DNA from: Neelides folsomi | Taxonomy: Eukaryota; Arthropoda; Collembola; Neelipleona; Neelidae | Assembly: GCA_034687125.1 (NCBI GenBank) | Contig: JAQGBZ010000103.1 | Location: 62,001-126,000, forward strand | DNA: 64,000 bases | Reading direction: 5' to 3' | Part shown: piece by piece, positions 1 through 64,000 of the stretch | Layout of the letters: every line of letters starts with the position of its first letter | Numbering within the stretch: the stretch's first letter is position 1 | Translations under genes and position numbers: made by a program | The notes under the pieces: generated by a model | Databases searched by the model: none | Told to the model about the DNA's origin: nothing | Seen by the model: the letters and a program-made list of their open reading frames with translations, nothing else

Positions 1-257
1 ATTAACAGTAAGTATTTATATTATATTGTAATTGTAAGAATAAATTCACGAATCATTTAAAAACATATGCATCAACAATTTGCCTTGTTGAATGAATCAT
101 GTGAAAGAAAATGTTTAATTAAGAATATAGTTACTTGTATAATTTTCCTTAAACTACACATTAGAGAACCATTAAATTAAAGTATAGATTTATATAAAAA
201 AATTTTTATTTCATTAGCATACAAAGGATTAAATAAATGAACAATTCTCTAAAATTT
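1..257. other. AT-rich 3' flank of DAP3, no gene seen
   Basis: The stretch is AT-rich and has no open frame or RNA gene I can recognise. It lies downstream of the minus-strand DAP3 stop codon, so its right part should be the DAP3 3' UTR. A TTTATT at 205-210 reads AATAAA on the minus strand, about 50 nt after the stop, and is the likely poly(A) signal. Confidence 0.6.
205..210 (-). terminator. Candidate poly(A) signal of DAP3
   Basis: The minus strand reads AATAAA about 48 nt after the DAP3 stop codon. The position and hexamer fit a polyadenylation signal, but AATAAA is common by chance in DNA this AT-rich. Confidence 0.5.
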
Positions 258-2233
258 TTATCTCCCCTTGCACAATTCTCTTAAGTTCATGGGATTCCTG
301 ACCGAAATGTACTCGAGCTCTTCACGTGCCTTTTTAGATCCAGCTTCGGGATGTGCCAGCCAATGATTTTCAATGTAAAAATCGATGATTGTCTGAACTT
401 CTTGTGGCGTGTACTTTTCCACATGAACCGGAACGAATGGGTCAAAAGCTTCAAACCCCTAAAAGTTTGTAAAAGTCTCCATTTAATTATATACTAAATA
501 TTTTAGCAAGAAATGATTATTCGTGAAAAGTAATCTCAATTTGAATTACCTTCTTTGTGAGGAGATATCTTGGTAAATCAGTATCTCTGACATTTGGTGT
601 GTTGGCAGATGCGTCGACACTTGTAATGAGAATTCCATTATTCTAAAAATATTTAAAAAATTCATCGTAAAATTACTTTGATTTAAATCCTAAATAGTGA
701 TTTAATTACTGGATAAACTAATTAACTTACCCAGTCATTTTGCGCAACTTGCTTGAATGCTTCAAATGCCGTGACTTCTTCTGGTGTCGGAACTGATTTA
801 TCGTTTCTACATAATTTTTCTGTAGTGTGATAAAAACTATTGACTCCATCAAGTAAAACCATCGTCTTGCATCTTGACAATTGACATGATATTTAATTAG
901 TTTTAAAAATAACTTTACAAAATAGTGTATTTTAGATCTTGGTTTGTGATAAAAACGTTTAATTAAAATAATCATTTTACTCTTCGTTTGACGAGTGAAT
1001 TTTCAGCTCTGCAATTAATGCATGAATACATTCGGAAGCATGAATAGGTCTCGAAATTCCATGTTCAACAATGTCAAGAAGACTCACATCAGATTTAGTC
1101 GACTCTCTCAAACCCCAGGAGTATTCCTTTGACGTCTTCAACTATTTCGTTAAATGGTAAAATAAAGCAAAAAATTAATATGTAACAAATATAGTTACAT
1201 CTTCGTTTCCATCAAGGGTTGTATTTAATTATTTATTATATAAAGTATATTTTAAAAATAATTATTTGTAATTGTAATTGGGTTAAATAATTTTTGTTAT
1301 CTTTAATTTACTCACCCCGAGTGTAGTAAGGAGTTGAGAGTTTTGTGTACGAAAATAAGTAAGAAAATTGACGGCAAGCGTCGTGTGGTCAATGAAGTTC
1401 GGCCTTAGTTGACTAGCCACCGTTTCTTTAGGATATCTTCGCCAAGTTGCAGCTGTTTGGTCATTTAATTATAATATAATTATTAATCCGATTTCGTTTG
1501 ATTGATATTCGCTCAATATATTTTATAAATTGACTTTGATTTATATAATAGCAATATTGGTAACAATAGGTAAAGAGCTCTTACACCATGGGACATAGAC
1601 TAAAATGAAGTTTTGGGTAAATCCATAATGAGCAAGTTGTCCAATGGCGATAGATTTCCCATTGCCTTTCTGGCCATCTAAATAGTTATAGTATAAAAAT
1701 TTTAAATTACACTTGTAAATAAATAACTTGGATATTAAATCATATTTAAATAGCTTACGTAGAACGAATTTAAGCACAGGATTACGAAGATCATACGACT
1801 GAATACAATTAACGATGTCTATATATGGTTTTCTAACTAGGATCCAATTCTTCCTAAATGTTTCACACTCAAGTCGAAACTCCGGTGTAAAACCAACATT
1901 TCCTATTACAACTTTATAGTCTTCATCGCTTATGCTGAAAAATCGTCCAAGGTGTTTCAGATTCAATTTTGCCTAAAATAATAGCTTAATTATTATTCAT
2001 AAATTAATACTTAATATTAGATAGATATTTTGAAAATGGTTGAAAAATAAGTTTTAATTTTAAAGTAAATGTACCGGATTAGGTTCTAGAATTTTGAGGA
2101 TGCTCTCTGTGTCGGGCTTAACTGCGGCAGAAGCATTTGCAGCCCCTCTATTTACTTCATAAACGTACTTTGATGTATTGGCTTTAAATAAGCGAGAAGA
2201 CAACGAGGCCCTTGTTAGCATTTTAATTAACAT
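258..2233 (-). CDS. DAP3: DAP3 / mitochondrial small ribosomal subunit protein mS29
   Basis: This is a P-loop GTP-binding protein of the mitochondrial small ribosomal subunit, also known as death-associated protein 3. Eight exons (minus strand, 5' to 3'): 2233-2075, 1972-1759, 1677-1585, 1452-1316, 1141-981, 872-731, 642-550, 458-258. They join in consistent phase into 399 codons plus a stop, close to human DAP3 (398 aa). Visible landmarks are a Walker A motif GQKGNGKS at residues 126-133, a Walker B-like VLLDGVN at about 260-266, and a C-terminal GFEAFDPF..P block ending in an N-x-L-R-E-L-C tail that resembles the family. The N-terminus (MLIKMLTRASLSSRLF) is basic and serine-rich, as expected of a mitochondrial targeting peptide. 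A second ATG is four codons downstream of the chosen start. The exon 3/4 boundary is the least certain, since GTGTAA and GTAAGA donors are two bases apart; phase favours GTAAGA. MPG follows head-to-tail on the same strand, and I see no functional link. Confidence 0.95.
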
Positions 2234-2817
2234 TTTGCCTAATTTTTAAAATTGTTAATTATTTTTGCAAAAGTTAGAATTTCGGTTTGTATTTGCAGGC
2301 CTCATTGGCGCTTGAAATGATTCAATTTTTAGTCAGAGTATTCCCTATTGTGCATGATGGGTTATATGATATAATGGTATTAAACAACTTATGTTTATTT
2401 AAATTAATAGGCTATAAAATATTATAATACATATGTTTCAATTGAATATATACGATAGACAGTTTACACTTGACACCACTATTACCTAAATACGTTAAAC
2501 GTTGTATAAAGGATGCTCCTCTTTTAGCTTTAAATTATGTATATTATTTAACTGTTACACATTATCAGACATTAGCTACTTTCGATTACAACTATTAAAT
2601 ATTTAAATATTATAAAGGGCGTACGTTTAAATAGATAAGAGGTTTAAAATAAACAGTTTATAGTTGGTTGAATAGTTAATATTTTATTACCTCTTTGTTT
2701 AAATATATTTAATTTATTTTATTACGTTATTTTTTAATGTATATAAATATAGATTAACATTAAGAAATTAATTTGAAATGAACTTGACAAATCCTTAATT
2801 TACGCATATGAAAAATT
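2234..2817. other. Intergenic: DAP3 promoter and MPG 3' flank
   Basis: An AT-rich spacer of about 580 bp between the DAP3 start and the MPG stop. It must hold the DAP3 5' UTR and promoter and the MPG 3' UTR. I see no further gene. A minus-strand AATAAA at 2713-2718 is a candidate MPG poly(A) signal. Confidence 0.6.
2713..2718 (-). terminator. Candidate poly(A) signal of MPG
   Basis: AATAAA on the minus strand about 100 nt after the MPG stop codon. Position is plausible, but the hexamer is common in this background. Confidence 0.4.
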
Positions 2818-3852
2818 TTATTTGTTTGTTTCACGTTTCAGTTCAAGTTCAAGACGTTTTTTAATTTGTGCAGGTTTTGCTGTCGAGACGGAAAAATTGT
2901 CTTTAATGAAAAATCTCCACAAACGATCCCGTGCTTCAGGAGGCGTCGAGTCGATCCCAACCCTCTTCCCAAGTTCAATGGTAAATCCATCTTCGAACTT
3001 CTTGTCCTCATTCTTTTCAACCCACATTTCATCGCTTGTCACTAAATCCAATTTCTCACAGTTGTCTCTCCGGATGTCAAAGGCCATGCAGAGCTTTCCC
3101 GGTCCATTTGCCAGTTGATGAATCGGGAGTTCCTTTGCCGTTTGAACCTTCCGACCTTTTGCCCGCTGGCCCTGCATAAATTGGTACGATTCAAAAGGTT
3201 CGATCGCCCTTAGTAATACGGCTGAACCCTCTCCTGCAATTAAAATTCCCAATCAGGTTCCTCTTTTAACTTACGATTAAACTTTGGGAGTATAGTTGAA
3301 CATAAGTATCAGTAGTTTGGAGTAAGGAAGAGGGAAAGTAATAAGTGTAATTATATGGAAGTCTGCCAAGTCTGCCGTTGAGCATTTAATTGGCTTTTTG
3401 GTATGTAATAATTCTTAATTAATGTATAATAATTAGGGTTTAAGAAATAATTGAGCTTTAAGGAAGCAAAGGAGTGGAGAGGTTGGCGCACCTTGAGATG
3501 AGATGTTGAAGCAATGATACATTCCATAAGTGAAGTAGACGTAGGCCGTTCCAGGAATCATGAACATGGCTTCATTTCCGGGAGTTTTCCTCCCTCCACA
3601 AGACTTTGACGCTTTGTCGTCTCCACCGCTGTACGCTTCAGTTTCCACGATGGTCCCTTTGAGAATGGTTCCATCGGGGAGTTTCCTCACGAGGACTTTG
3701 CCTAAGAGGGCTTTGGCCAATTGAAGAACTTCTTGGTCGAAGAATGGCCGAAGGAGTTTGTTAAGGTTTGAGGACTGAGGTGATTCTTCTTCATTTCCAA
3801 TTAGACTCCTCTTCGTTCCACTCGTCCTCGCTCTCCCACCAACTCTCTTCAT
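2818..3852 (-). CDS. MPG: 3-methyladenine (alkyladenine) DNA glycosylase, AAG/MPG family
   Basis: A monofunctional base-excision-repair enzyme that removes alkylated and deaminated purines in the nucleus. Two exons, 3852-3492 and 3233-2818, join in phase (one base plus two) to 258 aa. The family fold is clear: the FFDQ..LAK.LLGKVLVR start, then VETEAY, whose Glu72 matches the catalytic Glu125 of human MPG and Tyr74 matches Tyr127. Next come GGRKTPGN, the YVYFTYGMYHCFN strand with the base-intercalating tyrosine (human Tyr162) and the Asn169 equivalent, NISSQG at the splice junction, and LLRAIEP. The residue at the position of human His136, which contacts the flipped base, is Lys83 (codon AAG). 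Residues 1-35 are basic and low-complexity, probably a flexible nuclear-targeting tail. Start: ATG at 3852 opens the only long frame through exon 1; no better start lies downstream before the domain. Confidence 0.96.
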
Positions 3853-6180
3853 TACCTTTTATTATTATTATGATTATTCTAAAGATATATTTTAAATGTC
3901 GGCTTCTTTTTCAAATGACTTTTTCCAACCTAGCGAGACTTATAATCTTAATACCTCTTTCCTTTATGATGAGGCTAGGTGAAGCCCGTGTGGATATATC
4001 CAAATAATATATTAGTTATATATATTGTAAAGTGGGTCTCTAGACGTTTTTTGTCTCTCCATCTCTCCTTTAGAGAAATTTTTTGCTCTCTTCTTGATGA
4101 CTAATAATTTCCCGAGGTAAAACTCATTCCATATCCATTATTATATGTTACTTTATTGTGGAGACGAAGAATTTCCATTCGAGCCTCTCGCTTTTCAATC
4201 TCAATTCTCTAAACCTCATAGGACCGGGGAATGAATACACCTGTTTATTTCTTGCCGGCTTCAACCCACGAATCTTCGAGAAGCGAGGGATGATGAAAAA
4301 GGAGAAAGAGAATCTTAATTATATAGAAGGAGAAAAGACAGAATGTCTCAAGGAGCCAAATAAATTTTTATAATAATATATGTATATCTTCGTTTCTCTG
4401 ATTCCATCAGGAAGTCGTGTCATTAAAAATGTAAAGTATATTTTGAAGCAAATATGCATTTGGCTATTCCAATGAGTCCGGGAGGTGTAGTATAATTGCC
4501 AGAATGTCTTTGTGGAATTATTTAATATAAAAATTGTAAATCCGGATTCAGTGGAGATGATGGGGATTGTAATGTGCATGGGAGTGGGTTTGGCTCCTTT
4601 TATCTCGCCCTCCCTTATAAAATAGATTAGAATTTAGAGTAATAAAAAAGAAGTTGGGGAGCGGATATGATGGTCGTGCATATATATAAGATATATAATA
4701 ATATCAGGACGTATAAGGCGAAGGCAGGGCATAATAATAATAATAATAAAAGTAAAAAGGGTTCTTGCTCGCCTGGCTCTGGTGAATAAAACTTTATGAC
4801 GAAGGGGTGCCATAAAAGCGCGTATTAATTTACAGCGTTTGCTCATACACAAAACACAATTATCTCTACTTCTCCAGTCCCTCTCCCCCCAAGTTACATA
4901 TGTAGATATGGATTTTGTATTTTCAAAATCCTGCTCCGAATATTAATTCATTAAATTTTAAGAGTGAAATCTTCTTCTCCTATTGTCCACAAGTATTTCT
5001 CGGCTCCACTTCCAGCTTGGGATGGGGATGGAAAGGTTAAATCAAGTCGGATGTTTTAAAATTTAATTTTAACGATTATTATTCCCTATCCTCCCGTCTC
5101 CACCATGCCACATTTCAAAAGCTCATAAGCGCCATATTTTCTTTTCGAATATATTAAAATTCCAAGAGGAACAAAAAATTACCCAAATGGTGAACCAGAG
5201 CTGGCTCTCTCTTCGTCTTAGCAAATTATGTAGGAATGTCCAAATTTCTGTAATAATAATCCAATTATGACTCGTGCACACACCACAACATGCAAAATTA
5301 TTGAAGTTAATTTTTCAAGTCTAGTACATTATCTTATATTACATTCTACCTCTAGCTATTAACTAGGTATACGTATATTCTATATACATATATAAGTTAG
5401 TTAATATAAATAATATATATTTAATAAATGGAAATTAAATATTTACTATTAAAAATCAGGCAATGAAGTCCATGCAGTTATTGGGCTGGTTGAAAATCAA
5501 CTTGATCTTGGTGTCAGTTTTCAAAAGGGGGAACGAGGGCTCATCTCCTAATTTGGATTTCGTGCAGGGACAAAAAGGCAAGTATTTAGAAGTGAGATAT
5601 CTATAAATATACATACATTATAAGAAAGGAAATCAAAGGGTGAGACAAAAAATGGAGGGATGAAATGGAAGAGAAGATGAGGAGCTCCGCTTTTACGATC
5701 ATTTCGAGGAGTCAAGTCAAACTTTCCGAGAGTGCACACACGGGCCTCCACTCCAAATGTGTGTTTGAATCTCTGAATGTGTGTGTGTTTGGATGTGAGG
5801 AGAGATGCGTAGTGGAGGCTGAAGATCAAGAGTAAAATATATATTCTAGTCACTTCAATTAGAATATGGATATATAGGACCTTATATATATATTTGTGGA
5901 TCGCCGGGGAATGTGGATGATGTTTTGTGGGAGTGTGGAGCCTCTGGGTCCATGGAGCCAGGGATAGTTATTTCGGGTGAGTTAAAAAAGCCGGTGTGGG
6001 TATATAAATATATATATGATGGAATATAAATATCAATGGATATATAGTAAAATTGGTTGGTGGTGGGGGTTGAATAAAATAAGTTATAGAATAAGGGAGC
6101 TTTTCCGTCAGCTGCGAGAGCAATGCATTGCAGTAGGGACGAGAGTATAGGGGTTGGCCGAGAGCCAATGAAGACCCTCG
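3853..6180. other. AT-rich intergenic DNA, no gene seen
   Basis: Upstream of MPG. It contains short purine and pyrimidine runs and a small AAT microsatellite at about 4731-4748. The open frames here are short, overlap one another and resemble no family I recognise. The MPG promoter should lie just right of 3852. Confidence 0.5.
4731..4748. repeat. (AAT)n microsatellite
   Basis: An uninterrupted run of TAA/ATA trinucleotides, about six units. Confidence 0.8.
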
Positions 6181-6540
6181 TTCCCTCCTCACGAGGTAGG
6201 TGAGAGCGAAGAGGAGAGGCAGCCAGTTGTCATCAGGAGGGATTGAGAGAGTACTCTCCGAGCATCACGCACTTTCGCCCTCCGAGACTACCCGGGCCCC
6301 CTAATAAGCCTCCGAGTGGTCGGAGAGTCGGAAGTTTACACCTCGTACGAGGAAAGGCCCCCTTTACGAATCCGAACCGTAAACCGCAACTCGATTCATT
6401 CCACCTCCCGCTCTCGGTTCTGAAGCATCTCACCCCGAACAGCCCGCTATCTCCACACACACATATAGTAAAACTCATTCATAATTTCAAGTGTATTGTA
6501 TAGTGGAGCCGGGTTTCCTTTCCTTCCTTCACGCTCCTCT
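6181..6540. promoter_or_regulatory. GC-rich island with CTCCGAG copies; possible promoter or 5' exon
   Basis: This patch is clearly richer in GC than the surrounding DNA. CTCCGAG occurs three times between about 6255 and 6316, and the third copy forms a hairpin with a 6-bp stem (CTCCGA/TCGGAG at 6310-6325). GTAGGT and GTGAGA, possible splice donors, occur near 6194-6205. The patch could be a promoter with a first non-coding exon for the distant bab gene, or an unlinked regulatory element. Both readings are inference. No coding frame here resembles a known protein. Confidence 0.35.
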
Positions 6541-6935
6541 TATCCCACATAGCAGAAATCGCTCAAGAGGTTGACACTCTCTTCTTATTTATAAATACAA
6601 CTCACCTTTCCCTTTGCTCCAAACCTTGAACTTGAAAACACTTCCCTGTGCTTTTTACCCCAACCCTTTGTATTTTTATTTATTGGAACAGCTCGATATA
6701 GGGAATATCCACGACTCGTTCTCTCATTGGTTTTGGGAAGGGAATTGAGTTGGGAAATCTAAAGTTTATTTTCTTAATTTTGAGCCTGAATTATTTATAA
6801 TAGGAGAGGAGAACGGAATCTTAATTCATTTAATTTAGGGATAGGCAGTAAAATAAATTATAAAAGATTTTTTAATTACTTTGCTGACGTCAATGGGGCT
6901 GGGGAGGGGGGCGCAGCGAATCTTTTTAAACTTTC

Positions 6936-6961
6936 ATTATTATTATTATTATTATTATTAT
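6936..6961. repeat. (ATT)n microsatellite
   Basis: A perfect ATT trinucleotide run of about 26 bp in non-coding DNA. Confidence 0.9.
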
Positions 6962-7307
6962 GAGTTAGGTTAAATCCTTTTTAAATATTGTTTCAAACTG
7001 AGCGTAATTAAATTTCATTCCAAAGATTACTTTTATTCTCACTGGGAAAACTCGAACCTCCTTTGCTTCCTATACCATTTAAAAGGGTTAGAAGGATCAT
7101 AATTCAAATTGTAGAGGCATAGTGTAATACGTAGTATTCTGGATAGGAACGGAAGTTGAACATGAGAAAAGACTTCGTGAGAGAAGCAAACTGTTTGTTT
7201 TGTATATCAAGTCCCTTCATCTAAGGAATTTGAATTTCCAGTTTGTTAAGGAATAAATAAAATAATATTTTCCAGTAACATGAATTTATATTTCTTTTCT
7301 TCCTTAG

Positions 7308-7375
7308 TCCGTGCGGAGCAACCCGACCGATTCATTTGACATTCGACGAAAAACCGAAGGCTCTGGACATAAAAG
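7308..7375 (+). other. Isolated exon-like segment with good splice sites
   Basis: A 68-bp segment with higher GC content, preceded by a pyrimidine-rich acceptor (TTCTTTTCTTCCTTAG) and followed by a GTAAAG donor. Two of its three forward frames are open throughout. It contains no ATG, so if used it is either a non-coding 5' exon (for example of bab, 15 kb downstream) or an internal exon of a gene I cannot otherwise see. I recognise no protein family in either open frame. Confidence 0.4.
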
Positions 7376-7620
7376 GTAAAGTCTTTTTTTAATAAAATTC
7401 TTCTTTTTTCAATCTTTAACTATTCTGGGGACGCGTGTGGCATTCTGCATTCTGTTACATCCAAGACTAGACAGTTCAATCCATGAAGATTGAAGGATGG
7501 GGGAACGTGTGTAAAAGTGAAAATATAGAAATGACTCCAAAATATACAACTCATATAAAAAGTCCGAAATCACTCAAGGGCTCCTTTAACCATTCTGTGT
7601 ATAACCAAACCCATCGATCC

Positions 7621-8230
7621 GAGTCGTAGTAAAATGAGTCGTAGTAAGAGCTTATAAAATATAGTAAACAGATAAACCTATCCAGCCATGTATATTATGT
7701 GGAGTTCATTTATCTTCTCAAATAGTGGCAGTTGAGCGAATGGAGATCAAAGGAAATTTCCTCTCCCAATTGAGGAACTTTAGAGGTAGAGGACAGAAAT
7801 TCGGGGCCTTGCATACCTTCCGCACTTTTACACACTCATGTCCGCACCCAAACACATACACACTCTCACACACATCTGGTTCTGGTGGGGAAGAGCCATA
7901 TGCGAAATTGGATGCAAAAGGATGGAAAAGAGGAAGGAAGGAAGGATAGGGAAAAGCTTGAGGCCTTCCACGTGTTATTGAATTCCTCCACTACTACTAC
8001 TAAACTTCTTCTTCGTCATATTCTGAGTAAAAGAGTAGTTGAGCTGAACCGAGTCAGTAGTAAGTTTTGATAGTAAGCTTCATAGTAGACTTCATTTCAC
8101 TTCATACAATAGTTTATATACAGTGTGGTTCGTATTCAGCTTATACTTACTCAGTGTAGTATAGTGAGTTGCATAGCGTTCAAAGTAAGCTTAATATAAA
8201 CTCCTTTTAGTAAAGGAGTCAAAGTTAGTA
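7621..8230. other. Non-coding region rich in AGTAG/TAGTA words
   Basis: The words GTAGT, AGTAG, TAGTA and AGTAAGC recur irregularly over about 600 bp, for instance GAGTCGTAGTAA twice near 7620-7650 and AGTAAGCTT near 8070 and 8180. No fixed period is visible, so it is not a simple tandem repeat. It could be a decayed repeat or a cluster of short binding sites. A CA/CT-rich run lies at about 7850-7873. Confidence 0.35.
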
Positions 8231-8454
8231 GTGTATGTATTTATATAGACAAGTTGTAGATCAAGATCTGGTTCAATTTTCCTCCGATTCTTCTATGTAT
8301 TTCCATTGCACAAATAGGAGTAATATTGAAAAGGAAGCCTTAGCTTTCTTTTACCGCAATGGTCTTTTTACGGGATTGTGTGTATGGTTTTAGAGGGTTT
8401 TAACATACGAGGAATTGAACATTGGGACGTTAGATTGAAGTTTGGATTGAAGGT

Positions 8455-8481
8455 TGTGTGTGTGTGTGTGTGTTGTGTGTG
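8455..8481. repeat. (TG)n microsatellite
   Basis: A TG dinucleotide run with one interruption, in non-coding DNA. Confidence 0.9.
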
Positions 8482-8689
8482 AATGTGCGAGGGAGTTGAA
8501 GGAAGGAAAAAGTGGGGAATTCTTCCTCCCGGCTTTTCCTTTTTCCCCTCTCCTTTCTCCGTCTTGGTGTTCTGAGGAAGGTTTTCCTATTTTGATTTGA
8601 TTCCTAAATTAAATATTAAGAGAGGAGTTTAAGTAAATAAAGGGAAATTTGTATGGAAGGAAAGTTTCTTTCATTTCTCCTTTCTTCTT

Positions 8690-8702
8690 TCTCTCTCTCT
8701 CT
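8690..8702. repeat. Short (CT)n tract
   Basis: A short CT dinucleotide run inside a longer pyrimidine-rich stretch. Such GA/CT tracts are potential GAGA-factor sites in arthropods; its use here is unknown. Confidence 0.6.
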
Positions 8703-11700
8703 CCCTCCGCGTAATACTTACATAAATACATTTATAAGGAGCAAGTCATTTTGAATTTTATACTCCGAGATCCCTTGATTTCGTTTTGGTTAATTTATTT
8801 TCTTCGAGTGTTTCCACTTTTTTAATACACTTTTATACACTCCCATTTATAATTTATGAGTTTTTATGTTGGGATTGAGGGGTTCTTTTGGTCTGTGGAT
8901 CAATCGGAGAGGGAACGGACGTATAAAATAATTTATATTTATAACTTTAGTTCCCCTTCATTTATTATGGATTTTGTATTCTTCTATCTAAAAGCTCCTC
9001 ATTTATTCAATTTCGACTCAACTGATTTAATGATAATTGAATAATAGAAAATGGAACGATATTGAATATCTCATTTATTTACATTTATTTTTCTTTATTG
9101 GTCCTTGAGATATATAAATTAATTTAGTTTAATTTGGTTCAAAGATATGATAATAAAAGCTTGTGTCTGGATAGAGACTAGACGAACTGGGCTGAGATAT
9201 ATAAATTAATATTTCCCTTCACTGAGAGATATACCAACTTTGTTTTAATAAATATTTCAACCCTCATTTATTATTGAACCCGGCTTGCCAAACAGAGAGA
9301 ATAACTTTTCATTCAAATTTTAATATAATATGTATTGCAATCACATTAAGCTCCTTGTCGTACGGTAATTTTCTTTAGGCTTTATTCCAACTTCTGATGA
9401 ATTCCCCCGTATAATTTTAATTCAAATATAAATAATTAATTGTAAATAGACCTTGTATATATTCCCGGAACCAGCCTTGGCGTATCAAAACAAACAGCCC
9501 AGATTGGCTCAATTCAAATGTCAAAAAATTCTAATTTTACAAATATTGTACACAGACATATTTCTCTGTTGAAAATAATTTTTTGTTTAATAATAACAGT
9601 TTATACTTCCAGTTTCCCGATTCTTCTCATAACATATTTTAACGACTCTTGACATTCTGCCCAATTATGTTTAAAGTGTATAGATGTTAGATATATGAGG
9701 AGGAGGAGTCGGTGCTTTATTGTATGAATGAGGGTATTTATTATTAATGGGGTCGCCGGAGGTTTATTTTATCAAAGTTAAAATAAATAAAAAAGGGAGA
9801 AAGAGGGGGAAGGGGAAAGGGGGAGAAAAAAAACCGTGGCGGATCAACTTCACAGATCCCATATACTCTCACTATATATTCCACATGAGGTTGAATTGAA
9901 AAAAGTGTATAGATTGGGTGGGAGAGATTTTCTCTCTGGCATTTTGTGTAATTTATTTATTATTTTACTCCCTATTTATGGATCCCATTTAACTTTATAC
10001 CTCACGTCGTATTTTCTTTTACATTCTTGATCCTTTATGGATAATATGGTGCGTGGTGGGTCTGAGTTTGGGCCGTGTTTGGGTGTGGGAGGATTGACGG
10101 TTAAAATTAAAGAGGCTCAGTCAGCTCCCCGCTCCCGGTTCTAATTCTTCTTAAGAAGGAAAGAAGTATAATATTTAAAATATTATTTCATTAGCCCCCA
10201 TGTTCGCTTTTATGCTCTCCCGTCTCCTCTCCTCGCGTATCTCCGTCACCTCATAACTTATTTATCAATTTTCGAGATAACAACTTTTATTTAATGGAAT
10301 TTCATATTTTATACATTCTTCTCCTCCCTTTTATTTCTCAACTTACATCCACCCGTTTATTTATTTACTTCCCATAGGACGTAATAAAATTATTATAAAG
10401 GAACCATCGGATATGGCCATACTCCGCCCCACCAAATTCATATTACCTCAACCTATTAACTGACAATGTTATATAGGAACATAGGGACGGAAAATGAGCT
10501 CTCTTTTTTCCCATTTGAAAGCATTTTTAATTAAATATATTGAATTGAGCAATATCATTTATCCCTCCGCCCGTCGTCCCTCATCATTTCTTTTATTTCT
10601 ATATACTATACACATATTATATTCATTATCGTCATTTCCTATTACGGCGCGTGACACCAATTGAACATTAAATAAGCATATCTTATTGCTACAGACGAAC
10701 ATAGGGTTTCGATGGGTAGAGTGAAATGACTCTTTTTTGTCAATGCTTCCGAATATAGCTCCCCCAACATATTTATTATATATAATTAAGAAGGGAGTTG
10801 ACAATAGATATTATGCAACCCGGAGGCTTATACCGTCAATTAATGTTCAATTAAACTCCTCATTTCGCCATTTATTAATTTCTTAATAGTTTTTAAATAT
10901 TAGAGGCTCATTAAATATTTATTTATTACATCCTGCATGGACTGAATGGATATTTTAACTATCTATTCTCGAGGAACGGAGCGAATTTCCTTTTATAATG
11001 ACCTTATTTTTAATGGATTTAAGTTAATTGAAATTAGAATGTTCCAAAATTATTTCTCAATTTCTAATTATGTTTGTTCGTAACTAGTATTATAACATAT
11101 GGCATTTTATTACAGGATGCTTTGGATGTTTTAATTCCCTTTTGAATAATTTATGAATGTACCTATAATTTATTATTTAATGTACCTGAAATACTTTCAT
11201 TTAATGTACCTCAAAATTATCTAAAAGATGATTTGCCTTACATTTATTTACCTAAGCGGTGAGTAAGTAATTCCTGAGAATGGAATTTTGAATCTTCAAA
11301 TAAGGAAACACACGTCATTATTGATACATTAAGAGTTGTGTCTTAAAACTTTAAAAATGCTTGTGTTTATTTGGAATATGGAAGTTGTATGGCGAAGAAC
11401 GATTTTTATTTATCTTTCATTTTTAAACGAGGTAAATACATTAATTTAAGCATACATTTTTAACCTTCAATTTATTTACTTGTACCTGTCTGATGGCTAT
11501 CCGAGAAAAATGTTAAACCTATCCGTCTGTTGATTCTCTCCATACTCACATCCTTCCACTAATTATTATTTAATATATTTTGAACATTAAATAATATAAC
11601 CCTGATAAAAATTACAATAGTCATTAAGATAAATCGAGAGATAAACTTATTTTCCACTGTTGATGAAATAGGCTATAATCTTATTGATTTGTTAAAAAAA

Positions 11701-12100
11701 TGTTTATAAATAACACTCATATATATTTAAATTTTAATTATAATAATTTGCCTTGGCCGACTGTTTGGCAAATCCACGTAGGGAGATTTGAAGGAAATTC
11801 ACATCAGGCTTCCATAGGATGATTACATTAGTGAATATTTATCTGCCTTTATTTAATTAAAACATATCTTTTTTAACAAGTAGGTGAGGAGTGGGTTGCG
11901 TAATCTTTTTCTATTAAAATGAATTCTTTTTTTCTTACGTCATTCCAAATGGGATGTAAAGTATTATTTGAAAATACAAAGGCTCGCTTAATTATTTTAT
12001 TATTCTCGTTCAAGAGGAAGGGTCTTGCGTAATAATAATAATTAAGAAATATTACATTAACAAAGGGCGTTTAGCAAAAAGGAAAGTTGGGGAATAAAAT

Positions 12101-12124
12101 GAATAAATAAATAAAATAAAATAA
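12101..12124. repeat. (AAAT)n tract
   Basis: A run of AATA/AAAT units in non-coding DNA. Confidence 0.7.
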
Positions 12125-15100
12125 GTGCCGAAGGAACCCATGTGCAGATAATGTATACCTAAGTACATATATTTTATATGTAAAATAATATATAACTTAT
12201 CATCTTTTTACATACTTTGTTGTTGGTATCTTTTATGTATGTATAAATGTCGTATAAAATGATGTGGCAAGGTCTTTTTAAGTATTTTATTATGTATATT
12301 ATTTTAATAGGTTTAGATTAAAAATGTGGATTTTATTATCCTTTTATTCAAAGTTGTATTTCAAAGGAGTTAACTAATTAGAAATTCCTACTGTGAGTAA
12401 ATGCTTTGACCCTTGTGTTCCCAGCTATGTTCAACATGACTTCCTCAAGTAACCAGTTCTTATGAGGCACTTTTATGATTTTACCATGCATAGTTGAACG
12501 AGGTAGAATAACAATAGCTTTGGTAATTGAAACTTCCTATCCACATCTTATACTTTTAAACTTATAAAACTTATTATGCTTACATACATAATATATACCT
12601 TCTACCTTTAAAAAAAAGAATCCCTTCAAGTCAACAAAACAAATATTCCAAAGAAATTGTATATACGATATCATAGGAGAAGAACAGGGCTATTATATTT
12701 CAGGAATAACAACATGATTCTCTGGAAAAAAAGTAATTTTCATAAATTGTTTCTCAAATTATGAAACATTGATGATTTTAAAAATGGAGTTTCAACAAGT
12801 TCTTTTTCCTTATTAAAATATTTATAATTCATGAATTTTAAAGGGACGGGAGAGAATTTAATCAGGGAAATGAGAATTCATTCTCAAAATATATACGAGA
12901 TTGGAGGAGATTGGATAGTAAGCCGAATTTAACCCACGCTCACTTGTCTCTCTTAACCAGTCCGTTATAGTAAATGTATACCACGCTAACTGATTCTCTC
13001 CTATGTATTATGTATAATACATAAATACATATCCGGACCTTATTTTGTATATTTTAATATATAAATTAGTTTCCTCTCATATAAGCCACGACGGCGGTGA
13101 CGTATGAACTCGTAACACAAAAGGGTTTTATACAAATAAGAGGGAGAATCGAGCCCTTGGAGCTACGTCCGAGAAGGCTCTTAATACATCCTCTATTTAC
13201 ACTTCCTCAACAACTTGCTTTATTATGAGGACGTCTCAAAGATTTGGAGATTTCAAGGGTTGCCATTCTTTTTCAAAATTGATCTTCATTTTTTTCATTT
13301 GTTCCCTTTGAAGGGAAGGAGAATAGAATTTTCTTGGTCGAGAAATAAAAATATTACGCATTTGGTTAAAAGAAAGGGAAAAAAAGTGAAAAGGGATTTT
13401 CAAATAAGGAATAAAATATTCCTATATCTTTACTCATATGCATATCATGTGAGAAATATAAGTGATCGTGAGGGAAGATGAGTAGTGGGGAGGCTGTGAG
13501 TAACAAATTCATATTATATTTTATATATTGCTTCAACTTTTGGGATCGGTCCATTCCGGAGTCCTGAAGGGTAAAGTAGGGAGCCTTTTGGTTCTCCCTG
13601 TTTGGCTCATCCACTCTGTGCATTAGGAGAACTACCACATCTCTAACACTATTATTACATCACGTATAGCTAGGGCTCGTTTTTCGTGGTGTGGGTTCGT
13701 ATATAGGGAAATACGCTTTTTCCACTACTCCACTACTTACTACAATGAAGAGACGCACGTTGCACTTTACATTGTCAGAGATGTGAATTGCTCTCTTGTT
13801 TCTCCGCCTCTCTTTCAACATCAGGGTTTATATATCCCTTCAGTTCACCAACTCTTCCGCTCATATTGTAAACATTTCCTATGACCAACTTTCATAATAC
13901 CATCAAGTTCCACAAGGGCAAGGATGCAGTATTACTGCTACACAAATATACCGCTTTTTACAATTCTTCTATTCAAATTGTTTATATCAAAATTACAATT
14001 ACAATATAAACAATATGTATCCTATAGTATATCATTATTCTGGATTTCTAATCAAATACAATTTTATAAGATATACAAATATGTATATTTATTAATTGAG
14101 GGAATATTGAATAGAGATGAATTCTATATACAATAGAGGAAGTTTATGAACAGAATTGAGTATATTGAAAGATTGAAACGATTGAACCATATAATTTTTA
14201 ATATACAGATGTCATTATTAATACAACATGTATAAAATAATATACTGCATATACCATTGTGGTACTGTATGTTGGTGGTATTTAGGCTGTTGGATGTGTA
14301 AGGTTATTTGGGGTTCTTTTCTTTCACCCTTTCCGGCCAACAAGTCTGACAAGTGAATGGCGGAGGTCGGAAGTCATTTCATCAGCTTTCCCTTCAAATC
14401 CCCTCACTTTCCCGGGTCGTCCAAAGGTTCATCCGGGCATTTATTGGCCTATATGTTGCGGAGTGGTGGGACAAGGAGGGTTTCCCCTTTTGAATCGAGT
14501 GGAAATGATCCCTTTGAGTTCTCATCCTATTTAGCACTTCATATTGCCTAAGCTCCCCTTTAGCTCCGCTACCAAGTCTGAAACCATTAAGGGCTTTAAC
14601 CAGACGGGCCTTCCCAATTGACTCAATCCTTTTCCTCTCATCATCATCATGAATCTCTCGGTGGTTCGACGGGTCGAGTATGTACGGTTGATATGTAATG
14701 TGCGCCTCACTTTTCCCTATTATTCTCCTCTTCTTGTTTTCTCCAAGTTGAAAATCTGCAAGTTTTAAAAGTTTTTATCCCTCCCTTCTGCATTCAATCA
14801 CGGACTTGTTTTAACGTCCCAAGTCTATATCATATAGTTCTCTCTATTGGGTAGGAATAGGGGTAGTTAGGTTGTAAATTATTAATTAAGAGAGGAAAAC
14901 CTTGGGGGTAAACGTAGTAAAAAAAAGTTAAAGCCTTATTGCCAGATGCTGTGACTGTTTCACTCTAATATATTATATTTATTATATAACCACCAATACA
15001 ATATCTAATGTATATTGAGAGAATCAGTCGAGATGATGTCTATTAGCGGATGAGGGGAGCTTAAGCGAATTTTTACCTGATTATGCTCCAGAGATAAGAA

Positions 15101-16522
15101 ATCAGAGGTTTTTCATATCCAACTTCCCTGATTGAATTTGGAGAGAATCTGAGGGAGCTTTTCCTGTTTTTCCCATGTGCAGAGTGGGAAATGAATAAGT
15201 AACAGGTTCTGGTTCCAATTGAGTAGTCAATGAATGTTTCCTGGAGGAGTCCAGAGTGTCTGATTCATTTCCTCAAAATGACGAATGAAGGCATGAAATT
15301 GAAAAATTTAAAATTTTTGACTCATCGCCCCCTCAATCTGATTCGATTTAGGTGTTGACTGTGGGATGAGGGAAAGAAATTGAAGGGAAACTCATCGATT
15401 GGATTAGTTGAAGCTGCTTGAACTCTCAAACCCGTAGGTGGAGGTGATCCGGCGAGAGAATTACTTTAAGTTTTAGTTGGTGGCTAAAGGGGGGAAATTC
15501 GTTGGCCAACGGAACGAATGGCTTTCCCAGTAAGAAAAAGTTAGAGAATAAGTTTTTATGGTGAAATAAAATAAGCCATTTTCCGCATTTGGTGAGGGCA
15601 TTATCAGGGAGAGGAGGTGGGGAGCCTTAGAGAAAATCTAATGTAATGTACTCTTCTTCAAGAAATGAAATGAAAGTTTAAGTTTCTCTCCTCGTTGGCT
15701 CCTTTGGGCTATACATAACATAAAGGTAGGAGCGAGAGTGTTAGTTAGAGTATTGGCCATTTGAGATCTTAGGTAGTAGTTGTAACTAGTAAGTTGTTAA
15801 GCTCCTTTCGACTCTGCTAATGGTCGGATAGCGGGGAGAATAAAGAGTGGAGAGAGATCGGGAAAAAGGAGTAACGTACACATATATTAAATATGATCTT
15901 TGAATTACATTATTCCAAGAGTTTTGAGAGAAGAAAAGTATTCTTGTAATAATAATTCCGAGGAAGTGAGAGGGAAGAAGTTATCTAATAATACGTACGA
16001 ATGTAATATAATGTATACCTGGTTGGAGTCGGAGAAGGGCGAGGGCAAGTTGTAAAATATATATAATTTAGGCATGGGGAATGAAGAAATATTATATTTA
16101 GTAGTGAGATTTTAGTGCGTACATTAGAAAAGTCCTCGTGGTTGGTCCATACATATCTTGTATGTGTACCTTGTAACGTCCCTTTAGAACCTCTGTTTGC
16201 TCTGAGAGAGAAAGTTGTTAAGTATGTATGACCGGAGTTTTTATATATTTATATATTCCCTCTCAACCTCTATACATTTTATATACGGGCGAGTAAGTAT
16301 ATATAGAATATAAATGGCTCCCACAGCTTCCCCATTTTTATTATAAATGTATAATATCGATCTCGACCATTTTTTCCGGAGGGGCTGAGGGAGATTTTGA
16401 ACGTTGAGAGCATACCGAGAAGAACCATGAGGATGTTGAACGTACCCTTACACGTAATGGAGTAAACGTACTACTATTACGTATTTTGAGATGGTTTAAT
16501 AGAGGAGTGAAGATCCGAACTT

Positions 16523-16542
16523 GTGGTGGTGATGGTGGTGGT
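16523..16542. repeat. GGT/GAT trinucleotide tract
   Basis: Short GGT repeats with one GAT interruption in a GC-richer patch. Confidence 0.6.
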
Positions 16543-16663
16543 ACCTGACCCCCGATGGAACGACCCGATCCACCTCCCCCGACCCTTCTCCTCCCGCCGG
16601 AGTAATTGCAAGAATTAAATTGCATTAGCTATTTGCTGTAAATGAGTTCTCCCGTGCTTCCCT

Positions 16664-16895
16664 ATCTTTTGTGCCTCTAATTCTCTTTTTGCATTGATTT
16701 TTCATTTCACCATCCATATCTCCCTTTCTCTCTCCCGCCCCTTCGTCTCTCCCCCTTTTAATTCCTCCCCTCCCTCCCGCTACCCTTTTATTCTAATTTC
16801 TTTCTCTCTCATTATCGATTTTTAATCTTTTTCACTCTCGAAAAATTCTATGGAACTTATTTTATCTTTTTAACTTTTTAACACTCCCTCTCACT
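16664..16895. other. Pyrimidine-rich stretch
   Basis: About 230 bp that is nearly all C and T on the plus strand (GA-rich on the minus strand), with many CTCTC and CCCTCC words. It is low-complexity and possibly a GAGA-type chromatin element. Nothing coding is visible. Confidence 0.5.
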
Positions 16896-19800
16896 CTCCC
16901 ATCAATGTGGATGGGAGGAAATGGAGGAAAAAAGCGTAGGTGTGAGTTTACGCATCTCTTTTCTTTCATCTTCCACTGCCCTCATGTTCTCATTCTAGAG
17001 GCCTAAGATTGATATACTTTACTTGTCTCAATTTGACAATTGAGTTTATTTTCGTTTTCTCTTTCCAAACTTTTCAATTTAGGATAAAATGGTAGTGAGG
17101 ATGTGCCGTGTATCATGTAATGTATTATTTGTAAAATCTCCTCTTGTGCCAATGACAAACCTTCGCGATGGATGACGCATAAAATAGAAAAGTTTCTAAA
17201 TTTAATAATAGCTATATAACAATATTATTAGCACGTTATAACTTTTCTGTAGAGTGAGTATAATGTTTTAATATTATAAAAAGTAATACATAAATTCTAT
17301 CTCTTATACGGCTTCGTTTTCATTTAGTCTCTACACTTATTCTATCAATTGTTGGACCACATTTGCCTCCTAGGAAGATTTTTTAGCTATGTGTTATATC
17401 CTTTAAACTCCGTTTGGGACTATATCCATTAACTAAATTGTATTAGGCTGTTGAAAGTATACATTTCTTCGTTTCACGGGTTTCACGGTGGTATTACGGC
17501 GTTGGAAGGGAAGAAAGCTTCATTATTCATTATTTCATTATGTTTCTTCTCATGTAATAAATAGATGGAAGGCTCTTGAAGCTTTCTCTGTGATCTCCTA
17601 ATCATATCAAAGATTCCCAGTGAGTAATGCTAGCTAATATACCAAGCTTAGATTTGAGTTTGTAAAATGCGTAATGGAATTTCCTATTCCTGGCGACGAG
17701 CCTAAGACTGTCTACTTAGGGATCAATTGGTCGCAGGGCAAGTCATGGTACACTTGATTTTGATAGTAAGAGAGAATCATTATATTAAAAGTGGATGTAG
17801 TAAATAAAAGCCATTTTTACTACGCAGCGTCTTCTCCTACCTTTTATTTATCCTTTCAATGGTTCTCTCTTTTTCCTCGAGAGAATTCCCTTTTCTCCCG
17901 GATATTTAAATTAAATTGGGACTATTAACTCTCCTTCTACCTCTCTGCATATCGGTTGTTCATAAATGGAAAATTTAGTTCACTTGCGCTCACCCGTCTT
18001 TGGGGAAAAAATTTTCCTTGAATAATATTACATCCTGTCTCGCCGCACTTAAAAACGTCTCTCGGGCTAATATAGAATATCGGGTTATTCCATTTATGTA
18101 CATCCCAGCCATACATGCTTTTAAAAGTCTCAAACATCCAAATGACAGACATTTTGTGTATGTTAATATTTCCTCATTAATTGGGAGAGATTTCATATGT
18201 TGTTTGTTGAGCGAGGGGAAATGACAAAAGTGGAATGATTCCCCTTCTTTTCCCCCAACATCATGTTTGTCACTCTGCGACTCTTGTTAATTTTTAAGTA
18301 AAATTGAAACTGTTGAGCCGTGAGTTTTTAGTTTGAGCCTGTTATGTTGAATGAAAGTGGGAAAGTTTATAATGATGAAAAGTCTGCGTTCTCCGTCGTT
18401 TGGAAAGAATGAGATTGAAGAGTAAATTTTCTCCAACTTTTCCAAATGCCTTTTTTTTAAATTAAATCTCTAAATTTATTACTAACATTAGGTAAATATT
18501 TTACCTTTGCCTTTCCTATGTTTAGATGTGTATTTTCTTCTGAAATTTGACTTTGTGTCCAAAATACTACATTGGATTTTATATACTATTTGAGAGTATA
18601 TGACTGTATATGGAATATTAATATTAAATTAATAATGAGTTTATACCATGTGCTCATTGTGGAGAAAATGCCAATATCATTAAATATTAGTAATTGGAGG
18701 TATTTTTCCAACTGTAATAAATAGTCATAAGTATTATAAGTAAATTTATGGTCCTAGTAAAAGCTAATAGTTAAAAGCTGATTATACTTCAAGATATAAT
18801 ATATTTGCATCTCCCCCATTCGATTCCTTTTATTGTAATTATGGTCGTAATCTTATTTTCCTCGCTCATATCATAATTTGAATTTCCTCGCTCATCGGGC
18901 TCGGTCGGTAAATGCGAATTCCCACTGCCAACATCATAATTTATTTATTATAATTAAACATAATATGCGCCTTAGCTCTCCCTTGTCATAACCGTTGTGG
19001 GTCGGTCTGGGAAAAAGAACGATTAGCATTCTTCTCATTATCGTTATCATTAAGTATAAATATTCGTGAATAAATAGTCATCTGAAGACGTCTGGGCTCG
19101 ACATTTCCCCATTTTTCTCAACTTATTACAACTCCCAATGGCTGAGGAGGAAGGGACTCCCAAAGAGATTGTATAATAATAAAGATAAAGAGAAAAGTGG
19201 GCTAATGGTCCCAGCTCCCTGTCTCAATCTGAGTCTGTGTTTGCCTGAAACTGACGAGATAGTTTTTAAAACCCTATAGATATTAAAAACATTCATAACG
19301 TTCCACTATCAATTTATTAAGTACATGTAAAAAAACTCATGAGTTTGTTTTTACAATCTGTTCCTTTCTTCTTTGGGTGTTTGTTGTGTGATATCGTGTA
19401 GTGGAAGATACGCGTGGATGTTTGTTTGTACTTGAGGTCAAACCTTTCCCAGTGCGTACCTGTGCATCGGAGGCTCATGGCTCATGCATTAAATATGTAG
19501 TGTCTTGTTCGTAATTTTTTCCTCAAAGTGTTACTTATAATACTATAAGAACATTGGTATAAGGACATGTTGAACCATATCGGAAGCTAGCGGAGGAATA
19601 AAAGGGGAAAGAAGGGACGGGCGAGGGAGAGTCCTCGACTGATTTCCCGATTGATGGGAATGAATATTACATGAAAGGTTCGCCCACCTATTAGTTCCTC
19701 ATACCTCCAGTGCACTTTGTTCTTGTTCCTCCTGTGGAAATGCATCTTAAACACATTTGTCTCTCAGGGTCTCTGATAATAACCTTTGGTGCATAAAAAG

Positions 19801-22502
19801 GTCGAGGGGGATCTTTTTTTTCCTTTTTTCACTCTGTATGCGAAATCTTCAGACCACCCGACTTGACTCCCACGAAGACACACGTACAGTACATAAACAA
19901 ATGTAAAGTGAATCTCTCTTGCCACTTTAATTTTATGGATCTCAAGATGTGTCATTGGTTCCCAAGAGATAAAGTGAAATGACAGTCGAATTTTATTTAT
20001 TTACGATGCCATCGGGCTGTTCTAAATAACTGATCTTACTACACTGATCTTATTACAACAATACCTAGAATATCGATTTAGTAATCATTTATTTTATCAT
20101 AATGGCACTGATTGGGATTGGGTTTTATAATATTCAGCATTATTTCCAATATCTATGAAAATTATGAACAATTGGACTGTTATGGGTGCGTAAGTAGGGC
20201 GGCGACGGTGACGAGGGTTGTTGTTGTTCTTTTACCATAAATTCGCGGGATCAGTTTTACATACCTTTTTTGAGTGTTTGGAGATAATTTTAGCTCCAAA
20301 GGCCTTTCCTCTCCGTCTAGCCCTAATATGTAAATATTTAATGGGTGTACTAAAGATAGGAGATTTAAATTGATTAAAACGTCTAGATAAAGAAATCCGT
20401 GAGGGCGTGAGGTTGAGGATTGTTTGAGTAGGATTAAATCAAAACTCACAACATTCACGCAGCATCAGACTCTTCTTCTGTTTACATTATTATTACTTCA
20501 ACTATTAGACATATTTACCTACATCACTAATTTATATAAGTATCGTATTCTACATTAGATATCTTCGATATTATAATTATAAATATGTTTGAGTTTCATA
20601 AAGAGTATTAAATATCATAAAAATAAAATTTCCTGGAATTGAATTCTACTACGATGTAAACATACAGAGTAATGTGCTTTATAATTTATAGTAATGATAG
20701 GTAGAGATGTTGCAATACGAATATTATAATAGAATGTAAGTTCTTAGTTCGAGTATAATTGGAATAATTCGCGGAATTGTGCGGTTTTGTTCAACTAGTA
20801 CGATTTTGTTTACTAACATTGGGAAGTGTAGGTGCTCTTGACATTGTCTTTCTACAGAAAGAGCGTAAAAGGAAAAGAGGTGAATGGAAGTTTCTATGTG
20901 TAGTTGCTCGTACTTTCATTCCATTGGGGAGATAGGGACGCAAGTGTGGTTGTAGTAAAAGAGGAAAATCTGGAGCTTTCCTCGTGGATATAATGCGAAA
21001 ATAGTGAAAGAAGGCGGCATAACTACACGCGCCCTACTTGACTCCTATTCACGAGGAGGAACTTCTTTGTCAAGATTGTCACAGGTGATTAAGATATAAA
21101 AGCGAATGGGCGGATCTTTCCAAACGGCTCACAACCAGATGAAATTCCTTCTCATTTTCTTTTTAATGTGATATACCGACTAATTTCATTTAAGAGCTTA
21201 AGACACTGACTCAATACAACTAGGCTTTATATTTATTATATCTATAGTTAGTTAGTTAAACTTGGAACATAAGAGCGTAAAGAGGGATTTGATACTTTGT
21301 ATTATTTTATTCACAAATGCGTATAAACATCAACATCCCCGTAAGATTGTTGTTGGCAAATGGCCCTGAAGTTCTCGCGATTGGCGCAAACGAATGTTCA
21401 ATGTATTAAAAGCTCCTCCGTGCTTCCGAAACCTTATCGAGAAAAAGTAAATATAAAAATATATAAATGACTCGGAATTAAATTCGGGTGTTGGGAGAAA
21501 TAAGTTAAAAAATTTATTTTTTGGAACCCTCCCAGCTCGACTCCGCTCAATCGATAAATCAATATGTAGACTTTATAATGAATTATTAATTTTATAGTTT
21601 AGAGAAGGGCTAAAGGCATATGAAATAAAGTGCTAGGTAGCATGGAGCTAGGAGGAAGGGGCCTATACAAGTTATGTATATTTTCATCCTCATCGTTTCA
21701 TCAACCATCGATTTTCTCATTTATGTGTTTTGGAAAATTTGTGCTGCAGCACCCCATTGAGTCAAAATTCCCCGAATCCAAAATTATACAAATCGTTTAT
21801 GAGCAAAGGTATATATTTATGAAAGTGTGATAGTTTTCCTTAATATCTCTCCCTTACATGGCTCGTCCTCGTCCAATGACTAAATAATTATGTATCGAAA
21901 GCGAAGTGACATGCCATTCTACAAACTTTAATATTATTAATAATTCCTTTCCCTTCCTTCTTTTTAACTTCTTATTCCTCATATTTGCTTATTTGACCTT
22001 TTACTTTAACCGACTTTTAATTGCTCAAAGATAGGTCAAAATTATTAAAATGCTTTATGAAACTTTAAGATTTTTAATTAAGTTTTAATATAAAATCCAG
22101 TTAATTCATATTCATATACAAATTCATGTATTGTAGTACAGCGTATACAGATATGGTACATTGCATCTGCAAAGGTACAAACTAGATTAATTCATACTTT
22201 TGGCTCTGTGGCTTCTGTGCGTTAATTCACATTTCCAAAAAGCCCAAATGATCATTTCGCACCTTTATTGAGAAAGTTGGGAAAGAATTGGACGTGAAGT
22301 TCTCAATTAAAGGGAATTAGAAAAGAGAAAAAGATTTGAGATGAAATGAGATTCTGCCAGAATGGTCTCATTCTAACGTATGTTTCTAATTAGGTGTGAT
22401 CTTGGTCCATGGTCCTCGTATAATTATATTGTCTCCGAAAGAAACCCGGTCAAATTCATTAGAAAAAACTTGCTCAATTCCCTCTTTTATTTTTCATTGC
22501 AG

Positions 22503-23087
22503 ATCAGAGCTAAGGTCGTCGGTGGGAAATTGAAGGAAAGTCATCAAGAAGTCGTCGGCGTTCTCATCATCCCCAAACTCGTGGATTTCCTCGGTGAAAA
22601 GGAGCCATATAAGGTTGTGTATGAGAAGGCCACAAGGGAGCCAAAGACCCGTCCTTCCCTCTCTGTGGAGCAATAATGTAGAGCTAATTTGACCATTGTA
22701 CATTTCCGCTCTCGCGTGGGGAACTGTGTGAGAGCTCGTCGAGTGAGTGTGGGATCAATAGTGGAAAGAAGGAATGAGACCTTCATAATACAAGTCGAGT
22801 GAAAGACTCTTGCTAGTTTCTATATATCGGGGTGAGGGGAGACTCAAATTCGTGTGGAAGGAACAAGCGTTAAATCCTTCAATCTCGACTCTAATCCGTG
22901 GTTTTCCCTTTGGCTTTTCCCTGAGTGAGAGTGACAAGGAAAGGAGTGATATACTTACTATATCCCAACACACACATACACACCGCTCAACAACTCCCGG
23001 TGAAGTCGATGGAAGTCTTGAGTGACTCTTCCCATAAGTGAGCATAGGTATATCCCAAATAGGCTCTCAAGTGCCACTCACGTCAAG
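22503..23087 (+). other. bab: 5' UTR part of the first bab coding exon
   Basis: The acceptor TTTTTCATTGCAG ends at 22502, and the sequence turns GC-richer and stays open to splicing through the bab start at 23088, so this is most simply the 5' leader of that exon. It holds several upstream ATGs, including a start-stop ATG-TAG at 22676-22681. Directly after the acceptor a frame is open for 57 codons (22503-22673, TAA at 22674) with protein-like codon choice. That open frame has no ATG before it inside this exon. Confidence 0.6.
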
Positions 23088-26000
23088 ATGAGTGGGTCTC
23101 CGCCACAGCAGTATTGTCTCCGTTGGAACAACTACCAGAACAACCTGACGAACGTCTTTGACCAACTTTTGCAGTCTGAGGCTTTCGTCGACGTCACGCT
23201 AGCGTGCGATGGGCATTCACTCAAAGCCCACAAAATGGTCTTGTCGGCCTGTTCCCCATACTTCCAATCCCTATTCTTCGACAACCCCTGTACCCATCCC
23301 ATTGTCATCCTGAAGGACATCAAATGGGTGGAACTCAAAAGCGTCGTGGAGTTCATGTACCGTGGAGAGATCAACGTGTCGCAGGAGCAATTGGCTCCAT
23401 TGCTAAAAGTCGCTGAAGTTTTGAAGATCCGCGGATTGGCTGATGTGTCCCGTGGACATGGATCGGACCTTCTCCACCCCCACACAAATGCGAATCATCA
23501 TAGCAATGACGGGGAAACGGAACACCCAGATAGGACCAATGGGCTTCCCCACCACGTGTCAAGTGTCCATGCTCACCTTCTCGCATCGCTGAGGAGAAAG
23601 AGGAGAAAATTGTCAAATGAGTGTCGAGAGAGGGACGGCAGTCCGAGCCCTTCTGACCTACAGGACGACCACGACCACAACAATGTTGACGAACATAGCA
23701 GTAATGGAGACTTTGACCATTCACCTGCACTGTCAGGGACGGCAGAATCACTCGCGGCTTTAATTCCGCCATCGAACACTCCGACAACGCCGGGCGGAAC
23801 TTCGGTCGTTGCGATTAACACTGGACAGGGGATCGGATCGGCGGCGGCGGCCGCTGCAGCAGCCACGCTTTCCTCAATGAGCTCTTCTCTTCTTGGGCTT
23901 CATTCGTCTGGACAAGGGCCGACACCTGGGACTTCATCCAGCGTGGCAAATGAGATGGACTTGAAACCAGGGATTGTTGAAATGATTCGTGAAGAAGAAA
24001 GGGTAAGAGCCTTTTGTATTCTCCCAATGTCCGTTTTTTAATCCTATTCTACAAATCGCATTTTTCATAAGTGAAAAAATGAGTTTGGCCGGAAGGGGAA
24101 TTGTAATATATACGGTTTAGTTGTACGCAACGCGAAGGCCAAGATCCCTTTTCATTATTCCGTGAGAGAGTGTATATAAGGGAATAATGAATAATAGATA
24201 AGGAGTCGTATTAGATATAGTTGATAAATGTGAGCGTCATAGCGGGAAGAATGTTCGGAGGAAGAGATGGAGATTTGAATTATCGGAGGATTTGAGAATT
24301 AAGTTTGAGTTGGGATGCATTCCAGGGAATGGAATTAATTTCTTTGAGGGAGAGGGAAGGAGAGAAGCTAATTGAGGTCGAATGCCTCCCTAACGAGCAT
24401 TTCTTCAATAACTCAGACATTTCCCTTTCGTAATAAGCTGACATCAACACGAATGCATATTTTACCTCTATGAGTTTTTCCATCCTTCGATTTACACAAT
24501 TTGGAGCTGCTGGAGATATGAAATCTATAAATTATTATTTTCTTAAAAGTATAAGTATATGTATTTATACATAACTTTTAGGAGGGGTGGAGAGATATAA
24601 AGATATAAGGAAGCACGTGGCAAAGTTTGGGATCTTCATTCACTTTTTTCCATTAAACATTTCCCTTACAACGTTACAACTTTTCGCGTTATTTTAAATC
24701 GAAAGTTTTTTCCGGTCTTTTTCTTATTTTATATTTTAACGAAACAGTTTGGAGTCAAAGGGAGTGGATTCGTAAAAATACATTGTACATTTATTACACA
24801 CTACGTGCCGAACTGCTCAAACTACTTGGGATATTTCCTATAACGTCCAAATGATCCAAAGATGATGACTTTAACCTCTGCCATACGCATTTTCCCTTCA
24901 AAACTGACTAGTGCGGTTGTTGGGAAGATGAGGGAATGTTGCGTAAAAGTGAAAATAGGAAATGTGTTAAAAGAAGTTACCCGGGGACCGCAAGGAAAGA
25001 CGAGGGTCCTGTATATACATAGTTATGAGCGGAAATAGGGTTTTTCGGTGCGTAGAGAAAGTATGATGGTTAGCAGATGCTCCAGAACTTATTATCCGGA
25101 AAAATATCTCGCCTCGCGCGGAGTGATATTGGATTTGGAGGAGAGGAAATTAAAATATTTTGGCGAGAGATATTAAAAATTCTTACGAGAGGATAATCAG
25201 TGAGGAAATAAATTGAGAGTTCAACTCCCATGCTTTATTTATCCTTCGTCGTCATCTGCGTACTCGGAATCGGCAATTCATTTTTCATTTTTCTCGCTCC
25301 TCCGCCATTTGTTCGCTAACAAGCTGGTCGGCTATCAAACCCCCCGTGTTTGATATACAAAAGGAATAAGTTCAATACGGAAGGGGACGTTTATCTATAA
25401 GAGTCGGAATATAATAAATATATATTATGTATATAAATGTAAGTACTATAGACTATTAAATATAAAGAAGGGGAAGGGGTATAGAGAGGAATATGCCTCC
25501 CCGCTCCCGGGTTTTATTTTATTGAAGGGGAAGTTGTTAAGCGATAATTCAAGCTTTAGGATTTATTTTCTACCCGTGGGGAAATTATTCATGCTCATTT
25601 TTGATATATCGATCCATTTCATATGAGAAATTAATGTATTCAAAGAATGAGAGAAGGTTATATCCAGATTCGGACTTCAATAATACAAAATGGAGTATTT
25701 GAGCCGAAGGAAAATAATTGAGGAAATGATGAGAGGGGGAATAAAATATAAAATAATTCCCTCCCTGTTCCCCCCTTTCATCCTTCTCGAGCGCGTGGAC
25801 CTTCACGGGAGAGGAAAATGCGAGAGAGAAAGAGAGAATTTTGGGGAGACTGTGCAGAAGAGGAAAGTTGTAAGTAGTAAAAGCGTACACATGTAAAAAT
25901 AAGCATGTGAGGAGGGAAGATGATTAGAATTATTAAAATGAACAAGGATGAGGATAATGATCCTAAAGAATTCCCATTTTAAATCAAAATGAAACTCCGT

Positions 26001-29000
26001 CTTAGGTCCCTTTATAAAATATACAAATTTCGAGCAGAGAATTTCTCTCAGAATGCCGGAGCACGTGTATGGGAAGCCATTAAGCTCATCACATTGCGTA
26101 GAGTTTGGAGAGAGCCAAAGGAAGAAGGCTATTGGAATAAAGGGATACGTAAAAGTCATCCCTCGGAATAAAATAAGGTCTGAGGGCAAATGGAGGAGTT
26201 GACTCTCCAAATACCCTGATGGAAGAGAGAGAGAATATTTATTTTTTATGTTAACATAAACATTTCCTTCATGTTTATTTTAGTAGATGGGAAGAGATGG
26301 GAGGATGGGTTGTAGTGGACGAGGACGACGACGTGTGTTGAGGAAATCTCCCCTCCTCCCTTTATATCTTTATTTTATTTTAGAAAATAAAGAAGAGGTG
26401 ACGCCTACGCAGGACGCAGAATTATTTATTTAACCTCCCCTAAAATTTAATAGGGGAAGGACTGGAAGGATCTCCAACTCTGTACATTTCTCATGTAAAG
26501 AAAGAGGGAAAGGATATAATATAAAAGTAAATGTATATTACGCATGGAGGCCTTATATTATTTATGAAGAGAATAATAGGATATTTCCCTACTCTTTAAT
26601 CTCACTTCACCAGGCACAGACCCAAGTTGGCCCTTAATAACAAGTATTCATATATTTTAATTTAAATATCAAAATACTACGCGTTTTCCCCTCATACTTT
26701 CTTCCTTCAAGGAGGATGGAGAAATTCTCTGTTTAGATTAGATAAATTTAAAGTTATCAGCTTAAGGCGTCCTGTCCTCATTCATCTCTTCCTTTAAGCT
26801 CTTGTAATTAAATATTATAGAATTCTTAAAGTACATAAATACCTAGATCCAATTTTTTTATTTGTGAGAAGATTGAAAATTTTATCATTTTCATTTATTC
26901 TGAATTTATTATTGCTTCTTTTGAATTCATCTTTGTTTGATTTAAATATTATTATATTCTAGAGAATTCAGAGAGTTTGGTATTAAAATATGCGTAGAAA
27001 CTTCCTAAAGTTATAATTTGTAAAGTAAAGAAGAGTTATTTAGGGATGTACATAACCAGGATATATCTATTATATGTTATATAAATGAAAGTATAGGATA
27101 TGACCAAGGGGTGTGTATAGGTTGGAGAGAAATTAAATATACAAAAGGGAGATTTGACTGAGCCGGTGTTAAATAGTTGTAAGGGACTGATGAATTTGAT
27201 AGATTTTTATTTTGTTGGAGCCTCTGAAGCAATTAGCATATGAATCCGGGTGGATGAGGAAGAATAAAAGGGAAGTTAGAAGAACTCTGGTGAAGCTCTC
27301 GAGATGTGTGACTAATATTTTATTATATTCTATGCAGAAGAGTTTTATGAGGAGGGGAGGGAAATATTCTCCAGTTGTGAGCATAAAGGATGTTTGGCTT
27401 TAATATGTATTTATTTAGCTAGGCTTTACTCATTGCTCCCTCGCAGTGGCTGATGAGCTTTGAGCTTCGAGTTCCTCTGACACACGGCCATTTTATAAGT
27501 AGAGAAATAAATAAAGAGACGCCTTCTGTTTTTATTATATATCTAAAACGCATTCTCTACAATTCCCCTATATACTCTCTTTGTCCAAAATGAAAGAGTT
27601 TCCATTTATATGCAGCTGAGATATCTCATATATCTTTACGTTAGTTAGTTAGTGTATGAGATTGTAGCTATTTGGGATATAGGAAGTGATCTTTTATGTG
27701 TATTTATAAATAGAAGATTTTGGAAGGGTATATGTTTGTTCACAGAGCCATAATAAAATTTACAAGTTGAAATATGTATTTAGTTGTTGTTATAATGCAT
27801 AGTGTGAGGTTTAAGAATTTGAGGAGAATTCATGTTGGTAATAATATTAGATGTAATATTAGTATTTTACTCCTCCGTTTCAAGTCCTAATCCACTTCTA
27901 CCAAATTTAGGCTTCGTTTTCTCTGAGATGTGGAAGTCGTGAGTATGTACAATAAATAATATGTTAGAGCCTTGCCGAACAGTCTAATTAACAAATTAAC
28001 TTTGAAAGTACCAACCATATCTTTCTCATTTGCGAAGAGGTGAATTGGCGAATAGAGGCTCCTACAATGTGTGCATTAATTTGCTACAATATTCGCGGCA
28101 TGCAAAAGTTGGTTCCTTTATGGCTCATGTAAATAACAATGTATGCGACTTATCTCGGAATGATCATTGGGCCTTCTGCGCCTTCCCTGAATTTACATGA
28201 TTTTAATTCCTAACGATAGTTTGTGTTCATTGTAAATGTTAATTCCCTACAACCCGAGCGTTATATGCTAAAATAGGAATATTTAATTATTGAATTTATC
28301 TGTCCGTGTACACATTGGAACTTGGAATGAAAAGACCTTTAATGAGTCGAAAACTAAATAAAATATTAATACCGAGCTAATGAATGATTTATACATTAAA
28401 TGCGTGATGTATAACTATATAATTATTCCACACGGACCTTAGTTTATTATAACAATATAGTTAGAATATGTTAATTGATATAATCGAATAACGACTCCCT
28501 ATCTCTGTAATACATTAACTAAATAACATCCATAATGTACAAGTTGGGGAGATTAGTCTTTTCGCCTATTCAATCTAATGTGAGTTTTTAGTTTTTAGAA
28601 AATTGAATTCTCTGCCAAGTTTTATTATTATAACCATCAGGTTGTGTAATTGATGTTGATGCTCGGCCCTCATATCCCAACGATAGTTATTTTATTATTG
28701 CGAAAGACTCTCGAGTGATCTCATTTAAAATACATAGTAATTTTCCTAAAATTACGAATTCCTTCATATTTCCCCTACACAATTTCGAGCCTCGGCCTGG
28801 TCTCTGTTTACTTAAATTGAGAATTTGAATTAATGGTTTATTATTTTCGTTGTTTAATTTGGGGGACTTTAGATGAAGTTTGTGTGGGTTATTAAACATA
28901 ATGGTCGCATTTGGCGGAGAACTTAATATTTATTCTAGTTATGGCACATGCATAAAGTGGGAAAGGGGGCAGGGAAGAAGAGGAGAAAGAGCGCGGAGTT

Positions 29001-32000
29001 AATTGTAATGTGAGCGGCGACCGTGTTTATTATATTGCTCATTGGACACATGAAGGCACGAGGCTCATAGCGGATTAATAATATAAATGTTGGATGATTA
29101 GACACATTATTACAACTCCTATGGCCAAGTAGTCTCGAGGACCATCAAAGTCGAGGCCAGGGAGCAATTAGATATATTTATATAAATCTCCTACCTTCCG
29201 CTATGCACCAAATTATTATTACAAACTCCAATTTTCTCTCTCCAATTCCTCATATTAATTTAATGATATCAAAAGGTTCTCGGATCTCGCCATCTTATTT
29301 TTCTAATATTATTAAATTATGCCCATTCCTGTCTATGTTCATTTTAATAGATTTGCAAAGGGAATCGATAATGAGAATAAATATAATTTAAAGACTATAC
29401 ACTTTTAATAAAGGTGTGTCCTGGGTCTTATATTCATCAAACTATATCAATGAGTATTATTTATATGATTCTAATGTAAAAGTATAATAAATGAAGATTA
29501 CATTCTAATGTAATGTTGTTATTACATTGGATATTATTTTATATGTACTACATATTTATAATGTTCGTGATCATATTTAATTATATCATAATTTGTATAA
29601 GGGAATTAGATAAAGCAAAACGAAATTATATTAGGAATACATTGTTCTTGTACAGGAGATGAAAAGAGTGAGTAATGTAAAATAATGGAAAGATGCGAAA
29701 CTCATCAAAATTGAATTGAACTCCATTTGGTGAACTGAATGAGTAATTACTGTTCATTATTATATTACTTTTCAGGCTAAAATGTTGGAGTCGTCTCATG
29801 GGTGGCTCGGACCTTCAGCGTCGACTCTCTCAGGTTTGTCACTAATTATATTATTCTTTTTATAACAAATTCTTGTTATAATAATTCTCCTTTAACATTG
29901 TACACTCTCCATATTTCTCCGTATATTTGGTCCCATACAAGGTTGTAGTATTTAATATATCCTCCCATGTGTTTATCCTTTGATCATCGCAGTCCTCTCC
30001 TTCCCCCTGCTCTTTGTTTATTAACTTAATTACTCCAGTTTGTTCTCGTATAATTAAGGAGAACGAGGAATCAAATCTCATGTCAAGGGCAGACTCCCCA
30101 ATTCACAACTACGTCTAATTCAATAAATCAGATATATAATATATGTAATTGTACGGCAGTTGTTTTGTGCATGGTTCGTCCATACTCCTTTAGTTTTATG
30201 TTGTACATAGAAGTTCGGAGTTTTCTATACATATCGTAGTTTGCAGTCTTCCATTAAATACAAATCCTGACTGTATAAAATAAATGCTCTCCACGTTCAT
30301 TCGATGCGGAGTGTAAAGTAATGCGTAATTCGGGAAGTTGGTGAGGAGGATAGGGAAAGATCGATTGGAAATAATGGAATAAGTTAATAAGCCCGTTAAA
30401 TTACATTGAGTGAGAGAAAAGCAAAAGGGGAGATTGAGAGAGGAATGGAAGGGAAAATAATACTTGGATATTTAATAACTCCCAATATAATAAATACACT
30501 ATTATATTATTATTACTTGTTTCGACTATGGAGGTAATATGGATGTAATAGATAGAGAATAAAATAAACGAGTTTCGCATTACACATGTGTCCCTCGTGT
30601 ATTTTAATCCTATGAGGAGGAGATCGTATAAATCTGAACTGGCGGAATATGAAATCCATAAAAGTGGATTTGCGTATGGAATATAATAGGACGAGTCAGA
30701 TCGTATAATTTGAGTACAAATAAAGGTAGGAGGGAAAAACATTTCCAAATCAAATAACATATTTACGAGTGAGAGAACAACCTGGGTGGAGCCATTTAGA
30801 AATTGCCGTTCCTTTCGCCCTTTACAATTTAACTACTCACCTTCACATGAGAGAAATGAAATTGTTTATTATTTAAATTATTTTCCCCATTAAAAATCTT
30901 TATATTATTTTATATGCTACATTTGGTGAATCTAAAAAAACTTTTTTATTCAATTAATGATAACAAAAATTCCACACATTGAGCTTCCTATCTGATTATT
31001 TTTTACATTATTTTCAATTAATATTTGACTTTTTTTCATTTATTCCCATATGGCATTTTATAACTTTGATTGGACTTTTAGATTTTCATTTCTTTTCCCC
31101 GATCAATCATCCAACCCCTCAATTTGTGGGAATAAAATGTGTGAAAAGGAAAAGCCCGTAAATCGAGATGGATCATTTTAAATCATTCTGACGTTTGTTT
31201 TTTATGAGAAATGGATCATATGTATATTATATTCTTTTATCATTATACATTTTTCATATTATTCCTCCTGTACATTTGAGCTCAATTTCTCTTTTTGGGA
31301 TATATCTTATCAATTTCCTTATCACAATTACGTATTTATGAATATATGTATGAGGAAATTCTTTCTCAATTTATTCGATTTCAATTTCAATACAGGAGAA
31401 ACAAAAAGGGGGAAATGTATTATTATTAAATACATTTATTTAATCTAATCCTTAATTTCTGGATTTTATCGGAAATTTATTTATTCCGTGTTCCAACTTT
31501 CTCAATCCTCTTCCAACCAATTCCTTTAAAACTACATGAGCCATCGATAAACCATTTGAACAACATTGCAAAATAACATTATTAATAATAAACTCAACGA
31601 CGGAGTAAAAATGAAGGTGTGGAGCGTACATTAAAACAAAGAACGAGATTATTGGATCCAAGTTGCAGCATTAGCGCTCATGAGTTTGGTAAATTGTTAT
31701 CGGTGGAAATAATATTATAAAAAACCAATTACACATTACGTATATAATGTTTTATAAGAGCATTTTATATATCTGTATTAAAAATATTTACATATTTATA
31801 AATTTATATAAGGTAGAAAAGAGATATGGAGTGACTTTATTATTCTAACATGAAGTGCTTATCAATTCATTCGGTCTGTCCAGTCAATAAATTAAACCTT
31901 CCATTACTTTTGGGACATTTAAATATTTGAGACAATGATGAGAGTTTTCAAATTATGTATGGATATGAAGTTATGAAGTATGAATTAGATATATGACACA

Positions 32001-35000
32001 AGGGCAATTTACATAAGCTTTTAAACTTATTGATGTGGCCAATGAAGATCCATAATTGATATTCTCTGATAGGTTTTAAATGTCATATTTTCATAATTCC
32101 CATTTTGTGTTAATAAGCCCCCAACTGACATGTGATATGTATGGTAAAAAAGGTTTATTTATTAAAGATGGGGCATACATGAATGAGTTAATAGGACATG
32201 AAGCGCCTTTCGACATTTTGACATTTATATTAGAAAAGAAATTTTAAATGCCTCAGTGGCCTCATACATTTCATGTATTATATTTACATAACGTGTGTGG
32301 AGTTTGAATAAGCCACTACATATCCCCGTAACATCCCAACTCAAGAGAGATTGTATTACTTTACCTTCCCTCTTTTTACCAAACTCTATCATTTTCATTT
32401 TCTATTCATGGAATCCTTATAAATGCATAGAAGTTATGAGTGGAGGTAAAAAGGTTGATGTTTGGGGAAGATATCACTGTAAAAAGTGAGCAAACAATTG
32501 ATTGAGGTGGAGGGGCAAAACTCCCTCATCCTTATTATATCATATATTCTCAATCCACTAAGAAATATTTAATCGGGACCGCATAAGTAAGTGGTGTGAA
32601 GGTGAAAGGGCGTTGAAAAACATTACCATTTAATTTAATGATAAAATTCATTTTGGATTTTCTCAAAGATTTGATATCACAAAAGATGAACACATACAAA
32701 TACATATTATGTGAATAAAGAGCATCTTGATGTTAAATTAATAACAAAAATGAAGTGTGTGTTGTATTTACTTATCTTGAGGTATAAAAACGCTGAGTTG
32801 TAATTGGAAATTATAATTAAGAAAATGTCAATAAATTGAGTAAATAAAAAGTATTGGTTCAGATCGCGTGGAAAGGCAATGTTAGGCTTTTGTATATTTT
32901 AAGGTGAAAAATAAAATACGTGAGAGTGAGCATTTAAATGATATTATCAAGTCAGAGAGTCTCCAATTCAATTTCACCTCTTCAATGATTGACGGACGGG
33001 GACGATAAATACTACATTCATAATGAGGCTCCTTTTTTTCTTTTCACCTCCCTCCCATATTCATTTCCTTACTTATTTCTTTCTAATGGATCAAAACAAC
33101 TCTTCGATTGGAAGGTACATTAATAATACTCACCTTTCCCTTATATCTCCTCCCCATGCATCGGTCTCCATAAATAATGGCGATGAACATGCATATATTA
33201 GTTCTAAATAGCTCATATCCACTCCTTAAGTGCTCTTACATTAAATAACCCATTGGAGAGTCTTGAATAAAAATTACTATTCAATGCACATAATAATATA
33301 TATTATATCACTGTGGATTAAATACTCTATAATAACGTGCATTAGATATACTATACTGGTAGTACATACATGTATTTGTATTTATAAGGGGAGTAGGTAT
33401 GCAACTTATAAAGTTAGATGAAGTAAAAATAAATAAATTTTATGAGTTTATTGGAGGATTCCTCGAGAGGGGAGGAAAAAGGGGTTGAATTAAATATGAG
33501 GGTTTAAGGTATGATAGTGATATGATAATATCAATTTCAAATTACCAATAGATAGAAATGATTTTGAGTGAAGCGTTGAAGGAGAAAGGTGGAAGGAGAC
33601 GCTCATGCATAATTTGTTTAAACCCCTTTTCTTCATTCTTATTCATACCTAATTATTTTTGTATATCAAAACTTCCACATCCTTTGCCCGGTGTCTGCAA
33701 ACTCTCCTTCCATCTTTTATGACCAAAACTGAATGAGGTTTTTAACTGGAGAAAGTCTGAAATTGTAAAGGCTACTTATTTAATATATATGTATGAAATA
33801 TGGTATATAAAAAGAAAGGGGGAAATAAAAAATAAGTTGTAAGGATATTTTTCCAACCTTTGGAGAAATCAATTATTTAAAGGTGTTTCTCTCCCTCTTT
33901 ATTACTTTCTTAATTGGATACTGTACCTGTATTTTTATTTTATCTTATTTGTTCTCCCTTTTTAACTCTCTTCCCTTTCCTCATGTTTTTACATACACAT
34001 TGGTTTTACGCTTCCCTAGTGGTTTCACATTTCCTCAAAGAACGATTTAATTACACGGAGCGAAATGGTCCTTGTCCATTACTTTTATTCAATGTTGGAT
34101 AGATGTGAGAGTTTTTTTTGTACAATGTAAATAAAGAAGAATTATAAATCAAAAATACGTGTACGTGTTTGAGGATGAATCAAGGAAGAAATCGGAGAAG
34201 GAATTGATGGAAGAATTGATGGAGAAATTTCATCTTGTGGTTTTTATTTGTTTAAAGCAGATAGCTACCAATATCAGATTCAGTCTTTGTGGCAAAAATG
34301 CTGGAACACGAACCAGCCAGGAATGGTCCATGCACTTCGGTTCCGGGAACGTGGGCCGCTCAAGTCTTGGAGACCTGAAACGATGGCTGAAGCCATTTTT
34401 GCTGTTCTTCGTGAAGGACTCTCACTCTCCCAAGCTGCAAGGAAATATGACATTCCCTACCCAACCTTCGTCCTCTACGCCAACCGAGTCCACAACATGC
34501 TTGGTGAGAATCTTCTCATTAAATCCTTCATTATCAAATGCCTATTGCTACTTTAATTATCCGTCATACAATGGAGCAATAGAAGTACAATTAGTCTTTT
34601 TTTGATTTTATTTTGATTTATGATCAAATTTTTATGCATTTATTTTTTATTCTTCAGATGTATGATGCATATGGTACTTATGTAAATTCTTGATGTAATA
34701 GTCTTATGAATTTACTTTTAATATTAGCATGTGGATGATAGGAAAATATATTATAGTTGCACTATTGTAATACCTGTATTAAATCATCATCTTATATGCT
34801 TCTTTTGTATGGGTTACAGGACCTTCAGCCGATGGATGCACAGGTGAGAAAAAAACTTAATTTGTATTTATTTAACTAATATGACTCTCGGGACTGTTGA
34901 TCTGAGGATTTCTACCGGATAAAATCTCTATCTTTATTTACTGGAAGGGCAAAGGTTGTATATTGTGGCCGGTTTGGATTGGAATTCTCATAAGAACTCT

Positions 35001-37977
35001 TTTTTTCTCCAACTCGGAAATAAAAGAGATTCGATTAAGTCGGAAGGGTCGGTAAATTGAGAGAGAAGAGAAAGGTAAAAAAATAAGTATAAGGATATGA
35101 TTTCATCAATGCCCCAGAGAGCCCTACAGAATAGAAATAAGTATATGCCAGTGGAATTGTAGCCAGTAAGGATAAAATATGAATAAAGGAAGAAGGAATG
35201 AAAATGGAATATTAAAAGTTATGAATCTTCATACATTCATATGAATCTTCAATTAAAGATGTGTTCGGGATGTTTTCCACGAGGGCACGGGGAAAGGTAT
35301 AGGACTTGTAATTTGTAATATTCTTATAAAGTATGCAAAGTTTGTATATAGAGCCGTTCTACAAGTTCTTAAGAATCATATTAAGATTCGTAATAGGGAA
35401 GAGGAAATGAATAACTTCCCAACGCCTCGAGTGATCTTATGATCTTATATAAATATGTGAATTGGAAGAGGAATTTTGTTTTTCCTCCTCCTTCTTTCGA
35501 GGACCTTCAAGTAGGGGGGAAAATAAGTAAAATTTTACAAGAATTTCTCCAAGTTTAACAAGGATGAGCTGAAGGTAATAATAAAAAGCATTGAAAGTGA
35601 ATTGGGCTCCTTTTTTATATTTCTCCTTTCTTGTAGGTCTTTATGGGAGAGTTGTTATAATCTTTTTGTAAGATCCGTGCTTTTCAAATTTAAAAATGGG
35701 CTGGAGAGGTTGGTGGCGGTAATAAGAGCTCCGAGCCGTAGGAAAATATATGTGTAATTTCCATGCAAAAATAAAATATTCATTTTCGATTCGATTCTCT
35801 CATGAAGAATTCAGGAGAGGGAGGCTCATTTATGTAAGTTGAGAATTTTAAACAAAGGGCGAGAGGTAATTTAGGAGATAGAGCGGAGCTTAAAATAATA
35901 AAATCCAAATAGCTGTTTTTATTGATTCACGACTCACGACTTTTTAACTCCTTCCCATATAAATAGCCAAGCTTTTGAAATATAAATATATTGGATTAGA
36001 TACAGAGAAGTGTGAAGGAGTCGTCGGTGAGGAATTGAGAGCTTTTGAACAACTTTTTATTATTTACGTCTTTCTCCTATATACCTTATATCTATCAATT
36101 TCATAGAACCTATAAAACCTATTTATTTTTTACATCTTCCATTATTTATAAATATTTCGTATCCGGCTCGAACACGCCGGTTTTTAATAGTACCAATTCG
36201 GTATATGTATGAACACCAAATGGTATAATGCATTAATTGAAGATATTAAGATACGTACCTTACATGTAAATGAATCCTTTAATAATTATGTACCTAGGTA
36301 TACATAGTATATTATCTTAATAGTAAAGATTTCTTCGTATATTTTTTGGTTGGACCCTAAAATTGTATCATACAGTTTAAAGAATAGTATATTATTGGTC
36401 TACAAATACTCGTGCATATGTAATTACTCATGCATCTTTGATGTGTTGGTCAAACCTTTATTAAATATGAATGAATTGTGATTAGATCTTCTAGCTGACA
36501 TGAGACCGAAGGGGCGGGGTCGACCTCAGCGAATCCTCTTGGGTTCTTGGCCCGAGGATCACATCCGGGGCGTTATTCGGGCCGTGGTGTTCAGAGACAC
36601 GGGTGGGAAAGATGACGTCCCATTCGTTTTCAACCGGGTAACTTGGCCTTTTATTACTAATCCACTCGATGGGACGACGAGGGTTTTATATTAGAGACTT
36701 TATTATCGGCAATTCACCATTTTTAAATGACTTATACCCAGACCATGCCTTTGAACCTCCCATATCCCTCCAACAAGTACAGAGTTTGTAATAGAGGAAT
36801 GTTATGAAGACACATGAAGTTTTTTTACATTGAATTGCCATATGGCAAGAGGAGCAGGTTTCTTAATGGCTTTCTATTTTATTAAAACATCTTTCCCATC
36901 TTTTTTACATCGAGGAGTTTTAATGACAACTTTTTCACGTTTTTTTATCGCTCTTGAGTTTATAATTAGTTTTCTAGCCCTCTTTGTCAAATGGATGTTC
37001 TTTATTTATATTCCTAAACTCTTTTTATGATTTTTTTATACTTTGGGAGGTTTCAAATGATCCCAAAATAAAATTCTCTTCCTCCCCATCTTCCTCTCTC
37101 TTCGTATTTAAATATAAAAAAAGTTCCTCTTGTGCAAATGCACAAGCGGCCTTAAATGGAGATGTTTTCCCTACTGACTTGGACCATGTGTGTGCAGCAG
37201 CAGCAACAGCCTGGGCCTTCGTCGCACAACGGGCTGGACATGTCTTTGCATCCTCAGTTTGGATCAAGTTCCTTTGGGGCTTCAAATCCAATGGGCGGAG
37301 CGAGCAGCTCAATGGGTTCGTCCTCAGGAGCAGAAACCCCGATCGGACATCCGCAACACCAAGGCACTTCTTCGTCAAGTTCTCCTTCCGCTTCTCCTAT
37401 GCAAGTTGTGAGCATCGGCGGAAACGGACAACATCACGGCCACCACGGAGTCAATGCCCACTCACAAGTACAATCCCAACTATTGGCCTCAATATCTCAG
37501 CAGCAAAGAGTAATCCAACAGCAACAACAACAGCAGCAGCAGCAACATGGACATCATGGGCAGCATACACAACATCATCATTTAGCCCAACAACAACACC
37601 ATGGTCAGCATCAGCAGGTTATTCAGCATCACAGGTCGTCGATCGAGGAATCGCCCTCGTCTTCGCCCATGGCCCTCCCGCTCCCCTTGACCTTGACAAA
37701 GACTAAGGCCATTGAGTACAAATTGGACCCGCAGCAACTTGCTCTTAACCAGCAGTTGAACAGCGAAGCGGCGGAGATTCTCCAAATCAAGGCTGAAATC
37801 CCTTTTGACGATGATGACGAGGACGACATGGAGGACGAGCTGAGCAATTCGGAGGACGAGGACGAGGAGTCGGTGACCGCCGCAGCGGCCATGGCTGCTG
37901 TAGCAATGGCCAGCGAGGGTCATTTAAGGCGGGAACGAGAAGTGAACACTCCTTCACCGCACTTCCAGTCGAGCTAA
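23088..37977 (+). CDS. bab: Bric-a-brac transcription factor (BTB + Psq HTH + AT-hook)
   Basis: A nuclear DNA-binding regulator of appendage, ovary and abdominal patterning in Drosophila (bab1/bab2). Six coding exons: 23088-24002, 29776-29833, 34261-34503, 34820-34843, 36495-36637, 37198-37977. All junction phases agree (0,1,1,1,0), giving 720 aa. Domains: BTB/POZ at about residues 7-122 (QQYCLRWNNYQ...VDVTLACDG...HKMVLSACSPYF...YRGEINVSQ); a poly-alanine run in exon 1; the AKMLESSHGW block in exon 2; the bab conserved region with the Psq helix-turn-helix at about 362-403 (SWRPETMAEAI...LSLSQAARKYDIP); an AT-hook-like KGRGRPQR in exon 5. The C-terminus is rich in Gln and His, then has an acidic DDDDEDD segment. 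The start ATG has the context GTCAAGATGA; the upstream extension of the frame has only a GTG. Introns are 5.8, 4.4, 0.3, 1.7 and 0.6 kb. A single copy is seen here, so I do not assign it to bab1 or bab2. Confidence 0.95.
24003..29775 (+). other. bab intron 1 (of coding part)
   Basis: A 5.8-kb intron with donor GTAAGA and acceptor TTTTCAG. I see no nested gene. The open frames inside are short and overlap on opposite strands. It contains GC-richer patches around 25000-25550 and 26280-26350 that could carry enhancers, but nothing specific can be shown. Confidence 0.7.
29834..34260 (+). other. bab intron 2
   Basis: A 4.4-kb AT-rich intron. The donor is GTTTGT and the acceptor TTTAAAGCAG. No gene or repeat family is recognised within it. 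Confidence 0.7.
34820..34843 (+). other. bab: 24-nt microexon of bab
   Basis: The codons it completes spell the link GPSADGCT between the Psq domain (MLG) and the AT-hook exon (MRPKGRGRP), matching the GPS..DG.T link I recall from insect Bab proteins. It is flanked by GGGTTACAG and GTGAGA, and its phase (1-1) fits both neighbours exactly. Confidence 0.85.
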
Positions 37978-40900
37978 TGATGGGCTTTTGGAGGGGGCTC
38001 TGGGGATTTTGGACGAAGAGCTAACATTTGACTATGAGTATTTACATTAATTATTTTGTTTGATGCGGCCGGGGAGGTTCGTTGGAGGCGATAATTTCCT
38101 GGCACTGTGAGACCCTCAATTTAGGGGTAGCTATATTAAATAATCCCTATCTTGTATAATAATCTGACGTACAATTTATACATAACTATATGAAATACAG
38201 TCTCATATAAATACATATATTCAAATATGTCGTATTGACTATGTGGATACATTTTATATAAATATAGTTTTATTAAATAACCTTTAACTTGTATGGGATT
38301 GGGATGGATGGTCACAACATTATAAATTAGATATAAATATACACATAGCAAGAACCTCCATTTATTAATGGTTTGAGAAAGACGGAAGATGAAAGTATTA
38401 TTATTTTAGTTTTAACTCTTTCAGTTGGCTGCAATTTTCTGACACGTGTGTGAGTATTCCTGTCTCAATACAATTTTTCATGTTTCGCACAACTTCACCG
38501 CTGTGCTGGGAGTTTAAACCTAAAATGATAAATTAAGGGAAATTGTAATGAACTATTTACTCCAAATAATCTTACGAATGAACCAAGTATAATTTACACA
38601 AATTAGCTAAATACACCCAATGACACCAAAATACACTTTTAATACTGGAGAGATTCAAAACCAAATATTTGGTTTAAAATACACTTTTTTCATAAATCTC
38701 TTTATTTGCTTTCATTATATTTATGAGTCTTCTATCGTTTAGTCAATTATAATGTTATTAAACATGTAGCTATAATATACATAAACAACATTAGTATTTA
38801 TAAGATACATATAGAATTTTCCTTCATCATTAGTTCCTCATCACTTTTACATAATTTTTTATGTATTTTTATTACTTCTTAATTTTACGCTGTCACTGCC
38901 TTGTATTTGTAAATGGACGAGTTTGGTTCTTTATTTGTTACCCGTTTTATCAATAGTTTCACGAGGGGGATTGAGAAATACTATTTATATATTTACATAA
39001 GCTATCAATTGTCATTATCAATTACACAACGCGGCTTCCAGGTGTATGAAACCATTTTTTATCTCTTCTCAGTGAGCCTATTTTATTAATTGTTTATTCA
39101 CTGTACAAATATTATTCAGTCGTTGTTTTGCAATGAGTTTTCATTTTTGAATTGAAATAAATTCAAATGGAACACATTTTCTATTTTTTCAAGTTCCCCA
39201 TGTTATGACTCTCTCCTGTATGTTAAACGAGAGTTGGTTGAGAGAAGAACATTACTCATTCTGTATCTTAAATGGAAATCTTTTTCGATGATGAGTTTCA
39301 CTTAAAAGTGGAGGAAGCTTTAAGCTCTGTATGAAAGCAAAGTGCGTTGTTCAATGCCACAGACATGTATTTCAATTATTCTCAAACGAAGTGGAAAAAA
39401 GTATTTAAATTGTATTTGCTTTAAACGTATATATTGATATTATACACAATACCTATATATTATGTAGAATATAGTAATGACCACCATGTAATGATAAGTA
39501 TAAAATACCATATTTGATATAAGATTGATTAATAAATAATATTAGTTTATATATTACAATATTTGGGCTGATTTGATGTTTTGGATCTCTCCACACGCAC
39601 CTTTGGATTGGTTTGGTCCTTTGGTTGGCTTCTTTGGTTGTTTGTAGGAGGGAAAGGTAATTGAACCGAGAGAGTTGATAATCAGCGAGAGCCTCGTACT
39701 GTATTATTATAATTCTAATGTCTATTGATATTATGAACTTTGGACTGATTTTAATTTATATTGCTGTACGATCTAGTCATGGAGCAATTTTCTCATTTTT
39801 TTCTCCCTTTAATTCTTTCGAGTCGAAAGCCTCAACCAGCCATATAATATACTCGGACGCTATATTATTACTTATTTGTAATATAGGCAAATAACCTGAA
39901 CATTTTTCAATGTGAACGAATATGACTCGACGCTATTACATAAAACTATTTTACATGAAGTGGAGATGTAAAATATTCTATAAAAGATATGCTACATGGA
40001 ATGGTCTTTAATAGGAGTTCAGAGACAGATATTAGGGCAAGGTTTAAATTATACACTTTACATCTTTTACACAATATATACTTTTTAGGCTCACCTGAAC
40101 AAAATGTGTAATTTTTTATTATTATTAATGTTATTCTTCAACTTTTTTATACACTTCAAATTACACGATGTAATATAATGTAAATTATAATGTTCAACAT
40201 TAGAAGACTCATATTTTTTCCTTTTTTGCATTATTAAGGTCGTCATTCTTCATTCAATATTATTAAACTAACTTAATTGTTTCAACTCTTGACAATGACA
40301 GTATAAAATATAACACGAGTATTTTGTAATTTAATTACCAGTCAACGGTACATTTCATTTGCAATGAAACGAAGAAGCTTGGAAAAACTCTCCGCGTCAT
40401 CAAACCTAACTAAATATAAAAAAATTAATTTAATCAAGATGTAAGTAAGTTTACATGAATTACTGTGTAGTTATATTACACTTTATATGTAATCTACTAT
40501 GTACATTCTAATTAAATGTCTAATTATTGAGTAAGATTGAGAAGTGTACATAAATATTTAATTATACATTGACAAACAATGAGGAACAATATTTTGTATT
40601 ATTATTGTTAATTAGAATACCCATGTTACATCTCTTGAATATAAACTATAAAATATACATACATCTTATAATTATAGATATTATGTAATGCTCTATCTTT
40701 TAATTTATTATATGACTTTTATTTAGTGCTGGCCAGTATGTATGAATTGGCAAGGTATGAAATGTAATAAATATATTTATGTAATAATTAAAACGTCTCG
40801 TGGATGGGACTATTGAACCGTGTGTGTGCAAAAAAGGGGAATTCCTCTCCTGCCGCTTTTTATAACTTATTCTCTAAATACTTAAATTGTTTACAAAGGG

Positions 40901-43852
40901 GAAAATGTCCGTGCGAGTGTTTGTACATATTTTCAACTGGGGATAACGATAGGGTGTGAGATTAAAGGTAGATGACCATCTTGAATAATAATATGATAAT
41001 TATACTCGTACTGTTAAACTTTTAGCTTTATGAGAAAGGGATCGGGAAGTTGATTATGGTTATATGACGAATATTGAGAAATCTTATTCAAAGATTAATA
41101 TACAGGGACGACGCTAGTATTATTCATAATATGGTAATGAAGAGAAATATGTATAGTGGGATTTGGATTGTTACGTTAATTGTTGGGCTATATCAGGTTT
41201 AAGAAGTAGGGAAAGAAAGGATTATGATTATTATTATTATTTAACTACCCTCATCTTATCTTTATTATCAATGTAATAACCAGAGAGTTGAAAAATAATC
41301 AGCTATTAAATTATTCTTGCAGTGACTATACCAGGCCAACCTTACAATTAAATTCTCCATATATTATCTCTATATCCAACATTTATATGAACTAAAATAT
41401 ATGTATTGTAATTAAGATTGGAATATAGCTCCAATATTTATTAATTATTAATAATTAAATATATTTAATAATTGTAATAATTCTTCTACAATTGAAAAAA
41501 AACAATTCTTGTGTAAAAAAAATTACAAGAGTTTGATTCGCATGCATGAAAATTTCATTATTAAAATGTTATATATTTATTTAATGTCTGTGCTTGAGTG
41601 TCGTCGTCGTCTGTAATTACAATTAAACTACGTTAATTAAATAAATTATACATGTTAAAAAGTAGAGAGTAGAGGAATAATAATATTTAAAATATTGTAA
41701 TTTATTTCTTGGGAGGAGGAAGGAACTGGGCAAAGTTCTTTTGTGTCGTCCTCGTTCTCCCCCATTTCTGTATCTCATGGAGCCATACCATTAAAAATTA
41801 AATGTAATACCATAAAAGTAAATATATGCGAATGAGCCGTGGCGTCGTGGGACTCTTTTGTGTTGTAAATTACATATAATAATATTAAATAAATGCAAAT
41901 GCGCCAAGCCTGCATTATATTATAAAAATCTATTTACTCTCCATTTCCAATTTATTCCTCAGGTTCGACCCATATGAAATCATACGAGCGAGAGCAGGCA
42001 TACAAGTTTTACATATTAAGATAAATAATATATACGCCACATGCATAATGCAGCCATTTGAATATCGGCCCCGACCATTGTGAACATCAGAAGGAAGGAG
42101 TGTAAATTAATAATGAGGGGAAATGTATTCAGGCGCTCTTTTTCTATTAAAGAATGAAATATTAATAATATTTTTTATACGTGGGTCCCAATAGGAAATC
42201 TTAATTGGGAAATATAAAGTCCTGCATTAAATATACTTTTTTCATATAAAATTTTGCTTGCATAATACCTATTTATTTATATAATATCTACTATACAGAG
42301 ATATATTATTCATACAGAGACTTTATTTAAATGGATTTGATTAGACCTTGCATTTAAACATACCCATTTCATTTTCATATTTCTCACTCTTGAACCAAAG
42401 GGAATATTAATTATTCAATCATAGAATTTATTCAATATATAAATAATAATGTTGAGGGATTGCGTGGCCGAGTTTTTGAATAACTAAACTATTATTTAAT
42501 TTTAATATATTCATTTCCCAACTTTGCTCTGGGTCATAAATTTCATAAAGATAATTAAACTCATTTATTCTATTTATATTGTATAGGAGTGGGACGTCGC
42601 AGAGAGAAAATTACAAACATTATTAATTTTTTCATGAATTGCTCTAATGAATAATGATAGCAGTTAAACCTCCACTTTTATAAATCTTATATAAATTGGA
42701 TAAAGAAATTAAAATTATATATTCCCATCCTCGTAATTGCAAATCTCGTCCGGTTGTAGAATCCTTAGCCTCAATTCCAAAATATGCACGGGTGATCTCA
42801 AATCTCTCAATGACCTCAATCACCAAATTCCTCCAAAGGTATATGAAGTATCAATGAATATTTTCAAAGATGAATTTGATGAATCAATGTGTTTACATTA
42901 AACGTGAATCAATTCAAAGTTTAATCAGCAGTTAGCAGTTGCATAAACAGTAAAATACAACGGTTGTTTTTAATAAGAAGAACGTTGAAATTGAATCTCT
43001 TCACTTCCTTCCCCTCCATCTATTTATTACTATCCAAATAAACTTCATATTTTAATGTAAACTGTAAACAGTTAGATTTAAATATAGCCAGAGGAATGAA
43101 TTCTTGTATGAGTTGCATATTGGTACATGCACACGCAGAAGTATTTCGGATTTGTATTGGAGAATTCTCTGTGATGGGAAAGGAGAAGATCGAATAAATA
43201 TTTACAAGATTTTTTTAGTAAACCCTTCTTTATTTTTCTTCGTGTTTTTTCATCAATTGAACTGACGATAATGAATTGTGAGGAAATTATTTATGTTTTA
43301 TTTTTACGAAACTCAAAGCGTGTAAATAAAACGTGGCCTTAATTCAAAAATTAAACATTAATGATTTGATAGATTAAACACAATTATTTATTTATATTGG
43401 GAATTCGGAGTCTAATTGTAAATGAGGTTCAACTTTCAACAGAATATCATTAAATAAAAGGAACGTACCATCAAATATAATGCTTAAATGTGTGCAAATG
43501 ATAGGCATCAAAGATCAAACATGTCTCACGCTCACGAGCATTATGTGAGTATTTGATAATATTAAATAATATATATTATTTAATGGTATAAAATTATTAT
43601 TATTATATTATTTGTTTTTTACTATTTTTTCTGTATAATAATTTACTTAAAGAGTTAAATAATAAATAATTTCGTTATCAAATAATTAGAACAGGTTGAA
43701 TTTGAATTTTTCATGTAAAAAGTAATAAAAGGTAATCGCTTAGCATTGCATATTAAATTTTGAATATAATTCGGCAAATGTGAATCATCGTAAAAAGAGT
43801 TATTAATTTGTTAATCAAATGATCAAATGCACCAAATTCACCAACTGTTGTT

Positions 43853-43873
43853 AATAAATAAATAAATAAATAA
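43853..43873. repeat. (AAAT)n microsatellite
   Basis: Five tandem AAAT units in intergenic DNA. Confidence 0.85.
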
Positions 43874-44714
43874 TTTTTTAACTCAGGGCCTCACTGAAGG
43901 TTCAATGCCCTTATAAAAGACATTAAAGTTAAAGGAATTTCAGTGTTTAATTAATAAAAACCATCTGCTCTCCTCTCCTACGACGTACAATTAACGTAAA
44001 CGTAAAATGTATGTACATAATCAATTTCCTTTTAATTAATTAATTTATTATTTACCTTTATTTGTTTACCTTTGAGAACTGCTTGCTGTTAATTGCTTTT
44101 TGGGAAGGAAAAATCTGCTACGTACAACTTTTAATTATATTACCTAATATAGTTACTGTTAATTAAACTATAAAATCTTTATATCATTTTTACACTAAAT
44201 TATAACATGTTATACATATCTTGTAAAAAATGATTAATTATTCAAGATATTTAAAACTCAATACTTTATTAACGAATGCTTTAATACGATAATTATAGTA
44301 TACAATTTATAAAATAAATATTGATTTCCTCATATTGATTCGTTATTTTGAAATATATTCGTTTCCATTAAATGTCTGGAAAAATGAACGTTTATTTGCT
44401 TCAACTTTAAAACGTTGAATGTGATGTTAAATTTAAATTTAAATGTTATGTTAATTGGTCCTAAGATTTAAATTGATGATGAGGTTAAATGAGTGACGTT
44501 GAAAGGTAGATCTGGAAAGGAAAGATAAAAATTGAAGGTCTTTTAAAATGAAAAGAGCCGAGTGGAACTTGAGATTTGGCATATGAAATATTTCTCGCTC
44601 TCCACGTGTGGCGTAGATTGATCAGAACCAGATGTTAAATATTTTCTCTTCTTTTTCTTTCTCACAATCTCTTATCATTTTGAAGACCAAAATTGAGGAT
44701 CAAAAGTGACAAAA

Positions 44715-44738
44715 ATTGACCAATTGACCAATTGATCA
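44715..44738. repeat. Three tandem 8-bp units just before the SLC66A3-A start
   Basis: ATTGACCA, ATTGACCA, ATTGATCA stand end to end and finish three bases before the start codon at 44742. They lie in the 5' leader and could affect start selection or be a chance repeat. Confidence 0.7.
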
Positions 44739-44741
44739 AAA

Positions 44742-45730
44742 ATGGATTTATTAATTGACTTTTGTAATATTTCTACAATAATTGTTTGCTTTGTGTGCAA
44801 AGTTCCGCAGATTTTGACAATTTACAAGAGTGGGAGTATTGCCGGTATCAGTTTGGTCAGTATTTTTGTCGAACTCCTTGGGTGAGTTATTTTACTTAAT
44901 TTTTAATTGTTTAAAGACTTAAGTTTGACGAACCATCGAGGTATCTATATTTTATAATATTGAAACTTTTCATATTTAAATATTTATTTTAAATTGAGAT
45001 TGACATTTTGATTTTCAAGGTACACAATCGTCCTTTGTTACAATGTGTTCAAAGAATATCCATTACTGGCTTACTTCGAATATTCTCTTTTGGTTGTTCA
45101 AGACATCATTTTGATTCTTCTAATTTACAAATTAATGGGAAGATTGGACGTTGTAAAATTCGGATGTATCGGAGGATTCCTGGCTATTTTTTATTCATTT
45201 ATTCATGGAATTCCTCACTCGGCTATTTTGCCATTCTTAATTGTAGGTAAAATAAAATTTAATTTTTATACAACTAGTTAAGATATGCAACCTAATTATC
45301 ATTATAATTATGGATTTTTAATAAATTCTAGCAAATGGCAACTCCAATCTCAGCCTCAAGTAAAATCATCCAATTAAAAGAAATCTGGAGATCGAAAAAT
45401 TCCGAAAGTGTTTCAATTCTCACTTGGCTTATTTCTGCCTATACATGCATCAGTAAGTTGCGGAATGATAATCTTCCTATAATACAATATTTATTCATTG
45501 AAAATAATTTATATCATAAATTAAATAAATGATAACCGAGTTTAACTATTTTGTTTTATTTCTTAGCGAGGATCGTGACAACTGTGATACAAACTGGAGA
45601 TGTTGTGCTTCTAATGAATTATATCGTTGCTCTTGTTCTCAACGGACTCATTATCATTTCCGCACTCAATTTCAAAGGAAAAAAGACGAAATCGAAAAAG
45701 TCCACAGAAGCTAAGAAAAAGATTAAGTAA
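44742..45730 (+). CDS. SLC66A3: SLC66A3 (PQ-loop repeat protein 3), copy A
   Basis: A multi-pass PQ-loop membrane protein of the SLC66 family, related to MPDU1 and cystinosin. Its transported substrate is not established. Exons: 44742-44881, 45020-45242, 45332-45452, 45567-45730, in phases 2, 0 and 1, giving 215 aa (human about 202). Landmarks: the PQ dipeptide in KVPQI at residues 22-23, the YPLLAYFEYSLLVVQD..L block that closely resembles human SLC66A3, ISASSKIIQL, and AYTCITRIVTT followed by TGD. The C-terminus is a lysine-rich cytosolic tail. Exon 2 ends at an unusual GTAGGT donor; the nearby GTAAAA donor four bases on would break the frame. AATAAA signals lie at 45778 and 45889. It is the left member of a duplicated pair with 47934-48936 and is followed by a laminin-derived gene, as its partner is. 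Confidence 0.92.
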
Positions 45731-46215
45731 AGCGAATCAATCGCTTCCAAATATGCAATCGAATCAATCAAAATGACAATAAATAATGAAGTGCCAAATT
45801 CATTAGCAAATGTTATTTAATTACCTAAACTAATCAATTACCTTAAATTTATGTATTTAATTCCTAAGACATTAAAATGTGATCAAAGAATAAAGACTTG
45901 ATATGATGTGTCGCTTTCATATTACTAAATAATTTGCCTCTTTTAATTATTAACCAATTACATTCGATTCATTAATGGATGCTTTGCTGTTTGAAGTATA
46001 TATATATACCATATATTATAACTTAAATGATATCAAAGTGATGTTTTTCCTCTAACGCAATTTCATAAAACTTGAAGAGTTGTATTGGTAGAGTTAATCT
46101 CTCGAGGTGCGTCTCCCATATTGGTATTAATAGATTTAAAGTATTGGTTTAATGTGACACTTTTTATATCCTGATTGAAGATTTTAGTTGAGACATTCGG
46201 CCTCTGAAGGATTCA
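45731..46215. other. Spacer between SLC66A3-A and the mini-laminin
   Basis: The 3' UTR of SLC66A3-A, with AATAAA at 45778-45783 and 45889-45894, then the leader of the mini-laminin gene. The last 25 bases before the mini-laminin ATG (GAGACATTCGGCCTCTGAAGG) resemble the leader of the full laminin gene near 50281-50304. Confidence 0.6.
45889..45894 (+). terminator. Candidate poly(A) signal of SLC66A3-A
   Basis: AATAAA about 160 nt after the stop; a second AATAAA is nearer, at 45778-45783. Either could serve. Confidence 0.5.
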
Positions 46216-47173
46216 ATGGAGAAGATAATTTTGTTTTCAGTTCTTGGACTTTTACTCGTTTGCCAAGGTTCGTTATTTAACTTATTAGTGAGTTATTAAA
46301 ATACATACATATCATTAATGTGCATTTTATAAATGTAATAAAAACTTTAATTTATATGCATATTGAATTGCATTGAGAAATTATTATTGAATATACTAAT
46401 TTAAAAATATATTTTAGTATTTTTGTTATTTAGTCGTTATTTTGTGTAATTGATTGTTATTTATTATGAATTAAAGAAGTCCAAAGTCATTTGACTGTTT
46501 CGAACGGAAATTATCTTTGTGGTGAAAATGGCCAATGTAAATGTAAGGTGAATTTTGCTGGAACTAATTGTGACAAATGTGCAGAAATGTTTTATGATTA
46601 TCCTCAATGCAAACGTAATAAATATTCCAAATTAAATTAATTTCTTGATGATTTTTACTTAATTTGATTGTTAATTCAAAGTTAATGTAATTAATTCTTC
46701 TTGTATTATTAGCATGTAATTGCGACCCCAATAATTCATATTCGCTTTTTTGCGACCAAATTACTGGACAATGTGAATGTATGGTTGATTGGGCCTTTGG
46801 GGGTCGTCGGTGTAATCAATGTGAACAAGGATTTTACAATTATCCAACTTGTTTGGGTAAATATAATAAGACACTATTACATATTTAATAATAGTTTTAT
46901 AAGTAAATTTAACTAAATGATTTAATTATTTTCACATCTTTAGATTGTAAATGTGATCCATATGGGACTGAAGGAAATTGTGACAGCCAAACTGGAGAAT
47001 GTGTTTGTAAAGAAGGCTATGGAGGACCAAGATGTGATAAATGTTTACCGGCATTTCACCGCTACCCCGATTGCTGGCATTGTGATTGCAGCATGATTGG
47101 AACAGAATGTCAACCGAGAACAATCAGGAAAAATGTTCTCCAAGCTTTATTTACTTATTTTTGTGTTTTATAG
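46216..47173 (+). CDS. Mini-laminin: signal peptide plus laminin-EGF modules
   Basis: A small predicted secreted protein derived from the laminin alpha gene. Exons: 46216-46267, 46480-46614, 46713-46856, 46944-47173, all joined in phase 1, giving 186 aa. Exon 1 encodes a signal peptide, MEKIILFSVLGLLLVCQ, alike in position and residues to that of the full laminin. Exon 2 is a partial LE module (CGENGQCKCK...FAGTNCDKC), exon 3 a full LE module, and exon 4 a full LE module plus the start of another (CDCSMIGTEC). A 20-residue tail unlike laminin then ends at TAG. They correspond in order to exons 1, 8 (second half), 9 and 10 of the laminin at 50305. In exon 4 versus exon 10, I count 29 of 43 aligned residues identical. 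LamN, the other domains and the coiled coil are absent, so it cannot join a laminin trimer. The open frame and splice sites are intact. It may be a working gene or a young relic; expression is unknown. Confidence 0.82.
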
Positions 47174-47933
47174 ACTATATACACAATCACAGACAAAATT
47201 ACATTTAGATGCGAATCGGGCAAAACTGTTAAAGTTGAATAATAATAATTTAAATTACTTTTAATTTAAAAATATATTTGGATTTATTAATTTCATGCCA
47301 AATAATAAGAGTTAGATTTTAATTTGTTCTTTAATTTATTTCATGATATTTTTTCTTAAAACTAAGAAATTGTTTGTAATTTCATTTCAATCAGTTTAAA
47401 TTGAGACTTTGCTTAGATCCACCGATCGGAAACTGAAGTTTACAATATAGGGCTTATAGCCAAAACAGAAAATGAGAGTATTTTTTATTATATTTACCCT
47501 TTAGTTTATACAAAGATTTATGTTTCTGTAGTCTGAAAGTAGTAAAACAGTAAAAGAGATAGGGAAGGAATTTTTTTAGCTCTTCATGATTTGTCAACTG
47601 ATTTCTCTTTTTACACTTACAAAAGGTCTAATTTGATTCTAATGGGTTTTTACCACATCGCCAGAATGAATAAATGAATATGGAACGAGGTTTATGAGAT
47701 CGAGAGGTGCGTGGATGAATATTTATGAAAATCGTCAACCCCTCAACTTCTCATTTCCTCTCATTGTCTCTTTATTGCTTATTATACCAAGTTTAGTTGT
47801 GTTGGGTTGGTGTAAACTTGTGCAGCGTCCAGTTCCTGTTGTGTATTTACCAATGTCTAAATTAATCCCCTGATTTTAATCCGTTTAGGAAATCCATTAT
47901 AAATTGTAATTAAAAGGGAAATAAATAATTAAA
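47174..47933. other. Spacer between mini-laminin and SLC66A3-B
   Basis: About 760 bp, AT-rich, holding the mini-laminin 3' end and the SLC66A3-B promoter. The best poly(A)-like hexamer is far from the stop (an AATAAA near 47671). I see no remains of the missing laminin exons by eye. Confidence 0.5.
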
Positions 47934-48936
47934 ATGGGAAGTAGAAATCAATTTTTATTGCGGATGTTCTTTACATGGACGAGCATCGGGAGCGGATTTG
48001 TTGGGAAAATTCCGCAGATTTTTATGGTGGAGAAAACGAATGGCGTGGCGGGTTACAGTTTATTTGCAGTTTTTGTTGAACTTATAGGGTAATCTAAAAC
48101 CATTTACAAAACGTATCTAATATTTTTAACTTTAGTATTTTTATTTTATAATTATTATTATTTAATTTAATAGGCATTTGATATTTGTGAGTTTTCACAT
48201 TTTAAACAAATCACAACCTGCAGAATATTTTGGCCAGATGACATCATCCTTTCAGAATCTCGTTCTCATCTTCGTTTCTCTTTATTACCTTAATGAATTA
48301 AGTCCTGAAAAAATATTTCCAATAGTTGCTCTCATGGGACTTTTCTTTTTACACATTCTCGAGCTTGTTCCTTTTAATACACATATCTTATTTTTAATGG
48401 TAAGATTTGATCCATTACTATTTGCAATTTATATAATTGATTCAATGATTTATAATGTGATCATCTTTGTAATTCAATATTAATTTTGCTTTTTATAGAA
48501 ATTCACTGGATTGATATACAGTTTGAGCAAAATCATCCAAATTAATAAGATGTGGTCGCAAATGAATGCTGAATGTGTTTCTTTTCTTACATGCATAATT
48601 GCAATTTACGCAGATTTAGGTAAAAAACCAAATCAATCTTTAGAAAACTTTTCATATAAGGCAAAAAATAATAATGCTGATAAAATGTGTGGTAATTATG
48701 TATAGTATTTGTACTTTTATATTGGATTGCAATTTATCTTTTATTCTTTTAATATAATTTAAATTTCAGCCACATTGATGAATCTCACAATTTTACGAGA
48801 AGATAAAAAGAAGGGCGAATGTCCCATACAAATTTTCATTTCAATCGGACTCAACATTCTCATCCTTCTTTCCGCCGTTTATTTGCAAAAGCGATACAAA
48901 ACATTTGCTAGAAAAGCAGAGAAAAAAACTGATTAA
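47934..48936 (+). CDS. SLC66A3-like PQ-loop protein, diverged copy B
   Basis: A paralogue of the gene at 44742. Exons: 47934-48088, 48174-48399, 48499-48619, 48770-48936, giving 222 aa. Intron number and phases (2, 0, 1) and even the 121-nt third exon are identical to copy A, so common origin is secure. Retained features are KIPQI (PQ at residues 27-28), GYSLFAVFVELIG, SKIIQI..MW and several hydrophobic spans. The rest has drifted: the FEYSLLVVQD block is only weakly kept, and the AYTC-TRIVTT..TGD block of copy A is replaced by AIYADLGATLMN. The C-terminus remains lysine-rich. The frame is intact and splice sites are canonical. AATAAA follows at 48963. It is possibly neofunctionalised; if the function is shared with SLC66A3, it remains a membrane PQ-loop protein. 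Its neighbour is the full laminin. Confidence 0.82.
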
Positions 48937-50304
48937 AAAATCAACTCAATTCCAATCACTTAAATAAATAATGATATAAATATTCAACATATGTAATCCA
49001 TTTTGTAAAAGTATATAAATAATTCCATTGTTGTAAAATTCAAATTTTAAAATCTTCTAATCATATAAAACTAAAATACAAGAATGAATTAATAAATGAT
49101 TATTATTACAGTGCTTAATCTTGCTATATAAAATAGTACATGTATGAGAAATGTTATTTATAATATGTTTATAAAGTGTATGTTATTAATACAAATGGGA
49201 TGTTTTCCTGAGTTCAGTGTTTGATGGAATGGAATGGAAATCTTAAGAGTCCGAGTGTGTTTGATATACAGGATGGCAGAGATGTTTAAAGAAGCGAGGA
49301 GTGTCACAAGGAAAGTTGCTTGTGTGAGCCTACCAACTTGTTACATATAAAATTTCGCTGATAAGGTTCCAAAAGGGATCTGAGGAATCTCTTCCCATGC
49401 TCTAACATACTAATACATTCATAGTAATATACATACCTATACATGTATGTATGGTACATAGGTATACTGATAGTTATGGAGAAAAACATTTGGTCTTATG
49501 GTCAGTATATAATTCTTATGAACATGGTGGTAAATACACGAGGGATGGATGTTAAGATTTAGGTTATAAGGGGCCTTTGGACAAAAGGGTCTTTGGAGAT
49601 GAAACTTGAACTTTTTCATCGCCCACCTTGCCCTTTAGGCTCCTTCTCCCTTTTTCATCTCTTAAGGATGGGCGGATGGGCGAAGGTCGTTCCTTGGAAG
49701 ATCCACAGGGACCTTCTTCGACGACCCCTTACAAACATTCCCTTACACTTTCAACTGGAGAATCCAAGAATTGGATATGTCCATTCAGAACTGGGCTCTG
49801 TGTGTAGTTGGCTCTAACTCGTCTTTCTGATAACAACATCTTCATCTTCCTCCAACTTCCACCCCCACAACCACCAAATTTTATCTCTCACTGCCTTCGA
49901 ACATATTTAATATTATTCTCCAGCTCTCCAGACCCTCTCTTGATAAACTTACCCAGGAAAGTTCAATCCTCTATTCCTATTAAACAACATCCATAATATA
50001 CAAAGATACATACACACTCTTGGAAAGTTCAAATACTCTTTTTAATATTAATATAATACTTTCAGATAATATAACTAGACATTTATTTATTGGAATCGGA
50101 AACACATAGAGTGAATATATGGAAAGAGTTCTGAGATGAATTTGCGTGAGTGAATCATTGGTTTGGATGGGTCCGGTACAGTCAGTCTGTGGAAGAAACT
50201 TGTGAGTGTGTTTGGTCCACAATCAAATCCCAATTTCCCTTTTTATCCCTAAGAATGTGGAGGTAGTTGTGAGTGCTCAGGAGAACCTTCGACCCTTCGG
50301 AAGA
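48937..50304. other. Spacer and laminin promoter / 5' leader
   Basis: About 1.4 kb. It starts with the SLC66A3-B 3' UTR (AATAAA at 48963-48968). A GC-richer stretch at about 49590-49860 could be a promoter or leader exon of the laminin gene. The open frame there has no family resemblance. The region should hold the laminin promoter, but no core element stands out. Confidence 0.5.
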
Positions 50305-50523
50305 ATGGAGGGCCGAATTTTGTTCTCAATTCTTGGAATTCTCCTCGTGGGGCAAACGAGCCGTGGCGAGCAGAGGGTTTTGACACCGCCGTATTTTAAT
50401 TTGGCTGAAGGGAGAAACATCACGGCGACGGCGACGTGCGGGGAAGAACGGCGTGAACTTTATTGTAAACTTGTGGGTGCAAATTCTGATAATGATGTCA
50501 ATATTAATCTCATCCAGGGACAG
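50305..50523 (+). other. LanA: Laminin exon 1: signal peptide and start of LamN
   Basis: The start ATG at 50305 opens [17 protein letters not shown], a hydrophobic signal peptide, followed by the LamN opening ([12 protein letters not shown], then TATCGEE). The upstream frame is open to 50206 but has only non-ATG starts in that stretch. This exon's first 17 codons and leader are matched by the mini-laminin at 46216. Confidence 0.9.
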
Positions 50524-53500
50524 GTAAAATTATTTTGAATAATTATTTAAGCATAATTTAATCATAATCACCAACACCATTACATAACTGTAATTTTAAG
50601 GATAATTTTAAGGATCATCATTAGTTTCATTAGATATGGGTAACGATATGAATTATTATGAAAAACATTAGCAGTTATGACTTTACAATTACCTTGAAAT
50701 GAACGGAAATCCGAGATAGATACAATGGTTAAGGATTCGAAAATCATGCAGGAAACAAACGTTGCATCATTTCACATGTTGGCACGTTTATGCAACTTTT
50801 ATATATCCGCGCGTTTGTTTGCCAATTTTAAGATTTAACAATGTTAGCCAAATAACAGTAAGATCTTGTTAAAAAATCATTTGAAAGTTGAATGCCTCAT
50901 GCAGATGTAACATTGGGTTCATATGTTAAGCATTTAAACAATTTATTATCTCATAGGGTCTGTATATAAAAATAATCCTTTTCCCATCCCGAATAAGTTG
51001 AGGAATGAATGGGGTTATATTTAATATCAACTTATGGTGCGTATAAATGATATAAAACTGTAGCGTTATAATTTATAACGTTACAAATGCTACTCGTTCA
51101 AAAGACAACTTATGCAAGTCTGTAGTGATAAGTTTTTTTTATTTATTCGTAGAAATATATTTAAGTTTTTAATTTGTTCAATAAATGAAAATTAATTTTT
51201 GGTCAATTCTAATAATTCATCAAGAAATTCTGTATCTAATAATTCTAATAAAATAATTTTTTAATTTTTTAGTTATTAAATGTTAATTGGAACGGTATTC
51301 AAAAAATATTTAGACAATTTAATATAATTTAATTTACTTGAAGGTTTGTGACTACTGCGACCTTTCCGAAGATGGACGAGATCATCCTGCAGCTAATGCC
51401 ATTGATGGGAGTGAAAAATGGTGGCAAAGTCCGCCGCTCTCAAGAGGAGTCAAATACAACCAAGTGAATCTCACTATCAACTTTGACCAAGTGAGAAATT
51501 TTTAAATACTTTGTTCCTTTTTATTGGGAAAATGTCAATCTAATTAGCTATTGAGGTGTCAAATAAGCATATGAAGAATGTTCTAACTTTGAAAGGAAAT
51601 GAACAATAATATAATTTTATTAATAATAAGACATGACATATTGATTATTAGCAAATTAAATCCCAATACACAAATTGTGACCTAATTTTTCAAAATCGCT
51701 TTTATTATTAATTAGGTTAATTAATGAAAAAATCAGTGGCATTTAAATGATTTTTTCCAATTTTAGGAATTCCATGTTGCATACGTTTTTATTACAATGG
51801 CAAATTCACCCCGGCCTGGTGTTTGGGTTCTTGAGAGGTCGAGCGATTATGGAAAGACCTACAAACCCTGGCAATATTTTGCAGAAACGCCTGGGTATTC
51901 AAATTATTCAATCTAAATCTAACAAAACCCACCAAAATTTCCATAATTTCAATTAAAAATTTAATTATGATCCATTAATTATAAATTGATTCGTTTATTC
52001 TTTTCATGAAGGGATTGTGAGAACTTTTTTGGTAAAGAAAGTCTTCTTCCGATCACAAGAGATGACTCGGTCATTTGCGAGACTCAATACTCAAAAATCG
52101 TTCCTCTAGAAGGAGGAGAGGTAAATTAAGTTTTTATCATTTATTCCAATTAATATTATTTAAAATTACTTTAATTGCTTAATCACTTAATCAATCAATT
52201 TAGATGCACTTTGGCTTTCGAAGAAAAATTTAATAATGTTTACAATGACAGATTGTGGTTTCTTTACTAAATAATCGGCCATCTTCGGAAGATTTCTTCA
52301 GTTCTGACGTTCTCCAAGAATGGACCAGAGCGACAAACATTCGGTTGAGACTTTTAAGGACAAAAACACTTTTGGGTCATTTGATGAGCGTTGCAAGAAA
52401 AGATGCTAGTGTCACAAGAAGAGTAATTCAACAAAAATATAAAAAATACATCGTACCGAAGCCTTTGGAATCTATACAATTTTCAATATAATATTCTATA
52501 TTAAAGTTTTATTAATTTATATCTTTCAGTATTTCTACTCAATCAAAGATATTAGTGTCGGAGGACGTTGTCGGTGCAATGGCCATGCAGATCTTTGTGA
52601 AATTGACGAAAGAGATCCTTCAAAACTTTTATGCAAATGCAAACATGGAACTTGTGGACCTCAATGTGAATCTTGTTGTTCGCCAATGTTCCAAAAAGCA
52701 TGGAGGCCTTCCACCAACACAAACCCTTTTTCATGCGAAGGTTCGTTTAAACTTTTAAATATTAAATATACTTAAATCAATTTTTCTAATAATTTAAAGT
52801 TTAATTCCATTTGGTGACGTTATAATCAATTAATGTAATTGTAGCTTGTAACTGTCACGGACATAGCAATGAATGTTATTACGACGAGGAAGTGAACAGC
52901 AATTCAACGTCTTTGGATGAAACTGGGAAATATGAAGGCGGTGGCGTTTGCTTGAACTGTTGGCACAACACTGAAGGAATTAATTGTCATAAATGTAAAC
53001 CTGGATATTATAGGCCGTATGGAAAACAACTTGATGCTCCTGACGTTTGTCAAGGTTTGAATTTGAAAACTTTTAAATTTACAAAGTGTAGATTTAGAGT
53101 TTAGCAATTTAGAATTAGAATTTTTTGTTAATTGTTTCTATTTATTTAAATGAAAATATTTTTAATTATGATTTTTTAAAAATATTTAGAATGCGTTTGT
53201 GATGACTTCTTCTCTACTGGAAATTGTGCCGAAGGATCCGGCCGCTGCGAATGTCGACCTGAATTTTTACCACCAAATTGTGACAAATGTAACTCGGGCT
53301 ATTACGACTATCCAAATTGCAAACCTTGTGATTGTCATTTCAATGGAACGAGAGACTCAGTGTGTGAAGTTGGCGGAGGTCAATGTCCATGCAAGCAGAA
53401 TTTTGCAGGAACGAACTGTGACAGATGCGCTGAGGGATTTTATAGCTTCCCTCATTGCAAACGTAATTTTTTGAAAATCCTCAAAATCCTATTTATTTAC

Positions 53501-56500
53501 ATACATTATTTTAATATAAAAATCTATAGTATAAGTACATATAAAAGCATTAAAGTTTGCAGAAGCATTTAACTTATAATATCTTTTAAAAATATCTATT
53601 TAATTTTTTAAAATTAAAATAGCATGCGAATGCGAAGACCTTGGCTCAGTTTCACCAGTTTGCGACCCAGATGACGGCCAATGCGAATGTGGAAATAATT
53701 ACGGAAGTCGACAATGCAATCAATGTGAAAATGGATATTTCAACTTTCCAACTTGTTCATGTAAGTTATCTGGAAAACACAAATCAAGCGAGGCAAAGGA
53801 TTATTGATAAAAAGCTAAACCTCAGGACGGATCTACTTTAAAATTAAGCTAAATTTCATTTAAAAACAAAAATATTATTTTATTAAACAACTTCTTTTAA
53901 TTTTTAAAGATTGCAACTGTGACGTTCGAGGAACGCGGGAAGGAATTTGTGACAAAGGAACGGGAGTTTGCCTCTGTAGGGAAGGATATGGCGGAGCGAG
54001 ATGTGATCAATGTTTACCGAGCTTTTATGGATATCCCGATTGTCGAACTTGCAATTGCAGTAGTGTTGGAAGTGCCACGACCATTTGTGACGCAACTGGA
54101 AAATGCCCCTGTCTTCAAAATTTTGCTGGAAGGGCTTGTGATCAATGTTATCCTGGATATTACAAGTACCCTGAATGTCTTCGTGAGTTTCATAAAAAAT
54201 TCTAAATTATTTAATGAACCCAAAGCTTCATTTTTACTAATTGGAATTTTTAACTTTTAAATATGATTTTTATTAAAATTGTTTTTTAGCTTGCGATTGT
54301 ATTCCTGATGGCTCAATGGGAGTTTCATGTGACGACGAAGGGAAATGTCAATGCAAATTGAGTTTTGACGGACTTCGGTGTGAAACTTGTAAAGAAGGAT
54401 TTTACAATTTCCCACTATGCGAAGGTTAGCAAATACACCCAAAAACGATTAACTTAGCTAAAAAATTATAAAGATTTATATTTTTTATTAAATATAAAAA
54501 TGTATAATTTACTATATGGAATAAAAGATGATTTGAATTTTTCAATTAGATTGCAATTGTGATCCTGCTGGAGTTGTTGAATCATTCAGTGGCTGTGGAG
54601 ATTCCCCACCTGGAGAACTCTGCCAATGTAAAGAACGAGCCCAAGGAAGAATTTGTAACGATTGTAAGCCTTTGTATTGGAATCTTCAACATTGGAATCC
54701 TCAAGGATGTGAAGGTAAGATTTAATTTAATTAATTTGATTTGACATTAAAATTAATTATTACGCACGGATGACAGTTATATCTATTAAGCATTACAAAA
54801 TAATTGTCATAATAGATTTATATTTAAGTATTAAATTCAACTTTAATAATATCTTAGATTGTGATTGCCATTTGCCTGGAATTCTTGGGGGTGTTCAAGT
54901 TTGTGAAGGTAAAAGCGGCCAATGCCCATGCAAACCTTCAGTCGGAAGCCGAAGATGCGAAGAATGTCAAGATGGATTTTACAATTTATTGGGCGAAGAT
55001 CTTCTTGGCTGCGAAGGTATTGATTATTACCTATTAATAATGTAGAAATCCAAGACCAGTTTCTAATCATAATATAATGTTTAAAATTTTTAATTAAATA
55101 AATAAAATTAAAGATTGTGGCTGTGATGTTGGCGGAGCTGTAAACAACGTTTGTGAGAAAACCACCGGCCAATGCACATGCCGTCCACGAATCACCGGTC
55201 AAACTTGTACAACTCCAATTAAAACTCATTATTTCCCTTCGCTCTACCAATTCCAATATGAGGCCGAGGATGGAAATACTCCGGCCGGCGGACCTGTACG
55301 TTTCGGCTATGATGAAAATGAATTCCCGGGTCATTCCTGGCGTGGTTATGCAATTTATTCCCAACTTCAACCCGAAACCCTTCATGAAGTTGAGATCGAG
55401 AAGTCTTCATTGTATCGGATTATTTTCCATTACCATAATCCTTCCGACCAGACCATTAATGGAGAAATCATCGTGACCCCCGATAACCCTAATGATGTTG
55501 AACAAAAGTACAAAGTTCGATTTGAGCCCAAGTCCAATTTCGTGACTGTTTCGACCGGCAACGTCCCATCGCCATTCGTCCTCAATCCTGGTCGATGGCA
55601 AGTTGGGATCAAAACAGACCAGCATTTATTCGTCGATTATTTCACACTCCTCCCGGCTGCATTTTATGAAGCTGCAATTCTCCAACAACGTGTCACTGCC
55701 CCATGCTTGCTAAATACAGAAGGAGAGATCGAACCTGATTCATGTTTGGCTTTAAAATATCCCTCGATTGATAAATTCGATTCGGTTTATGGAACAGAAG
55801 CTTTTAGAGAAGAAGGTGGAACGAAATTAGAACCGAATGAATTTTACCGGAACAGGAAAGTTCTCAAAGCTTTGGATGTTGACCAAAAAGAACTTTTAAT
55901 GCTTTCGCCCAAGCAGAAAAAGGTCAAGTTGGATTTAAGCATTAGCAAAAGCGGGAGATATGCAATTGTTATTGAATATTACACGCCATTTAAATCAAAC
56001 TTGACCAGCGTGAATGTTGAAGCGACTTCTAACAAAGGAACAGCTAAAGGAAAATCTTTAATTTACAATTGCTTACATGCAACTTTATGCCGCGATGTTG
56101 TCATTAACGAAGAGGGCGAAGTTGCAGTTTTTAAATTCGATCCTTCAATTGTAGCAATTGAACTTGAAGTCCCAGAAGACTCTGAAGAGAAAATCGTAAT
56201 TCAGTCAATCAGAGCAATTCCGTTGTTTAAATGGTCCTTGGATTACATCCGCCCCAAAGAATATTGCGTAATGGACAAAGGCATTTGCGCTCCTTCTGAT
56301 TATGACATTCCTCCTGAATCAACCAAAGTAGAGGCAGAAGCAAGCGTCAGTGAAGATCGAATCTATGAAGATGAAAACTACGGAGATAAGAAATTGGTCC
56401 AATTGAACAAAGACAAATCTTTAGAAATTACCGGACGGGTTCCATTCCCCGGTTGGTATTCTTTCCTGGTTCATTACCATCAACCTGACAATCCTGATTT

Positions 56501-59500
56501 TTCAATTGACGTCCTTGTCCAAAATGGCCAACACTATGAAGCCAAATTTCCTGTTGTACATTGTCCATCTACGGCCGGCTGTCGTGCTATTGCAACTCAA
56601 GATGACAAAAATGTCCGGTTTCATGTAAATGAAGAATTCTCTTTAAGCTTAAAGGGTCTTAAGACTGTTTTGATTGATTATGTCTTAGCTGTTCCTTCAC
56701 CTAATGAAGATTCAAGGGAAGTTATCCCATACATGGAACAAAGCCCTGCGGATGAAACTCGTCGATTTATTGCTGAATGTGGAAAAAGCCATATGCATAT
56801 TTCAACTGACGTGATTGGCCTTTGCAGAGACGCTGTTTTCTCTCTGACTACAGAATTTAACAATGGGGCTCTGTTTTGCGCTTGTGACAATCAAGGATCG
56901 AAATCTTTCCAATGTGCGGAATTTGGGGGTCAATGTCAATGTAAAGAGAATGTAATTGGGAGAAGATGTGAGAGATGTAAAACGATGTATTTTGGATTTC
57001 CAAATTGCAAACCTTGCGATTGTCCCTCGACAGCATTTTGCGATGAAAATACCGGGGAGTGCATTTGCCCACCAAGGGTCACTGGAGAAAAATGCGACCG
57101 TTGTATGGACAATACATATGGATATGATGCGCTGATTGGATGTGAGGAATGTGCTTGCAGTCCTTTGGGAGTTCAAGAAGGAAATCTCCAATGTGATTTG
57201 GAAAATGGAGCTTGCGAGTGAGAAAATTTTTTTAAAGATTTTTAAATGTAATTATGGGGTAATTGTTGAAACTTTAATTGATGATATTTTTAATCAGATG
57301 TAAGTCAAATGTTGTGGGAAGAAGTTGTGACCGTTGTCATGCTGGGTTTTGGGCTTTTCCATATTGCCAACTTTGCGATTGTGACCTCAGAGGAACAACC
57401 GGTGACATTTGCAATCAGGTGAACCATCGAATATTTAAATTAAATTAATTTATAATATGTTAATTATAAATCTTAAATCTCAGATGTAAGCACATGCATG
57501 TTTGTATTATATATTTATATCGTACAATGGTTAATTAAAAAATATTTTTTACTTATCATTTACCAGGAATCTTCTCAATGTTATTGTAAAGCGAATGTTG
57601 AAGGACGAAATTGTGAAAGTTGCAAAGCTGGGAGCTTCAACTTGGAAGAAGCAAATCCAGCCGGTTGCACCAAATGCTTCTGTTTTGGCAAAACAACCCG
57701 TTGCTCATCTTCACCTTATTATTGGACCGGAGCTTCGGCAGGGAAAAAACAATGGACAGCGGTTGGTTTTGACCCGAACAAAAGTGGAGCTTTGAGCGAA
57801 TCAAATTATGAAATCGAATTTGAGGAAATTTCATCCGAAGAGGCAGGAGATGATTTTGTCACTGTGTACATTCCAGAAGGGACAATTCCACTTGGAAATG
57901 AATCAAATGCTCTTTATTTCAAAGCTCAAATGAATCAAGTCAAAGGAAACTTTTTGGCATCTTATGGAGGGAAGTTGACCTATAGTCTTTTATCAGAACC
58001 TGAAGATTCGATTGACGCTGGTTAGGAAAAATATTAAACATTAAATCAATATCCATTTTTCATATTTAATTATAGGTGAAGTGCTTCAATAAACTTACTG
58101 TTTACTTAACTTTTACTTTAACTTACCTAATTTATTTTGACAGAAAGAGAAATTTATGGTGGAGCTGACGTAATTCTCGAAGGAAAAGATTTATCTGCTT
58201 CGACGACAATTCGCCTTCTTCATTTCACATTGGACCATTTGAATAAGGAAAATGTCATGAATATGAATTTGAGAATTATTGAGGAGAATTTTGATGTGAT
58301 GAGCGGAAACGGTGGACTTGTTGCTGCTACGAGAGAACAAATGATGATCGTCCTTAAAAATCTTGCGGCTGTTTATGTCAAAGCGTCTTATTTCAGTCGG
58401 ACGCGAGAAGTCAAGTAAGGACATTTAATTGAATCAAAAAATGTTTTTATGATATAAGCCATAAGAAAATGCCTTGTTCAATTGGTGTCAATCTTTAACT
58501 GACAATAATTAATGATTACCTAATTCATTTTCGGCATTTTCCTTTTCATCTAATAACTAAAGTCGAAGTTTTTGATTAATAAGAGACTAATAAGAATTAA
58601 TTTTTGGAATAATTACGACATCCTACATATTAAGATTTTTATGATTATAGACTATAATTAATTGTTACATGACGTTATAATTTAATTTCTTGTATTCAAA
58701 AGGCAGCATTTAAATGAATGTTAATGACTTCTTTTAAATCAAAAAAATATATTTTATGATTTTAAGTTTAATTAATTAAAGAGTTGAGTCTCGGATATAT
58801 TTTTAGCTGAATTTGCGGAATTTAGTTGATCTAAACCAAATGGAAAAGTCCCTAACTCCCTACTTTTCAAAGAGTTGATTGAGATTAAATAACCACATTT
58901 ACAAAAAGTAACAAAATTTACTATAAATATCCTCAAATTTCACGATTCATTAACTTTAATCATGGTTAAATTTTTGAAAAGTATGGAGATAAGAAATTAT
59001 AAATCATCATTAGCTTAATCAATGTTCCTTAATTCAGATTCGATATGCTTTCCAATATAATTTGCCAAAATTGTTGATGAGACGAAATGATTCCGAAATC
59101 CGGTTTCTAGGGATTTCCGGAATCGGATTCATTCACAGCATTCAGTTACTGGTTTTTTGTTAATTAGTATGTTAAATAAAGCCAAGTCTAACTTGAAAAA
59201 TAATTAAATATTTGGCAATTTTGATAATGAATACAACACAAAAATTATTAAAATATTCATAATTTAATCATTCTTTAATTGTTTAATATTTACTAGAATT
59301 GTTAATTATGTAATTTCAGATTGAGTTCGTTTGGCCTTGAAATTGGAAAGGATGAACATGGCGAAGAAGATAATCGTGCTCTATCCGTTGAACAATGTGC
59401 TTGCCCAAGGAATTACCAAGGACCATCTTGCGAAGAATGTGCACCCGGATACTTCAGATCAAATATGGGACCTTTCGGCGGATTTTGCATTCCCTGTCAA

Positions 59501-62500
59501 TGTAACAGTCATTCAGAAACTTGTGATTCTACCACAGGGATCTGCTCTGACTGTCGACACAGCACAACCGGAGATCATTGTGAAATGTGTGAAGTTGGAT
59601 ATCATGGGGATGCAACGCAAGGAACTGGAAAAGATTGTCTTATTTGTGCTTGTCCTCTACCAATGGCATCAAACAAGTAAAATTTACAACAATTAAATTC
59701 ATTTCATTCAAATTTTTATTAAATTTTTATTATGATGATGAAGTATGTATGATGATGAATCTATTGATAATGTTCAAAACAATTATTAATTTTTTTTGAA
59801 ATATTTAATTGGCAGTTTTGCAACAAGCTGTCAAGTTTCATCAGACGGTCAGGAAATCAGTTGTGATTGTCGAGAGGGATATTCTGGAGCCAGATGCAAT
59901 GTTTGTGCAGCGGGATATTACGGACGACCAGATTCGCCAGGTGAAACTTAAAAAACTTAATTAATTTTAATTAAATTTGTTAATTAAAATCATTTCGAGT
60001 AGGAAATAAAATAGCTAAAATTATCTTAAAAATGAACAATATAAATTTAAATGTTTAACTTTAAAATAATAAAATTTAATAGTTTGTTGAATATAAAATT
60101 CCTTATTGATTAAGTATAATTGAATTTCCAGGAGATTATTGTAAACCATGCGAGTGTTCTGGAAACATTGACGTTTTGGATCCCTATGCTTGCGACTCCA
60201 TCACCGGAGAATGTCTTCGCTGTTTGAACAACACCGGTGGCCCGACTTGCAACCAATGTGCAAGAGGATTCCACGGAGATGCAATTGAAATCAAAGACTG
60301 TCGAGCCTGCGACTGCAAAGAATGCGGAACAGAAGAATGTGACCATTTGAGTGGAGAATGTCGCTGTAAGCACAATGTAGTTGGAGCTACATGCGAACGT
60401 TGCGCTCCGGACCATTACGGAATGACAAGTTGCGAAAATGGTTGCGATTTCTGCGAATGTTCCATTGCTTCCATGTCCACCCAATGTAACGACGCCACCG
60501 GACAATGTCCATGCAAGAAAGGAACAACTGGACGAAGATGCGAAAGATGTTCACCGGGTTATTGGAACTACACAAAGAGCGGATGTCAATCTTGCGAATG
60601 CAATTCGGATTATGCCATTGGTGTCGGCTGCGATCCAGAAACCGGCCAATGTTCATGTCTCCCAGGGGTTGTCGGAGAAAAATGCGATCGTTGTCCTTAT
60701 AGATGGGTTCTTATTGAAGATCGCGGATGTCAAGAATGTGACAGTTGTCAACATCAGCTTTTGGACGACACAGATAAAATGTCAGCGGATCTTAATCCAA
60801 TCATTGAAGATTTCCAATCCGTAGCTGTGAGTTATTTCACAACACAGAAATTGTCATATTTCAATAAAACGGCAAATGAACTTGAACCTGAAGTTCGTCT
60901 TCTTGACCCGAACAAAGTTAATTTGTATCCTTACACCCAAGCCATTCTCATGTTAGAAGCCGATTCAAAATCAGGGAAACAAAGAGCAGAAGTTACATCG
61001 GACAGTTTGGCCACAAAAGCACTTGCAGCGACGGGTTTAAGGGAAAAATCAATTGAGGTTGAATCGAGAGTTCAAGAGGCTGTTGCAAGGGCTCGAACTG
61101 CTGTATTTGAAACGAAGGATTTAATGGAGGGATTAACTGCTATTAAATTCACAAATCCATCAACAGACGCTGCAATGACAGAAGCTCAAGGAATTGTCGA
61201 ATCCATGCAACTTAAATCTCCAAGTATTGAAGATGCCCTTAATAAGGAAAGAGAAATTGCGGAAAAGACTTTAGAAGAAGTGAAGGAATTTTTAAAACCA
61301 CACACCGCTATGCAAGAAAACATCAAAAAGGAAAAAGAACGTGTGGAAAATGCTACTTTTAAAATGGCAGATATTGGAACTCACATCGAAAATAGTTTAA
61401 AAGTGAGCCGGGAGGCTCAAGCCATTTCGAATAAAATCAAAGAAGGGAAATACGATTCAAAGATTAAATTCCTCGAGCAGAAAATCAAAGAAACCGAAGA
61501 AAATATTGCAAATGCAACTGCCATGAACAATCAAACTCCTGATAAAATCAACGAGTTGAGAAGTTTGTACGACGAGCTTGGAACCTTTTTAAACAGTGTT
61601 AAAGAAAGCAAAGAACCTTTAGAGCAAATGATGGACACTTTGAAAAACGAATTGGAAAATAACGTTGACACAATTAATCTTAGTCAAGAGCATGTGCGGA
61701 AACTACGAAACGAAGCCAATGGTTTAGAAGCAATGATGGCAAAAACAAGAATTGTTTCAGACAACGCAATTACGGCTGCGACATCCTATCAAAAAATAAC
61801 AACGGCTCTTGAAGAAGCCGAAGCGTCTGCGGACAACGCAGACAAAGCGGCGGACGACACAAGTCAGATGACAAGTTCTATTGGAGAATTGGCCGCTACG
61901 ACACAACAACCTTCGCAGAATTTGTTAGTTTTGGCTAACCAATCCTTAGCCCAGGTCGATGCAGATTTGCGGATTCCTCTCAATGGAGCTAAAATGGACA
62001 TTGATGAAATTGAGGAATTGAATAAAACCATGGTCGTGGCTTTGAATAATATTCATAAAAATATGGACAAACTTTCTGGACCAAGAGACCTTTCAGATAT
62101 TCACGATGCAATAGTTATTTCAACAAATGGGGATTTAAAAGCAGATGAAGCGTTGACAAGCGTTGAGGAAATTTTAGAAAAATTGCCTAAGAGCCACGAA
62201 GATGCGCGCAAATTGCCAGTTACAATTAAAGACCTCAATAAAGGCTTGGCAATTTCTGAGACACAACTAAAACAAGCGAAGGAAGCTGTGCCATTCTCAG
62301 CAGCCATTACTGGGAATCTCGAATCGAAAAAACCAAAATATGACAATTTGAAATCACAAATCTCGGATAAGATGTCAGACCTTAAAGCTAAAATTGCATC
62401 TGCGAGAGAACAAGCAAATCGAATTCCTGTTGGAATGAACTTGCAAGAATCTTCATCGCTTCTTATGGCAAATCCTACGAGCCTGGAATCCCAACAGGCA

Positions 62501-63867
62501 CAAACTAAAGTGGCACTCCATTTCAAAACACAGGAACCTTCTGGGCTTTTACTCTTTTTGGGAAATGAGCCTGGACGAAAGAGTGAAGATGATTTTATGG
62601 CTCTTGAAATAGACGGTGGTTATCCGGTCCTTACGATTGATTTGGGCTCAGGGCCACAGAAAGTTTACAGTGACCAATTTGTTGCGGATGATAAATGGTA
62701 CAAAGCGACGATCGACAGATCGGGGAAAATGGTCCGATTGACTGTTGCACAAGATTTCCAGAATGGGTCCATTGTTGAAAGCACCAAAGAGGAATATTTA
62801 TCTGGACCTAAATCATTATTGAATGTGAATCAAAACGCGTCTAAAATTTATGTCGGCGGATATCCTGAAGAAGAAACGCGCCCCAATTTAGTGAGATCTA
62901 CAACTTACCGTGGGGCCATTGAAGGACTGGAAATTGGAGATGAAAAAGTTGGACTGTGGAATTTCAAACAAGGAGAAAATCTGGCTCCTGCAATGGAAAA
63001 GTAATTTATTATAATTCTACTTTAATTTTAATGCAGACAGCTTTAACCTCTCTCTTTTATTATCCTTGGCTTTAACGAAACATGTTGCAACTGTAACTTA
63101 CTAATATATTATTAATTTAATTTTTATTATTTTAATTTATATTTTTTTCATGGTCGATGTATTAAAAATTATTATTAAAAAATATATTTTCTGTCTGTAT
63201 CAGTCTGTATTCATTTTAATTTAACAATGAATTTATTTATTGTTTTACAGGGATATTTTCTTGGATTCAAAGACAGAGTCAGGATTGAGATTCCAAGGGA
63301 GTGGTTATGCCGTAATGGACAGAAATAACATCCCATTCAAAACTCGTTCCAACGTCCGGTTGAAATTCCTCACAAGAGCCAAAAACGGTCTCATCTTCTT
63401 AGTGGGAATGGGACGGAAATTCATGTCGCTTGAAATCATAAATGGAATGGTCATTTATCAATATAATCTCGGCGGTGGTCCTGTAAGGGAATCTTCTCGA
63501 AGGGCCTTCAATGATGGCAAATGGCATCAAGTAGAAGCTGTAAGAGAAAAGAGATACGGAGTTTTGAGGATTGACGGAGAAGAAGTTGCTCGAATGGAAA
63601 GTCCCGAACCGCATTCGTTATTAGCAGTTTCCAATTACATGTATTTCGGAGGATATCCCGGAAATCATGATTATCAAACTGTGACCAATAAGGGATTCGA
63701 GGGATGTATTGACAAAGTGTTGGTTGACAATGTTCCAATTGAGTTGACTCAAGCTGCAGAAGCTCGTTATACCGTTCTTGGATGTCCGGCTTCTTTTGGC
63801 CCAACTGTGGCAACTTTCACTGGGAGTGGTTTTATTAAAGTGAAATCGGAAGATTCTCCAACAAGTG
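50305..63867 (+). CDS. LanA: Laminin subunit alpha (LanA, alpha-3/5 type), 3' end outside the window
   Basis: A secreted basement-membrane subunit that trimerises with beta and gamma chains. Twenty-one exons: 50305-50523, 51344-51490, 51767-51894, 52012-52120, 52252-52422, 52530-52740, 52845-53054, 53190-53462, 53623-53760, 53910-54182, 54290-54424, 54550-54714, 54858-55016, 55114-57217, 57298-57418, 57567-58020, 58144-58414, 59320-59676, 59816-59940, 60132-63000, 63251-63867. Phases agree throughout, giving 3085 aa so far. Order: signal peptide; LamN to about 270 ([25 protein letters not shown]); LE repeats; an L4b-type domain about 812-1365 ([15 protein letters not shown]); LE; L4a about 1575-1775; LE to about 2125; coiled coil about 2130-2710; LamG1; LamG2. 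The CGCDVGG..CRPRITG lead into the L4b-type domain marks the alpha-3/5 (LanA) class rather than wing blister. Further LamG domains should follow beyond 64000. LE exons 7-13 all run phase 1 to 1. Confidence 0.97.
50524..51343 (+). other. Laminin intron 1
   Basis: An 820-bp AT-rich intron with donor GTAAAA and acceptor CTTGAAG. No nested gene or repeat is recognised. Confidence 0.8.
58415..59319 (+). other. Laminin intron 17, the longest in the visible gene
   Basis: 905 bp between L4a-encoding exons, with donor GTAAGG and acceptor AATTTCAG. No open frame of note; phase 2 is preserved across it. Confidence 0.85.
60746..62470 (+). other. LanA: Laminin coiled-coil (domains I/II) coding segment
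   Basis: Part of the single 2.9-kb exon 20. After the last cysteine-rich LE module ([12 protein letters not shown]) the frame becomes cysteine-free and rich in Lys, Glu, Ala and Leu for about 575 residues, the heptad-forming rod that wraps with beta and gamma chains. LamG1 begins shortly after, near 62490. Confidence 0.85.
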
Positions 63868-64000
63868 GTAATTTGACAAAAAATTTGATGCAAAAAAATA
63901 ATAATACACAATATTGCAAATCTAAAATTTCCAATCATTTAATTTAAATAATATTAAAATAATGAATATTGTCTTGAAATTGATAGTTTTTATATTTGCT
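63868..64000 (+). other. Start of the next laminin intron (truncated by window)
   Basis: The donor GTAATTT follows exon 21 at 63868. The sequence to the window end is AT-rich with stops in the laminin frame, so the gene continues to the right. Confidence 0.8.

Follow-up and report, generated by a model that had tools for sequence, protein, structure and literature searches.

A short gene of laminin LE modules, probably retained after tandem duplication, upstream of a laminin alpha gene in the springtail Neelides folsomi

Upstream of a laminin alpha gene of Neelides folsomi lies a short frame in four exons that resembles the 5' part of that gene without most of its domains. This raises the question of whether such a mini-laminin is a relic of a duplication or a gene still held by selection. 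The window, meaning the whole stretch of DNA analysed here, comprises 64,000 nucleotides (C103:62001-126000, in the numbering of contig JAQGBZ010000103.1) of a 75.1 Mb genome in 840 contigs, in which a DNA search found the mini-laminin locus once. The features discussed below are collected in Table 1.

Table 1. Position and content of the mini-laminin, its neighbours and the parent laminin alpha exons (window coordinates).
Feature	Position	Strand	Content
PQ-loop gene copy A	44742..45730	+	precedes the mini gene; 4 exons; Pfam PQ-loop
Mini-laminin locus	46216-47173	+	4 exons, frame of 187 aa plus stop
Mini-laminin exon 1	46216..46267	+	start codon, signal peptide MEKIILFSVLGLLLVCQ, phase-1 donor
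Mini-laminin exon 2	46477..46614	+	one LE module, LE4-like, possibly an LE3/LE4 hybrid, 6/8 cysteines
Mini-laminin exon 3	46713..46856	+	LE5, 8 cysteines; best match parent LE5; above Pfam cut-off
Mini-laminin exon 4	46944..47173	+	LE6 (8 Cys), truncated LE7 start, new tail
PQ-loop gene copy B	47934..48936	+	precedes the parent laminin; 4 exons; Pfam PQ-loop
Parent laminin alpha	50305..64000, continues past window	+	LamN, LE arrays, coiled coil, LamG
Parent exon 7 (LE2)	52845..53054	+	may have supplied the donor end of mini exon 1
Parent exon 8 (LE3+LE4)	53190..53462	+	
Parent exon 9 (LE5)	53623..53760	+	
Parent exon 10 (LE6+LE7)	53910..54182	+	

At the level of gene structure, the original prediction of an intact open frame with a signal peptide and four splice-compatible exons was borne out. 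The exons join at GT/AG borders into a single uninterrupted frame with all three introns in phase 1, as had been proposed, and the product has 187 residues plus a stop rather than the 186 first counted. The stop codon (TAG, 47171-47173) lies in exon 4. All three donors and all three acceptors fall inside the leave-one-out score range of the neighbouring introns (14 donors and 12 acceptors), and the first acceptor is the top-scoring among 9 AG (5.2; runner-up 2.0). The first donor, with 7.8, is the highest among 16 GT, a value inflated by the identical 9-mer of parent exon 6 that sits in the matrix; once this shared 9-mer is left out the score is 5.5, and the GT at 46288 scores 5.9. The donor motif TGCAAAC/GTAAT, predicted to be common to both genes, does end mini exon 2 as well as parent exon 8. 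Beyond the frame, the first AATAAA among the polyadenylation-type hexamers scanned is found at 47669, 496 nt past the stop, and upstream of it only the variant AATATA occurs, at 47271 and 47444.

Concerning the encoded protein, the Pfam family EGF_laminin (PF00053) matches it in three stretches (E 2.7e-24, 85.5 bits against a cut-off of 21), and each of the three LE modules passes that cut-off alone (29.4, 38.9 and 39.8 bits). It is the sole family above cut-off, the remaining matches being to EGF-type families and to one sub-threshold signal-sequence model. The claim that the product would have neither LamN, coiled coil nor LamG agrees with the frame and with Pfam: Laminin_N is absent from the matches to the 187-aa protein at E<=10, the frame ends at 47173 and Pfam lists no coiled-coil domain for trimerisation, and no LamG is present in the translated frame or among the Pfam matches. 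Consequently, the mini protein should neither polymerise nor trimerise. LE5 and LE6 have eight cysteines each and the exon 2 module has six, being without Cys 1 and Cys 2; of LE7 only the first three cysteines remain, and one further cysteine lies in the tail. After cleavage, which is estimated to occur behind VQS, the mature protein would probably have 166 residues and an even number of cysteines, 26. The notion that LE modules had been excised cleanly is in line with the phase-1 junctions but is doubtful in view of the two cysteines missing from the exon 2 module and the truncation of LE7.

The relationship to the laminin alpha gene was examined exon by exon. In the parent pieces scanned, Pfam recognises Laminin_N, EGF_laminin, Laminin_II and Laminin_G, and by-eye judgement places more LamG-like frames of this gene beyond the window. 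Exon numbers 8 to 10 follow the numbering of the original prediction, parent exons 3-5 being only partly modelled. Among the 16 parent LE modules included in the comparison, a part of the parent's full set, the mini exon 2 module scores best against LE4 (140; next LE3, 119.5), mini LE5 against parent LE5 (138.5; next 124.5) and mini LE6 against parent LE6 (178; next 116). Support for the mini/parent sister pairs in a tree of these modules ranges from weak to fair (0.838, 0.656 and 0.208). Mini and parent modules differ in net length by whole codons (-1, +2, -1), and the frame stays open in both. At the DNA level, exon 2 matches parent exon 8 over 90 nt with 76% identity, exon 3 matches exon 9 with 64% (BLASTN), and exon 4 matches exon 10 over 133 nt with 72%. 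The signal peptide is identical to that of the parent at 12/17 residues (0.71), and when the exon 1 region is aligned locally at the DNA level, 0/300 shuffles reach the score; this alignment extends about 25 to 30 bases upstream of the ATG, and the 5' UTR alone shows no significant likeness to the parent (50/300). A by-eye match between the remainder of LE7 and the mini tail is not claimed, the alignment of the exon 4 tail to LE7 being not significant (231/300 shuffles as good). The parent laminin alpha appears as the source of the signal peptide and of LE4-LE6, and the mini protein does without the LamN, coiled coil and LamG of the parent. The proposed correspondence to parent exons 1, 8 (second half), 9 and 10 is upheld by the best matches of LE4, LE5 and LE6 and by a collinear BLASTN series, and may need revision at the borders of exons 1 and 2. 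Parent exon 1 continues into LamN and ends in phase 0, so that the donor of mini exon 1 differs from that of parent exon 1.

The surroundings of the locus suggest how it arose. PQ-loop gene A, the mini-laminin, PQ-loop gene B and the full laminin alpha follow each other in this order, all on the + strand and collinear. Genes A and B have three introns each, at matching places and in phases 2, 0 and 1. When positions 43000-47800 were compared with 47801-64000 by BLASTN, a collinear series was obtained, standing among many low-scoring chance matches, from A to B (two weak pieces), from the signal peptide to parent exon 1, and from exons 2, 3 and 4 to exons 8, 9 and 10. The locus appears to be what remains of an old tandem duplication of a PQ-loop gene together with the 5' part of laminin alpha, which is the simplest account of this arrangement. 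The duplicated PQ-loop neighbour, which formed no part of the earlier finding, indicates the origin of the mini-laminin; because A and B share only 28% identity, duplication as a single block rests on gene order and intron places. This tandem pair (44742-48936) is strongly diverged over its 213 aligned codons, with intact frames in both copies. Searched against the whole genome (E<=10), copy B matches, apart from itself, only copy A, through two weak pieces with E 0.0016 and 0.034, and a PQ-loop family search of the genome gives 7 matches on five contigs. The mini protein has 23 matches in the genome, of which only the three of its own locus fall below 1e-20, the next (6.7e-16) being parent LE6. 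In a genome search for LN, matches on this contig begin at contig position 112383, in the parent. Elsewhere in the window, GC-richer stretches of the + strand carry a BTB/POZ-domain frame of 339 aa (23022-24038) and two long overlapping frames of 242 and 273 aa (36978-37974) with no Pfam match at E<=0.01; at gathering threshold, the window has 0 Rfam matches, and 0 tRNA genes were found there. The genome further contains 28 TTAGG repeat matches and 39 cuticle chitin-binding matches, which together with its odorant-receptor matches give it an insect-like character. Its odorant-receptor and ML-domain matches number at least 3 each (exon-wise counts and lower bounds), possibly reflecting a reduced chemosensory set.

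Two accounts of the borders of exons 1 and 2, both drawn from sequence comparison, are near even. In the fusion account, the donor end of LE exon 6 or 7 may have been attached to the signal peptide to form exon 1, and exon 2 may be an LE3/LE4 hybrid. Alternatively, the end of exon 1 and the start of exon 2 may be new splice sites or other break points located, as the original map implies, within exon 1, intron 1 and exon 8 of the parent. This second account has a chance just short of one in two, concerns structure only, leaves the product unchanged and does not exclude other explanations of the locus. Against new sites stands the likeness of the mini exon 1 donor (GTTTGCCAAG/GTTCGT) to those of parent exon 7 (GTTTGTCAAG/GTTTGA) and exon 6 (CATGCGAAG/GTTCGTT), which tie at 13/17 each over 17 bases in register. 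When the 16 bases round the mini donor were searched for at >=13/16 in the whole window and on both strands, each of two offsets gave one other place, and these two places are the donors of parent exons 7 and 6; at 12/16, the first offset gives 8 other places. The junction codon of mini exons 1/2, GAA, is also that of parent exons 7/8, and the start of exon 2 fits LE3 slightly better (P 0.017) than LE4. Parent exon 8 measures 273 nt and mini exon 2 138 nt, a difference of 135 nt (45 codons). In favour of new sites, the DNA alignment to parent exon 1 reaches CAA, one base short of the mini donor, the start of exon 2 aligns to LE4 too (P 0.07), and mini intron 1 (46268-46476) is similar to the 3' part of intron 1 of the parent (50524-51343). 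This last comparison scores 80.5, a value reached by 2/500 single-base shuffles and by 0/157 controls (maximum 75.5), the controls being AT-matched real segments of the window, 820 bases long, from both strands and, for the + strand, from outside 46000-54300. As one of five intron comparisons, each with 500 such shuffles, it is weak evidence, and it is not fully explained by either account. Parent introns 6 and 7 bring no help to the fusion model, with 324/500 and 70/500 shuffles as good. No significant similarity was obtained between the rest of parent exon 1 and mini intron 1 (256/300 shuffles as good) or between the sequence upstream of exon 2 and the first half of parent exon 8 (80/300).

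Whether the frame has been held by selection was addressed with the 125 LE codons that align between mini and parent, whose identity is 0.68 in nucleotides and 0.60 in amino acids. For these codons, omega is 0.205 (dN 0.31, dS 1.54; kappa fixed at 2), a pairwise estimate that hence includes the parent branch. Over all LE codons taken together, an omega of 1 is rejected (2dlnL 34.9), a dN/dS near 1 having been named in advance among the refuting outcomes; against an omega of 0.5, 2dlnL is 10.9. Had the mini branch been neutral throughout, with half of the total dS, a pair omega of about 0.5 or more would be expected, which the profile disfavours. Taken separately, the LE4 half has an omega of 0.107 (2dlnL 14.9) and LE6 one of 0.119 (21.7); for LE5 (0.446, 2dlnL 3.75) an omega of 1 is narrowly not rejected, and the signal peptide value (0.257, 2dlnL 1.99) is not significant. 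Purifying selection after duplication is observed when all LE codons are considered together, but neither LE5 nor the signal peptide shows it individually. In addition, all 22 aligned parent cysteines are kept in the mini-laminin, 8 of them with a changed codon, compared with 11/18 glycines and 53/103 non-cysteine residues. Under neutrality, the probability of keeping 22/22 is 5e-2 at d=0.05, 3e-3 at 0.1, 1e-5 at 0.2 and 4e-17 at 0.77, a test that omits the two cysteines missing from the beginning of the exon 2 module; with both counted, at least 22/24 would be kept with a probability of 6e-2 (d=0.1) or 6e-4 (d=0.2). These probabilities limit neutrality to a small final part of the mini branch. 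Introns 2 and 3 of the mini-laminin are without homology to introns 8 and 9 of the parent (477/500 and 354/500 shuffles as good); the possible likeness of intron 1 to its parent counterpart means that some non-coding sequence is perhaps still recognisable. Since kept cysteines, a low omega and diverged introns are unlike a neutral relic, the mini-laminin is best read as a retained protein-coding gene, which we consider probable.

Loss of Cys 1/2 from the exon 2 module and truncation of LE7, as in decay, speak against retention, as does the distance from the stop to the first AATAAA, and other readings of the locus compete. The duplicate could have been functional for most of its history and have lost its function or expression recently, its frame having yet to decay. 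The incomplete first module and shortened LE7 are compatible with this, and after about 0.05 neutral substitutions per site all 22 cysteines would still be present in 5% of cases; nevertheless, 187 codons without stop or frameshift, together with splice sites that all lie within the range of neighbouring introns, make a recent loss unlikely. That the locus is a neutral pseudogene fragment, its frame open by chance, would suit a partial and truncated duplicate but is very improbable given the rejection of an omega of 1 and the retention of every aligned cysteine at a dS of about 1.5.

A different possibility is that the locus serves as an alternative 5' end of laminin alpha, a transcript from the mini promoter splicing over gene B to an LE exon of the parent and yielding a LamN-less alpha chain, as passages of PMC9788559 describe for vertebrate alpha3A, which arises from an additional promoter. 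The mini introns are in phase 1 and so are parent introns 8 and 9 (counting the two leading bases of exon 8), so that joining would preserve the frame, and a GT with a donor score of 3.5 lies at the LE6/LE7 border (47082). Yet exon 4 terminates in a stop, its best GT (4.3) falls inside LE6, and gene B stands in between. The conservation of LE6 (omega 0.12) indicates that exon 4 is probably used, which also counts against this reading, and we regard it as improbable, more so than a recent loss of function.

The preferred reading remains that of duplication, deletion and retention by selection as a small secreted LE protein, which is likely, its transcription, secretion, folding and binding being predicted. 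A tandem duplication would have copied a block made of the PQ-loop gene and the 5' part of laminin alpha, reaching at least from exon 1 to exon 10. The copy would then have lost LamN and the first LE modules through deletions, with the frame stopping early in LE7, and the signal peptide, the LE4-like (perhaps LE3/LE4 hybrid) module, LE5, LE6 and the tail would have been held by selection. Its most likely role, judged by analogy, would be that of a soluble LE rod that occupies a site for a partner or receptor of the laminin alpha short arm.

Comparison with known systems helps to place such a protein. According to passages of PMC9788559, assembly of the laminin network depends on LN, and the mini-laminin, being without LN, should not enter the laminin polymer. 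The same passages describe netrins as laminin-related proteins with LE repeats that, like the mini-laminin, are unable to trimerise, and LaNt alpha31 as a product of intron retention in a laminin gene that retains the LN domain. Netrins and LaNt carry LN (Laminin_N) whereas the mini-laminin lacks it, and, unlike LaNt alpha31, the latter is encoded by a separate duplicated stretch. A further parallel is the domain III fragment of laminin gamma2, a ligand of EGFR (Schenk et al. 2003, as cited in PMC4740388), in which free LE modules may likewise act as a signal; this fragment is a proteolytic product of a gamma chain, and the mini-laminin would have a gene of its own. That the locus is a gene devoted to a soluble laminin protein of LE modules only, and so the gene-encoded counterpart of proteolytic laminin fragments, is a tentative proposal, with about one chance in three. 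In the open-access papers searched, as judged from titles, the beginnings of abstracts and passages of PMC9788559, no laminin gene of this shape was found.

Surviving partial tandem duplicates are not rare, and what seems unusual is a selected laminin derivative consisting of LE modules only. If the proposal of a gene-encoded counterpart is correct, it would add a further route to short laminin-family proteins beside netrins and LaNt, and the mini-laminin would regulate basement membranes or receptors in this lineage. A selected protein of LE modules alone would suggest a separate function for these modules, and the mini-laminin would provide a small natural reagent for finding it.
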